From Aureobasidium sp. EXF-3400 (Eukaryota > Ascomycota > Dothideomycetes > Dothideales > Saccotheciaceae): a stretch of DNA of 64,000 nucleotides. The translations under genes were made by a program, and so were the position numbers. How positions within the stretch are numbered: the first letter of the stretch is position 1; each line of letters opens with the position of its first letter. Below are positions 1 to 64,000 of the stretch, one piece after another. The notes under the pieces are model-generated. The model was not told where the DNA came from. It did not search any database and worked only from the letters and a program-made list of their open reading frames with translations. The stretch lies in contig SWBL01000067.1 in assembly GCA_024195585.1 (NCBI GenBank), forward strand, positions 110,136 through 174,135. The letters run 5' to 3'.

Positions 1-205
1 TGACAAGGCTGCAATGCTTTCAACTGCTCTTTAAGCAGGATCCCAAGATTCTCTGCGCGAAGCTTCGCTGTGGCCGGGCGTCGCCGGTACGTGTCGTCAA
101 GTATCGCACCGGCATTCTCCTGGTACTGCACGCTTCGCGGCGCGTCGGGCTTTTGCGCTCCGCAAGACCTATTGATCTTTGTCGTACTGCGACATCCACG
201 ACCTT

Positions 206-571
206 TCAGCGCGGTGCCCTCAGCCCTATCGTCCTCTCCAGACTCGAGTACTCAAACGGTCTGAACTGGCTGTGAGTAAACTGTCTGTTTGTATCTCCTG
301 AAGCGGTTCTACTTCCTTGACAGTTGCTCTCGCTACCCTGCTGGTTGATCTTTGGCCTCGATGCGCCTTCGCACGTGTCGTGATCGTTGGGGTCGAGAGT
401 GACTTCTTGCATCTCGATGCCATCTTCAGAATCTGGGGTATGTTTACCGTTCACCGTCTTGTAGTTGAACATGCTTGCGATACTGGTCGATACGAGTCTG
501 AACACCCACCAGTCCGACGAAGTTGCCTTTTCATCAACGAGAGGTGGTTGCCATCTTCTGGGAATGGTCAT
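206..571 (-). CDS. Hypothetical ORF at left edge (unrecognised)
   Basis: An ATG-initiated frame of 121 codons on the minus strand. I do not recognise a family. The first half reads like protein, with a Trp pair and an acidic stretch near residues 45-60. The second half is low-complexity and polar. It could be the last exon of a longer gene, or chance. It lies downstream of, and on the same strand as, the RTA1-like gene. Confidence 0.2.
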   Translation of the reverse strand: MTIPRRWQPPLVDEKATSSDWWVFRLVSTSIASMFNYKTVNGKHTPDSEDGIEMQEVTLDPNDHDTCEGASRPKINQQGSESNCQGSRTASGDTNRQFTHSQFRPFEYSSLERTIGLRAPR

Positions 572-633
572 GTTGAGTAAATTCTTCTACAAAGCTGCAG
601 CGCACAAAATGCAAAACTGATACTCTGTCGGTC

Positions 634-1527
634 TCAGGTCTCGGCATCGGAGTTCAGTCTATCAGGCACTCCCTTCTCAATGTCGATCGGATTCACGCCC
701 CCTTCTACAATTTGTTTCATCTCAACTCGGCGCAAGAGCACACTAGGATTCAAGACTGCCAGAACTCCCATAGCAACAAGCATTGGTGCCGCATCCAAGC
801 CAATGACATAGCCTTGGTGTGTTATGAGTGGCCCAGTCCAACCTTGACACAATTCGATGGATCTATAGAAGCCTCGCAAGTTCATCATAGTGGTGCTGAT
901 GACAATGGCAGTGCATGCCAATAAGAATGGTCGACTAGCCTTGATCTGCGGAGCTCCACGAGGGAAGACGATACACAGAAAACCAGCGAACACCATGCCG
1001 GAGACCAGTTGGGCGATGATTCCAATGACCATAATAGTCGTTCCAGTGGAGGTACTGGTGCCTTGGTCGAATGCAGCACCGGCCAAGCCGCCACCGATAG
1101 CCTGCAGACTGAGACATACACAGTCAACGCCGAAGATGACGAGCAAATATAGCTTTGGCGGCACTGGCGACACTTCTTGACCGAGGATCTTTATGATCAT
1201 CCACAGCGCAATGTAGACACCACTTTGTGTATATGCAGGTCCCATGATAAGCGTCGCGATTTGCATAGTGTTGATTTCGCCCGAGTACGAACAAGAGTGG
1301 GCGACAGTTCGACCGATCCAACCGATGACTTCGAGAATGGTACCACAGCTGAAGAAGATACCCATCCACCAGCAGCGGGTGCGGAAGGTCTGAATGACGT
1401 TTGCGCAGGTATAGAGGCCGAAGCAGATGCTGAAGAAGATCCCTGCGGCGAGAGATGGTTGATACCCATAACTTGACGGGTATGTGCCGTAAGGAGCACA
1501 AGGCGGGATATATGGTGGAGGAGCCAT
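634..1527 (-). CDS. RTA1-like lipid-translocating exporter family membrane protein
   Basis: Single-exon gene of 297 aa. The frame stays open upstream, but the only in-frame upstream start is a TTG. The ATG at 1527 (MAPPPYIPP) is therefore chosen, and it gives the usual Pro/Tyr-rich N-terminus. Seven hydrophobic segments run through the protein. Family-typical stretches are the first helix (AGIFFSICFGLYT), EVIGWIGRT after helix 2, and FRSIE-like FYRSIELCQG before the last helix. RTA1/RTM1/RSB1 proteins are fungal plasma- or vacuolar-membrane proteins linked to stress resistance and sphingoid-base export. The substrate here cannot be told. The tail after the last helix is short and charged. Confidence 0.85.
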   Translation of the reverse strand: MAPPPYIPPCAPYGTYPSSYGYQPSLAAGIFFSICFGLYTCANVIQTFRTRCWWMGIFFSCGTILEVIGWIGRTVAHSCSYSGEINTMQIATLIMGPAYTQSGVYIALWMIIKILGQEVSPVPPKLYLLVIFGVDCVCLSLQAIGGGLAGAAFDQGTSTSTGTTIMVIGIIAQLVSGMVFAGFLCIVFPRGAPQIKASRPFLLACTAIVISTTMMNLRGFYRSIELCQGWTGPLITHQGYVIGLDAAPMLVAMGVLAVLNPSVLLRRVEMKQIVEGGVNPIDIEKGVPDRLNSDAET

Positions 1528-1802
1528 TATGACTTGTATTGCCACGAGGTGGGTGGTCGAATGCGATCTGATCAACAAACTCAATGAACAGCATCTACGA
1601 GTACAGCATCTTTATATGCATTCCCATGTCCCTTCGAGCAAGGTGTGCCTTCTTGTAGTCTGCGTCACCATATCGATTGTACACAACCCTTTTCGACCTC
1701 GCAGTGCGAGAAGGATGCCGTCGCAGTCGGGGCCCAAAGAGGTGTAGCGTACTGAGGCGTCAACTCAATTCGTCTATTAGCTATATAGCAAGATTTCGGC
1801 AT

Positions 1803-2352
1803 CTACTGGACAAGTAGAAGTTGTGTATAAGATGCGATACCCAGATCGCGATCGTCAACACCTGTAGTCGCAAACAGGATCGCGCCTGCTAACGCTAAAA
1901 AGTCGTCATTCCTCAAGATCTCGGATGACCACCTTGGTGTGCTGCCAACAGCCTGCAGTCGTCCGTTCTCTACAAGCATCTTGAGCAGAACTTGGTCAAA
2001 TACTCCATTATGAGCATTCATGTCGCCCAAGACGCGCAGCATAGAGTATTTCGGTGATGGAGTTGAGGTGGTTGGTGTTTGAGATGTGCGCGAGAGTCCA
2101 GGATCGCATGCCGTCACCCGCCGATCATTTCCGCTTTCAGCACGATTTTGCGAGCTCGAGAAGTTCCTCCGACTCTGTGCCCTTGGCCTTCTGCTTCTTC
2201 TGTTTGCTTCCTCGGAAATTTAACGTCCTCACAAAATCGCTCGCTGTCAGGATTGTACTTAAAGATGGCACGTTGACGTTGATCAGGCCTCCAATTGATG
2301 CTTGTGAGAGTAACGTAGGCAGACTGTGTTCGTGGAAGATATAGGTTGTCAT
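1803..2352 (-). CDS. Possible small gene, splice structure unresolved
   Basis: Two same-strand open frames lie close together: an ATG-started 71-codon frame (2352 to 2137), and a frame from about 2117 to 1803 that has no ATG at its start. Together they could be one two-exon gene, but I could not find a convincing GT..AG pair joining them in phase. No family was recognised. It sits between the RTA1-like and DJ-1-like genes, both also on the minus strand. Confidence 0.2.
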
Positions 2353-2392
2353 TACTTATTTGGGGTCATACAATCATAACGATGTGATACTC

Positions 2393-3151
2393 TTAGGCCT
2401 TCATCATCTGGATGAACTTGTCTCCCATAGCATCAGCAGCCATAGGGTTTGCACCACTGACGACTTCGCGGTCGACAGTGATGTATCCGACTTTCTGAGC
2501 AAGACCCTCAACCATCTCAGCACCCTCTGCACGTAGCGCACTCTCAACCTTTGGGATCTCAGCACCCAGCATCGTCTCCATCATAGACTCCTCCATGTCA
2601 GACCAGCTGGTAAGCTTGTAGCCAGCATACAAAAACTTGCCGCTTGAAGCCTTGGTGGATAGGAAAGCATAAGGTCCGTGGCAGATGACCGCAGTAGGCT
2701 TCTGCTTGCCGTGGAAATGCTCGAGAATACGACCCAAGTCCTTGTTGTCACCGAGATCTGTCAGAGGTGCATGGCCGCCAGGAATAAAAACACCACGGAA
2801 AGATTCAAGTTCTTCATTGCTGATGTCTCTGAACTTTCTGGGCGATGAGAAGCCGTTCTCCTTCTTCATGCGCTCGACTAGTTCGTTCTCACGGCGGCGC
2901 TCGTAGAAGTTTCCAGCGAAGGCGAGAAGAGATTCGCTGTTGGGGTCGGGGACTGGCTCTTTGCCTTCGGGTGTGGCGAAGGTGACTTCGTAACCTGCCT
3001 CGAGGAGCTTGGACAAAGGCTTTGCGAGTTCCATGAGGAAGAATCCAGAGGGTTGTGAAACGACCTTGCCTGCATCGGTGCCGGAAGTCTTCTTCATGTC
3101 GAAGTGGTCGGCATCCGAGAGGATGATAAGGACTTTTTGCGAAGATGCCAT
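2393..3151 (-). CDS. DJ-1/PfpI family protein (Hsp31-like, putative glyoxalase III/deglycase)
   Basis: 252 aa from the ATG at 3151 (MASSQKVLII); the upstream in-frame extension lacks family similarity. The class I glutamine-amidotransferase-like fold is clear. A Rossmann start (KVLIILSDAD) is followed by Glu41 in FFLMELAKP, the GGHAPLTDL loop near residue 126, and the nucleophile elbow AVICHGP with Cys157-His158. This matches Hsp31-type glutathione-independent glyoxalases/chaperones, which detoxify methylglyoxal in the cytosol. No signal peptide is seen and the gene has no intron. The exact activity (glyoxalase, deglycase or chaperone) is inferred from family. Confidence 0.85.
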   Translation of the reverse strand: MASSQKVLIILSDADHFDMKKTSGTDAGKVVSQPSGFFLMELAKPLSKLLEAGYEVTFATPEGKEPVPDPNSESLLAFAGNFYERRRENELVERMKKENGFSSPRKFRDISNEELESFRGVFIPGGHAPLTDLGDNKDLGRILEHFHGKQKPTAVICHGPYAFLSTKASSGKFLYAGYKLTSWSDMEESMMETMLGAEIPKVESALRAEGAEMVEGLAQKVGYITVDREVVSGANPMAADAMGDKFIQMMKA

Positions 3152-3863
3152 GATTCTTGTTTTGTGACTGTTGTGTTGGTGAGAGAAGCAGGTATTGATA
3201 GATTCAAAATGAGAAGATAACGAGAGCAGAGAAAATATTGCAGAGATGGCATTTTGTACCATGGTGTTCCGCTGATATCCACGAAAGTCACTATGACGTC
3301 GGGCTGACTGTGAACGACTATATCCATTTTTCACTCGTATTCGAGTCATGATACTGATTGATTGAAAATGTTGGGTTATGATGCAAGTTCTATGCCATAA
3401 ACAAGTGGATTTTCATTATTCTCTCCTCTTTGTTCTGTGTTTGGTGATTTGTGTTGGGTTTTGGGAGTGAACGTGGACGAGGGACCGTGTGACTGGGAGC
3501 GAGTCTCACCGCGTGGAAGACATCAGCACTAACACCCCTTTATACGCATCGTCTGAGCCTGAAAAGCCTATGTCTTGATCAGTAGGTCTTTAAGTGTTTC
3601 CTTGACAACTAAAAACGTCAATAGAACCATGTTCGGACTGTATATCGTTGCAGAAACAGGGGAACAGGGTCGTATTGACAGCAACTATCTGATTCTGCCG
3701 AAGTTATTCCGTCAGACGCGTCTTCTCGATCGCGTATGTCGTCTAACTCTTCCTCTGCGTATTCCTCCGGACTAGGAACACCGTCACTCGACAAAGTAGG
3801 AGACCGACAAGTGAATGTTTCGCTATCGATGTACTGGTACAACTTCTTTCTCTTGCTTCGAAT
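3152..3863. other. Intergenic, promoter side of the DJ-1-like gene
   Basis: About 700 bp. The part next to 3151 is pyrimidine-rich promoter-like sequence for the DJ-1-like gene. A 74-codon minus-strand frame at 3618-3842 begins with TTG only and has no recognisable content. I see no convincing gene here. Confidence 0.5.
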
Positions 3864-5143
3864 TCAGGCCCTTCTGTCATCGCTGTAGGTGATTTGGAAG
3901 TCCGTCTTCTTCACAATGCGATCCTGGGATCCATGACTCTCGCTCGAGTCAGAATCTTGTTGGCTTTCCGCTCGTGCACCGGAACAGATTATAGGCAGCG
4001 GTGACGAAGGCACAGTCTCCGTCATCAAGAGCGACCGTCGGGGTTTGCTCAATGAACGCAGCTTCGAAGACTGTCCGGACCTAGAACTCCGGCTGGCGTT
4101 GCTCACAGGTACTTTTGTGTGAGTACTGAGACTAGTCGCGGCACGCTTCAAGGGTTGGATCGCTGTTGCGAGAAAACTGTAACCTACCAGAGCGATTTGC
4201 CAGTAGAGCGCGGATCCATACACGATCGTGGAGCTGTCTTCAGAGCCGATGTAGTGATTGAAGGCAACAAGGAAAGTTATCGAGATCGGTATAAGACTGG
4301 GAATGTCAGTCAGTACAATTGAGGGCAACTGAAGAGCTTACTGACGGAAGTCTCATGCCGAAAATGGTTATAACGGCGATTTTATATTGAGTTTTCATGT
4401 TCAGTCCACAGAACAAATATGATGATGACAGAAAGATGAACAGCTCGATGATGATGCTGAGAACTAGAATCGCCTCTAGACTCTTCGCCTGCAACAATGT
4501 GAGCAATCGCTACGAATCTGTCATTCGCTCTTCTGCTTACGTTACGACTGCAGACCACCGACTGAGGCGCAGATGACAGATGTGGCTGCGAACAACGAGA
4601 AGCCCAAGTAGCAGCAGCGGAAATCGCCCAGATAGCGGTAAGTCCTGAACCACCAGCAAACACTGCGATGTACTTCTTGTCTCTCATGGTGCCTCTGCAG
4701 ATGATTTTGTACAGCATTGCCACCGTTGACAGCTTCGAGAAGCCATCTGCAACGAAACACAAACAAGAACTCTTCATGACAAACTATGACTTATGTTAGC
4801 TGCTGCACTCCCCATGAACTGGCTTTTCCTTACTGAAGCAATTCGAAGGGTTAGCTCTTCTGGCAAGTTGCGATGAGAGATACCTAGTCCATCGTGAAGC
4901 GCCTGATAAATACATCCGAACGACGCCATGGCGAGGATCTAGATCGAATGTCAGTCGCGAAACACATCGATCCAGAGATTTCTCACTTACGAACGCAAGA
5001 ATGAGAAGCAAGTCCTCTAGCCCACACTCATGACCTCGCACAACAAGGCGCACAACAAGAGCCAAAGCACAAAGGATGACTGCCCATGTGGTTTCCACCC
5101 AGAGCCAAGGTGATGCATCTACATCGATCAAGCGTCCAGGCAT
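3864..5143 (-). CDS. Rhodopsin-domain fungal integral membrane protein (PTH11/SAT20-like type)
   Basis: Five exons, 5143-4991, 4938-4834, 4783-4541, 4488-4346 and 4296-3864, give 358 aa in frame. Donors include GTAAGT and GTAAGC, and a GTCAGT at the fourth exon. The N-terminus MPGRLIDVD leads into TM helices. GFSKLST in helix 3 and FGMRLP near the end of helix 5 match the fungal rhodopsin-like (pfam20684-type) layout of seven helices with a long polar cytosolic tail. The tail here (about residues 265-358) is Ser/Arg-rich, then acidic. Proteins of this family are plasma-membrane sensors or remain uncharacterised. The ligand is unknown. The donor of the fourth intron is the least certain join. 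Confidence 0.7.
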
Positions 5144-6464
5144 GATAAGAGAAGGATGAGGCTGGAGATGAACCAACGCAGCGAGGTTGGTGAACCTATG
5201 CTGGTTGCTATATCCTTCGCTACATCAGGCTCTGTCCGGAAAATTGGTTCATGGCATTCGTGCAGTTGCAGAAGGGTTCCTTGCTGCTTGCCACCATGCC
5301 TTGATCCTTCAACTCCAGGTCACAGCATCTCATTCAGGGTAATTTCACAGACGTTGAATAGCGCATGTCCATGCATATGCCATACAAGGATTGCGAGTCG
5401 CAGTGCTGTCGAGCTCAAAACAGGCAGTCTGCAAGCCACACACTAGTTAGTGGACGTGAGCACACCTTGTATGGTGAGCTTGAGCAGGGGCATGTCGGGT
5501 ATTGTTTAGGCATTGCTTTGTCGGGATTCTGAAATTCGACTCAGTCAAGTTCCAACGCGGGATGGTTGGCAGCGACGTCGAGAATTTGATCTACAGGCTC
5601 ATCATCCAATCGAACTCCTCATGGATCGTGTCGGATATAAGTCCATGATTATCGGATGTTATGGCAGTCGCGTGATGTTGATTGTGTTGAGCCGCTGCTG
5701 TTTTAGAGGGTGGGGTGAACCATTGCTTCGGGACTTGTTCGCCATATACCGCGCCCCATCCGAGCTCCTGCAGGACCCCGAGGGTTCCAACATGAACGCT
5801 CCGGACCATCCAATTGAGGATCATTTTTGGAAATAGCAGATCAACGACCGAAGGGCAATGAAGCTGAGCTGGGCCATATTCGTCCCGACAATATAATTGC
5901 CGCGTCTCCTCGAGACACCTTAATTCCAGCTTCGTCATTGCTGCAATCCTTCAGAGCGACCAGCATTAGACGTAATATGTCGGATCCAAGTGTGGTTCCT
6001 AGCCGCTTCACACACCGTGCCGCGAAGCCTATAGGCTCCTGGTCGAGACCTGCATGCTGACAGTCTGCAATATAAATCAAATTGGCTCCTTTCTACAAGA
6101 CCTTGGCATTTGATGTATGACCCCAAAGACTGTCCGACTAGCATCGCGGACCATGTGGCACGAACCCAGAGCCGTGTCAACCACTGTCAAAAACCTTGTC
6201 AAGTGCAGTCTGCTCGAGCACTCTGCATATTAAGCGAGGCCTGGTCCTTGAGATCATCTCTCAATCTTCTCTTTCTTTGGTTGATGAACGAATGGCGTGT
6301 TCACTTCTTCAGTCATGCCTCAGGATTGACACGGCATTGAAGGAATGCGATCACAGGCTGAATGAATTGTAGGCCGTGTATATAAAGCTGTCAGTGCCCA
6401 TTTATTCAAGATGTTTTCTTAGACCTCCGCGACCAGCGTGATCTTGCGCGTACAATCAGTCCAG
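5144..6464. other. 1.3-kb intergenic region between divergent genes
   Basis: This separates the rhodopsin-domain gene from the permease. Several 80-115-codon frames exist on both strands (for example 5591-5938 minus, ATG-started), but none shows a recognisable domain, a splice partner or protein-like composition. A TATA-like stretch (gtatataaag) at about 6377-6386 lies about 80 bp upstream of the permease ATG. Confidence 0.5.
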
Positions 6465-8310
6465 ATGGTAGTCATCAAGCGTCATGGTTTCCAGGAGGAT
6501 GGCCCCTCCACGCACCATGAATCGTCTATCGACGACAGAGACATGCAACGGATGGCACTTCCTGCAGAGCTTCGCGTGAGTATCCAAGAGGTGCTCAATC
6601 CGTCCAGAGTGGCTAAAGACAAAACAGCGTCGTTTCAAGCTTGCCTCTGTGATCGGCTTTGCGTGCATTTCCGGGGCAACCTGGGAGTGGGCACTTGTGT
6701 GAGTTGTCTATTGTCATCCAAACAATACCACTTGTGCTGATTCGTTGCATAGATCCAGCCAGGGCGGCCTCACAAATGGTGGCTCGGGAGGTTAGTCATC
6801 TACTTCTTTCAGGAGCATCCGAGACTAATCAAATCAGGTGTGATCTGGATCTTCCTAGCTGTGATGATAGGTATGTTCACAGTCGTACTCTCCATGGCTG
6901 AGATGGCATCGATGTACGTAGTAGTTTCTGTTCTCTCCCCAGACGGGAGTTAACAAATCGCAGAGCACCAAGCGCTGCTGGACAGTACATGTGGGTGTCC
7001 GAACTCGGTCCTCCAGGAGCGCAGCGTCTGTTGAGCTATTTTGTCGGTAAGTCAGATTGGAGCCGTGTGCAAAAGGGAGGTGCTCATGCGTTGTAGGATG
7101 GTTCGCAGCCATAGGATGGCAAGGCGCTGCTGCCAGTAACCCTCTTGTTCTTGCTCAACATGTCGAAGCCCTCGTCGCCTTGAACAACCCGACATTCGAG
7201 GTCAAAGGCTGGATGACGAGTCTTCTCATGATTGCATGCGCAGCTCTCGCAACTTGCGTCAACATCTATGGCATCCGCTTCCTGTCGTCTCTGGAAGCAA
7301 TCATGCTGGCGCTCCATGTTGTAGGATTCTTTGCGGTCCTCATTCCATTGTGGCTGATGGGCGAGCGAAGTACTACACACGATGTCTTCTTCACGTTCGA
7401 AGACAATGCTGGATGGGGAAGCATTGGCACAGCTTGCCTGGTAGGCCTTCTGGGTCCAATCATGACCCTTATCGGTGGTGACTCGACAGTTCATCTTGGT
7501 GAAGAGATCAGGGATGCTTCGCGGACCTTACCCCTGTCGATGGTGTTCACATCCCTGATGAACTACGCCGTCGGCTTTATCATGACCATTACTGTCATGT
7601 ACGTCTCCTCGACGTTCGATCAGACGATTGCCGACGCGACTGGCGAAAGTTATGTGGCAGTGATTTATGCTGCCACAGGATCCAAGACTGCAACGACCAT
7701 CCTCACCGTACTCGTCTTGGTGTTGTTCTTCTGTACAGCCATCAACACAGTCACAACTTCCTCGCGTCAACTGTTTGCTTTTGCCCGTGATGGTGGCCTG
7801 CCATTCTCGAATATTCTGGCGAAGGTTGACCCTAGGACTGGATTGCCTATCAATGCGCTCGTTACAACATTCGGAGTCACCTTCGTATTGTCTTGGATCA
7901 TCTGCGGGTCGAGCATCGCTTTCCAGAACATAACCTCGATCACCATTGTCGGACTCTTGCTTTCCTATGGCACGACTATTGCAACCATGCTTTACCGACG
8001 ATGGAGTGGTGTGCCGTTGCCTGCAGCTCGTTGGAGGTATCCACAGGCTTTTGGCTACCTAGTCAATGTGTTGGCCTTGTGTTTCGTCGCAGTTGCATTC
8101 ATCTTTGCATACTTCCCAACTGCACCAGGTCCTTCTGCAGAGTCGATGAACTGGAGTGTAGTGGTTACCGTAGCAGTCGTGGTGGTTGCGACAGTTTATT
8201 ACTTCATCCGCGCGTCAAGCACTTTCGAAGGACCGGCAGTCAGGATGAAGAAAGCTGAAGATGACAGCATGGTTGCCATGGAGGACATTGTGATTCCCGG
8301 AAAGCAGTGA
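6465..8310 (+). CDS. APC-superfamily permease (choline/GABA/amino-acid permease, ACT family)
   Basis: Six exons, 6465-6575, 6619-6698, 6753-6790, 6838-6913, 6964-7046 and 7097-8310, give 533 aa. The N-terminus has the family signature DMQRMALPAELR, followed by FKLASVIGFACISGATWEWAL and GLTNGGSGGVIWIF. Next come SMAEMASIAPSAAGQYMWVSEL and a GWFAAIGWQ helix, typical of Hnm1/Uga4/Bio5-like transporters with 12 TM helices. The loop GGDSTVHLGEEIRDA matches the conserved APC 'ED/EEI' region. It is a plasma-membrane proton-coupled uptake system for choline-like or amino-acid-like compounds. It lies 248 bp before the Zn2Cys6 regulator at one end of the catabolic cluster and is probably its uptake arm. 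Substrate specificity cannot be read from sequence. Confidence 0.88.
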
Positions 8311-8557
8311 TGGAGGATAGAACATGACAGACGTAGCAGTAGTCTTACAAAGAAGCTGCTCCTCTAGAACAGTCATACAGTCTTCGATAGTGCTCGTGTT
8401 TGCAAGAAGGTTGAAGACGCGACGCGGATTTCGACGTCACCTTCGGAAAACTGTTTTCCGAACCGCAGTTGCCCCGCCATGTTTTTTCCGATCAAGGAAG
8501 GCGCGTCTCCGCGACATGAACTCCTCACACGCAGACCATACACCATGAGTTGCAGGC

Positions 8558-10138
8558 ATGTCAGGAACACGCAGTCGCACAGGCTGTATGGCATGTCGAC
8601 GTCGAAAGAAAAGATGTGATGAGATGAGGCCAATTTGCCGACGCTGTCAAGTATCTGGCGTGTCTTGTGTTTATCCCAATGCCAGTGGAGCTTTCAGCGA
8701 ACGATACCTCATCTCGTCAGCTCTGGAGCATTACATGTTGCCGGACAGCCCTTCTGAACGACACTTTATCAATCTTGGCCTAAAAGACATTTCTCGTCTG
8801 TGTCTGACTTATGACTCATCGGCTGATTGCATTTCGAGTTTCGATATTCTTGCCGGCCGAGAGGTCCCGAAGGCATTGCCTGCTGCTGATGTTCTTGTAG
8901 ATGTGTCTGAGAGACAGCTACTTCAATACTGTAAGGCCAACCAAGTTCAATCATAGTATGAGCTTACACTCTGTCTAGACTCCGAAGTGATCAGCATAAG
9001 CAGAGTATATGTTACTGGAGATGAGAACCCGTTCTGTTCATTGACCATGCCAATCGTGTATACCCGCCGTGGCCCTTTACTTTACACGATTCTTGCATTG
9101 AGTGCAGCCGAGATGGCTAGTTCAGGAAACAGCTATTCCGATCGGCTCATGACCAAAGCTTCAACATACTACGACAGTGCGGTCAACCAATTACAGCTCT
9201 CACTAGCCAACTCGCATGACGCCGAAGAGAACATTCTGACCTGTGTACTCCTGTCCTCTTTCGAGATCTCCAACGGGCAACGCTCAGCCTGGCTCCAGCA
9301 CCTCAATGGCGCTGTGGCCATACACAACCATTTTGCACCGTTCATCAGTCCAGAGTGCGCCCTCTTTGCTTACCAATACTTTGGCTTCAGATGGATACTG
9401 TTGGAGACTACTATGCCTCCAGGAACTTATCCATTGGAAGAAGTGACAAGCGAGACCTCTATGACTGCCCGACTCTTACAGAATTTGAGCACAATGTTAC
9501 AACAGACTATCGATACGGTACCTACCGTTGCGATGCAGAACATTGACAACAAGCTCGGTTGTTCTTTAGAGTATCTGCAACTTGTCAACAGGATATCGAC
9601 ACTGTCAGCTCTCAAGTATCATTGTCAGGCAGATAAAACTGTTGCAGAAGAGACATCCGACCTATACTCTATCACAGCATTGGCTTTTGATGATGCTCTG
9701 AGTGATATGGTGTTTGTTGCCAAGACCCGAGATTACTATCTCGAGCACAGCAGTCAATGCTTCAAACTTGCTGGAAGAGTATACCTTCGCCTGATCTGCC
9801 TCGATGCTAGTCTCAGTCAGTTGGCTTTGGCTGATATGCAAACTGATCTGCTGAAAGCGTTGCGCTTGGTCATCAACGAGGATCAGCAACGCCGAGCCTT
9901 TCCTATGTGGCCATTGTTTATCGCTGGTTGCGCTTCCTTTGAGGATGAGCACCGGAAGACTGTCCTGGATATGTTCCGCACTCTGGAGAGGAAGTGGCCT
10001 ATCAGCAACATCTCATACGTCCGAAATGTCACGACACAAATCTGGCAGAGTCGAGACTCGAACGGAGTTGACAACAACCGAAGACATGACTGGCAGACGC
10101 TTATTACAACGTTTGGCTGGAAGCTCGCCTTGTCTTGA
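8558..10138 (+). CDS. Zn(II)2Cys6 transcription factor, putative cluster regulator
   Basis: Two exons, 8558-8930 and 8979-10138, give 510 aa. The binuclear zinc cluster is complete: Cys10, 13, 20, 27, 30 and 37, with spacing C-x2-C-x6-C-x6-C-x2-C-x6-C and the basic stretch RRRKKR between. The middle and C-terminal part is the helical 'fungal-specific transcription factor domain 2' type (RRGPLLYTILALSAAEM, then HNHFAPFIS and similar helices). It is nuclear. It lies inside the catabolic cluster between permease and FAD enzyme, so it is the natural candidate regulator, as PrnA is for the Aspergillus prn genes. Whether it binds the 13-bp motif found in the enzyme promoters is untested. Confidence 0.88.
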
Positions 10139-10274
10139 AAGCCGCGCTCTGACATAGCACAGACTCGCGCTCATGTCATCGGGAGTTTTATATCCAGATC
10201 AAATCTCAAAATTATCAAAGACATTCAAAATTTGAAGCAGGGATCGTCGAGGTTGTATACACACACTACAGTAG

Positions 10275-11663
10275 CTACAAACGCGCCTGCAAGCCTCCTC
10301 TTCTGGCCTCATCAATCAACTCACTCAGCTCTCTAGACTTTCCGATACGCCAACTCACGCCATCACCCCAATCTTGACCTCTTCCATCCTTGGTCTTCCA
10401 ACACCATCTATCTATATTTTGTCTGCCGTTCTCCAGCAAATCAATCACCCACTTGCCAAAGATTGGCATCATCTTGAATCCATGTCCCGAATCGCCAGAT
10501 AACACAACAACAGAATTGTTTGTGCCTGGGAGAAAATCAATGCAATACTCAGAGTCGCTAGTATCGGCAAACCAGCACAACTTTTTATCAACGAATGGGC
10601 GATCCGCCATCCATGGAAACGTCTCGCTCAACAACCTTCGCAACTTGATCTCATCTTCTGCAGGTATGAAGTCTTGAGGAGGTGGTATTCTGTCCATCGG
10701 TGGTAGCGAGGTGCCCTCCTTGTTCGTGTTGCTGAACCCAGCGCCAAGTGGACACAGCTTGAATAACCTTGTGGCGGGGTCTGGTTCGAAGAAGAAACCG
10801 AGGTCGCGGACATTAATGACAGGAAGACCACGCAAGTAGTCACATTCTTGCTCGGTGAGTTGGACGTGAGCGACAGACCAACTACGTGCAACGACAAAAC
10901 GACCCATCTCTGGAACGAGCGAGGCTCCCCAAGCTCCAGAGGCTACTATTGTTCTTGCTGCGGGATGTGTGATGCCATCTGCTGTGCGTACGCCAGTGCA
11001 TTTCCGATCCTTGCCTTGACCTTCGTATACAAGCTCTGTGACAGTACCGGCTAATCGGCCAAGGACAAACTTGATACCCAAGGTTGCGCAATGCAGGAAA
11101 ATGCCTTTCAACGCATTTGCAGAATGGGCGTAGCCAGCCAGACGATTGTAGTATCCTGTGAACCCGTTGAGCGGCCCTGAGATCTGCCAGGCATACTTTC
11201 TGATCTCATCGGCATTATCCAACACTTGGATGCCAGGAGCAAAAACTGTATGTTTAGAAACAGACGCAAGCGCTGTGTCCAAACTCTTCTTTGCTTTCTC
11301 AGGAGCGGATCCCGAAGTGGCTACAATGTATCCGGTTTCGTGATAGTACGGGCCGAAGAGAGGATCTTTCCAGGCTTCAATCGCTTGCTGAGAAAAAGTC
11401 AGTTGTTCTGTCCGCTCTAGCGGTTCCTCCACCAGACTTACGAGGGCAAGATCCGTGTAGAAGCTTTCTTCATACTCTGCACGAACGATCTTGTTAATGT
11501 CGTAGGCTGCCGAATAGCGAGAGGGGATAGAATCAGCAGTCTCAAAGACAGTGATGTTTGTGTACCCAGCTCGGTGGAGATGGAGCGCAGTAGAAAGACC
11601 CCAGGCACCCCCGCCAACGATTGCAATGGGCTCAGGTTTTGACATGGTGGACGCAAGAAGCAT
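10275..11663 (-). CDS. FAD-dependent oxidase, sarcosine/fructosyl-amino-acid oxidase family, PTS1-like tail
   Basis: Two exons, 11663-11442 and 11387-10275, give 444 aa. A second ATG six codons later (11645) is also possible. The 54-nt intron (GTAAGT..TTTCTCAG) has no stop and keeps frame, so a naive reading inserts 18 false residues. The dinucleotide-binding motif is IVGGGAWGLSTA near residue 14. LCWFADTSD carries the Cys that corresponds to the covalent-flavin Cys of monomeric sarcosine oxidases. SGDSGHGFKMMPIFGK is the family C-terminal signature. These enzymes oxidise secondary or N-methyl amino acids with O2, giving H2O2. The protein ends in Ala-Arg-Leu, a PTS1-type peroxisomal signal. 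In this cluster it is a candidate N-demethylase of an N-methyl amino acid. L-pipecolate or saccharopine oxidase is an alternative. Confidence 0.85.
   Translation of the reverse strand: MLLASTMSKPEPIAIVGGGAWGLSTALHLHRAGYTNITVFETADSIPSRYSAAYDINKIVRAEYEESFYTDLALVSLVEEPLERTEQLTFSQQAIEAWKDPLFGPYYHETGYIVATSGSAPEKAKKSLDTALASVSKHTVFAPGIQVLDNADEIRKYAWQISGPLNGFTGYYNRLAGYAHSANALKGIFLHCATLGIKFVLGRLAGTVTELVYEGQGKDRKCTGVRTADGITHPAARTIVASGAWGASLVPEMGRFVVARSWSVAHVQLTEQECDYLRGLPVINVRDLGFFFEPDPATRLFKLCPLGAGFSNTNKEGTSLPPMDRIPPPQDFIPAEDEIKLRRLLSETFPWMADRPFVDKKLCWFADTSDSEYCIDFLPGTNNSVVVLSGDSGHGFKMMPIFGKWVIDLLENGRQNIDRWCWKTKDGRGQDWGDGVSWRIGKSRELSELIDEARRGGLQARL
11388..11441 (-). other. In-frame 54-nt intron of the FAD oxidase
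   Basis: On the minus strand it starts GTAAGT, has a CTGAC branch site and ends TTTTTCTCAG. It is exactly 18 codons without a stop. Removing it joins the catalytically typical stretch DLAL directly to QAIEAWKDPLF, as in relatives. Confidence 0.85.
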
Positions 11664-11888
11664 AAAGCGAGGTTATTGGAAGGAAGATTCGATCTCGAAG
11701 GAAAGCCGTATGCGATCAGTTGATGCCACAAAAAGATGCATGCTTCTATGACCCGACTTTCGTCCATAAAACGAGATGCTTGATCCAGTTGTTATCTCTG
11801 TGTGACGATAAATCGGCTAGTGCTTCCGTCTCGAGCGTGTTCTTGGACGAATGTACAACTTGTCAAGCAGATCCGATGATAGCGACGG

Positions 11889-11901
11889 TTAGCGTAGCCG
11901 C
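11889..11901 (+). promoter_or_regulatory. YTAGCGTARSCGC motif, copy 1
   Basis: Reads TTAGCGTAGCCGC, identical to copy 5 at 16316. It lies 226 bp upstream of the FAD oxidase start. Flanks are not conserved between copies, so it looks like a binding site rather than a dispersed repeat. Confidence 0.6.
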
Positions 11902-11952
11902 ACTCCACGACCCCACCACGGAAGACGATGGCGTCGGAACCACTGCCGATGG

Positions 11953-11965
11953 CTAGCGTAGCCGC
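11953..11965 (+). promoter_or_regulatory. YTAGCGTARSCGC motif, copy 2
   Basis: Reads CTAGCGTAGCCGC, 64 bp from copy 1 (centre to centre) and on the same strand, in the FAD oxidase promoter. Confidence 0.6.
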
Positions 11966-12129
11966 CTTCTCGTAGAACTCATCACGGAGATCTGGCTTTG
12001 CAAATCGTGATATGGCTTATGCGTGATCTACATGTTGCCGATGTTAGAGACGTCAATAGTAAGAACAATTGTATTGCAGCACATGGATGGGTGTTCAGAA
12101 ATATTCGACATGCAACTATTCTATATGAC

Positions 12130-13907
12130 TCAAGCAAGATTGCTAGGATAAAGTACAGACTGTAGCGGAATCATTTCTTCTTTCAAGGTCCTAGGGGAAG
12201 TAAACCGCATCAAAACATTTGCACTTCCAGCCTTGTCATTTGTTCCGCTGCTTCTGCTTCCGCCGAAGGATTGATGGCCAATCACGGCTCCTGTGGTCTT
12301 GCAGTTGAGGTAAAAGTTACCAGCCGAGTATCGTAGTGTGTCTTCCGCTTGACGAAGAACTGCCCGATCATTTGCAAAGATCGCACCTGTCAGAGCGAAG
12401 CCGCCCCCTTGCGTATCGATCTTGGCCATGACTTGCTCGAACTCTTCGTCAGGGTAAACATACGCCACGAGTACTGGGCCGAAGATCTCTTGATCAAATA
12501 ACTCATGGTCAAGCGTGTTTGCGACGTATAACGAAGGTTGGATGAAATGACCCTTGCTTCCATCATAAGAGCCGCCAAAGACCTTCTGTAGTCTGCTGTC
12601 ACCGTTTGCCTTGTCTATGATCTTGGTGATCTTGTCAAATGCTCCTTTGTGAATAACTGGACCCAAGAAGTTTTCGTAATCTTCGGGTGGGCCTACTTTG
12701 ACTGGTTCCATCTCTTTCTTGATCTGCTCGAGAAACTCCTGTGCTCTGCTTTCCGGAATGTAGACTCGGGAACAAGCAGAGCACTTCTGACCGGAATACT
12801 CAAAGGCAGCTCGAACAGTATGCTTGACGGCATTGCTTATGTCGGCTGAAGAGTGTATCAAGTGGAAGTTTTTACCAGAGGTCTCTCCTACCATTCGTGG
12901 CATATCGCGATACTTCTTGTTGACGACGCCTTCTGCTGCTTTGCCATACAAGCTTCGGAAGACATCTGAAGATCCAGTGAAATTGAGGGCTGAGAATTCT
13001 TTGTGTTCGTACACAGTTTTCGTGATGAGCTCTGCATCGCCAGGCAGGAATTGGATGACGTTAGGCGGTAGACCAGCTTCGAGAAGAATCTGATATACCA
13101 GCCAGCTTGCATAGACGCCTGTCGGTGAAGGCTTCCACAGTACGACGTTACCCATGATTGCTGGGCCGGAGACAAGGTTACCGCCGATAGCAGTGAAGTT
13201 GAATGGTGACACTGCATAGACAAAGCCTTCGAGCGGGCGCCAGTCGGTTCGTCTGTATGATATCAGTATCGCCGTCTCAAGATTTGGTCTATCAGGGCTC
13301 ACCCAAAATTGCCTGGGGCGTTCAAAGTCGGCTGCTTATTGTATACCTCTTCAGCGTATGAGACATTGAATCGGAAGAAGTCTGCAAGTTCGGCAGCAGC
13401 GTCAATCTCGGCCTGCCAGGCGTTCTTGCCTTGACCCAGCATAGTCGCCGCTACCAACTCATATCTGTACTTGCCAGCTACCAACTCCGCAGCCTTCAGG
13501 AAGATTGCAGCACGATCCACGAACGGAGTCTTCTGCCATGACTTCTTGGCTTCGAGTGCTGATGCAATTGCGTTTTGGACGTCTTCAACACTTGCGGCAC
13601 TGGACTTTGCGAACTCCTGAGCATGTTCCGAGGGTATAGTAGATGTGAGAGATTGGCTTGTTGATCTTGAGGTTCCTGAGACGTGAAGCGGTACATGCAT
13701 AGGAAGTTTGGAGCGCAATGCCCGCAAGGCTTCGTCGAGCCTTGCTCTCTCTGGAGAAGACTTTGCGTAATGCAGATTCTCCTCGTTGCGAGCGTTTGGC
13801 AGCTTGAAGTGACCGCTCGTAGCTACCCCAGCCTTCAAGGAAGGCACCCGGATAGATGTTCGGACATGTTTCCATGGAAGTATTTGCAAGCGTGATACTG
13901 AACGCAT
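12130..13907 (-). CDS. prnC: Delta-1-pyrroline-5-carboxylate dehydrogenase (ALDH4/PutA C-domain type)
   Basis: Two exons, 13907-13303 and 13252-12130, with a 50-nt intron, give 575 aa. It oxidises glutamate-gamma-semialdehyde (from P5C) to glutamate with NAD+ in the mitochondrial matrix. The N-terminus (MRSVSRLQILPWKHVRTS) is a basic, Ser/Arg-rich presequence. FKLPNARNEEN, LEGFVYAVSPFNFTAIGGN, the Glu motif MVGETSGKN and the catalytic Cys motif FEYSGQKCSACSR are all intact. The exon join restores NFGRTDWRPLEGF. It is the functional counterpart of Aspergillus PrnC and yeast Put2. It is divergent from the proline dehydrogenase across a 519-bp shared promoter, so the two steps of proline degradation are probably co-regulated. 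The symbol is by function, not proven orthology. Confidence 0.93.
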
Positions 13908-14053
13908 TGTCGAGAAAGATCTTTCAAGCAGAGAGATTGTTTCCAGCTGTCGAATTTGGCCCAGGGTGATAGCTTTGAGGGAACTTGAGATGAAAAGTTC
14001 AACCTCGCCGCTAGGCTGTCGCTCACAGTCATTGACATGGCGAAAGACCGCAG

Positions 14054-14066
14054 GCGCTTACGCTAG
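14054..14066 (-). promoter_or_regulatory. YTAGCGTARSCGC motif, copy 3
   Basis: Minus-strand CTAGCGTAAGCGC in the divergent P5CDH/PRODH promoter. Confidence 0.6.
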
Positions 14067-14187
14067 CCTTCGGATTGTGCTACCGATGTTTGTTATCTGT
14101 TCATGAACATTTGCGGAGATCAAGAGGTTGAGGGCTCGGAGGGGCTTGCGACGGAAGGTGCAAAGTGGGGAACTCGGCAAGGCTCCC

Positions 14188-14200
14188 GCGCTTACGCTAA
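14188..14200 (-). promoter_or_regulatory. YTAGCGTARSCGC motif, copy 4
   Basis: Minus-strand TTAGCGTAAGCGC in the divergent P5CDH/PRODH promoter, 134 bp from copy 3 and in the same orientation. Confidence 0.6.
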
Positions 14201-14426
14201 CCTCTGCTCCTGAACTCACGACAGACCACCTTTTTTCTCCCTCCATATGGGACGTCACCCGACTGCGGCAAAAGATAGTCAAGTCTCGTTCCTGTACACC
14301 CTTCTGACTGGTTATTTTGGCGATTTTGGGCAAGCCAACGCGATATGTCTCAACATGTATCAACCTCGAGGACTTCAACCTGTCGAGAGAATCTGCATCT
14401 TGTGATTTTGTGACAAGACGCAAATC

Positions 14427-16004
14427 ATGCAAGCAGCAACTCAGTCTCTACACAGTTTGAAACTCGGCACTAAATCCATGCCATTGCCTTTCAGCAATGC
14501 CTCCAATATTTTAGTCAGCCAGATACGCCTCCAGTATCATCGCCGCAGCTACACTTCCCTGACGTCCCAACAGCGAAATGGTTCGCATGTTCTGAGCACG
14601 CCCTCCCGACGTACTCTTCAAGCCTTACCGACAACGACCCTAGTGCGGTCGCTTGTGGTTCTCTCAGCTACGGCCCTTCCGGCAAGATTGCTGGCTTCTC
14701 TCATTCGCTTGACCAAGAAGCACGTCCATATCATCGAATCTGTTGGTCCTTTGCGATGGACCTTCAAGAAGTTGTTGTACGACAACTTCTGTATTGGCTT
14801 TCAAGAAGATGAGATTCGGGCCAAGACTCAAGAACTTCGTCGCGTTGGCTTCACAGGCATCGTATTGGCGAATGCTCGTGAGGCTCAGCCTACTACAGAT
14901 TCTCATGTGGGTTCAGTAATTGACGACGTTCAATGTGAGGAATGGGTCAACAACAATCTCGAATCTGTACAACAAGCCGAGCCTGGCGACTACATTGGTC
15001 TGAGATTCACAGGGGCGGGTGCAGCAGCCGCAAAATTCCTGTCAGATTTCTCGGCCACTTGCAAATCTCACAGTTCGGAAGAAGCATGCAAGCTCTATCC
15101 TTCTGAGATGCAGTACTTCGTCTCGCAGGTGGAACGAATATGCAAAGCAGCCGCAGCGCGACAAATCCGAGTTTTGATCGATGCCGAATCATCCACTTAC
15201 CAGAGGGCGATCGATTTTGCAGCTCTGGTGAGTCTTCATAAATTCTGTTCTGGTGGCTCGACTGAGTTATAGCTTAGCATATCATGCGCCACTTCAATAC
15301 TTCGCAGAGAGCTCTAGTGTTGAACACTTATCAAATGTCAGTCTCACGCACACTGTTGGAGAGAAACATCACTGACTTGAAGCAGGTATCTCAACTCGAG
15401 TGCTGACAAACTCAAATCGCATCTCAATCACTCGATGAAGAATGGCTATATACTCGGAATCAAGATGGTGCGAGGCGCATACCTTCACACTGAACTTGAC
15501 AAACAATCCCTTCACGTCTCCAAACAACAGACTGACGAAGCTTATGACGATACTGTCCGTTTTCTGTTGCGAGAAGGGAGTGGTGCAGCCTGGAAAGCCG
15601 ATGTCATGCTAGCAACCCACAACGCAAAAAGCGTCCGACAAGCCCTCGATCTATACACCAGCGTTTGCATGACCTCGAAAGAAGACTACAGACTTCGGCC
15701 TCAGGTTTGCGGTGTGGCGTTTGCGCAGCTGATGGGAATGGCTGACGAGGTGTCCATGGAGCTAGTCAACAAAATTGAACAGGCGAAGGAGCAGGAGTCA
15801 AACAAACGAATGACAGAGGTCGACAGCACGAACGTGTATCCTCGTCTTGGTGTATATAAGTATACTGCCTGGGGGTCTCTTCGCGATTGTCTCCTGTACA
15901 TTCTGAGACGAGCAGAGGAGAACAAAGATGCTGCTGCCCGAACCCAGGACACTGCTTTTGCAATATTGCGCGAGCTGCGATCGAGAGTTCTGAACAGGAC
16001 TTGA
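14427..16004 (+). CDS. prnD: Proline dehydrogenase (proline oxidase), mitochondrial
   Basis: Three exons, 14427-15227, 15278-15336 and 15386-16004, give 492 aa. The short middle exon encodes HIMRHFNTSQRALVLNTYQ, and its acceptor is the second AG, just after an in-frame TAG. The enzyme is FAD-dependent, oxidises proline to P5C and passes electrons to the respiratory chain at the inner mitochondrial membrane. The N-terminus is a long basic presequence. Conserved barrel motifs are IRVLIDAESSTYQ, GIKMVRGAYLHTE, LATHNAKSVRQAL, FAQLMGMADE and WGSLRDCLLYILRRAEEN. It pairs with the divergent P5CDH to convert proline to glutamate. The symbol follows the Aspergillus name by function. Confidence 0.92.
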
Positions 16005-16670
16005 TCTTGAAATGCTGTATTCATATCACGACTTAATGCAATCTTCTTAACTGGAGCCCAGTGACATCGCTCTCCCATAAAAGTCTTGAGATGTTTGTCT
16101 TCCCCTCTGTGTTATCGAATGGTTGTGATTGCCGCGGACGTTATCTGATTCGAGTTAACATTCGGTACAGTACGTCTGAGTTCTGCAACGGCAGCTGCAG
16201 AGAGCTCGAGCTAGTGCAGGTGCATTGCTGTCAGGCATCACCCAAAGTCATCGTTATCGAACCATACCCCGCCTTTAGGGTTCCTGCCGATACATGGTGA
16301 TAAGATGTGAGAAAGTTAGCGTAGCCGCCTGTACCAATCACTTCGTGTGGTTCCCGTCATTCCTTCCTTTTGATACTTCATCTTGTGATACAATATTGCG
16401 AATGCTTCGTTTGTCTTTTCCTATACAAGAAGTGATATCCCTCGTTGCACCCACATTCACATCCTGTAGTTGAAGAGATGTTTGGTGGAGAGGTTGCATG
16501 AACAACGAGTCGTTGAAGATAAGCAATACCGATTTGAGCGATGCGGACTATACTTAAGGTCTCTTTCTGACAAGAGATTCGACCGATATACCACTTCCTA
16601 CTGCAAAACTATCCATCGCTCCATCTTCACTCAATTTTGTGTATCAGCACTTGTACGCCAGCCGTCAATC
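16005..16670. promoter_or_regulatory. Intergenic promoter of the Rieske gene
   Basis: 666 bp between PRODH and the Rieske gene. It holds motif copy 5 (TTAGCGTAGCCGC at 16316-16328), about 340 bp upstream of the Rieske ATG. A frame open to the ATG from further upstream is not preceded by a family-like N-terminus. No other gene is seen. Confidence 0.55.
16316..16328 (+). promoter_or_regulatory. YTAGCGTARSCGC motif, copy 5
   Basis: Reads TTAGCGTAGCCGC, identical over 13 bp to copy 1. It is on the coding strand of the Rieske gene. Confidence 0.6.
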
Positions 16671-17979
16671 ATGACTTCTTATCTCAACTATTTTGGCTTC
16701 GGAGGAGACAAGGCGTCATCTGCGAAAGTCGAAGACGCCTTACCAGCAAAGCAGTCTCCAGTCCGAGCCTTGCCGGCTGCATGGTACACTTCACCAGAGA
16801 TGTACGAATTTGAGCGAAGGGCTATCTTTACTCGTAGATGGCTGTTCATGACCCATGCCTCACGCATAAAGAATGCTGGAGACTTCCTTCGCTTCAACAT
16901 TGCTGGGTACGATATCATCATCAACCGCGATCGTGCTGGAGCAGTCAATGCTTTCCACAATGTGTGCAGACATAGTGCTTATCCTGTCGTTGAGAAGAGG
17001 GAAGGCAATGCCAAGATCTTCGCCTGCAGATATCATGGCTGGTCGTACGGTCTGAACGGCAAGCTTGCTAAAGCACCAGGGTACCAAGATCTCGAAGGCT
17101 ACCAGAAAGAACAAAACAGTCTTTTCCGCATCCACGTCAAAGTCGATATCAATGGCTTCATCTGGATCAACATGGACGCAAAAGAAGTGCCAGAAGTGCC
17201 TTGGGAAGAACACTTTGCCGACGTCGACAAGCAAGAAAGATACAAAGATATCAACTTTGACAACTACGAACTCGACCATACTTATGAGCTGGAAGGAGAT
17301 TTCAATTGGAAGATTCTAGCCGACAACTTCAATGAGTGTTACCATTGTCCCACCACTCACCCCGATATCCCTGATTTTATCAATCTCGAGACTTTCGATT
17401 CTGATCTCAAAGACGGCCACATACAGCATCACTGTATCTCTACCCCGGAGCAAGCGTCCAAGGGCTTGGGTGTGCACAGCACATACTACTTTCCAAATAC
17501 TTCCATGACAGCTTCGTAAGTTCTTCAACCAACATCGACTACAGATCGGAATCGCTGACATCCACAAAAGTCCCCATTTCATAATGGTCCAAAAGTTCCT
17601 CCCCAACGGCCCCCTGAAATCAACAATGAACTACGAAATCTACCGCAACAAGCACTCTTCCGAAGAAGATTTCAAGCTCATAAGTTCTATGTATGCTCGT
17701 GTAATGGCAGAAGACAAAGTTCTTTGCGACCAAGCACAGAAGAATCTCAACATTGGAGTTTTTGTAAATGGACAGTTGCATCCAAAGTACGAAAAAGCAC
17801 CGTTGTTTTTCCAACAGACTGTAAGAGAGATTGTTACAGCCCATTACAGGAGGGAACAACGAGAGGGAAGACAGATTTGGCCGGCGAAGCGAGAAGTGGA
17901 TGATGAGGTGAGTAAGGAGGACATCTTGATTTGTGAGGGGATCAGCTGTGGCGAGAAGAAGGAGGCTTTGACATGGTAA
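16671..17979 (+). CDS. Rieske [2Fe-2S] non-haem iron oxygenase, choline-monooxygenase/betaine-demethylase-like
   Basis: Two exons, 16671-17515 and 17571-17979, give 417 aa, starting MTSYLNYFG. The Rieske cluster is complete: Cys99-x-His101, 17 residues, Cys119-x2-His122 (CRHSAYP..CRYHGWSYG). The mononuclear iron site follows in ILADNFNECYHCPTTHPD (His225 and His230), with a likely Asp ligand in the C-terminal half (LCDQAQKNL). This is the group that includes plant choline monooxygenase and the bacterial glycine-betaine and proline-betaine (stachydrine) N-demethylases. It needs a reductase partner, which I do not see nearby. Next to proline dehydrogenase, P5CDH and a sarcosine-oxidase-like enzyme, an N-demethylase role on a betaine is plausible. 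Choline oxidation is the main alternative. Confidence 0.85.
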
Positions 17980-18745
17980 ACATGGGATGATGGAGAAGGC
18001 TATGAAGATTTCCGTAACCAAGTTTCGCCTTGCTACAACAAATCAGACTGTCAATATTTCAATTACTTGCCGGGGTTGGGTCGTTCCTGCATGTATTGTG
18101 TATCTAGGTGCGAAGCATGCGAGTCTGACAATGGCAAGAGCTTCCTAATTGTTCATCAAGTTCCTCCCGGCTGCAATTTCTCATTGCAAGACCTCGACCA
18201 TGTGACGATGGGACCAGCACGAAATTGAAGATAGGCAAGACACATCTGATGCAAGGAACATAGAAATTACGAGATGCCACTGTAGTCCTGCGAAAAAGCA
18301 TGAAGATCGATTGGACCGACACTCACTGCCACACCTTATATACCAGCATCACCACCTCTCTTTCACCAGCCATCGCCTTACCGCCAAGCGGTGGTTGGCC
18401 CAGCGGGCTTGCGCCAGCAATTTGTTGCTGGCGACCTCCGCTGGACGGTCTCCGGTTCGACTCTCGGAGTCGGAATGTAGGAGCCCTTGTGGCTCTTTTC
18501 ACTCGAAACGAAACCAGTGTATCTGGTGGCTTTCTCCCCGCTAATAGGCTCTGTACGACTGAGCCTTGGTAGCGGGGATTTGTTTTGCTAAATCGTGGGT
18601 CTTGAGAATTATTTTTGAGTTGAGGTCAGTTTTATTGTAGTTGACTTGTTATGTTGCGAGCGACTTGTGCATCCATTAAAGTCTTTTTGTCATTGAAACA
18701 CTTATCTGGAAAAGCCAATTCAAAATCCAACATCCAACAGAATGT
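17980..18745. other. Intergenic, hairpin-rich
   Basis: 766 bp between convergent Rieske and GMC genes. Most of the second half is the series of stem-loops listed separately. Otherwise no gene is seen. Confidence 0.5.
18378..18586 (+). ncRNA. Candidate structured RNA: run of strong hairpins with box A/box B-like sequences
   Basis: Consecutive perfect stems are visible: ACCGC/GCGGT; CCAGCGG/CCGCTGG enclosing CGCCAGCAA-TTTG-TTGCTGGCG; CTCCG/CGGAG; GAGCC/GGCTC; ACCAG/CTGGT; and CCCCGCTA/TAGCGGGG enclosing GGCTC/GAGCC, followed closely by TTTT. TGGCCCAGCGG (18396-18406) fits the Pol III box A consensus and GGTTCGACTCT (18454-18464) nearly fits box B. It does not fold as a tRNA. Whether it is transcribed is unknown; it could also be a DNA-level palindrome cluster. 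Confidence 0.3.
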
Positions 18746-20859
18746 TCACAGTTTCCACTTGCCGACCTCTGGCGCATCGGACGTAATCCTCCAGTCTTCT
18801 TTGATGAGATCAGCAGCCTTCTCCGCCACAGTGTATACACTGCTGCAAATGTTACCACTGACGTGGTTCGGGAAAACACTCGCGTCCACTACCCTCAGCC
18901 CCTGAACACCCTTGACCCTCAGCCTGCTATCAACAACCTCTCCCATTGCGCAAGTGCCGATGAGGTGATATTCGCCCATAACCCAATCTTTGACGGCTTC
19001 TTCGCGGTCGGCAGCATCGTCAAGGTCCCTGTATGCGGGTGGATAGGCACGTGTCTGGATTATCGGAGCTAGGTGCTTGGTCTTGGTTGCTCTGTGCATG
19101 AAGTGGAGGCCGGCTGCCAGGACTGCAACATCGGCGGGATGTTTCAGGTATGCAGGATCAATGACTGGGTGAACTGATGGGTCTGTCGTACGAAATGTTA
19201 GCGATGGAGATCTCGTTTAGCACAATTGTCTGCTGGTCTGCACGACTTACCAGAACTCTTGATGTGGCATGAGCCTCGAGAAACAGGATACTGCAAAGCC
19301 GGACCTAGAGTCATGCGGTGGTTCCGAGTGTTGTCAGGTGGAGGCCACACTTTCTGCGTTCGGAGTCCCTCTGCAGTATAATCTGCTCCAGCGGGTATCA
19401 TTATATACTGCAAGTTTGCGGACTTGTCGCTTTTGAGGTGCGCAATTACTTGGTCCAGTTGCTGCTTGTAGAAAGGTGTGGTGTCGGATGAATTCTGAAC
19501 CTCACGAATACTCTTGACGGTCTTCTCAAGTTCGTCGGAGGAGACAACAGCCTTATAGGGAAGGAACCCTTGTGTGCCACTTATGGAGGTCAGCGGTCCT
19601 CGTTGGTGCTCGACGTAAGCGCGCGTGGCTGCTTCCATCGTGTCTGGGTCGCCCAAGATGTCGGAGGTTATGTTACCAGGCTTGAGCTCGAGGCCAAGGA
19701 CAGCAACAGCATGATCCTGGAGATTTCTGCCGACGTCAGGAAGCTCAACCTTGCACTCAACGCCAGCCTGTTTGAGGATTGCAGGGTCACCAATACCAGA
19801 GAGTTCCAGAATCTGTGGCGAATTGATGGTGCCTCCACAAAGGATCACTTCTTTCTTGACATAGACTGTCTCATGCATGCCGTCCCAAACAAACTCTACT
19901 CCTTTCGCGACGCCATTTTCTAAAACGATCTTGTTTACCTGCGCTTCACAGAGTACCTTCAAGTTGGGTCGGCAAGCATTAGCTTGGAAGTAACCACGAG
20001 CAGCATAACTTCTCTTGCCTTTGTGAGGCCCAGATCGTGCTACAGCACCCAGTGTGTTGAAAAAGCCAATATGATCACCACTCCAGGGATCTGTCGGCTT
20101 TTTAGATAGACCCGCGACTTCGTCCCAGGCTTTGATCACAGTATCACTGATTGGAAGGGAGCTATCATTGAAAGAAGTGTGGACTGGACCGCTTGTGCCG
20201 TGATGCTCGCCGACATGAGGATAGTCGGTCTGGTCCAGGATCGATTCATCGATGGGTTCGAGTGTTTCATGCTTGCGCATATATGGCTTAAGAGCCTTCG
20301 AAGACCAACCAGAATCTCCCACAAGAGTTGCCCAGTCATCGTAGTCTGCATCAGATCCTCGGACGTACCTGGGACTATCAGTAAATGCTCATCATGCAAA
20401 CCAGGGTACGATGCAAGATCGCCCACATCATATAGTTGATGGCACTCGAGCCTCCAAGAGCTTTTCCTCTGCTCAAGTGATGTTCGATACCACGTTGCTG
20501 GAACCCATGTCAACAAAGGCACAAATCACACTCGCGAGGGATCCCACCTGCGGTACGGTCTTGAAACAATGATCATATTCAGGATTACCCAACATTTGTA
20601 CGAAAGCAGCAGGATTGTCCACAAGAGGGTCATCCAGTCTTGACTTGCCAACTTCGAGTACTCCAACCACGATTTCGGGGTCTTCTGTCAAGCGGGCAGC
20701 TACAGCAAGACCAGCCGTACCCCCGCCGATGATGACGAAGTCGTAGGTTTCTGATAGGAAGCCTCGAGCGCAGGCGGCAAGGGCTGGAAGAGAAGTGGAA
20801 GCATTGTCGATGCCATACAAGCCCTCAGCGTGGCCCTTGGAATCAGTGGTGGCTGTCAT
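18746..20859 (-). CDS. GMC oxidoreductase (choline dehydrogenase/aryl-alcohol oxidase superfamily)
   Basis: Four exons, 20859-20548, 20497-20427, 20368-19251 and 19182-18746, give 645 aa. The FAD-binding GxGxxG is FVIIGGGTAGLAVAARL near residue 45. The GMC signature 1 is RGKALGGSSAINYM, followed by YVRGSDADYDDW, rebuilt over two short introns. Signature 2 is GTINSPQILELSGIGD. The catalytic His lies in YHLIGTCAMG, and the C-terminal FPNHVSGN is intact. No signal peptide is seen, so it is probably intracellular. It oxidises a primary alcohol to an aldehyde. Sequence alone does not show whether the substrate is choline. It closes the catabolic cluster, but its promoter lacks the 13-bp motif, so membership is uncertain. 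Confidence 0.88.
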
Positions 20860-22441
20860 CTTGATGGTTGGTTGATCTCAACTGTGCGTCGAGCAGAGAG
20901 CACGGCGACTTTATACATGACGGTCGTGAGAGAGCTCAGTGTAGCCAATGCTTGGCTACAAGGGCAGCAGCGTTGGCGCATCGACTGCTGTCTCCTGAGC
21001 CTTTTGTCCCTTCGTGCCTCTTCGTCAGGCGCCGCCGGCGTGCAGGCGATGCAATCTAGGGATGCATGTCCAAGCCTCGACCCCTCTTTGGCGGCGTCGC
21101 GTTCGACAAGAATGTGGTGAGATCTTTTAGCTTCTTCAGATCTCTTGAGTCATTACCGTAAGCAATACTAAAGCGTGTTCATCTCGTGTCGCTGTCAAGA
21201 TCGAATATCCGACACGGCGCACGCAATGGTGTGCATGTTGATCACAATCCTTCTGGTGCATGTTGTTCGAAGACCGATCTGAAGCCACAGCTCCGACTCT
21301 AATATCCAGCTCGGCCAATCGAAACGAGGATATATGTCCACAACATACGTGGCAGAAGAGACATGGCGCCTAAAACCTCTATATGCAGCAACATTCGGAA
21401 ACTTCTCTGGCTGGCTGAAGGAGTAGGATTCTGAAGGTTTAAGAGGCGCATGCAAACAGAGGAAGCTTTGACCAAGTGCCTTCTTATGTAAGCGCTAGTT
21501 AACCTTCAACACGCTCACATGAGCAGCACTTCAACTCTTCGTAAAAGCGTATAGTACAACTTCATTCATCTCTGGAGATGAACATCATCAGGTGGGATAT
21601 TGTTTCTCTGTCACTCAAATCGTACAAAACTCAAAGTGTCGTGCAATCCCAAAGACTTAGACACAAGTCGTCACCTCCGTCGAGCCGCCAAGACAGTGGT
21701 GCCATTGACCCGATCTTCTGCAGGTGAAAGAGCAACTGCCATTTTTGTCATCCGAGTCCTACTCTACAATCTACTCTATACTTGCCATTAGCCCGGATTT
21801 GGGAATGTCAAGAGTGTTAAAGACGACATCGAAGAATTTTCCTGCACACGGCAAGCCGTCGTTGGAGTCGGACCGCGTCGCGCACAACGGGCCCTCGCCA
21901 GGACTGGCTCCAAGGCTCAATACATGTTATACTGCGACCCGTTATGACATTTTGCACAAAGGAATGACAAAATGGCATCCCTAACAGCGAAAACGCCAAA
22001 ACTCAGTTCCGAGTTTCAAGTTCCAAATAATGCACGGCACAAAACAAACCCGACATCTTCAGAGTAGGTGAAACATCCGGGTCGGTAGAAAACTCTCACG
22101 AACGCATGCCCTGGAACGCTTATGACGCTATAGCGAGGTGAGCGAGAGAACGATTTGACAAGGCAAGACACGGATACACAGCCGAGCCGACTTCCAGCTG
22201 CTTGGTCGATCTGAGACTTGATGTTTCGGTAAGTAATGGGAGCGCGTGGTATCCAAAACATTCTCAACGGCCATGACGGACCAGGGCACAACGCCTTTTT
22301 GGTCTCTATCAATGTCAAGAATTTTTATTTGTCTATATTCAATTGTGCGGCAGGTATTTAAGTCGAGATGAATGCCATGTTTAGGATGTCAGAATATCAA
22401 TCTACTTCGAGTCAGTGTATACTACGACAATCATATCAAAG
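20860..22441. other. 1.6-kb intergenic region
   Basis: This contains the GMC promoter (with the palindrome below) and the aspartic protease promoter. Small frames on both strands have no recognisable content. No gene is supported. Confidence 0.5.
20940..20960. promoter_or_regulatory. Perfect 9-bp inverted repeat in the GMC promoter
   Basis: Arms TGTAGCCAA and TTGGCTACA are separated by TGC, 81 bp upstream of the GMC start codon. Such symmetry fits a dimeric regulator. Function is inferred. Confidence 0.45.
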
Positions 22442-23656
22442 ATGCACTTTTCTCAGATCTTTACTGCCACAACGGCACTATACAGCTTGTCCCTGGCTCA
22501 ACCATTGACGAACATTGCCGACATCAAAGGAAAGGCTACCTTCGAACTCAGTCAAATCCTCAACACCAACGCAACTGCCAAACCTCCTGCTCAAAAGCTT
22601 TTGAACGTATACGCAAAGTATGCAAAAGCAGGAGCATCAGCACCAACCATTGTCAGGAAAGCAGCAGCTTCAGCGACGGCATCCGGATCAGTTGCAAACA
22701 AACCAGAACCCAGCGATACAATGTACCTCTGCCCTGTCACTGTGGGAGGCAAGACCTTGAACCTCGACTTTGATACCGGCAGCTCAGATCTCTGGGTCTA
22801 CTCGAACTTGCAACCATCCGCTCAGCGATCTGGTCATGACTATTACACCGCCAACAGCGCAAATATCATGTCTGGCCAATCTTGGAACATCGTATACGGA
22901 GACGGCTCAGGAGCAAGCGGCAAAGTCTATGCCGACAAGGTCGTCGTCGGAAGCGTGACCGCAACCTCCCAAGCCGTCGAAGCAGCAACATCAGTATCAT
23001 CAGGCTTAACCTCCCACACCGACAGCGATGGCATTCTGGGCCTAGCCATGAGTTCCCTCAACACCGTGTCCCCAAACAAGCAAACCACCTTCTTCGACAC
23101 CGTCAGACCTCACCTCGCCAAACAAGTGTTTACCGCAGACCTCAAGAAGGGCGCACCAGGCAGCTACGGCTTCGGCTACATCGACAGCACAAAGTACACA
23201 GGCAGTATCACCTACGTAAACCTCAACAGCAACAACGGTTTCTGGCAATTCAACGCAGGCGGCTACGCCATCGGCACCAGCGCCAAAGTCTCCAAAACCT
23301 ACAGCTGCGTGGCTGACACTGGAACAACACTGATGCTGCTTCCTTCTGACGTGGTCAGTGCCTACTACGCCCAAGTCAACGGCGCCACCTACAGCAGTTA
23401 CGAAGGCGCCTGGATCTTCCCTTGCAACGCTGCAATGCCTGCTTTCAATGCAGTGATCGGTGGCAACAAGTTTGCTGTTCCTGGCTCCTACATCAATTTT
23501 GCAAACCTTGGCAACAACTGGTGTTATGGAGGTATGCAAAACGATACCGGTATCGGTTTCTGCATTCTGGGAGATATCTTTATCAAGAGCCAGTTTGTGG
23601 TTTTCTCGCAGATGTCTTCGACTCCGCAGTTGGGCTTTGCTGCTAAGCCTCTGTAA
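22442..23656 (+). CDS. Secreted pepsin-like aspartic protease (family A1, aspergillopepsin-like)
   Basis: 404 aa from the ATG at 22442; the frame extends upstream only to a GTG. The signal peptide MHFSQIFTATTALYSLSLA is followed by a propeptide of about 65 residues. Catalytic motifs are DFDTGSSDLW (Asp111) and VADTGTTLM (Asp292), with the flap Tyr in IVYGDGS (Tyr152). The end ILGDIFIKSQFVVF is family-typical. Length fits penicillopepsin/aspergillopepsin zymogens. There is no GPI tail. It has no intron. The pseudo-NAG at NTNATA (about residue 41) is a possible N-glycosylation site in the propeptide. The role is extracellular protein digestion. Confidence 0.92.
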   Translation: MHFSQIFTATTALYSLSLAQPLTNIADIKGKATFELSQILNTNATAKPPAQKLLNVYAKYAKAGASAPTIVRKAAASATASGSVANKPEPSDTMYLCPVTVGGKTLNLDFDTGSSDLWVYSNLQPSAQRSGHDYYTANSANIMSGQSWNIVYGDGSGASGKVYADKVVVGSVTATSQAVEAATSVSSGLTSHTDSDGILGLAMSSLNTVSPNKQTTFFDTVRPHLAKQVFTADLKKGAPGSYGFGYIDSTKYTGSITYVNLNSNNGFWQFNAGGYAIGTSAKVSKTYSCVADTGTTLMLLPSDVVSAYYAQVNGATYSSYEGAWIFPCNAAMPAFNAVIGGNKFAVPGSYINFANLGNNWCYGGMQNDTGIGFCILGDIFIKSQFVVFSQMSSTPQLGFAAKPL

Positions 23657-24479
23657 TGAGGAATATTGGATGTTTTTTTCTTTCTCTTTTTGCTAGGGTC
23701 TGGTTCTGCAAATGGGATCTGGTGTTTGATAAATGGGTGGAGCGCTGCTTTTCTGGGTCAAGGAATGGAGTTGGGTCTTGGTATGATTGGGAAGGGGAAG
23801 CTGCAGGAACAGCTTCCAATGATGAACATAGATTTTTTGGGTTTTCTAGAGTAGGCTGGGTTGATATAAGGAACGGGCTGGGTTGCATATATGGGATAGA
23901 CTGGGTTGAATATACGGCATAGACTTGGGTTGGATATACGGAATAGAACGGGATTAGATAATAGATCAGGTACCTTGGAGCAACATGAATTGCTCAACAT
24001 TTGAACCTTCGGACAAGACCACACCACACTTGTTTCTGCTTTCCGCTTTGTGCAGCGCACTTTCCAATCTCAACTGTCATGAATCTCAACACAAGTTCTC
24101 AAGGAGACCAACTCTATGAAGAGTAGACGTCTGGAGAACGAAGATCCGGTATCGAGAGGCCCGTTCAAATTGTACTCTGCAAGCCTACCTTTGCTCTTCA
24201 TGTAGCTTGCTGCCACACTATGGGAGGACTCTCAAAAGAGGCGAGTTCCTGCTTCCCAGCTATGCCAGCCGTCTCATACACTTTGACTTTTTGCTTCCTT
24301 ATCCCTTGGACAAGTGCACATATGCCGCGAGAAGTGCAAGAGCAGATCTGGACGTATGGAAACATGCACCAGACGAAAAAGAAGCGTCATTTGTGATGAA
24401 CGATGCAAAATATCATGATTTGTCCGTCCTGGATATGTACCTCTGCTTAGATCAACATTTCCTGGTTCATCTTGCCCGA
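23657..24479. other. Intergenic between convergent genes
   Basis: 823 bp, 3' regions of the aspartic protease and the importin gene. It contains a small tandem repeat (next entry) and a T-rich stretch just after the protease stop. No gene is supported. Confidence 0.5.
23856..23948 (+). repeat. Imperfect ~23-bp tandem repeat, four units
   Basis: Four units, each beginning (C)TGGGTTG followed by an ATATA-containing stretch and GG.ATAGA, start at about 23856, 23878, 23901 and 23925. They lie about 200 bp downstream of the aspartic protease stop. A minisatellite is most likely. Confidence 0.7.
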
Positions 24480-27400
24480 TCACGCCATGGACCTTAGCTT
24501 CTCTTGCTCGTTGGCAGTCAATTGTCCAAACACCTGTCCGAATCCATCTTCCTGTGCCTTGGTAGCGAACCATTGAAGCAAATAGCCTTGAGTCTCATCA
24601 TCTCTGCTTCTACTGGGCATATCATCCGCAACCATACCCATCAAAGCCTCCTTGGTCATGCCAGTACCCAGATCCAAGAACCCATCGTCGTCTTCCCAAT
24701 CCGAGTCGCCACTACCGACGGATTCTGCCTTTTCGAGTTCAGAGGCTGGTGCCAGGGTTTCGACACTACGAGAAACGTTGTTGGCTAGGAGTTCGTCAAC
24801 GAGGATCTTGACGATTTTGAGAGGGGCGGGAATGATTGTGTATTGGTCGGGGTTGGCGCGGGCACGGCTCCTAGTCATGATGCGCGTGGACGTTGGCATG
24901 ATCATGTCGCCCTTGACCTGAACGGTGTCGAGGCGGGGGTCGTGAAGGTCGTAAAGACGGGAGAGGGCGATAATGCTGAGCAATGGTTAGTCGTTGTTCT
25001 TGCGCACGGATACTGAAAAACTTACTTCTGTCTGATTTCATCATAGCCGGCAAAGTTGATGGAGTTCTCGAGCCACTTTGTCAGGACGACTTGCAAACCG
25101 CTCTCTTCGCCAATAGCGAGTTGAGCAAGGAAGTCGATAACCTCTCTGGCTGAGAGCAAAGACAGTCTTGCAAACACAAGGATCAAACTTTGAATGACTT
25201 GTGTCTGTGTAGCAGTGCTGAGTCTGTGGGCAACCGCACTCAGCAACTGTGCCAAATATGGACCAAGTCTCTCGGATCCAGCCTTCTCGACCAAGGCAGC
25301 AGCAAGACCACCGACTTCACCGGCAGCATTGTCGTCGACCGAAGGACCGAGAAGACGGTCGACGATGACTAGAATGACTTCGAGACCACTCTTGCCATCG
25401 TGGTTTGCCCAATTGAACATTTGTTCGGGGTCTTTCTCCAGCATATACCGAGTGCCAGAAGTTGCTGACTTAAGCAACTCTTCGTCAGGAGATTCGAGGA
25501 GAAGACGTGTGAGTTTGGGCATGATGGTGACGATGAACCCTTGAGGCAGCGGTGAGGGGCCATTCTTTGCGAGATCGGAAAGCATGTCGGCTGCGAGGTT
25601 AGTCAGGGAGTTCTCATCAGTGAGGTTAGCAACATCAAATGCTCCTGAAAGCGAAGGCAAGACCTTAGCACAGAGTTGTGTGTAGACCTCAGGACCAGCA
25701 CCTGATAGAGTTTCCGAGATATCCTCAAAAGTCTCGGCAATGAGAATGTAGATTTGGTAATTGACAGCGCACCAACTGGCAATGGTGAAGAGGACATCCA
25801 GGCCGGAGCCGGTCAAACAGATACGGGTATCAATCATAATGGCATCACGCAATGTCTCGACGATGGCGATCATGACATCCTCAGACTCGTCCATATCGCT
25901 GAAGTCGAGCTCAGTGACGAAGGTATGGATAGCATTGATGATTGCAGGCTGCATAGAGACGTTGTTGGCAGAAGCAACGCCAATGAGGTATGCTTGCATG
26001 GAACGAATACAAGACACTTTGACTACGTCAGAAGGATCGTTGGTAATTGCGTGCAGCGATTGTTCCATAAGCGAGGACGCAACGGCTCCGAGAGCAGAAT
26101 CAGCGGTGCGGACCAGACTACTAGCGGTCAAGTGGCCTCTAGCTCGGAGGAAGACGTGTTCCTGCTGCATCGCATATCTGATGAAGTCGATGTAGGCACT
26201 AGCGACCTCTGGGGCTATCGGTCGTTCAGCATCAGAGAAGTCAGTCAAGAGTTGGTTGAGGATGAAAAGAGCAGACTCCTTTGCCTTCCAGCTTGAGTCG
26301 GTCGAGTAGAGCTCGCGGGTGTAGTGCAGCAGACCCTCAATCGCACCAGCACTCTGCCACTCGCCAAGTTTGATGGCCAAGTCAGCACAGGCAGTACGAG
26401 GAGTGTAGTTTGCAGTGACGTTCGATTCCTCAGCAAGAAAGATGTTGAGGTCAATGTCCCACAAGCCTTCCTCTTCTGTAGTAATGTGGGCATATGTGAC
26501 AGCGAGCTTCATGACCTCGGTGATCCATGTGTCTGGCATTGACTGAGATTGCAATTGCTCTTCGAGTTGTTTTCGGACAGGAGCTGCACGAAGACATGCC
26601 TGCATAAAGTCCAGTTCCTCAAGCACGAGGAAGTCCAGAGTAAATGGCAGACCATCAGCATCTTCCAGTCTGCCTTGGCGATCATGGAGAATGAAAGACT
26701 CGTGGTATGGTTGGCGTAGGTTGTTGAGCTCTTGCCATGTTGCAGCGAAGAGAGCAGGAGCCTGAGGGGCCAGAACCGAGGGGAAGATGGAACGAACACG
26801 CATCAAGACCTTGACGACCTGCAACTTGAGGGCGACGATGCCACGATATTCCTCAGCGACAGGATTCTGAGATTCTTCTTGCTCGACAGGGGTCGCTGGT
26901 ATGGGCAAGTTCAAAGTTGCGAGGAAGAAAGGGTACCAGTTGTTGAGGGTCTCTTCGGCAAAAGACTTGACAGCGGTCTTGTGGTCCTCCAGAACCATCT
27001 CTAACATATCAAAGCATGATCGGAAGACGGAAACAGCCAATGCGCGAAGGATGGTGGGCCGTGAGCTGGTGGCCACAGCAAAGACAAACGAGACGATCTG
27101 ATGGGCGACATTGAAGAATTGATCATCGTTGAAGCAGTCGTCAACCAAGTCTTGCAGGACCTTCAGGGCGCCATGTAGTTGACCATCCTGGCCGTTGTTG
27201 ATAATGTGTAGTAAGGTGGGAAGGAGGTTTGGGTACTCGTCGGGGAAGTCGGCAGTAGCAATCTTGCTAACAACGATGGAAGCAGCGCTCTTGATCTTTC
27301 TCTCCTGGTGTGCATCGGTGGCCAGATCAAGTAGAGCTTGTCGAAGCTTTGCACGATCTTCGACAGAGACGAGCATCTCGCCCTTGAACTCTTCGAACTG

Positions 27401-27613
27401 AGGAGACCATACTTGCTGGACAAACTGCTTGAGGAACAGCAGGGCAGCTTGGCGGGTGGGTAGGTCGATGGACTGGTGTGTAGCAACGGCGATCAAGGTG
27501 GGAGCGAAGGATGGGTTCGTGTAGAGCTGGCGGAGCTGCAGCTCGGCATTGCGACGAGGAGCATCGTTGGGTGACTGGGTGTCGTGCAGGAGCTGGACTA
27601 TTTGCTGCTCCAT
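24480..27613 (-). CDS. KAP114: Importin-9/Kap114-like karyopherin beta
   Basis: Two exons, 27613-25026 and 24975-24480, with a 50-nt intron, give 1027 aa. The N-terminus MEQQIVQLLHDTQSPND..RRNAELQLRQL is an importin-beta N-terminal (Ran-binding) domain, with PTRQAALLFLKQFV in the second HEAT helix pair. The rest is HEAT repeats. The C-terminal acidic patch SGDSDWEDDDGF and the ending LTANEQEKLRSM are typical of Ipo9/Kap114. It carries cargo such as histones H2A-H2B and TBP into the nucleus in a Ran-dependent cycle. It is divergently placed from Rev7. Confidence 0.9.
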
Positions 27614-27931
27614 GGTGTGGTAGAGACGAGTTAGGCGGTTTGCTTTAGCGTATCGCGGGGTAGCAAGGGAGAACCGAGGGGCACGCAGCGAGGGGCGCTA
27701 AAGGTTGGTTAAGGTAGGTTCATGCACAAGATCATCAGTCCCAGAGTAATGAGCTGCTTCAGTGTTGTCAGTCGATATAACCAGCAGCAATCAAGGTTGG
27801 GCAGCTGTCGATTGATGATTTGCTGGCCGTGACTCGTCAAAGATTGCCCAAACACGCGCCCATCGCCAAGACGCGTCCACCAACGCGTGCCACTTTACCA
27901 CAATCATCACCTTCTCGACCGTCACATCAAC
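27614..27931. promoter_or_regulatory. Divergent promoter, importin-9-like / Rev7
   Basis: 318 bp between divergent ATGs, GC-rich near the importin end. No strong element was recognised. Confidence 0.5.
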
Positions 27932-28618
27932 ATGGACGACACGGATGTAGTCGTCACTTTCCAGACCTTCGTCGGCGTCTTTAGTGACTTTCTGATTGTC
28001 GCCATCCACACCATCCTCTACGAGCGCCACATCTACCCTCGCGAGTCCTTCCTGTCGGCAAAAAAGTACAATTACAGCGTCCGCCAGTCTCGTCACCCCA
28101 AAGTCTGCCAATGGATTACCGATGCCGTCGCCGCAGTCCAGACTGAACTGCTCAAAGGCACCGTTGATCGTGTAGCTGTTGTCATTTATTCGCAACAAGA
28201 CATGCCCCTCGAACGCTTCGTCTTTGATCTCAGCCGCTTCCCCTTCGTCCCCAAGGAATACCACTTTACTCCCATGTCGCGTACTACCGACGATGGAGAA
28301 ACCATTGCCGTCCTACCCAGGGTCGATCTAGAAGAGCAGATGCGTGCAACAATGACCAGACTATCATCCTGCGGCTCTACACTGAAACCTCTGCCAGAGA
28401 ACTGTACTTTCACCGTCGCTATAGAATTGCGTGACAACACAAGCCCTCCCATCGGCCACCCTCAGCCTTGGATTCCTGCTCAACCCGATCTACGCCACAA
28501 CAATCCTGATGCTGCAAAGAAAAACAGTCGGACTACTCCTTTGCGAGCCGTTTCTGCTGGAGACATGGTCTTTGAGACTTGGATCGAAGAAGTAAAAGCA
28601 AAGCTCTATCCTGCTTGA
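27932..28618 (+). CDS. REV7: Rev7/MAD2L2-type HORMA-domain protein
   Basis: 228 aa from the ATG at 27932 (MDDTDVVVTFQTFVGVF); upstream in-frame starts are GTG only. The HORMA core is FVGVFSDFLIVAIHTILYERHIYPRESF, then RQSRHPKVCQWI and LERFVFDLSRFP, ending GDMVFETWIEEVKAKLYP. The length is that of fungal Rev7. It is the accessory subunit of DNA polymerase zeta and binds Rev3 and Rev1 in translesion synthesis in the nucleus. There is no intron. The inserted Ser/Thr/Pro-rich loop near residues 165-205 is a usual variable region. Confidence 0.9.
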   Translation: MDDTDVVVTFQTFVGVFSDFLIVAIHTILYERHIYPRESFLSAKKYNYSVRQSRHPKVCQWITDAVAAVQTELLKGTVDRVAVVIYSQQDMPLERFVFDLSRFPFVPKEYHFTPMSRTTDDGETIAVLPRVDLEEQMRATMTRLSSCGSTLKPLPENCTFTVAIELRDNTSPPIGHPQPWIPAQPDLRHNNPDAAKKNSRTTPLRAVSAGDMVFETWIEEVKAKLYPA

Positions 28619-28665
28619 AAGTCCCTGATCCCATATACACTCCCTTGGAGCCCAGCAGTCATTCT

Positions 28666-29118
28666 TCACATCTGCACCTCTGGCTTGTTGACATCAACAA
28701 TATGTCCATCCCTCATTCCTCTGATTGAAAACTTCTTCTCAGGCTCGTAGACATCTCCTGTTGGCAGAACCTGCGGCACAAGCGTCGTTGCTCGAACGTC
28801 CTCCATCTCGGCTGTCGCTGCACGCGTAGGACCATCGTGACCCGGCACATAAACTGTTGCTGTTTCGGTGACGGTCGAAGCTGGCATAACAACTGTCTTC
28901 CAGAAAGTTTTCTCTTTCTCACAGGTGCCAGCATCACAGGATGCAACTCGGAAGGTTCTGTAGTTCGTATCAGGTTCCGCAATTGTCGCGTCCCTCAACA
29001 TGTGGTTGTTGTCGTTGGTGAGAACCAATGTGAATATGGCAAAGAAGATACAGAGACCCATGGTCATGAGGCTCAGCAGAACCATGATATAATGGCAACC
29101 GTCGGTGTTGTTTGTCAT
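28666..29118 (-). CDS. Small single-pass membrane protein, TVT-rich ectodomain (unrecognised)
   Basis: 150 aa from an ATG at 29118. It has a short N-terminus, a TM helix at about residues 11-33 (IMVLLSLMTMGLCIFFAIF), and an ectodomain with two Cys (residues about 60-65) and a Thr/Val run (TVTETATVYVP). No known domain is recognised. Similar Thr/Val-rich ectodomain runs are seen in the genes at 29583 and 32213, so it is placed with that local group. The function is unknown; a cell-surface or wall-facing location is inferred. It is convergent with rev7. Confidence 0.55.
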   Translation of the reverse strand: MTNNTDGCHYIMVLLSLMTMGLCIFFAIFTLVLTNDNNHMLRDATIAEPDTNYRTFRVASCDAGTCEKEKTFWKTVVMPASTVTETATVYVPGHDGPTRAATAEMEDVRATTLVPQVLPTGDVYEPEKKFSIRGMRDGHIVDVNKPEVQM

Positions 29119-29582
29119 TGCTGTGCTTTTTCGCGAATTTCTTGAACAAATCGATCGAATGCGATTCTGTCAGAGTTGGTATAAAACAAAGTAAGGGTCA
29201 AGGACCCGAGCTGAAGCATTCAAAAGGCACATACTCAAGCTACCGCAACCGCCATTTGGCTTTCGACGATTGATCAAGGTTGTAGACCTGGCCTGATCAT
29301 GCCATACCAACCCCACATATCTTACTTCACTAAGTCTTTCACAAACATCATTCCAGGGTACCAAGAAACCCAAAGCAAGCTTGGAACTTGCAAGTTGAAA
29401 GTCGACTTTTCAGACTCATCTGTCATCTGGACTATCCTAAACTTGATCCTTGGCGTCGAACTCCCATCCACTCTCAACCATACCACACTTTGCACCAAAC
29501 CGGAAAAGTATCTTCAACACTCTGTCTAGCCATGGTGATTCGTTCATTAAGCGGTCGGTCGCGTCTTGCGCGCCTCCATCTC
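29119..29582. other. Intergenic
   Basis: 464 bp upstream of the 28666-29118 gene. It contains GTATAAAAC (minus-strand GTTTTATAC) near 29180, about 60 bp upstream of that gene's ATG. No gene is supported. Confidence 0.4.
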
Positions 29583-30170
29583 CTAGATATCATAAAGATA
29601 CCCGAATAGGGATGTATAGTAGGGGTGGTCATGCCACTGGGGTTCGCACGACTCTGTCGCGACTGCCGTGGGTCTCTCTGTCGCAGTAGCTGTGACGGTC
29701 TTGGTGATTTCCTCTGTCACAGTTACTGTGATTGTCTTTGTCGCCATGGACGTGGAAGCCACGGGAGTCGAAGCTACAGACCATATGCTGGGCACAGACA
29801 TAGTGTAGTTGCCTGGCTGATTGACCTCGATACGGTATGCTGTGATCGTTGCTGGAGGCTTTTCTGCAATAGGTGCTGCTGCTGACACTTTCCTGGGCGA
29901 AAAGTACATCAGGCAGAATGCGAAGATGTAGATCAAGAGAGTGGCACCCCACTTGCAAGTTTGGGGTTCGGCCTGTCTTTCGGGTTCGCGAAGAGCGTTG
30001 TACAGACTGGGCTCCAGAACAGGAACCCGTCCTTGTTCGAGCTCTTCCTGCTTCGTGGAGTGTCGCCCCTTTTGCGCTTGGTCCATTTCGATCGGACCGG
30101 TGCTTTTGCCTCTCAACTTGGATTTGAGGAGCTGTTCAAGAGAGTGGAGTTCGTCCTGAGTCCACGCCAT
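29583..30170 (-). CDS. Small single-pass membrane protein with QPGxY motif
   Basis: 195 aa from the ATG at 30170 (MAWTQDELHSLEQLLKSK). Layout: charged N-terminal segment with a short helical start, TM at about residues 74-91 (GATLLIYIFAFCLMYF), an ectodomain with QPGNY at residues 118-122, a Thr/Val run (TKTITVTVTEEITKTVT) near residue 150, and an aromatic end. No known family is recognised. It shares layout and the QPGxY motif with the next two genes upstream, and shares a 24-bp promoter element with the gene at 30592. A lineage-specific duplicated family is likely; the function is unknown. Confidence 0.55.
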   Translation of the reverse strand: MAWTQDELHSLEQLLKSKLRGKSTGPIEMDQAQKGRHSTKQEELEQGRVPVLEPSLYNALREPERQAEPQTCKWGATLLIYIFAFCLMYFSPRKVSAAAPIAEKPPATITAYRIEVNQPGNYTMSVPSIWSVASTPVASTSMATKTITVTVTEEITKTVTATATERPTAVATESCEPQWHDHPYYTSLFGYLYDI

Positions 30171-30591
30171 GAAGAAAGTCGCGATGTGGTGTTGGAACAG
30201 AAGAATAGCACAGCAAGAGATTCGTAATTTGTATTGCGCGGATCTAGTGAGTCTTGTACTGTGAGTCAAAGCAACAAATGGCAAAGCAGCGAAGTTGGAA
30301 TCAACAATTTCTTCATTGCGGCTGTTTGAGCAAATATAAAGGACTCGCTTGGCGACAGCGACAATACTCGCTCAAATATCTGGCTTCCTCGTTTAGATAT
30401 CTCTACCAACTTTGCTGTCCTATCACATCGCCAATTTCGGTACAGATTCCGCAGCGATTAAGGGAAGACTACCCCCAGCTCGTGCCCTCAGAAGTACTAC
30501 CATGAGCACCGTGACAAGATTACCCGTATCCTGCCCATCGCTTGCTCTTGCTCGGGAGTTTTCTCCACTACCTCGCGCCTACAGGGCGATA
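30171..30591. promoter_or_regulatory. Promoter of the 29583-30170 gene, conserved element copy A
   Basis: 421 bp between two members of the small membrane protein family. The element at 30325-30348 is described separately. No other feature is seen. Confidence 0.45.
30325..30348 (-). promoter_or_regulatory. Shared 24-bp promoter element with TATA core, copy A
   Basis: Plus strand begins TTTGAGCAAATATA and ends GACTCGC. On the coding (minus) strand it is GCGAGTC..TATATTTGCTCAAA. It ends 155 bp upstream of the ATG at 30170 and is 22/24 identical to copy B. Confidence 0.6.
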
Positions 30592-31098
30592 TCAAGACGG
30601 TCTCATTGTTCGGCAACAGTCCACAATCCTCGTCGCAAACTGCGTAGAGTACATGGTGAGTACGCCATCAGACCAAATGTAGGTGCCCGGTTGTTCAATC
30701 GCCGCAGACCAGGTGTAGGTGCCTGGTTGATCAATCGTCAATGATATAGGGCCAGGGTATGCTCTTGCAGGATCTGATTGCTCCTGGTTGCACATAGCGC
30801 TGTAGAATCTTCCAGGGACGTCAGAAGCAAAGAAGCCGGCGAGTGATAACAGAATCAGCGAGGTCAAAACGAGCTCGCGAAGCTCGTAGGAGTCTTGCTG
30901 CGTCCACCAGGAAGATTTGCTGCTTTTTTTCTTGAATAGTTTCTGCTTTCTGAGATGTTTCTTGGATGAGTTCTTTACTTTGGGCTGAGAGCCGACGCTT
31001 GAACCAGGTCGTGAGCTATCCTTCGGGCCTGAGACTGTCGTATCGGGTTTTGGTACCGACGCCTGTCCATCGGCTTTTACTCGTCTCATGACAGTCAT
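30592..31098 (-). CDS. Small single-pass membrane protein with duplicated QPGTY motif
   Basis: 168 aa from the ATG at 31098 (MTVMRRVKADG); the upstream in-frame start is TTG. It has a long Ser/Lys-rich basic N-terminus (KKHLRKQKLFKKK near residue 55), a TM helix at about residues 76-92 (LVLTSLILLSLAGFFAS), and an ectodomain with two 12-residue near-repeats, IDQPGTYTWSAA and IEQPGTYIWSDG (residues 122-145). No family is recognised. It belongs with the neighbouring QPGxY proteins. The basic N-terminus suggests it stays on the cytosolic side. Confidence 0.55.
   Translation of the reverse strand: MTVMRRVKADGQASVPKPDTTVSGPKDSSRPGSSVGSQPKVKNSSKKHLRKQKLFKKKSSKSSWWTQQDSYELRELVLTSLILLSLAGFFASDVPGRFYSAMCNQEQSDPARAYPGPISLTIDQPGTYTWSAAIEQPGTYIWSDGVLTMYSTQFATRIVDCCRTMRPS
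30669..30737 (-). repeat. Intragenic 36-bp tandem duplication (QPGTY repeat)
   Basis: Two adjacent copies of a 36-bp unit, differing by a few substitutions, encode the two 12-residue repeats of the gene at 30592-31098. Frame is kept. Confidence 0.6.
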
Positions 31099-31263
31099 GT
31101 TGGGTCGCCGTTGGTTAGATTGATGAAGAGGGTGCAAAAAACAATGGTGGATGAGATTTCACAAGTCTACAGACCCGTCGAGTGATGACCATATCTTTAT
31201 GGTTTCTAGGACAAGCAGCACATCACAAAAACCGAGGTTGAATTTGACTTTCTGTTCCAACTT

Positions 31264-31287
31264 TTTGAGCAAATATACAAGACTCGC
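31264..31287 (-). promoter_or_regulatory. Shared 24-bp promoter element with TATA core, copy B
   Basis: TTTGAGCAAATATACAAG followed by ACTCGC, 166 bp upstream of the ATG at 31098. It is placed as copy A is relative to its own gene. Confidence 0.6.
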
Positions 31288-31337
31288 CAAGCAACTCGGA
31301 AGATACGCGAAACTGGCTCTCCTCTGATTTTCCCCCA

Positions 31338-31781
31338 TCACTGTTGGCCGTAGGTTATGTCGCCTATCTTGGTGAGACGGTGGTTCACCATGGCGTACAT
31401 GCCTGGTTGAGGAATAGCCCACGCAGTGCCTTGTCCAGGGGCCTCTATCAAGCTAGGTACTGGACACGATGTGCTCGACAAAGATTCCGCTTGCCCTTGT
31501 TTCTTACACCTGTTGCAAACATCTTGCGTAAACAAGGTGAGTAACATCACAACGAACATCGAGAGGAGCAAGTCAACCGTGCTGAGACTTGGCTGTGTCA
31601 ACTTGGACCACAAGCGGCGGATGTCGAAAAAGTTGTTCTGTCCGGATTTGGTGATGTGGCTTGTATCAGATGGTGTGCTGTCTTCGGGATTCGAGGCGGT
31701 CGTGTTGAGCTTCCCGAGCTTTCCAAGCATCTCCAGTATTGACATCTCTTCATCAGTTAGGCATTCCGTCTTGAGTGTCAT
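31338..31781 (-). CDS. Small single-pass membrane protein with QPGMY motif
   Basis: 147 aa from the ATG at 31781 (MTLKTECLTDEEMSILEML). It has an acidic helical N-terminus, a TM at about residues 68-85 (TVDLLLSMFVVMLLTLF), a Cys pair CNRC just after it, and an ectodomain ending PQPGMYAMVNHRLTKIG. No known family is recognised. It has the same order as its two downstream neighbours: charged tail, one TM, short ectodomain, QPGxY. A weaker match to the shared promoter element lies near 32015-32040. Confidence 0.55.
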   Translation of the reverse strand: MTLKTECLTDEEMSILEMLGKLGKLNTTASNPEDSTPSDTSHITKSGQNNFFDIRRLWSKLTQPSLSTVDLLLSMFVVMLLTLFTQDVCNRCKKQGQAESLSSTSCPVPSLIEAPGQGTAWAIPQPGMYAMVNHRLTKIGDITYGQQ

Positions 31782-32212
31782 GTTGGATGTTTGTCCGTCG
31801 CTGTGAATGGTTTTGCGTGAAGGTGTGAGAATGAATTGAGCATGGGGGTGAAGAAGCCACGACCCTGTCAAGTGATGTTTTTGTTGCTGTTGTTGCTAAG
31901 CGAGTCAAATCTCCTCCAGCTCGAGGTCTTGTCCTCCAATCAAGCAACAGCGACATAAAGCTAACGTCAGACTAGGAAGCAGCCTTCGGCCCAGCAGCTT
32001 CTTGTTTTCGATCATTCGAGCAAAGAAAGCAAGAGCTCGGACATCCTTGAGCTTTCTCGAAGCTTTGGACGAACTTGTCGAATGATTTAATTCCATTGGT
32101 CACGTTTCCAACATGACCTAAACACCGGATCATGCTATCAAGCGGGTATTAGAACGAGTAGACCGCCAGAACCTCAGATCTCTCCAGTTTCTCCTAGGGT
32201 TCTTTCACACTG

Positions 32213-32815
32213 ATGGTTGAGATGACTGAGACCGAACAACCTCCTGCGTACCCTACGCATGCTGGTATACCACCGTCAAACGAAGCTACTACTGCACCAG
32301 CATACACCCCGAGATGTAACTCATGGGATGAGCATGACGACACGTCACCTCTACAACCCTCAAGGAATCTACCTCCTTCAAGACCTCTCCAACGCCCTGA
32401 TCGCCTAGAGCTCACCGATCAACCGACAACCATCAACATCGGCCAGTCCACCGAAACACCCAACAAAACCAAAACGACCCCTACCAAGAGTTCCAATAAA
32501 GAAGATACTTGTGCCACTGTGTTCGGGTTGGTCTTCTGCAGTACCTTCGCTGCGCTGCTCATTACCATGGTATATTCTGCAGTCTTCTTGAGGCGCGACT
32601 CGGCGGCATTCAACGAGAACTCGAGAGCCCTGAAGGAGTTGAAGTATGAAATGTCGCATACAAAAGAGACTGTTACACAAACTCTTACTGCTGTGATTCG
32701 CGAAAGCGCAGTGACGGTCACCGAGGCAGTTACAAAGACGGTCACGCAGACTGTCAATGGATTTCACTCTGCTAGAGACGTCTGGGTGACGAGTATCAAA
32801 AATGCCCCCTGGTAG
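32213..32815 (+). CDS. Single-pass membrane protein with Pro-rich tail and TVT-rich ectodomain (unrecognised)
   Basis: 200 aa from the ATG at 32213 (MVEMTETEQPPAYPTHAG). The N-terminal 95 residues are Pro/Thr/Ser-rich, with PPAY-type motifs (QPPAYP) that could bind WW domains. A TM follows at about residues 101-126 (ATVFGLVFCSTFAALLITMVYSAVF), then a heptad-like, Thr/Val-rich ectodomain (VTQTLTAVIRES, VTEAVTKTVTQTV). It has no QPGxY motif, but the TVT run matches the genes at 28666 and 29583. It is transcribed opposite to the QPGxY group. The function is unknown. Confidence 0.55.
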   Translation: MVEMTETEQPPAYPTHAGIPPSNEATTAPAYTPRCNSWDEHDDTSPLQPSRNLPPSRPLQRPDRLELTDQPTTINIGQSTETPNKTKTTPTKSSNKEDTCATVFGLVFCSTFAALLITMVYSAVFLRRDSAAFNENSRALKELKYEMSHTKETVTQTLTAVIRESAVTVTEAVTKTVTQTVNGFHSARDVWVTSIKNAPW

Positions 32816-33089
32816 ACGTAGAGTGTAAAGTAGAAGGAGGAATCATGAAGGTTGTATGTATGTGAATTTTATGTATGGAGCAGACATCTTACCACAATGG
32901 CGATTCTGCACTTATTCAACACTGATACATCACATGAATGCTTTACAGATAGCCCCCAGTGTATTAACCCCTGCAAAAAGCGTCAAACGAAAACCAGACC
33001 CCACCGAACATTACACCATCTTCCAAAGAGCCTCCGTAGTCGAGACCTTCAGTACCGATATACATACAACCCATCATATTTTCGAACCT

Positions 33090-34551
33090 CTAGACCGAGA
33101 AAGCAGGCATAGGACCAATCGTTATCGTTTTAGAACAGAAGTAACTCTGCCCATTGACGTATATGTTAGTATTCGGATCAATACGTGCAAACCAGTAAAT
33201 CTCGCCATCCTTGGTGATTGTTTGGTACGTGATCTCCTTGGAACCGCGTGATAACGATGGCCTAGACATGTCAGTGCCCGCTATAGATGTGACATATTCC
33301 AGATACCACTCACACTGTAAGCTTCTCATCGGATTTGACTTCCCGTACATCTGGGCCTTTGACAAAAACAAATCGGTCTCTTGGACAGTTCTTTACTGCC
33401 TTTGTATGGAATTCTCTGTGCTCGGCCACACCAGGAAACCTCCACAAGTGACTGAAGTCACCCAAGGGACTCAGTAACATTGACTGCGGAACAGAGTAGA
33501 CGTGTTCATCAGGACCAATCAAATTTGAGACCTCGGAGGATATATGTGGATGTTGAAATTTCGCATCGTATGGCCCTGTCTTCAAAAGGGTTATGGTATT
33601 GAATGTGGATCCCCAGCAGTAAGTATGTATGCTCTGCATCATGTCAATCATTTGCTGATTCTCCTCGTAGGCAATGTTATAAACCTTTGGTTTGAAACAC
33701 CGTGAGCGTGTGTCATACCAATCGTGAGGAACATTGTCTCGGTCACCTAAGATGAAGCTGACGTCGTGCTGCTCCTTCGCCTTGAGGTATCCGTAGGGTC
33801 GCTTCTTACAACAGAAAAGGGCAATAGTTAGAACGGTATGAAAGCGTGAAACAGTTCCAAAGGGCTCAGCAATAGTTCTTAGTTGTCAAAATTCTCGTGC
33901 GTCAAATGGCATAGAAGGACCAGGCAATGAGTATCTCTCAGCGTGCCAGGCATCGATTGGTTGCCTGAGCTCTGGCAAGTAGTCTAGCAAGCCATCCCAA
34001 CAGAGCTTCGCGAAAGACACAGCTTTGTAGGCTTTACCATGAACAACACCATGCACCAGGTATTCCCAATCGTATCTTCCATAATCAAAGCCGCGACCAT
34101 CGTTCCAGCTTTGACACAACTCGTGATTACCAAAGATTCGCTTCAAAGCAGGTACATGGAAGGTCGCGTTTGCGTCGCCATCCTGTAGTCGTAGTGTATC
34201 GACAACAGCAATGTAGGCGGTATATCTTTGAGTGGTGGCATAGCGAAGCACAAACCTAGGTGATGCAGACCACGAAGAAAACTCCGAAACCACTGTGCGG
34301 TCGCCACAGAGATGCCTGGTGGTGTTGTCTATGAACTGTTCTGCCGTCATATCGTACACAACAGGGCGGTCCAGACGATGGAGAAATGCGTGAGGTGTTA
34401 CAGCGTGGATTGTGTTGAGCTTTGGGTCACCACCTGAGCCTTGATGCCACATCCTGAACAAGTATCTCGGAATGGTCTTGCTAGCCTCCTGAAGCCGAGA
34501 TTTGAGTAGTTCGTCCTGCTGTAGAGTTTTGGTTCCATCAGTTTGAGCCAT
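33090..34551 (-). pseudogene. DUF7587-like paralogue interrupted by an in-frame TGA (pseudogene or stop readthrough)
   Basis: A coding frame starts at the ATG at 34551 and runs 221 codons to a TGA at 33888-33886. It then stays open in the same frame to 33314 and, over a clean intron (33313-33262, GTGAGT..CTAG), to a stop at 33090. The region spanning the TGA aligns with the intact paralogue at 35271-37230: MPFDARE-F-stop-QLRTIA against KPFEINDLKELMKIA, and further IALFCCKKRP against ITLFCCRKSP. The stop context is TGA-CAA-CTA. A nonsense mutation is the simple explanation; readthrough is the alternative. Unlike its paralogue, it lacks introns in the N-terminal part. The name DUF7587 is from memory of the pattern. 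Confidence 0.6.
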
Positions 34552-35270
34552 GAAAATGCTTATATCGTGTCGCTTATGGTGGTATATATGAAGATTGCCG
34601 AATCCAGCAGCAATGGGAGAAGTCAACAAGGAAAGAAAGCGTATCAAAACCTGTGTATTGAAGACTCGCTTCCAGTGCTGTTCATCTCGATCTCCAAACC
34701 TTTATACCATGAGCCTCGAGGATGAGAACAAAGAAGCAGAAGTCTCATCTGAGTCCTATGCTTGTAAACAGCGAAAGACATTCTCGAACGCTATTTCTGG
34801 TTCCTTGTCTCAGACGGTCAAGCAGCCATTGAGAGACAACATCGAGTCGCTTTGGAACAAAAGCTCACAAGACGTGGCTTGAGAGGTCAGTCCTCGACCA
34901 GAGCCGGGAATCGGTCTAGTGAAAAATGCCATACTAGCATCATTGACTCATTCCATGGTGTTTGGTATACCGAGAAAGAAGACAGAAGGAAATGTTTGAG
35001 AAGAAAGCGAAAATGTTAGAAGTACATTTCATTCAACTGAAGCAAAAAAGATAATCCCATTGTGCACAAATCTTCTATACCGGTGTTATCCGTTGTGCCA
35101 AAGGGAAGGACTCAAGTCTTCAATCCCACAACTTTTTTAGAATCCATGGATGCGATCAAGTCTGCATAGTCATATCTTGTTGTAGAGCAGACAATCTGTC
35201 CCGTATAGCGTCTGGGCCTGCCTGAAAGATGTGTCGGCAAGCAATGCTTCGAAATCAGATCAGAACGCTT
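34552..35270. other. Intergenic between the two DUF7587-like paralogues
   Basis: 719 bp. A 57-codon ATG-started plus-strand frame at 34709-34882 is the only small candidate and has no support beyond being open. Otherwise empty. Confidence 0.4.
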
Positions 35271-37230
35271 CTATTGCTTTTGTCGCTTGATAGCACGACC
35301 ATCGCTGTGTTCATGGTCTGGCTCAGCCATGTACTCTAGTGCTGATTTTCCGACATGCATGAATGCCAGGTCTTCTCCGATTTCCCAGATTGAGAATGGG
35401 GGAAGTGGTCCAACGATGTAGTCATGTTGCTTGTTGAACATTTGATCATTGACCTTCAGTGGGAAATCTGCGGCCACGCGTGCGAACCACAAAAATCCAT
35501 CTTCCTTGAACCAACGAAAGAACTCGACAGCTCCAAACTTCTCGCGCGATCGGATGTCAGTGATTTTGTTGTCGCCCCATATCGCAACAAGGCTGTATTC
35601 TGTGGCAAGCCAAGAAACAGATTTTTCTTGGGCAAATGGCCGACACCGAGTCCATAGTGAGCGTACTGCCGAGTCAGCAATCCTCATGTTGCTCTCATGA
35701 TAGTCACCCGTACGACGTGCGCAAGGACTTGAGATTCTCGATGGCGGGATGCGATAGGCATGGATCACTTTGCTCATGTGAGTATCGTGGAATTGCGAGA
35801 CGGGTTCTTCTCGAGGCCTCTTGCGGGATTGCTGATCAGGGTCCGGTAGATGTTCAGATGGAGGAGGAAGATTGGTGCCATGCGCCACCACACCATCGGG
35901 AGGGCTGACACGTACAGAGGACATGCCAGAAGTGATCTTCTCCTCATCAGCGACAGACACCAGACTTGTGGGGGGCATGATGTTCTTGTTGAGAGGAGCA
36001 GAGGCTCCGTAGTTTGCTGCCAATCCCCAGCAGAAATGAGTCAGGGCACGCATCACACGGATCATCTGTTTGTTGGCCTCGTATCCCTTGGGGTAAGTAC
36101 CATCGTAGAGGACGTTTTGAGACTTTCCCCACACCTCAAGGATCTTGTTCCAGCCTCCTAGTATGCCAACCAATCTTTGGAGGTCGTGGAGTGTAAGAGT
36201 TGACCAGAGTTTGGGCGATTTCCTGCAGCAGAAGAGAGTGATCGCGAAAGGTATGGTAAAGTTTGCACCGTACAGGTGAGCAATCTTCATCAGTTCTTTG
36301 AGGTCATTGATTTCGAAAGGTTTCTGGCCTCGTGGCAAAGGTCGTGTTAGTCCGCCCATGGTAAGGGGAGACTTGGACTGAGTGATACTCGGTAGATGCG
36401 TCAGCAGACCGGCACTGCATAGTTGGTCGAAGGGCACAGCCTTGTAGAATGGACCTTGTATAATGCCATGGACCAGATACTCTTCATGGTAGTTGGGTGC
36501 GAAGGCTTGTTTGAAGATCTTGTGTAAGACTGCGACGTTGAAAGCCGGATTAGATGCAATCAGCGCCTCAGCATCGATGATGGCAATATGGATGTTTCCG
36601 TGTCGCATTCTTTTGGCATGCATTGCATAGTTGAAAGCAAAGTATGGTGATTGAGACCATGAGGAGAACTCGGAGAGAGGGGCTCTTTGGCCTGTAACGT
36701 GCGCCGTAGCATTGTTGAGAAACTGGTCGTAGGTCATTTCGTAAACTGATTTGTGTCCTTTCTTGTGGAAGAATGCGTGGGGGATGACTTTGACCACACT
36801 GTTGAGTCGGGAATCATGACCGGAGCCTTTATGCCACCTGTTTTGAGGGTCCAGTCAGCGAACTAGCACAAGCAGTGACGAATAGGCACCGGGTTGACTT
36901 ACATGCGGAAGAGGTATTTAGGAACATTTTTGGCTGCTTCTATGAGGGGATGAAGTCAGCAGTGGACTTCAGATCCGAGTAGAAACCCTTACCTTGTAGT
37001 TCCGCTCTTAGCTTTGGGACACTGGCAAGAGTGCTGCTAGCAAGAGTCTTGGTTGACGGTATGCGCGAGCTCTTGCTCAAGGCTGCCGCTCTTCCGGGTC
37101 TGGTGTAAGATGCCTCATCGCTGCTGTCTTCGCTGTCGCCTTCACCGTCACTTTCATCGTCGAAAAAGATATCGTCAGGGCTCTTTGTATGGTTTGTGCC
37201 GCCGAGGCCGAAGAAACTCATGAGGGACAT
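35271..37230 (-). CDS. DUF7587-like protein (intact paralogue)
   Basis: Three exons, 37230-36993, 36939-36903 and 36837-35271, give 613 aa. The N-terminus MSLMSFFGLGG is followed by an acidic Ser/Asp stretch. The domain begins at about residue 80 (KNVPKYLFRMWHKGSGHDSRLN), continues VIPHAFFHKKGHKSVYEMTYDQFL and LSEFSSWSQSPYFAFNYA, and has an EEYLVHGII segment. A long Ser/Pro/Arg-rich linker follows. The C-terminal half ends with a domain containing FFRWFKEDGFLWFARV and VGPLPPFSIWE, also present in the broken copy. The layout resembles fungal DUF7587 proteins, whose function is not known to me. The C-terminus is basic and may be a nuclear signal (GRAIKRQKQ). Confidence 0.7.
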
Positions 37231-37932
37231 GACCTTCGCTCTTGCCCTTTGAAGCTACCACAGCAGGAAGCAAAGGAAAAGAGTATGGAAACGTATCCGC
37301 TGATTATATCTTACCTTTGAACATCTTGTACAGGGAAAACAGAAATGGAGTACCATTAAAGAGGGGTCTCGGTCTCATTGTTCACACGTATGCAATGAGA
37401 CGGTGATAGAACCAGGCCTTAAAAACAGCCGATAGAGAAGTTTCCAAATCATTTTGATATGCTGTCTCAGACAGCGAGCAATGTCTTGTCATAGTGTCGA
37501 GCTGAGTTGTGATGACAAAGGCTAATGCACTGTCAAAGTCCAGTCAATGAAGTTACAGAAGACCGACTCAGAAGCTGCGTCTGCTCGCCCACAAGCTGAT
37601 GTCTTGCGTTTGCATACCATGGTCACGGAAGCGACCTGAACCTGGATGAAAGAAGGTACCTAGCTTCGGAATCAACAAATGATATGCCGATGTGATGAGG
37701 TTACTTACATGAGGATACTGTGAAAACGCAACCGCATACGAGTCCATCTATCGTTACTGTGTTCTGGTCGTACAAAAATCTCAAAATATGCCACGGTGTC
37801 CAAGATAGCCAGGGCCAACAGAAAAAGCAGAGTTCGACATGTGTATGGGCCTGTATATCGGGAAATCAGAAAACAAAAGCGAATCCATCATGCATACAGT
37901 AAACCATAAAAAAGAGATCCTCAAGATTGCCC
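37231..37932. other. Intergenic
   Basis: 702 bp between the DUF7587-like start and the end of the PEX3-DHFR frame. Promoter side of the former, 3' region of the latter. No gene is supported. Confidence 0.5.
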
Positions 37933-38649
37933 TCACACCCTTTCGTAAAGTCTAAATTCATATTTGACTTTGTCGCCCTTGACTTCCTCTTCCTGGGCCT
38001 CTCGCACATCTTCACCAGCAAACTCGTCCAGGTCTCCTTTCTGTCGTCGCGTCCATCCTTGTTCGGCTTCGACATCGATGGGGAAATCTGTATCACAGTC
38101 CCACTCCCCTTCGACTCGAGTGAGCAAGATACTCTTGGCTTGTTCCATGTCAAGGGCTTGCTTGTAGATAGCAGCTCCGCCGATAACAAAAACACGACCC
38201 AGAGGCGCCGCCTGACCTTCCTTGACCTTTGCAACAAGGGTGGAAAGAGCAGATGAGATGCTATCGCCCACAACGACATCTTCACCTACACCGTCGAGTT
38301 TCTTTGATCTCGAGATGACTACATTCGTTCTTTGCGGCAAAGGGCGGAATTTAGGCGGTATGCTTTCCCAGGTCTTGCGGCCCATGACGACGACATTTTG
38401 GGGTGGTTGGATGTTTGCTGTTGCTGCAACTTCAGAAGAATCCGACAGTTGTGACGAAGTCTCGGCGAGCAAAGAGGTGTCGGGCATGGAAGCTGCGCCA
38501 GGAACGCGCTTGGTGACGCGAGCGAAATAGGCCATTTCCTTCTTTAGCATTGGCCAAGGCAGAGTTCCATTTTTGCCGATGCCATTCTTGGCTGTGGTGG
38601 CGACAATCAGGGTGAGTGGAGGAACAGTTGTCGCTGCTGCTGCGGCCAT
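37933..38649 (-). CDS. DFR1: Dihydrofolate reductase (possible separate start inside the PEX3 frame)
   Basis: 238 aa if started at the ATG at 38649 (context GCCATGG), in the same frame as PEX3. Reduces dihydrofolate to tetrahydrofolate with NADPH for thymidylate and purine synthesis. The substrate-site motif GTLPWPMLKKEM, the NADPH-binding VVMGRKTWESIP and the FVIGGAAIYKQAL stretch are all intact. The insert between the first two (residues about 48-84) is Ser/Ala-rich, as in other fungal DHFRs. Listed separately because either a fusion or an independent transcript would use it. Confidence 0.8.
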   Translation of the reverse strand: MAAAAATTVPPLTLIVATTAKNGIGKNGTLPWPMLKKEMAYFARVTKRVPGAASMPDTSLLAETSSQLSDSSEVAATANIQPPQNVVVMGRKTWESIPPKFRPLPQRTNVVISRSKKLDGVGEDVVVGDSISSALSTLVAKVKEGQAAPLGRVFVIGGAAIYKQALDMEQAKSILLTRVEGEWDCDTDFPIDVEAEQGWTRRQKGDLDEFAGEDVREAQEEEVKGDKVKYEFRLYERV

Positions 38650-40573
38650 GGCGTAGGTTTTTGGTTGCTCCGCGGATTGTTGTTGTTCTGCGGGTCGTGT
38701 TTCTTGCTCGATTGTTTGTGTTTCTTGCTCGGCTATTTGTGACTCTTGTGCTTCAGGATGGTGTGAGGATGACGATTCGGGTGCGGGAGCTTGGACCACC
38801 TCACTGTAGGTCGGGGCATTGGGTGCCGACGGGCCTTCAACCTGGCTTCGGTCCCACACGTGATCCATTTCCTCAATAGACAAGGCACCTGCAGAAGCCT
38901 GTGCAGCTGTCTCTGCAGGTGGCTCTGCAGCTTGAGTTGGTGCCGACGTTGCAGGCGCACTGACAGGACCAGCAGGAGCTACATAGTTGGCTTCGTCTGC
39001 CTGTCGTTCGGCAGCCTCGAACTCAAAATTGCTAGAGTAAATGACAGCAGCGAATGCCTCGAGATCCTTGACCTGGTCGATAGCACCAAGATATTCGTTG
39101 ACTTGAGAACCGACAGATTCGGCAGCCACAAGATCATCGGGTTCGCTACTACCAGCAGCGATGACATGGGCCTGACGACAGAAGACAGCAAGAGTCTGAG
39201 CAAACTTGCACTTCGTATCGCTGATTTCGGTAACGCGTGACAGGAAATCGGGTGCTGGAGGACTGATCTTGAAGGCTTCGGTTGCGATGCGGTAGTCGAT
39301 CAGGTGAGAGAAGGTGGCATTGAGAACTTGGGTGAAGACGTGGGTGAAAGTTGGCGAGTCGATAAGATCCGAGGTCTCGTCAAGCAATCTGCGAAGGGAA
39401 GCATTGGAAGAAGTGGAGCTGGACGCGTGCATGGGATCCTGCGATGTCTCTTGTGGTGCGGGTGATGTAGACATGGCGTCAATACCAGATTCTGACAAGA
39501 CATGATCCTCTTGATCACGAGGAGGAAGCATGTACGCCAGCCACTTGTGTTCGCGACGCTCGGCCTCAGTGGCGCCCTCGACCTTCTTACGGACTTCAAG
39601 GATGAGCTCGCTCAAACGTTCGAGAGTCATATCCTCGCGAGGGTTGATGGGACCGAAGACATCCTTGACAGCAGCGGTGACCTTATCGACAATGTCTTTC
39701 GTGCCTTTGTGCAACAACCACCAGCTGAATGTCAGGTATTTGCGATTTGTCTCGAAGTCGTTGCCGTAAACGTTATCGTAGTTGTCGTCATCATTGTTCT
39801 CCAAGGAGATGCGGGTCGAGTCGGAGGGGTTTGGTGGGTTGGCGAGCGAGACTACCGAAGAGAGGTATGTACGACGTCCAAGGAGGTTCAACTGGATACG
39901 AGTAAGGAGAGTCAGGAGGGAGAGGGTATATAGCAGAGTCAGAGCTCTTGTAATAGCTGCAACCAACTTGTCAGTGGCGTTCGTTGATACGCAAATAGAA
40001 CCAAGACTCACAGCTGATCTTCATGTCATTCCAGAGTTGTGCCTTTGATTTCTTCTTCAACAGCGATCTGGCGTCCTGGCTATCAGCCATCTGACTAGCA
40101 TGGATGTAGCTGCCAGTTTGGAAGCTGGAGGTGCTGGCAGAGTCGTCGATTGTGCTGGCAGGAGCCGAGGGGAATTCAGAGGAAGCTGCTTCTGACGGGC
40201 CTGCACTTCTTGCCAGTTTCTCTGATCGCTGGCGTTGCAACTCATTTGTGATGTCTTCGACGGGCAGAGCACCAATGATCTCTTCTCGGATGGTAGGGAG
40301 CAAGGCTAGCACGGTGTAGGTGCAGTCCTCCTGGTTCTGTTCGAAGCGGCGACGGAGGCTGCCACGCTGTTAGCCGAATGTCTCCAGGCCACGACTTTCA
40401 AGCAGTGGTAGTTACTTTTCTTTGGAGATTCTCTCATCGGCCATGCGCTGGCGTGCTTCGAGCCATTTGCTCCAGGCATATTGACCAGCTAGATAGACCA
40501 GCCCTAGCGTGCCTGCTCCAATGGCGAACCTGGTGCGATTGCGCCTGAACCACCGGCGCGTCCCTTCTAACAT
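37933..40573 (-). CDS. PEX3: PEX3 peroxin with in-frame C-terminal dihydrofolate reductase (fusion ORF)
   Basis: Three exons, 40573-40416, 40358-40012 and 39956-37933, form one open frame of 842 aa. Residues 1 to about 530 are Pex3: N-terminal anchor MLEGTRRWFRRNRTRFAIGAG, then LRRRFEQNQEDCTYTVLALLPT and ALTLLYTLSLLTLLTRIQLNLLGRR. Pex3 sits in the peroxisomal membrane with its bulk in the cytosol and recruits Pex19. A Gln/Glu/Pro-rich linker (repeats of EQET and AEQQ) follows. Residues from 605 are DHFR: LTLIVATTAKNGIGKNGTLPWPMLKKEM, VVMGRKTWESIPPKFRPLP, FVIGGAAIYKQAL. No stop separates the two. The ATG at 38649 has a near-perfect GCCATGG context, so a separate DHFR transcript is also possible. 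Confidence 0.8.
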
Positions 40574-40852
40574 GGCAGCATCGGTGTATTCGTCTACTGC
40601 TCAATTGCTGCTGCAAACCCACTATGATTCGACCTCGTCGCTTGTTGAAAATCGTCACACTTGTCTGGAGACAGGAACACGAGAGAGAGAGAGAGCTCCG
40701 ATCAATCTGGAGAGACCGCGTGGGGGTTGGACCTCGGCATCTCTCGCGACACTTTCCCTGTCTGGGCATCATTGCGGTATCGCTCTACGGATATCAAAAA
40801 CGTCTTTGTATGAATGCACGCTATTCTATCGTCGCTCGTCGAGGAACTTGTC

Positions 40853-42980
40853 CTAGTATGCTGCACACTCCCTTTCAAGCCAATTCAATGTTCTCTGGTC
40901 GTGAGTGAAATATCCCTTTGTCTTCTCGTACACCTTTGAGTGATAGTCGTTCAGCCACTGCTTCTCCTGCGGCGTGAGCAGCGATGCGTCTGTGAGCTTC
41001 TTGCACATTGGTGTCATTGTGACATGCTCGAAGCCCAAGTAAGGCTTGTCGCCGAATTGGTGCGTCGTCTTCTTTTCCGTCACCATAAACATATCTAGAT
41101 CATGTTAGCCACGGTCGTCCCATGTGCAATCTCTTTGATCCAAACTTACTCTCTATTCTAATACCGAACGCGCCATCCTCGTAGTAGCCAGGCTCATTCG
41201 AAATGACATTGCCAACTGCCAAAGGCACCTCGCTGTAGGCAACTCTAGTACCAATGCCGATCGGTCCTTCGTGGACGTTGAGGAAAGATCCAACGCCATG
41301 ACCAGTGCCGTGTCGATAATCGAGTCCTTCAGCCCAGAGGAATTGTCTAGCTAGGACATCAATCGCATATCCAGTAGTGCCTTTAGGAAACTTGACGTTG
41401 TCTAACGCTATGTGACCCTTCAACACAAGAGTGTATGCTTTGCGCTCCATCTCTGTCGGCTCACCAAAGTGCATGGTGCGGGTGGTATCTGTTGTACCAT
41501 CAAAGTATTGAGCACCAGAGTCGCAAAGATACACCGCCTTAGGTTCAATGACACTGCATGCGCCAGGCTCTGGCTTGTAGTGAATGACCGCAGCGTTCGC
41601 GCCAGTAGAAGATATCGTGTCGAAGGAGAGGCCAACAAAGTGCTTGTGCTTCGAGCGAATAGACTCCAGCTTGTCAGCGGCCTCGACTTCGTCAATCTTA
41701 GCCTTCTCGTTGATAAGCTGGTCCTCAAGCCAAGCGAAGAACTCGCTGAGCGCGGCACCGTCGCGAATATGGCATTCCCGCATACCCTTCATTTCGGTTT
41801 CGTTCTTAACAGCTTTGGCGTCGCCAACCAAACTGCGCACCAAGTCGACCTTCTCCTCTCCACCCAGTGCTTTGTACAGAGCCCAAGAAGCCTTGTTTGA
41901 AACGAGATATTTGTTCTCTCCGGTAGAAGATGAGGAGAAAGCTTCCATATCGGTGAAAATGGCATCATAGGGTCGGACCTCAACACCCGAGAGATGCGTT
42001 CTTGCGGCAGCAGTGAGCTTGGAATCGTCGATGTAAAGGGTAGTGGTAGTTGGAGTAACCACGGCGTAAGAGAAGAAGACGGGGTTGTAGGGGATGTCGC
42101 TTCCACGCAGATTGTATAGCCAGGCCACCTCATCGAGCATTGACACGACAAAACCGGCGCTCTTTTTCTTATCCAGATCTTTGCGCAGGTCGTCAATCTT
42201 GTCCTGGAATTTCTTGCCGGCGAAATCGAGAGTGAGGACATCGGCCTTTTCGTTCGGTCTAGCAGGTCTTGCTGAGCCCCAGATGCAGTCTACGAGGTTC
42301 TCTTTGACAGCGACGAGATCTTTGCCGCCTTTCTTCTTAATCTTGTCGGACAGCTTGCGAGCATCGGCTAGTATGCAGTTAGTGATGGTCCTTGGAGCTT
42401 GGAAGGAGACATACGAGCTGTGACAGTGGTAGGATCAACACCAACAATCTTGCCGCCCTCTGACTGCTCGGCGGACCACTCCTGCCAGGTGGGTACATCT
42501 TGGAGACCCTGTTTGAGCAGAGTCCAGTTGTTGTCCAGTTGCTTCTCGGCTTGGTTGAAGTATCTTCCATCCGTAGCCAAGGCAGCCTTCTCTTGAGTGA
42601 TGACGGCAGTGCCAGCGGAGCCAGAAAAACCAGAGATGAATTCTGTGTTCACGTCAACATCATGTCCTGGCCTTCTGAGCATGAAATGATGCAAACTGAC
42701 CTCTGCGAGCATCGGCGGGAGCTATGTACTCGCTTTGGTGACTGTCTTCTGAAGGCACAACTGCGAGAGTCAGTCAGTTGTCTGTCGATGTGCATCCAGA
42801 CGGCTTACTGTAGATATCTACCTTGTTGCGCTTCATGAGTTCCCGCAACTGCGTGAGTCGCTCGGTTGTGTTTACTTTCTCCATATCGATAGGATATTTT
42901 CTAATGGCCGAAGCGTGGAACAATCTTTCGGCAGTGATGCCTTTTGAAAGTGTACTGAGTCTAGCGAGCCCACGTAGCAT
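40853..42980 (-). CDS. ampp: Xaa-Pro aminopeptidase P (M24B), possible dual mitochondrial/cytosolic forms
   Basis: Five exons, 42980-42809, 42760-42701, 42642-42415, 42367-41150 and 41094-40853, give 639 aa. It removes N-terminal residues preceding proline; it is a di-manganese enzyme. Metal ligands are all visible: both Asp in [19 protein letters not shown], His in [15 protein letters not shown], and Glu in [18 protein letters not shown]-terminal creatinase-like domains contain [13 protein letters not shown] and [12 protein letters not shown]. The first 32 residues ([24 protein letters not shown]) look like a mitochondrial presequence. A second Met ([10 protein letters not shown]) starts exactly where the cytosolic form of this family begins. 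The ending WLERECAAY is family-typical. Confidence 0.92.
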
Positions 42981-43650
42981 CTGCAGGTCGCGTGTCGCTT
43001 TTGGTGTCGCTGTCGATTGGACACGCTATGACGGAGTCACGGCCTCACCGACGCCGAAGGGGTCCTTCCCGGTCGGCAACCTCCGCCATAGCGTCGGCGC
43101 CCATGTGCGAACATCATCTCTACCTCACAATCAACTACCAAAGACAACCACCAAAACATACGAGGCTATTCTAGGACATCAGTAGGTGCATACCCTCTAC
43201 CTAGCTACCTTCCCGTCGTGAGATCTCAACATCTCTCGCACTGCCTTCACGCCCCCTTTGGCTGTTGATTTCTTTGTCTGTTTCTCGTGATTGACTTCTG
43301 CTGAAAAAGGTATCTTGCCTTGGATCTTAGGCTGAGTCGACAACTACAGCGACACTTCCCCGGGTTCTGTTCTGAAAGGTAGGCCATGTCATTGACCCCG
43401 TCTCATACGCTGCCAAGGCAGCCTCTGGTGGGTGTTCGACGAGATCTGTTTCCTTTGCTTCACCATTCGGATGCAGTTCCTTGCGCGACGAGACACTTCC
43501 CGCTACTGAAATTTTGTCTCCTTCACCATCGCCAAGATGACCTACTCGGCGTTGTGGCGTACTGCAACCGGTAGCCAATGGCCTTGTGGCCCGATCGAAC
43601 GAGCAATCGAATCCGGAAGACTAATTGAATTGATTCTTCTAGATCCAAAA
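42981..43650. promoter_or_regulatory. Divergent promoter region, aminopeptidase P / importin-13-like
   Basis: 670 bp. In-frame sequence upstream of 43651 reaches an ATG at 43537, so part of it may be coding or 5' leader of the importin gene. No other gene is supported. Confidence 0.4.
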
Positions 43651-46600
43651 ATGAGCGTGGCTGGTCAAGCAATCGAGCTCGTCCGTCGACTCAACGATCC
43701 CAGATATGCAGCCGGTGCCTCGCAGATATCGCGAGAGCTGCAGGAGATCCAGTTGTCTGATCAAGGATGGGCCGCTGCAGATGCTATGCTCGACCATGCA
43801 GATATCAACATAAAATTCTACGGAGCTCTGACTCTGCAGATCAAGCTCAACAAGGACAGGTCAGGACTATTCAATCAACACCGCATGCGATTCTGAGTAC
43901 TGATGATACGAAGGAGCACACTCAACGAACAGGCAGCCGCTGAACTAAGGTCGCGTCTGATCCTGTGGTTCGTAAGTTTGTCTCTTCCATTCGCTCGGTT
44001 TGACTTCTCATCGTTTCTTTCTACAGATTCGTCTTGCGCTGGGTGATATGCCTCCCAAACTTATCATTGACAAGCTTTGTTCTACAATGGCCACATACTT
44101 TATTCAGTCTCCCGTGTCCTGGACTCAGACCGTTCGTCAGGTCGTTTGCTCGTTGCACGCCGGAGATGTTGTGCCTCATGACATGCTTGGCACATATCCA
44201 GACACCAGCCAAATCATCAGCGGTCTGTCAGGGTTGAAGCTGTTCATGGCTGTACGCTTTTGCAGAGTGTTGGCCGAAGATGTACAAAACAGCTCTGTCT
44301 TAGGGCCGCAGTACTATCATCTTGATAACATCTTCAAGAGCAACACCACTGATTCGGCAATACTGATGACTTATGTTCTCAGCACATCAACACCATTGTC
44401 CACAGAGATTCGAGTTGAAGCCGTGAACTGCTTTTCTGCTTGGGTCACCTACAGCTTTGCCCATTGGACTACTGACCCTGTTGCTTTGCAGCTTTTACAG
44501 AACCTTACGCCAATGGCTTTGGAGCATCTCTTGCACCACGAAGAAAGCGTCAGAGACCCCACTGTCGAATTCTTCGTCAACACGTTGGAGTATCGCTCAA
44601 AGTTCCTTCAGAAGGAGCAATTGGGATCTTTATCGCTTCTAGTGCGCAGAACCATCGGTCCGCAATGTTTACTACCGGGCCAAAATTTTCTGGACCCAAC
44701 CCTCGTGGCATTCAGCAAGCTGATCACTGCTTATGGTAAACTGGTAGTCAAGGATTTGATATCGGAGAGAAATCAAGAATCATCTCAAGAAATCATCGGT
44801 TAGTCTCTAAGAACTACACGCCAGCTACAACAGTCAGACTGACCCAACGTTAGATCTTTTCCAACAACTACTGCGCGCTCCTGGCTACCCTGCTGAAGAT
44901 GACCAGGTCATTCTCAACGTGACAGAGTTTTGGATTGAATACGCCGAAACGATTGCCGATACACTCATGGACGCAGCAGAGGATGAAATTCCTTTCCTAG
45001 CAGTTGTGAGGAATGATCTCATGCAAGCTGTTCAGACATACATACCCAAACTTCAGGCACCACCTCTTGCAGAAATGTCTGAATGGGACGAAGACAATGT
45101 CGATCACTGGCAATTCTTCCGCGATAACATCAGCGATTTCTTCGACCAGGTCAACAACGTTCCAGAGACTCACCTTCTCAGCAACATGGTCGTTCTAGCA
45201 ACCAATGTCTTACCTGCTCGTCAATGGCTGCATCTCGAAGCCATAATCTTCTCAATCAACTGCATCTCAGACTCCATTGCATTGTCAGATGAGAACACCC
45301 AGGCACTCTCTGCACTCATCGGATCTTCATTGTTCAGCGACATTTCGTCCAACAGCGCGGATGTTCCAAACAAACTCAAGCGTGCTGCCATGACTCTTGT
45401 TGATCGGTACTCTTCATTCATTAAGAAGAACCCGCAATTCCTCCCGCCTGTTCTTACCTTCCTCTTCACAATACTAGGATCAACACCTGCAGATCGTGTC
45501 AAGCTCGCAGACGCTTCTGCCAAATCTCTTGAGCAGCTTTGCTCCTCATGCCGCAAGTCCTTGACACCACATCTAGACGAACTCCTCCAACAATGTCCAC
45601 AAGCACTTTCCGGTCCCTCGGCAAACAGCTATCAGAAAGAGAAGATTATGGCAGCTCTTGCCTCGATCATACAAGCCCTGCCAACCGAAGAAGCCAAGGC
45701 CACGCCTCTGATATCACTCATTGAGGTTATCGAAAATGATCTTAACACGGCTATCGCAACTCTCAACAGAGGCAATGTGGAGGATAGCGAAGTGCTAGGT
45801 ACTTCTGCCTTGCAATGTTTGGCCAGCATTGGCAAAGGTATTCAGGCGCTCACAAACGATGTAATCGATGTTGACAGCGATGATGAAGAAGGAAACGATG
45901 AATCAGCTGCAATTGGTAATTTCTGGACCTCGCAAGCTTGCGTCGAGATTCAGAATCGTATCGTGCAATGCATCAACATAGTCGAGTACCTGCACAACCC
46001 GGGCGATGCAATGGATGCCGCCTGTGCGATCTTGCGCGCCGGTCTTAAGGAGACAAAGCCGGGTCCATTCGTCTTCCCACCCTCGGCCACTGTCGCCTTT
46101 ATCAGCAAGGCACAGATTAGCACACCCCGTATCGAGGCCATCATCGGTACAGCGTGCAGTTTTGTCTCCAACTGTTCGCGCAAAACAGCACCTCACATGT
46201 TTGGCGAAATGTCAGCAGTGTATCAGAGAGTAGCGCTGGTGATGCAGCAACTCGGCGACCCGGCTAACGACCCTCAACTCGCCCAGCTATGCATCGATTT
46301 CATGCAAAGGCTGCTAGTCAGCTATATAGACGTTCTGCTCTCGCCATCGGACGACGAGATCGCCGCAGCTCTGCAATTTGTCATCAATTGCATGGTAGGC
46401 AATGCGCCCATGTTGAAGCGCAATGCCTGCAACTTTTTCGTAAGCCTCTCTTTCGTCTCGGTTTTTACCTGAGTGATGCCTCTCTACATACCCCTGACAC
46501 TAACACGCAACAATACAGGAAACTTTGCTGGGTCTTGCCAACCCACGCACCACGCACTCCCTCCCGCCCTGTCGGGTGCCTCCCCTCTCCGTGCTCACCG

Positions 46601-46899
46601 CCTTTGCCGCCCCTCTCTCCCGCGCCCTCATCTTTAACATTAGTGGGCTGGCCCAGCGCTCGGAGATCGAGTCGCTGTGCAAGCCTCTGCGCGCGCTTGT
46701 CTTCTCACAGCCTGGGCTAGCCAAGCAGCACCTCGAAGAAGCACTGCTTGATGCAAACTTCCCATCCACCAATGTGGGAGAGAAGGAGAAGCGGGTGTTT
46801 GTGGCAAAGGTGCTGGGGCTGAGGGGAGGTAGACAGACGGTGGTTGTGGTCAAGGAGTTTTGGGCTTTGTGCAAGGGGACGGTGACTTCGTTTGAGTAA
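43651..46899 (+). CDS. Importin-13/Kap122-like karyopherin beta
   Basis: Five exons, 43651-43859, 43914-43971, 44027-44798, 44854-46439 and 46519-46899, give 1001 aa. MSVAGQAIELVRRLNDPRY is chosen as start because relatives begin there. An in-frame ATG at 43537 would add 38 residues. The N-terminal repeat AADAMLDHADINIKFYGALTLQIKL matches the importin-beta N-terminal domain. The Xpo1-like region is ILWFIRLALGDMPPKLIIDKLC. HEAT repeats fill the rest, with an acidic loop (IDVDSDDEEGNDES) near residue 730. It is related to yeast Kap122/Pdr6 and animal importin-13, nuclear transport receptors acting in both directions. It is the second karyopherin in this window. Confidence 0.85.
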
Positions 46900-47761
46900 G
46901 GGGTTGGGTGGTGGTGGAGATAGCTTCTCCTTTTGCTGGTTCTGCGATGGACCGTCGATATAAAACAAGTTTATGTGATTCTACAATACGTTGTGTTCAG
47001 TTGTCGGTGAGAAGAGATGTAATGTATCGAGAGATGCCCGAACGTTTCTAGGAGTGTAGCGTCTCTCTCCATTCGCAGAGGCATGTCCACTTGTACCTAT
47101 CGAAATGCACGATTGTTTCCATATCCAAAACACATCCAAGGAGAGTCCATGAAAACCAAGGCTCCCTCCCAGCGAACACCATTCGTTCTTGTAAACCATT
47201 CTGTACTTCTACAGCCCCCCATGACACTATTCAATCAAACATAAGAGTCGATGAAATATTACCCCTTGAGATTCGTGGATCAACGATAGAAAATTTACAA
47301 AATGATTGAAAGTAGATAAATCCACAAACGCCGCCCCATCCATTCCATCCACCCCTCCTTTCTCAATGAGGATGGGATATATGTGTGCTTTGTGAACCCC
47401 CGCCGCGAAAATTTGCATAAAAACAAGACTCCAATCGAGATGGTTCCCTTTCCATCTCGAACTTTCCTTTGCTCCTTTGTGCTGGCCGTTGATCCCATAA
47501 TAGATAAAAATCTTCTTCTTTCATCATCATCATCATCACCACCATGACGCGCCTCTCCTTTCACGGCGATGCAGCAGTAGCTTGAGATTCAACAATGGAT
47601 CTTTTCCTCTTGTCTTCTGCATCGTCATAGCCGTCAGTGTTTGGAGACCTTCTTCTTTTGGTTCCTTGTTGATGAGCATTGCTCGAAGGTGTGCCGGAAG
47701 CAAAATCGTGGACCTCGATCTTTTCTTCTTCTTGTTCTTGCTCTTGCTTCCGGCTATCATG
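46900..47761. other. Intergenic between convergent genes
   Basis: 862 bp, 3' regions of the importin-13-like and histidine kinase genes. A short (TCA)n run lies at about 47520-47540. Small frames overlap it on both strands without recognisable content. Confidence 0.5.
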
Positions 47762-50700
47762 TCATGCGAGTTGCTTCGTCGTGTGACGTGCAAGTCCGTT
47801 CGGTTGTTTTACTTTTTCGCTGCATCCGATTTGCTGCTTGTCGCTACTGGGTCTGGTGGTGGCGGCAGTGTGGTTGTTTGCCTTCTCTCCACCTTCGAGG
47901 TTCTTGACGATGCTGCCTAGTCTACCCATACTCACGGGCTTGGTCAAAAAGTCATCGACGCCTGCGAGGAAGGCACGTTTCTTTGCTTCTGCGTCGCCAA
48001 CACCCGTCAAGGCCATAACGGTGCAGCGATCCCATTTGTTCTTTTGTTCGAGATTGCGTATCAACTCGGTGGCTGTAAAGCCGTCCATTACGGGCATTGA
48101 GATGTCCATCAGAATTAAGGCGTAGGAAGACGGTGCAGACGCATACGCCGTCACGGCTTCCAAGCCATTGCCTGCGCAAGTGTAGGGTCTTTTCAACTTG
48201 CGCATGGTCGCGACGAGGAGCTTCATGTTGATAGGGTTGTCCTCAACTAGCAAGACTTTAGGGAGGTTCGGGTCCGGGTCCTTGGTGATCTCTTTGGTTG
48301 CTGAGGACGGACTCTTCTGGGGTGAGATAGGTGTTGAGGGAACGGATGCACCAGGCTTTGATTCCGTATAGGTTGGCGGAGGGTCGCTGTTTGTGGCGGC
48401 GTTTGGCGGTTTGGTGAGGATATGCAGGACGGATGGTGAGGAGGCGATCGCACCTACAGTCTGGGCTTCAGAGGTGGGTTGAGACTGAATCCGGCTTTGT
48501 AGAGCCGCTGTCAACGCTCTTGACATCTTCCTCGGCCCAAATGGTTGGTTGATGAAGATCGCGTTCTTAGACGCGCTCTGTCTCACAACCGACGAAGCTG
48601 AGATCGAACCTAGCACAATCATTGGTGGCGATGCCTGACTCCTTGAGTTTCTCCTCTTCTCTTGCCAGTGCTCGTAATCTGCTTCGGCCAGAATACAAAC
48701 ATCGAAAGCTTTTGTGTCATCAGAAGCTGACACTGACTCGACTTGGCAATCCAGCCATTCCGTGCAAGTCTTTTTGGTGTTCGTCTTGATGGTCTTGTTG
48801 CGGGTTCGCTCCCCATCAACCGTACCCAGAGATTTTGAAAGTGCAACTCTGAGATCGCTTCCATCAGGACGTTTCGGTACGTCAAATTCGGACTCCGTGT
48901 CTTCTTCGAAAGTGGCGTTGAACGAAACGACCACCTTGGTTCCTCTTCCAAGCTCACTCTCGAAACTAATGTGACCACCGAAGTCCTTGATGATCTGCTT
49001 GACGATTGAAAGTCCAAGTCCAGTACCGACAGCGTGCGTATTTTCCTGCATGAACGGTGTGTACAAGTGGTTTCGAAGGTATTCGCTGCCGATACCTTGA
49101 CCAGTGTCTTCGATTATCAAAGATACAAGAGCCTGCTCTGGGTGTTCCGACTTTTTGTACTGCAGACTTACAGTGATTGTTCCCTGTTTAGTATACTTGA
49201 GCGAATTGCCGAGAAGGTTGGTAATGACTCTGGTCCAGCTGCCAGGCGATATGTTTAAGTTCCAGTTTGATCGCTTGGCAATGTTTAACACGACTGCGAC
49301 TTGCTTCGGTGCTTTTGCAGCAAGTTCGTCTTCGTCTTCTTGCTTGGCTTTGCTTGCCTGGAAGCTCTTGGCCGTGACGGTCGTGTCGACCACATTCTCC
49401 GTGAGGACAGCAAGATCGACTGCACTCGTAACGCCAACTTCACCCATGTCTGCAGTCTTGAAACCGGAATTTCTACCAGCGTCCTTGTCTTTTCGATCTT
49501 TACGTTCTAGGTCTGAGAAGCTGTTGATCTTGGTAAAGTCGAGAATGTTGTTAATCGTGTCAAGTAGCGTCTTGCCAGCCATGCTGATAGTAGTCGTCAT
49601 TTCCTGTTGGTAATTGCTGAGATCACTTTCTTGAAGAAGCTCGACTCCTGCCAGAACACCATGCAGTGGAGATCTCAATTCGTGCGAAACGGAACTGATG
49701 AAGGTGGCTTTGGCTTGATCGGCTGCTATAGCGTCGAGGCGTGAGAGTTCGGCCATCAAGTTGTTGCTAAAAGCTGCAAGATATGTGATGTCCTCGGCCT
49801 TGTCTAGATATCTGTTGGGCGCAGCGTTCCAGACAAAAACGGCCGAACGCCATCTTTCTCGTCTGCTGTCCCACAAGGGCAGGAAGGCGATACTCCGGGG
49901 TCCCGAAAAGACTTCGCCTAGGGTCATCGCGTCGACGAATTCACGACTGCGACGCTTGCGAGACCTGCTTCTCTTCGAGTCTTCACTGACGTCATCAGAG
50001 AAATCAGTACCAGAGGAACTTGAAAGAGCTTTGCCATCATGGAAATTGAACACCTTGCCCATAGGGTAGCGGCGGATGAGACTGCGAATGAACGTCTTTG
50101 GAAGACTGGAGTGTCTTGCAGAAGGATCGAAGCCACGGATGGTAGACCTGACCTTTGTGGAGAAGCCAAGCAGAGCACATTGAGCATCGGGTGCAAGAGG
50201 TGTTTCTGCGTTGTGCGAGGTTGCTTCTGAGCCTGAAGAGCCAGTCGCAGTATCGCTTTCGGGATCGGTGGACGAGACTCCTTGATTCTTGGTTGATTCT
50301 TTGGAGCGGTGGAAGTCAGCATCGATGAAGGCAACGCCTTCAGCACTGATAGCCTCGCGCATGAGGTTACTGCTTCGAGCAAAGGCCGTGTTGATCTCAC
50401 GGTCAAGATCAAATCCTTCATGTTTGTCCTGTGCCAGGTGGCCAGATTTTACATTTACAGTGGACTTTGGTGCTTGATTGGTTGGTTGGACGTGGTTTGG
50501 ATCGACGAGCGTGGGAGTGCGACCGTGAGGGAGTTGATCGGCTCTGTATGTCATTCCCAACTCTTCATCAGCACGATCATTTTGGGCCTTTCCCTCCTCG
50601 ATGGAACCGCGGCGACGTCTTGCCCCTTCACCTCTGGCTTTCTTGCTGTGCGTGTCCAGCCACCAATCTCTTAAGCTGTCCTTGCCCTCGCTGAAGAGAG

Positions 50701-51487
50701 CCAGGCCCTTGATCAGACGATCGCCACGCTGTCTCTGCATGGTGATATGTTTGGCTTCAAGGTGGCCCATGATGGTGTCAGCAATGTCTTCCATGAAAAC
50801 CATTTCGTCAGCGCTGATTCCAAAGCGAGGGCGATCGTCCAGTATGGCATAAGAGCCAACAACCAGGCCATTGCTTGCTCGGATGGGTACAGCAGCGTAG
50901 AATCTCATGGTAGCGGCAGCCTTGACTATCATGAGCTTCTGCAGGGCAGAATCCTGTCGCATATCGCTGATGATGTGCCAATGAGGGCTGACGCCATCGG
51001 TGTAGTAGTATTCATCTTCTTTGGGGTCTTCACGGCGGTCTTTGGTGGTGATCCATTGCTTGAGGCCAGTGATGGAGAAGCCTTCTTCGCGAGGAAAGCG
51101 TGTAGTTCCTAGGAACAGAGCATCACGAGAGTTGTGAATCAGATCGGACTGTAGCGACAGGGTTCGTGTGGACTCGGCCAGGACAAACTCTTCAGTCTTG
51201 GACACGAGTGAGATAAGACAGCGCTGTGCCTTGAGCCGTAGCGCACCCAGCTGAGCAAAGGCAGCTAGGGCCGTGTCGTCGCTTCCAAGAGCTACTCTGT
51301 TGTCGATTACGCCGTCGTTGAATTGCAGAGGATGGATGGACGTCTCAAAGGGTTCCAGGAGTCTGGACAGAGCGACACTGTTAGCCCGATGGCCGGGTGG
51401 GCCAGACTGATCTCGGCACACTCACTTGAAGACTTCGCGGGTTCGCGACGTCTCGCTGGGCGCCACAGAGGGCGACGAAGTCGACAT
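47762..51487 (-). CDS. GAF-domain hybrid histidine kinase
   Basis: Two exons, 51487-51426 and 51362-47762, give 1220 aa. The short first exon supplies MSTSSPSVAPSETSRTREVFK; without it no ATG is available. There is no TM helix, so it is cytosolic. Domain order: GAF (about 70-225, with FYAAVPIRASNGLVVGSYAILDDRPRF), a Ser/Arg-rich linker and a second GAF-like region (about 340-560), HisKA with phospho-His near 580 in FISSVSHELRSPLHG, and HATPase with N-box NLLGNSLKYTK (about 737), DTGQGIG and GTGLGLSIVKQI. A long Ser/Pro linker leads to a C-terminal receiver (LLVEDNPINMKLL, phospho-Asp in LILMDISMPVMDG, Lys in FLTKPVS). It feeds a phosphorelay through an Hpt protein; the signal is unknown. The C-terminus is basic and disordered. 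Confidence 0.9.
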
Positions 51488-52295
51488 TGGCACTTTTGTG
51501 TACTCTCACACGCCACGACAGCCAGGCATGAAGTATAGGAGGTTAGAAGACTCGACTCTGGCGGTTTTGCCGTTCGACTCTCTCACACCCTGACACGCCT
51601 CCGAATGGCCGGCCCAGGCCTGCTAAACCGTGCCGGATCGACGATCCACAGGACTTTAGACTGCCATTCTTCACGTCTTGCCGCTTAGCACTTGCAATAC
51701 TCGATTGGCTACCTGAGGCGTACTATTATACTGGATTTGTAATACGCAAATCCTTACCATTATTATGATTGATATTTGTCTCGTCGCGATGCATTTTTCC
51801 CAGCATTGCGTCCGGTGAGTGACTGCTCCAACAGGTCAACGCGACGCCACAAAGCCATAGTGCTCGCTCCTTCACTCCGCGGTCCACTCAGATTGTCCAA
51901 CGATAATCAACAGATTACTCAACATGGCAGCTTTCTCAAGTAACGAACCGCTTTTTGTGCAAGCGACACACATTCCCCATGTCGATCTAGCTTTCATACA
52001 TGGGAAACCGCGCAATATTCATACTTGTAAACAGAGCAATCAAAATTACTGTAGAATGAATCATGTAAAAAGTGTCATGCCTCGTGCTTGTTTCTTGCTG
52101 CTGGCTACTTATCGTACAAAACTCCTAAAGAATTTCAACCCTGCTGAAACGAGCTCTTCCAAGAACGCTAATACGCCTTGCTTTTGTGATCATCATGTTT
52201 TCGGATCAATCTATCCTTTCCTTCGATAACGCCTTTGCTCTTTTGTTTAATGAATGCTTCGCTTTTTCATATATCAATCATATCGTGGTAACCTT
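51488..52295. other. Intergenic
   Basis: 808 bp. The half next to 51488 is the histidine kinase promoter; the other is the 3' region of PDX1. A 101-codon plus-strand frame at 51924 has no recognisable content and is not called. Confidence 0.5.
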
Positions 52296-53285
52296 TTACC
52301 AGCCACGGCCCTGGAGCTTGTCCTTGGGGTCCATGGAGCCACAGTTGATGCCAACCATGGCTTCACCAAGTCCAATGCTGACCTCGGCCAAAACCTTGGG
52401 GTCGTTGTAATGGGTGACAGCCTGCACGATGGCCTTGGCGCGCTTAGCAGCGTCACCACTCTTGAAGATACCAGAGCCAACAAAGACACCATCGCAACCC
52501 ATCTGCATCATGAGGGCGGCGTCAGCGGGAGTGGCAATGCCACCAGCGGCAAAGTTGACCACAGGCAGACGCTTGAGCTGAACAGTCTCCTTCAAGAGCT
52601 CATACTGGACACCAATCTCGCGGGCGAAAGCACGGAGCTCGGGCTCAGACATGGCAGCAGCGCGGGCGATCTGCTGGTTGACAGTCTGCATGTGGCGGAC
52701 GGCCTCAATGACATCGCCAGTACCAGCTTCACCCTTTGTGCGGATCATGGCAGCACCCTCGGCGATACGGCGCAGAGCCTCACCGAGGTCGCGGCAGCCG
52801 CAAACGAAGGGAGTCTTGAATCCGTGCTTCTCAACGTGGTAGATGGGGTCGGCGGGGGTAAGGACCTCGGACTCATCGATGTAGTCGACACCAATGGCTT
52901 GGAGAATCTGGCACTCGACGATGTGACCGATACGGGCCTTGGCCATGACGGGGATGGTGACGGTGTCCATGATCTCCTTGATCATGCTAGGGTCAGACAT
53001 ACGGGCAACACCGCCGTCCTTGCGAATGTCGGCGGGAACACGCTCGAGAGCCATGACTGCGCAGGCACCGGCCTCTTCGGCAATGCGGGCCTGGAGCGAT
53101 TGTTAGTGACAATGCCACTGAAATAGTGCAGAAGACGAGCACACCTGCTCAGCGTTGACGACATCCATAATGACACCGCCCTTCAACATGCGGGCAAGAC
53201 CAGCCTTGACGGCGAACGAGGCGACTCCGTCAGTGCCGTTGGCACCGTCGTGCTTGCCGTTGGTGGTAGGTAGTGTAGTGGCCAT
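52296..53285 (-). CDS. pdx1: Pyridoxal 5'-phosphate synthase subunit PDX1/SNZ (PdxS)
   Basis: Two exons, 53285-53145 and 53090-52296, with a 54-nt intron, give 311 aa. It combines ribose 5-phosphate, glyceraldehyde 3-phosphate and ammonia (from the PDX2/SNO glutaminase) into vitamin B6, as a dodecamer in the cytosol. Motifs intact: [33 protein letters not shown] (the Asp and Lys of the first half), SEVLTPADP, and [34 protein letters not shown]. The catalytic Lys of the second site is in [14 protein letters not shown]. Highly biased codons (an antisense frame of 290 codons stays open) suggest strong expression. No SNO gene is in the window. Confidence 0.95.
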
Positions 53286-54052
53286 TGTGAGAGATGTGTG
53301 TGTGAAGGGGATAGGTGGAAAGGAAACAAAAGGTCAGGGAGATAAAGAATGTGTGTAGGAGAGAAGGGAAAGGGTCCTGGGTCTCAAGATCCGAAAAAGT
53401 ATATCTCTTCGCCAGGGAACTTCGGCCTTCTTTCGAGTGACTCACCTGCCTTTAAAAGGCATTATTACTCGAGAAAAACACGCGGGCGTAGGGCGGCGAC
53501 CCGCCAAGGTGCTTCTCCGTCGAGAACGATCCACGTCCGCCGCCCCATGCCCCGCTGTCGGAAGGCGCGGACCTTCGAGGAACTGGCGCCGAACCAGCGA
53601 ACAACACCGATTGGTTCTGTGCGTGTTAGATGTACAAAAACCGCATATCATAAGTCTCTCAAGACTAACACTCTTTCTCCTGACGAGTACTCCTAGATAC
53701 ACCAAGCAGTTGCTGAGTATGGTTAGATCGATTACTTGTGAATTTAGCGGTATCCATGATCGCTATATTTCTCCAAACCAGTGTGAGTTGGGACAGGATA
53801 GTTGATTCGGTTTGAAATTCGTGAAGTTCCAGCGCACCGCATACCCCTCCGCAGTCTGTTTTAGTCAGGGTCCAAGCTTCCGCGATCAGCGTCATTGACA
53901 TCCGACGACAATCAGAACGACAACAACCACAGCAAAAACCACCACCTCCTCCTTTCTATCGATTACAACCAAAGCATTGATACCACCCAGTGACTCACCA
54001 AGAAAAGATCACACCACTTAAGCTTTGTCGCCACAACAAATACCTACACACA
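53286..54052. promoter_or_regulatory. Divergent promoter, PDX1 / FUN14-like
   Basis: 767 bp between divergent ATGs. Pyrimidine tracts lie near both starts. No gene or clear operator is seen. Confidence 0.5.
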
Positions 54053-54667
54053 ATGTCTTTCTTGCTGCACTCGCGCCCATTGGGCATTGGTCTCGGCCTC
54101 GGCGCTGCATTCACATCTTACTCTCTTCTCACTCCTAGGAGAACCCGTTATGCTCTGTGCGATTCCAGCGCTTCCAATGCTTTCAACTCGTACACACACA
54201 ACGCCAAGGTGCCGGTGGTGACCCGTAGAGGCGGGCTCAACCCCAATGCAGTGCGCCAGATCTCGAGTGGAAGCATTGCCGGTATGTTTATTTCTGCTTC
54301 TTCGACTCAAGGAACCGTGTAGATGCTTATACCGAAGTGCAGGTGTGATAGGCGGTATGGCAGTTTCGCTCTTCTCAAAGCCTTTGACTTTGCTCATTGG
54401 CCTTTTGATCGTTGGTGTACAGGTATATCTCCCATTCTCTTTCTGCCTCTGCTTTCTGTCCTGTTTCTTCTTACACTCCCTTCGCAATTGCTGATCTTGA
54501 CATCAAAACAGTTTGCCGAGTCTCAATTGGGCATCAGTCTGATTCCTTACAATCGCATGCAACGCTACTTTACCAGCATTGATCTGCGCTCTGCCATGCA
54601 AGATAACGTAGCCTTCAAGCTGGCCTTTGGTGCTACGTTTGCATTGACCGGTTTCGCTCAGCTGTAG
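54053..54667 (+). CDS. FUN14-domain family mitochondrial membrane protein
   Basis: Three exons, 54053-54281, 54343-54422 and 54512-54667, give 154 aa. The N-terminus has one hydrophobic stretch (GIGLGLGAAFTSYSLL) and basic residues, fitting mitochondrial targeting. The core VRQISSGSIAGVIGGMAVSLFSKPLTLLIGLLIVGVQ is the Gly-rich FUN14 helix pair. The C-terminal helix follows in NVAFKLAFGATFALTGFAQL. In animals FUNDC1 is an outer-membrane mitophagy receptor. Fungal members are less studied, and no LC3/Atg8-binding motif is obvious here. It lies tail to tail with ArgJ. Confidence 0.85.
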
Positions 54668-54879
54668 AGAGCCGTATTGAAAATCCTTGCAACAAGATGT
54701 ACATAGACACGAGTTAGAGCGCAACGGGGCTCAAGAAGAAGATGGTAGAACTTTTCAACATGGCATAGAATTCCATTAAAGTCGTCATGTCTACAACTGC
54801 CTCTCTTATATCCTGGTATGCTTACATCTCTAGAGCGCGAATATGTACAATAAGAGCATCTCGGTTCACTCAAGACATC

Positions 54880-56418
54880 CTAAGTTCTGTAGTCACCGTT
54901 GATGGTAACGTATTCGTGGCTGAAGTCGCAGGTGTAGACAGTAGCCTCGCCAACATCCTTTTCCCTGTTGCTCAGCGTAACAAGGATTTCCAAGTCTTCC
55001 ATCTCGAGGATGGCGGCAGCACGAGCTTCGTCAACAGCTTGAGGCTCGCCGTTGACCAGCAATTTGAGCTCCTCAGAACCGTCGGCGGGGATGAAGGAGA
55101 CAGAGGTTTGGGAAGGGCGAATGCAAGTGCGGCCGGGAGCATATCCGATGGCACAGAGGATGCGACCCCAGTTGGCGTCTTTGCCGTACAGAGCAGTCTT
55201 GACGAGAGCAGAGGTAGCAATGGAGTTGGCTACAATATGGGCAGCGTCGTTGTTGTCAGCCTTTGTTACCTTTACAGTGACGAACTTGGTAGCTCCCTCG
55301 CCATCACGGACGATAAGCTTGGCCAGATCCGCCATGAAAGATGTCAAGACCTTGTTCATCTCCTTGTAGTCTTCTGACTGCTTCTCTAGCAACTCTCCCT
55401 CCAAAGAAGTGCCTCGTTGAGGGACTTCGTTTGTGTCGAGGGATTCGAGGAGGATTGGCTCGGAGTCAGGAGCGGCCATGCCGTTTGCAAAGAGAGCGAC
55501 GCTGTCGTTTGTGCTGGTGTCACCGTCAACAGTGATACGGTTGAAGGAAGAGTTTGTGGCTGTGGAAAGAAGTGTCCTCAAAGCAGTCTTTTGGATGGGA
55601 GCGTCTGTACAGATGACACCAAGAAGGGTAGCCATGTTGGGATGGATCATACCGGCTCCTTTGGTCATGCCGGCGATAGAGAAGGTGATGCCGGGCCACG
55701 AGGGAAGAGTGAACTGGCGGGAGAGAAGTTTTGGGAAGGTGTCAGTGGTGCAAATGGCGCGAGCTGAGCGAAGCCAGTGTTCGTGGGTGTTGCCCAAGGA
55801 GTCTACAAGGGTGGGGATCTTTGCTTCGATGCGGTCGATAGGAAGGCGCTGTCCAATGACACCAGTGCTCATAACCAGGGTGCGGATGCTGGATACATCT
55901 TGATCGTCTTGGGCAATCTTGACGGTTCCCTCATTGACACTCTCTTTGGCTTCGGCCTCAGCACTCTGTTCGTGAGGACTTGGGTTGCGCTTGTCCAAGA
56001 GGTCGTGGGTGAGCTTGGCCATGCGGACGGCATCTTCACGACCACCTTTTCCGGTGACGGCATTGGCGCATCCTGAGTTGATAACGACACCTCTGATTCT
56101 CTTGCATCTGTGCTGGAACATAATCTTCTTGCTGACGCTCACAGGAGCAGCCTGGAAATGGTTCTGGGTGGCCACGAGAGCAGCGGAACAAGGAACTTCA
56201 GAGGCAATCAAGGCGAGGTCGTCGAACTTTGTGTTTGAGGCTTTGACTTGGGCATGTGCACTGCCAACAACGAAGCCTTTGGGGTATGTTCCCTCGGTAG
56301 GGACATATTTGGCCTTGGTAGGTGGGATTGCGCCGTCGGTAGGGGCCGAGTAGCAGCGGGTGTGTTGTACTGATAGCGATACCAGCCGACGAGCGGCTGA
56401 TGTTCGAGAGGCAGCCAT
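54880..56418 (-). CDS. argJ: Arginine biosynthesis bifunctional protein ArgJ (glutamate/ornithine N-acetyltransferase)
   Basis: 512 aa in one exon, from the ATG at 56418 ([18 protein letters not shown]); the upstream in-frame start is TTG. The N-terminus is a mitochondrial presequence. The enzyme transfers acetyl from N-acetylornithine to glutamate, recycling acetyl in the matrix arginine pathway. It is made as a precursor that cleaves itself before the nucleophilic Thr in [17 protein letters not shown]. Other motifs: [53 protein letters not shown], and [14 protein letters not shown] near the C-terminus. An acidic, Gln-rich insert (residues about 155-190) sits between two conserved blocks, as in other fungi. 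Confidence 0.93.
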
Positions 56419-56655
56419 GGGGTCGGCGAGTGTCAATTGAGTGATACGAATAGACAATTCAACGAGAGAGGGAGGAAAAGACAGACCGGCAACTGCTGCT
56501 GAGTCAAAGCTGCACGCGATAAGAGCTACCCATCGCAGTTAATCTTATCAATCTGTGGGGGGGGTTGTCCGGCTATTGTTGCTATCTTTGTCGGACTTTG
56601 GAAGCGCCTTCCAAGTAGGTAAACAATCCTTTGCCAACACGACAAACGACATTCA

Positions 56656-58404
56656 ATGCCCAAACGACAAAGGAGCCAGGATGAGGAAGGCACGGCAGAA
56701 TCACTTCAGGCCGAACATGTGGAAACAACTCCATCCAAGAGGAGGATGATCGACGCAGAGACACCGTCACGACACACCAACGCAGACACGCCCTCGAAAC
56801 AGCGCTCCATCCTCAAATCCACCCTCAAGCAGGAAGGAACCCCACGATCTCTTCGCAAGGTCCTCTTTTCCACTCCGGCCAAACCTGGCGACCACGACAC
56901 CCAACATGTGCAAACCAAAGATTCCCCCTTGACGGCCGCTCTCAATGCAGATCGTTCCGCCAGGCGCAAGAGCCACAAGATATTGTTCGATCCTCAAGAT
57001 GAAGACGAGTCTGCTGTAGACGATACCGGTCTGGAAGATGCCCTGGCTCGCGAGATTCTGGATGACGCCGTTGAATCGGATCAAGACATGGTAGACGATG
57101 ACAACATCACCGCTACCCCAGGCACTCCCTCCAAAACTCCCAGGCCAAGGGGACGACCAAAAGGCAAGAAGAGGCAGCCGTCTCCCGTACCTCATGACAT
57201 GCCATCACATGAGCTGTACTTCTTCCAGAACAGGCCGGGAGAGGTCAAGACGTCAACAAATACTTTGCCGACTAACACTCTTCTCAACCATGACGACTAC
57301 TTTGCCAAGATCAATGCATACAATGATCCACACGCTGCAGACAGGCAATTTCTGGCCGGCTTGCATGAGAATGCTTTCGATCAGTGGATGTTTGAAATCG
57401 ATCAAGGCTTCAACATCTGTATCTACGGCTATGGTTCAAAACGTGACCTTCTTCTCGACTTTGCAGACCATCTCTACCAAGCCTTGGACAAGAAGCCAAA
57501 CCTCGTCATCGTCAATGGGTACTCACCCAACATCTCGGTCAGAGACGTTCTGACAACAATTGCAAAACACTCTCTACCCTCTTCGGTAGCAAACAAACTT
57601 CCTCTTCAGCCTCAGGCTCTCCTGGATGCCCTCCTATCCACCCTGACAGCAAATCCTCCTTCCTCGCCCATATATATACTTGCACACTCGATTGACAGCC
57701 CATTCTTCCGGAAACCGCTTTTCCAATCTACTATTTCGGCTCTAGCTGCCCATCCTCACATCTGTCTGGTTGCGTCTGTAGACACACCGACCTTCCCTTT
57801 GCTTTGGGACATATCACAGCGCTCTTCACTTCGTTTCCTATTCCATGATACTACCACTTTTGCACCCTACACCGCAGAACTCGACCCTGTAGAAGAGGTC
57901 AATGTTCTGCTTAACCGCAGTGGTCGCCGTATAGGTGGAAAAGATGGTGTGGCATATGTCTTGCGCTCATTGCCCGAAAATGCAAGAAACTTATTCCGCA
58001 TCTTGGTCGCAGAACAATTGGCCCTCGCTGACACCACCTTGGAGACACACCATGATTCTTCAGACTCGGAAAGTATTCTCGGTCATTCGGGTGATGACAT
58101 GGACATGGATCACGGCAATGTCACAAAGCCCACCCGCGGTCGAGGCCGTCCACCAAAGAAGGCGCCAACCCCCAAAGTCAAAGCGCACAAGACTTCGGCA
58201 TTCGTGGGCGTCGAGTACAGGACGCTGTATCACAAGGCTGTGGAAGAGTTTGTTTGTTCGTCTGAGATGAGTTTCAGAACTTTGCTCAAAGAATTTCATG
58301 ATCATGACATTGTGGAGAGCAAGAAAGACAGCTTGGGTGTTGAAAGATTGGCTGTGCCGTTTGGAAGAGAGGATTTGGAAGACATGTTGCAAGAATTAGT
58401 GTGA
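56656..58404 (+). CDS. orc2: Origin recognition complex subunit 2
   Basis: 582 aa, one exon, from the ATG at 56656. The N-terminal third is disordered, with repeated Thr-Pro/Ser-Pro sites (ETPSRH, NADTPSK, GTPRSL: candidate CDK sites) and an AT-hook (PRPRGRPKGKK, near residue 165). The ORC2 core starts at HDDYFAKINAYNDPHAADRQFL and contains the degenerate AAA+ part FNICIYGYGSKRDLLLDFADHL. A winged helix follows at the C-terminus (EFVCSSEMSFRTLLKEFHDHDIV). A second AT-hook (TRGRGRPPKKA) lies in the insert near residue 495. ORC marks replication origins in the nucleus. The two AT-hooks suggest A/T-directed DNA contact. Confidence 0.93.
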   Translation: MPKRQRSQDEEGTAESLQAEHVETTPSKRRMIDAETPSRHTNADTPSKQRSILKSTLKQEGTPRSLRKVLFSTPAKPGDHDTQHVQTKDSPLTAALNADRSARRKSHKILFDPQDEDESAVDDTGLEDALAREILDDAVESDQDMVDDDNITATPGTPSKTPRPRGRPKGKKRQPSPVPHDMPSHELYFFQNRPGEVKTSTNTLPTNTLLNHDDYFAKINAYNDPHAADRQFLAGLHENAFDQWMFEIDQGFNICIYGYGSKRDLLLDFADHLYQALDKKPNLVIVNGYSPNISVRDVLTTIAKHSLPSSVANKLPLQPQALLDALLSTLTANPPSSPIYILAHSIDSPFFRKPLFQSTISALAAHPHICLVASVDTPTFPLLWDISQRSSLRFLFHDTTTFAPYTAELDPVEEVNVLLNRSGRRIGGKDGVAYVLRSLPENARNLFRILVAEQLALADTTLETHHDSSDSESILGHSGDDMDMDHGNVTKPTRGRGRPPKKAPTPKVKAHKTSAFVGVEYRTLYHKAVEEFVCSSEMSFRTLLKEFHDHDIVESKKDSLGVERLAVPFGREDLEDMLQELV

Positions 58405-58800
58405 TTAATGGGAAACGACCACAGTTACCTCTCCACTTTCTTGCCCTCGCGTTTCAAAGCGAGGACTTGACGGCCTGTTCATGGGGTGTCTATGTTTACA
58501 ATGCAGCTTCAGCTTGTTTCTCGAGTTAAGACATGACAAAGACAGATGTCTTAAGAGAATACGAGACAGCATGTATCTCGAGTTTGATATCGTTGCGTGT
58601 CTCAATACTCTTTGTCTCGACATCAACTTGTCTCGTCTCAGCCATACCATGTTATAAACGACAAACACATCGACCACCATCACTACATAAAACTCTCCAA
58701 CCACCGTGGGCCAGGATCTGTCCTCCAACCCGAAAATCAAAACACCCACACTCCTCCCTCGAAGAAACCAGCTCTCTTCTTCTTTCCAACACCACCCACC
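58405..58800. other. Intergenic
   Basis: 396 bp, 3' region of orc2 and leader of the next small gene. Open in frame with the downstream ATG, but without recognisable coding content. Confidence 0.4.
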
Positions 58801-59127
58801 ATGACTTTCTCCAAGAAACCCAAAGTCAAAGACAGCAACAGCGATAGCGATAGCGAGGACTCAATCCCCAGATACGGAGGCTACAAACACTCTTCCCCCG
58901 TCTACGAAGACTTTGAAATGTGGAATTCGGTCTGCGAAGACGCCAGGATCTCGCCAAAATCAGGCACCACAACAACGATGCCGAAGAAAGAGACTCGGTG
59001 GCCGGTGCCGACGACGGCGAATCCAAGATTGAATATGACACCCAATCCCCTCGGGGACTTGCTCTTGAGAGGACGTGCTCGGAATCTCGAGGCCCGACAA
59101 TGTCAAGAAGCAACCTCGACCAGCTAG
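58801..59127 (+). CDS. Small hypothetical protein (unrecognised)
   Basis: 108 aa from an ATG at 58801 preceded by a CACC context (accaccc acc ATG). The first half looks like real protein: a basic start (MTFSKKPKVKD), an acidic Ser/Asp run (SNSDSDSEDS) and SPVYEDFEMWNSV. After about residue 45 the composition becomes less protein-like. An overlapping +1 frame (58920-59150) reads more naturally there (KIRHHNNDAEERDSVAG). An undetected intron or a sequencing indel may therefore lie near 58940-58960. The function is unknown. Confidence 0.4.
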   Translation: MTFSKKPKVKDSNSDSDSEDSIPRYGGYKHSSPVYEDFEMWNSVCEDARISPKSGTTTTMPKKETRWPVPTTANPRLNMTPNPLGDLLLRGRARNLEARQCQEATSTS

Positions 59128-59297
59128 TGGAGCCAGAGCTTGTGCTTTGATGTAATGAGCTATCACTGGATACATCTGATTTGGAGTTCTGGTAGTTTAG
59201 GACTTCGAGTCCAGAATGAGGAAAACATATAGATTTTAGAACTACCATCTATCTACAACCTAAGATTGGACGACATATGCATTGTTCAGACTGATGC

Positions 59298-62109
59298 TCA
59301 ATGGACATATCTAATCGTGAAGGGCTCAGTCTCAGCACTGTCGTAATCATCAGGGTTTGTCGCATCTCCAAAGATCCTCAAGGCTCGCACAAGGATAGAA
59401 TAAGTTCCTGCAGGAACTCTTCTGCCATCGTCGAGAACACCATAGAAAGCAGTGCTCCAAGCATTAGCTCTAGGCTGGTAGACAGAAGGCGTACCCGCAA
59501 TAGCACCAAGAGTTTTTACGCCGAGGATAGTAGTGGTGTTAGTGTAAGTACCATATGTGGAATTTGAGGGGATGAGGTCGGCTCGAATCAGGGACGATGG
59601 CATGACGAGACCGATTCTCAGGTTGGGAATCAGAAGACCGGTTGAGTTGTCGGTAGTACCGTTGACGGTCGTGTTCGCGATTGAGATGGTGAAGACAGTA
59701 CCAGCATCTACAGGAACGAAAGTGTTGTCAGAGGTGCTAGTGATGTAGGGATATCCAGTGCTGGCATCAAGCACAGTGGCATCCTTAAGTGAAGAGGCAA
59801 CACCAGCGTAAGGAAGATTTAGAGAGTCACCATTGGTACCGTTGATGGTGATGAAGCCTGAGTAGACAGGAATTCGGGCGGTTGTGAGGTCCTTGGGAAG
59901 CGAAAGAGTGACAATCACAACCTCAGACTTGCCAGCAGCGACACTGATGCTACCAGAGCTGAAATGCACACTTGCGCCAGAAGTGACGAGGTCGGGAGGG
60001 AAAGTTTGAGGCTGAGTGCTGCCATCATCAGGAAGAGTGTAGGCGGTGGCGGCGTTAACGTAGTCAAAGTTGTAAGTAATGTCGCTACTACCGCGGTTGT
60101 TGATGGTAAAGTTTGCCTCTTGGACAAAGTGTGCCGTGTCATTGAAAGCAAGGTTTGCAACATCGATCACAGTCGACGTGTGAACAGCAGCAAAAGCATC
60201 GACCTCACCACCTCCCTGCTGAACTACGGGAGCAAGGTAATCATAAGTGGTCTTGCCATCGTTAAAAGTGACAGGATGACCAGTGGTACCGAGGATACTA
60301 CGGATAGTGTGAGGATCAAGATCTGGGCGAGCCTGCTTCATGAGTGCAACAACACCAGCGACAAAAGGAGTGGCCATTGAGGTGCCGGACAGGACACCGT
60401 AACCGCCCTGCTCAAGAGGTAGAGTAGACAAGATGTTGCCGCCAGGTGCAGAGATCTCGGGCTTGACGTAGGCCTCGTTGGTAGGGTTCCACATCGAGAA
60501 TGTCGACATGTGACCACCAGTGATGTTGTTGGCAGGGCTAGAGAAGATAGTCAACTTGCCATCGATGTTGACCTGGATAGCGGAACCGGCAGCAAGACTA
60601 GCAACCCAAGAGGCACCTTGTTCAGCCGAGACCATTGCTGCACCAACAATATCAGAATCAGTGACACTAGGAGAGGTGAGACTGGGTGCGTTGTTGTAGA
60701 ACAGAATGTACTGTGCTCCAAAGGCAGCAACGTTCGCAGCTTTAGTGTCGAAAGTGCAAGTGCCACGACGAATGAGGACAAGCTTTCCGGCAAGATCGGG
60801 GGTATCAGCAGGAAGAGGCTCGCAAGCATCGTCGGCTATAGTGCTGTCTTTGCTGACAGCCCATAACGGAAGGCTGACATTAGGCATACCAATGGAAGCT
60901 GCCAGGTAGCCGAATTGACCATTTGTCGAGTTGTCGACAGTGTAGGTGCCATAGGTGGTGAATACAGGAGACTCGATGTTGTCAATAGATCCAACAGCAA
61001 TGACGCCAATACCATCTGCAGCCGACGAGCCGTAGAACAGACCTTCCGAACCATCGTTGCCAGCAGCAAGAGTGCAAGGAGTTCCAGCTGCAACAATGCG
61101 AGAGACTACAACAGTCCATGGCTCCTCTGCGAAGCGTTAGTGTTGTTCCTATAGTGTCTTCTGGAATGGCTTACCGGTCCAGCCGTTGGGGCCACCAATA
61201 CTGGCAGTGATGATATCTGCTCCATCCTCGTATGCACGAGTGAAGGCGTCGATAAGAACATCGTCACCAGCACTTCCAGAGCACCCAAAAACTCTGTAAG
61301 CACCCAGAATTGCATCGGGCGCAACGCCAGTAAAGTTGTAAGGATTAGGATCAGCTCCCACAATACCGGCAACGTGGGTACCGTGCTCGTTACACGCACT
61401 ATACGGATCGGGATCGGGCACAGGGGTGTTAGTACCATCATAATCATCACCGACGAGATCATAGCCCTTCAAAAGTAAGCGAGTATCCTACAAGCTGGAA
61501 TCAAATGACTTACGTGTGCAACCTTGCAGCCAGGACCGAAACACCCACCAAGAGCAGGATGAAGATAATCAACGCCAGTATCGATGATAGCAACGAAATT
61601 TCCATTTCCGGTCAAACCTTCGGCATGTAATCTATCGACGTGGCCCATGAGATGGGTAGAGAAGGTATCAGAAGAAGTCGTAGAGTTTGATCCATTGGTA
61701 TAGGGAGCGGTTGCAAAGTCTTGAGTGTCATATAGTGAGATGGGCCAGACCTTGCGTACGATAGGCATGGCTTGAATATCTGAAGCGACCACAGCCTGAT
61801 CAAGACCAGTATCAACATGGAATGAAAGTCCTTTGAACAGAGATGAAGAGAGATCCATGCGGTGAGTAGGATTCATCTTTTTCTCCGAAAGCTCAGAGTA
61901 GAAACTGGATTTAGTCTGTTGGGCATGTCAATGGTAAGTCTATCGTTGGAATCGTTGACACGCACGTCCGAAGCAATTGACATGACATCCTCGAACTCAA
62001 CGATGTATCCTCCAGGTACGACATTGCGCTTCTTCTGAGCACTATTGTCTGTGACTGCTGAGAGAACAGAAGGGGCAAGAGCCAAAAGAGTGACGATGTT
62101 GAACAACAT
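59298..62109 (-). CDS. Secreted subtilisin-like serine protease with PA domain (S8A)
   Basis: Four exons, 62109-61966, 61915-61514, 61466-61175 and 61126-59298, give 888 aa. The signal peptide is MLFNIVTLLALAPSVLSA; an inhibitor-I9-like propeptide follows. The catalytic triad is complete: Asp in VAIIDTGVDYLHPALGG, His in NEHGTHVAGIVGADP, and Ser in LSGTSMATPFVAGVVAL. A PA domain is inserted between His and Ser (LVLIRRGTCTFDTKAANVAAFGAQYILFYNN). A long Fn3-like C-terminal region carries many NxT/S sites (NTTVNGT, NNITGG). The first intron (50 nt, GTGCGT..CAACAG) is needed to restore the frame. It resembles minor extracellular protease Vpr types and is secreted for protein digestion. Confidence 0.9.
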
Positions 62110-63902
62110 CTTGTGCTGATAGACAGGTGCTGAACCTTGAACCATCACACAATGCTATAGACTGAGCAACCCTTTTATATAACATCCTGCCAACTCTTAT
62201 CTCCAGTTCTCCTTCCAAAAGCGGGAGCTCACCATGAGGGGCTTGTGTTCAACAAAGTAACCATGAAAGCTGCATGTTGCAGGAGACGAGGGCCAAGAGA
62301 CGCCAATCGTATCCTAGAAGCAGTATAACCTAGGACGGTGGTGATATCCTGTGAGGGTATGGCCTCATGAGCCTTCCTTGGCACGACGGAGGGTCTGAAG
62401 GCGATGACCATACTTTCTCTGAGGTAATGATAGATTGAGGTGCATCTCCTAGCGTGGACGGCTCGTTGAGAGCGACTTGGCACGCGGGAGTCCGAAGAAT
62501 GCACAGCAAATAGCACGAGAGCAAATCACAAAGATTGGTGCAAGGTTGGCAGCAAACATTTGATGGAGTGTAGATCAGGAGTGCACATGGTTGAGATTGA
62601 GACGCACAGTCTATCTCAAGTCTTGGCTGGGGGACTGATAAGGAAGGAGACAAGCACTTACGCACGAACGCTTCTCTTGGAAAGGACGCTTGACAGGACT
62701 ACAGCTGCAGCATGGACGTTATACTATTGCAAGGTTTGGTTTACGTGAAGCAATGTGGTGGCGATAGAAGCATCGCTGTCGCTGGCCGAGGAAGAGTAAA
62801 CAACGCGTGCTGATATCGAAGCGGCAAGCCCCGACCTTGGATGCACGCTCTCTAGGCTCGTAGATCGGTGGGGCATGTGCCTGGCGGTGCGAAAGTAGCT
62901 GGGATTAGAAAGAGCTCATGGCAGTGATAGGACAGGCGCAGAGCTCATCAGACATGGCTCCTGATTTTTGGTGCGATGTTCCGTGGAGGTCAGAGACGAG
63001 TACAAAGCTGCTTTGGCTGGCTGCTTCTGCTTGCTGTTCTCCTCTGGCCGTTGTCGGACTGACGTATTGAAGCTCGGGCCAGTCTCCCCGCAGTCTGCAT
63101 CAGATTGTGGGTGTCCTCGAGCTGGAGGCGCGGGAGCCCCCTCGCAGCAACCAGTCACTGTCAACTGCAAAATCGTGTGCTTCCAACACAATATGGACGC
63201 ATAGCAGCCCAGCAGTCATCTTCGCAACAAGAGATAATCACTATCCGATACACCTATCACGGAAGAACGACAAATGGCATCCTTCATTCATTGACGTTTT
63301 CGCCAATGAGGCCAACGCCAACGACATCATTACTGGCATTCTTTACCATACTGTTTCGATCATTGTAAACTTATCAACGCCAGCATGCCGAACCTACAAG
63401 CCTAACCTTCGAACGTGTTCACCCTTTACCACTATGGTCAAATCTCAGCGCAGGACTTTCGAAGAGCACAACACTTGAGAGACCCTCGAGGGACGGTGAG
63501 ATATCTCCGACGAGCGCCTGAAGCATCAGTTCGTCCAAAATCACGGACTTTGAACAACTGGCTTTGATACCTGCTGGAAAGTATAACTCATCCTCAACAC
63601 AGTCTTGGAAAAAAATATCTGGACAAGGCAAGCTACTCGCTTGGGTCTGTTTCCATTTGTGGTCTCCCTTGGTCCCTTTGAAATGCAGGAGCATCAGCAT
63701 CAACCGTAGGCTTGGACAAGTACTCTGGTTTTCATTGCCAACAAGCACACCGGTGTCACTCTCTGGCAACACTTGTACTTACGGACAATCACTACGTCGA
63801 CATACACCGGGAACGCTCATCGTCTGACCTCAAGACATGGTCAATGCGCAGCCTTTGCTTGACTCGTCTTGTACTCATGCCCAGAAGGGCTTTTCCATCA
63901 AA
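62110..63902. other. 1.8-kb region without a supported gene
   Basis: Promoter side of the subtilase, with a TATATAA-like stretch (minus strand) near 62176, about 65 bp upstream of its ATG. Beyond it, only short frames on both strands without domains, splice partners or consistent composition. Confidence 0.5.
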
Positions 63903-63953
63903 GGCGAGATGGCCGAGCGGTCTAAGGCGCCAGCTTAAGGTTCTTCCAATACG

Positions 63954-63985
<32 letters not shown>

Positions 63986-63993
63986 TCTCGTCA
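63903..63993 (+). tRNA. tRNA-Leu(AAG) with 11-nt intron
   Basis: Cloverleaf read directly. The acceptor stem is GGCGAGA/TCTCGTC with one G-T pair, and the discriminator is A. The D-arm region is TGGCCGAGCGG..AAGGC, typical of Leu. The anticodon stem is CCAGC/GCTGG. The loop TTAAGG..C carries anticodon AAG, interrupted after position 37 by an intron (TTCTTCCAATA) at the canonical site. A class II variable arm follows (TCCGAAAGGGC), and the T-arm GTGGG-TTCAAAT-CCCAC is perfect. Internal boxes A and B are intact. CCA is not encoded, as in eukaryotes. Confidence 0.93.
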
Positions 63994-64000
63994 ATATCCT

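What the first reader, a model, noticed from the sequence alone, without database searches (positions are those of the whole stretch)
6465..20859. Putative N-methylproline/betaine-to-glutamate catabolic cluster: a prn-type cluster extended by a Rieske oxygenase and a sarcosine-oxidase-like enzyme
Seven genes in about 14.4 kb form a coherent pathway. An APC/choline-type permease imports a quaternary or N-methylated amine. The Rieske oxygenase removes one methyl (as bacterial stachydrine or glycine-betaine demethylases do). The sarcosine-oxidase-like FAD enzyme removes the second. PRODH and P5CDH then convert proline to glutamate. A Zn2Cys6 regulator sits inside. The Aspergillus prn cluster (regulator, permease, PRODH, P5CDH) is established; the added demethylating enzymes are not part of it. 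The GMC enzyme could add a choline-oxidising branch. Substrate assignment is inference.
Basis: partly seen in the sequence, partly recalled or inferred. Interest (0 to 1): 0.88.

Follow-up and report, generated by a model that had tools for sequence, protein, structure and literature searches.

The report
Fungal gene cluster for methylated proline
A black yeast carries a small, co-regulated set of genes that may strip methyl groups from the plant compound proline betaine and then burn the proline, a pathway known from bacteria that our searches did not find described in fungi; the actual food molecule is not proven.

Summary
All seven genes are there, in an Aureobasidium genome of 53 Mb that looks like a hybrid, but they are not one unit. 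A diverged second copy (contig C510, 70-77% DNA identity) keeps five in the same order and orientation: Zn2Cys6 regulator, Sox-type FAD oxidase (FADOX), P5CDH, PRODH, Rieske oxygenase. Permease and GMC homologues lie on other contigs. A 14-bp promoter motif ties the four enzyme genes together: five window sites, four at the matching C510 promoters, and only two others in 53.4 Mb; none at permease, regulator or GMC. The Rieske belongs with quaternary-ammonium (Group V) oxygenases, but has Phe where bacterial stachydrine and glycine-betaine demethylases have Asn, so it is not their orthologue. FADOX has the sarcosine-oxidase carboxylate triad and a peroxisomal-type end. FADOX-PRODH linkage recurs in other fungi; Rieske linkage was seen only in Aureobasidium. 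Best reading: proline betaine to N-methylproline to proline to glutamate (0.4; lowered from 0.5 after the Phe result). Substrate, reductase and importer are unproven. The window's Rieske allele has Ser where 118 of 118 relatives with a readable motif have Arg, so this copy may be impaired.

The parts
6465..8310 (+). PERM: APC-type permease, 530 aa, 6 exons. Neighbour, probably not part of the conserved unit
   Evidence: Pfam AA_permease_2; TIGR00907 284 of 598 bits. Homologue on C119:94861-96654 is collinear with the left flank, not with the core; no TAGCGTA core upstream.
8558..10138 (+). ZN2C6: Zn2Cys6 regulator, 510 aa, intron 8931-8978
   Evidence: Zn_clus + Fungal_trans_2; retained in the C510 copy. 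That it binds the motif is inference.
10275..11645 (-). FADOX: Sox/FAOX-superfamily FAD amine oxidase, 438 aa, exons 10275-11387 and 11442-11645, C-terminus ARL
   Evidence: DAO; intron; Sox Arg52/Tyr55/Lys348 equivalents R55/Y58/K391 (numbers of the unspliced 456-aa reading) invariant in 26 of 26; model of the unspliced reading pLDDT 88, folds; PTS1-type ends in 107 of 120 homologues.
11888..11901 (+). motif GTTAGCGTAGCCGC, 243 bp from the FADOX start
11952..11965 (+). motif GCTAGCGTAGCCGC, 307 bp from the FADOX start
12130..13907 (-). P5CDH, 575 aa, intron 13253-13302
   Evidence: TIGR01236 above cut-off
14054..14067 (-). motif GCTAGCGTAAGCGC in the divergent P5CDH/PRODH promoter
14188..14201 (-). 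motif GTTAGCGTAAGCGC in the divergent P5CDH/PRODH promoter
14427..16004 (+). PRODH, 492 aa, introns 15228-15277 and 15337-15385
   Evidence: Pro_dh; clade apart from the other PRODH pairs of the genome (quick tree); Tyr in 'YKYTAWG', unlike the other three pairs
16315..16328 (+). motif GTTAGCGTAGCCGC, 356 bp from the RIESKE start
16671..17979 (+). RIESKE: Group V-like Rieske non-haem iron oxygenase, 417 aa, intron 17516-17570; codon 16974-16976 gives Ser102 where relatives have Arg; Phe220 at the Group Va/Vb marker position
18746..20859 (-). GMC oxidoreductase, 645 aa, 4 exons. Neighbour, probably not part of the conserved unit
   Evidence: GMC N+C; choline dehydrogenase cut-offs not met; homologue on C49 beside an aspartyl-protease homologue

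Best explanation
A dedicated catabolic regulon for N-methylated proline. RIESKE, fed by a reductase encoded elsewhere, oxidises an N-methyl of proline betaine (stachydrine), held by an aromatic-cation contact as in Group Va rather than by its carboxylate as in Stc2, giving N-methylproline. Peroxisomal FADOX removes the second methyl, giving proline, formaldehyde and H2O2. PRODH and P5CDH convert proline to glutamate in the mitochondrion. One transcription factor, most simply the linked Zn2Cys6 protein, switches on the four enzyme genes through GYTAGCGTARSCGC sites. Shown from sequence: gene families, conserved five-gene block, shared motif, family-level active-site residues, PTS1-type C-terminal tripeptide of FADOX. 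Inferred: substrate, order of steps, binding mode, cell compartments, identity of the factor.
For: Five genes kept in order on C510 while both neighbours differ. pS 0.69-0.78 against pN 0.08-0.18. Of 11 genome hits of the motif 9 lie in the two cluster copies, at the promoters of the four enzyme genes. Rieske profile hits carnitine monooxygenase CntA first (E 9.9e-50), then 4qup (7.6e-38; PDB name 'Monoxygenase; demethylase', that it is Stc2 is recalled), with bridging Glu, CxxC pair and H/H/D residues (PMC10952381, PMC7948474). Cluster Rieske has Phe at position 220 while the genome's C399, C351 and C81 paralogues have the Tyr reported for choline monooxygenases, which suggests another substrate (PMC7948474). 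FADOX carries the Sox carboxylate triad (PMC12582975); the fructosyl oxidases printed lack its Arg and Tyr. FADOX and cluster-type PRODH are on one contig in six non-Aureobasidium cases, and a FADOX paralogue lies beside another PRODH in this genome.
Confidence: 0.4

Rival explanations
1. RIESKE is a Group Va enzyme that cleaves a C-N bond of choline, carnitine or a similar trimethylammonium compound (releasing trimethylamine), and FADOX oxidises L- or D-proline, pipecolate or another imino acid directly; the block is a nitrogen-scavenging island run by one regulator.
Against: The genome has other Rieske genes (C399/C351, C81) with the choline-type Tyr that could be Cmo1. A proline oxidase beside PRODH would be redundant. 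The shared motif argues for one pathway.
Confidence: 0.25
2. Same idea on a related cyclic betaine: hydroxyproline betaine (betonicine), N-methyl-hydroxyproline or pipecolate betaine.
For: A FADOX paralogue lies beside PRODH, P5C-reductase, aminotransferase, DHDPS-family and P5CDH genes at C74/C151, a hydroxyproline-like set.
Against: Cluster PRODH keeps the Tyr replaced by Cys in the C74/C151 PRODH (its link to hydroxyproline preference is recalled, not tested). The core lacks aldolase and aminotransferase.
Confidence: 0.13
3. Osmolyte-recycling regulon: RIESKE and FADOX demethylate glycine betaine and sarcosine, co-regulated with proline breakdown because both solutes accumulate under osmotic stress.
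For: GbcA is the best NCBIfam match of RIESKE (134 bits); FADOX is Sox-like.
Against: GbcA cut-off (670 bits) not met; GbcA is clade Vb with Asn (PMC7948474), here Phe. No dimethylglycine enzyme in the core. FADOX relatives are repeatedly linked to PRODH, which sarcosine would not explain.
Confidence: 0.1
4. FADOX releases proline from fructosyl-proline (Amadori compound), and RIESKE is unrelated to it.
For: Nearest solved structures of FADOX are fructosyl-amine oxidases (27-35% identity).
Against: FADOX has Sox-type Arg and Tyr where the printed fructosyl enzymes have other residues; RIESKE shares its motif.
Confidence: 0.05

Closest known systems
Aspergillus prn cluster (prnA, D, B, C; details recalled)
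   Same: Zn2Cys6 regulator, PRODH and P5CDH clustered
   Different: Rieske and FADOX added; no AA_permease-type proline permease in the conserved core; PRODH is one of at least four pairs in this genome, 39-48% identical to members of its own clade outside Aureobasidium; Aspergillus PrnD was not compared
Sinorhizobium stachydrine catabolism (Stc2 Rieske demethylase; second demethylase StcD recalled)
   Same: Group V Rieske oxygenase thought to feed proline catabolism
   Different: Stc2 is clade Vb (Asn), here Phe (PMC7948474); 4qup aligns mainly over positions 27-235; the second enzyme here is Sox-like
Carnitine monooxygenase CntA
   Same: best PDB match, bridging Glu, CxxC, H/H/D, aromatic at the Va position
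   Different: distant (127 bits); Phe for Tyr; no reductase gene nearby; different gene context
Yeast Cmo1 (putative choline monooxygenase)
   Same: fungal Rieske family of this general kind (PMC5816127, passages); conserved C-terminus reported there, and this family ends in Trp in 112 of 120
   Different: Cmo1 sequence not compared here; the cluster protein has Phe where choline monooxygenases are said to have Tyr
Monomeric sarcosine oxidase / fructosyl-amine oxidase
   Same: fold; Sox carboxylate triad; conserved Cys at the place recalled as the flavin link
   Different: overall closer to FAOX but without its residues at the Sox Arg/Tyr positions; NCBIfam Sox cut-offs not met

Membership tests
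Group V (quaternary-ammonium) Rieske oxygenases | Rieske CxH...CxxH plus 2-His-1-carboxylate iron site | tested here: met
   C99/H101, C119/H122, H225/H230/D330 invariant in 26 of 26, aligned to CntA; the window allele keeps them but has Ser102 after the first motif
Group V (quaternary-ammonium) Rieske oxygenases | bridging Glu and CxxC next to the iron site (PMC7948474, PMC10952381; CxxC only in some members) | tested here: met
   E222, C223, C226 invariant in 26 of 26, aligned with CntA and 4qup
Group Va (carnitine, choline, benzalkonium) | Tyr or Phe at CntA position 203 (PMC7948474) | tested here: met
   Phe220 in window and C510; Phe in 83 and Tyr in 37 of 120 homologues
Group Vb demethylases (Stc2, GbcA) | Asn at CntA position 203 (PMC7948474) | tested here: not met
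   Phe220
Stachydrine demethylase activity | oxidises stachydrine | not testable with these tools
   needs an assay
Glycine betaine monooxygenase GbcA (NF058607) | score above curated cut-off | tested here: not met
   134 of 670 bits
Sarcosine oxidase family (Sox) | Arg52/Tyr55/Lys348 carboxylate anchor (PMC12582975) | tested here: met
   of 120 homologues: R in 95 of 98 with a residue there (22 gaps), Y in 95 of 96 (24 gaps), K in 119 of 120; equivalence rests on motif spacing and FAOX alignments, no Sox sequence was aligned residue by residue
Sarcosine oxidase family (Sox) | TIGR01377 / NF008425 cut-offs | tested here: not met
   63 of 480 and 83 of 257 bits
Fructosyl-amine oxidase | FAOX residues in place of the Sox Arg/Tyr | tested here: not met
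   alignments
prn cluster | PRODH + P5CDH + Zn2Cys6 regulator linked | tested here: met
prn cluster | PRODH orthologous to Aspergillus PrnD | tested here: inconclusive
   clade apart from the genome's other PRODHs (quick tree, arbitrary root); no Aspergillus PrnD in the tree; P0294 (47% identity) and P0304 (33%) are both annotated PrnD
prn cluster | proline permease (PrnB) in the unit | tested here: not met
   the linked permease scores best as AA_permease_2 and is unlinked in the second copy; PrnB was not compared
Choline dehydrogenase (GMC gene) | NF002550 / TIGR01810 cut-offs | tested here: not met
   339 of 605 and 293 of 732 bits

The most novel reading that the evidence does not exclude
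A eukaryotic proline-betaine pathway built by joining a Group Va-type Rieske oxygenase (recruited from the choline-monooxygenase-like fungal family through a Tyr-to-Phe pocket change) and a peroxisomal Sox-type N-methylproline demethylase to a second PRODH/P5CDH pair, under one cis-element nearly confined to this cluster: the same net pathway as in rhizobia, reached with different enzymes.
Probability: 0.38. Interest if true: 0.72.

Novelty: new variant of a known kind. Interest (0 to 1): 0.57.

Why it matters
Proline betaine is plentiful in citrus, legumes and mint-family plants, and Aureobasidium is common on plant surfaces (general knowledge). In the listings seen of six open-access searches (long lists were seen only in part) no fungal gene set for its breakdown appeared. 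The cluster offers four candidate enzymes, a testable binding site and a regulator, and a function for part of a wide fungal Rieske family so far annotated mostly as choline monooxygenase. The PRODH-FADOX pairing in several genera points to a shared pathway beyond Aureobasidium.

Tried and rejected
Dropped: permease and GMC as members; a bacterial operon parallel (0 of 80 loci with a PRODH- or FADOX-profile match at E 1e-5 in the stretches held, up to 8 kb a side, many shorter); a tRNA or known RNA at 18.4 kb (no match). PRODH against the PDB: single sequence gave nothing, and the profile alignment stops before the Tyr site, so the meaning of that Tyr rests on memory; Cys also occurs in PRODHs of Zymoseptoria, Hortaea and Neodothiora. 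The Rieske model was poor (pLDDT 65) and was not searched. Reductase: five Fer2 matches in the genome; the best, in a 347-aa frame on C172, could not be read. dN/dS could be computed for PRODH alone (0.11). Motif: the pattern with D and K was written after seeing C510. The window-only form GYTAGCGTARSCGC, counted by hand from the list, fits 5 window sites, 3 of 4 C510 sites (one at each matching promoter) and 1 other (C499, inside a long frame). The tool's control, the pattern read backwards, gave 13 genome hits, places not shown, so 2 stray hits are no surprise. Against a strict cluster confinement: a one-mismatch copy of the 12-mer lies at 23259 in the protease gene; bare TAGCGTA occurs at 1745 and 27646 in the window and in some other loci, once in L022; and GGTTAGCGTAAG without the CGC end lies about 235 bp upstream of the first ATG of the C8 PRODH frame, so the element may reach further into proline control.
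Full report
Host. The best Rieske match is named from Aureobasidium sp. EXF-12298 and differs from the window by one residue. G000 has 53.4 Mb in 717 contigs, and the genes looked at occur mostly as two diverged copies (about 65-86% DNA identity among the pairs aligned). Highly heterozygous diploid hybrids are described for A. melanogenum (PMC9535773, passages seen), though the SNP densities given there, about 4%, are far below the divergence here. I treat the two copies as those of two parental genomes; that is inference.

Gene content. Seven genes were modelled and Pfam confirms each. P5CDH passes its NCBIfam equivalog cut-off; the Rieske, GMC, permease and FAD-oxidase proteins pass none of those listed. 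FADOX has a 54-bp in-frame intron that I first missed; it showed as a low-confidence loop in the model and is absent from P0121.

What is the unit? On contig C510 (25,961 bp) RIESKE, PRODH, P5CDH, FADOX and ZN2C6 recur in the same order and relative orientation, with tblastn identities of 65-88% and DNA identity of 70-77% in the long matches. PERM and GMC gave no hit on C510. PERM's homologue is on C119, collinear with window 630-8311 and followed by a GST and a Cef1/Myb gene. GMC's homologue is on C49 beside an aspartyl-protease homologue, and window 24484-28645 matches C190. C510 has sugar-transporter-type MFS genes on both sides and a DUF4246 gene. So five genes stayed together while both neighbours differ. 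Non-synonymous differences are 8-18% against 69-78% synonymous, so the proteins are under purifying selection.

Shared promoter element. GYTAGCGTARSCGC was noticed by eye. It occurs at five places in the window: two upstream of FADOX, two in the divergent P5CDH/PRODH promoter, one upstream of RIESKE, 154-366 bp from start codons. It recurs at each of the three corresponding promoters of C510, where intergenic DNA otherwise gave two short alignments. In the whole genome the slightly wider KYTAGCGTADSCGC has 11 matches, 9 in the two cluster copies (5 + 4); the other two are C302:49138 (not readable) and C499:779, in a long frame. The backward control gave 13 scattered or unplaced hits. In the window, 100 dinucleotide shuffles gave no match of the 15-base form. 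The extended motif is absent from the C151/C74 stretches L020, L022 and L056, and no TAGCGTA core lies upstream of PERM, ZN2C6 or GMC. Partial matches elsewhere, one of them upstream of the C8 PRODH, are listed under Tried and rejected. This motif is the strongest evidence that RIESKE and FADOX work with PRODH and P5CDH.

RIESKE. A profile of 26 fungal relatives hits CntA over positions 28-339 (E 9.9e-50), then 4qup and 3vca (7.6e-38 and 9.7e-38; recalled as Stc2). Bridging Glu, CxxC, both Rieske pairs and the H/H/D iron site are invariant in the alignment, as described for Group V (PMC10952381, PMC7948474; passages seen). A late check changed the picture: PMC7948474 splits Group V by the residue at CntA 203. 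Tyr or Phe marks Va (carnitine, choline, benzalkonium); Asn marks Vb, the demethylases of glycine betaine and stachydrine. Window and C510 have Phe, the genome's C399, C351 and C81 genes have Tyr, and the 120 listed homologues have Phe in 83 and Tyr in 37. So the cluster enzyme is no orthologue of Stc2 or GbcA, and demethylation by it would need a different binding mode; on the other hand the cluster clade differs from its choline-type paralogues at just this site. I lowered the main reading from 0.5 to 0.4 and raised the choline/carnitine rival for this. In a tree of 59 rows window and C510 sit in a clade with Aspergillus, Penicillium, Fusarium and other proteins, apart from C399, C351 and C81 (C81 is a long branch of unsure place). 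The window codes Ser102 where 118 of 118 homologues with a readable motif have Arg (2 of 120 unread), and C510 has Arg. Error, strain variant or damage cannot be told apart.

PRODH and the paralogous locus. At least eight PRODH loci exist, which I take as four pairs. The cluster pair falls in a clade with Nectriaceae, Exophiala, Coniosporium and other sequences (quick tree, arbitrary root; Aspergillus PrnD not included). It alone in this genome keeps Tyr in the YKYTAWG motif (YQYTAWG in C510); the others have Cys, Leu and Cys. From memory this is the site where Ser marks human hydroxyproline dehydrogenase; not tested here. The C151/C74 pair lies with a second FADOX (64%), a Zn2Cys6 gene, P5C reductase, an aminotransferase, a DHDPS-family gene (read on C74 only) and P5CDH (families scanned on the C74 copy): a likely hydroxyproline locus.

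Other fungi. The listed representatives from Exophiala oligosperma and E. aquamarina are on different contigs. RIESKE and PRODH are on different contigs in 6 of 6 species with both listed: Coniosporium, F. decemcellulare (different assemblies, so weak), Byssothecium, Pseudopithomyces, and Bimuria and Karstenula, where the listed Rieske is of the 57-58% kind. Each list shows the best 120 hits and one contig per cluster, so these are rough counts; the fungal contigs themselves were not available.

Verdict. Proline betaine is the reading that uses all four enzymes without redundancy, but no call shows a substrate and the Va marker speaks against a Stc2-like mechanism. Papers were seen as search listings and passages only (PMC5816127, PMC10952381, PMC7948474, PMC12582975, PMC9535773); none was read whole.

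Noticed in passing
window 16974-16976: RIESKE codes Ser102 directly after the first Rieske Cys-x-His, where 118 of 118 homologues with a readable motif have Arg; the C510 copy has Arg.
   Followed up: partly
L020, L022, L056 (contigs C151 and C74): Likely fungal hydroxyproline cluster: second FADOX with ARL end, Zn2Cys6 gene, PRODH with Cys at the YKY position, P5C reductase, aminotransferase, DHDPS-family gene, P5CDH.
   Followed up: partly
L028 (contig C81): A third Rieske gene beside an FMN-dependent dehydrogenase, an SDR and an old-yellow-enzyme-family gene; could be another methylated-amine locus.
   Followed up: partly
L018:623-2815 (C510:10623-12815): DUF4246 gene beside the C510 copy of the cluster, with MFS transporters on both sides of the block.
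   Followed up: no
L021:6188-6205 (contig C8): GGTTAGCGTAAG, a partial copy of the cluster motif, about 235 bp upstream of the first ATG of another PRODH frame; not seen at that place in the C150 copy.
   Followed up: partly
window 18380-18560: tRNA-like stretch with a GGTTCGACTC box between RIESKE and GMC; ARAGORN (bacterial code) and Rfam give no match.
   Followed up: partly
   Followed up: partly
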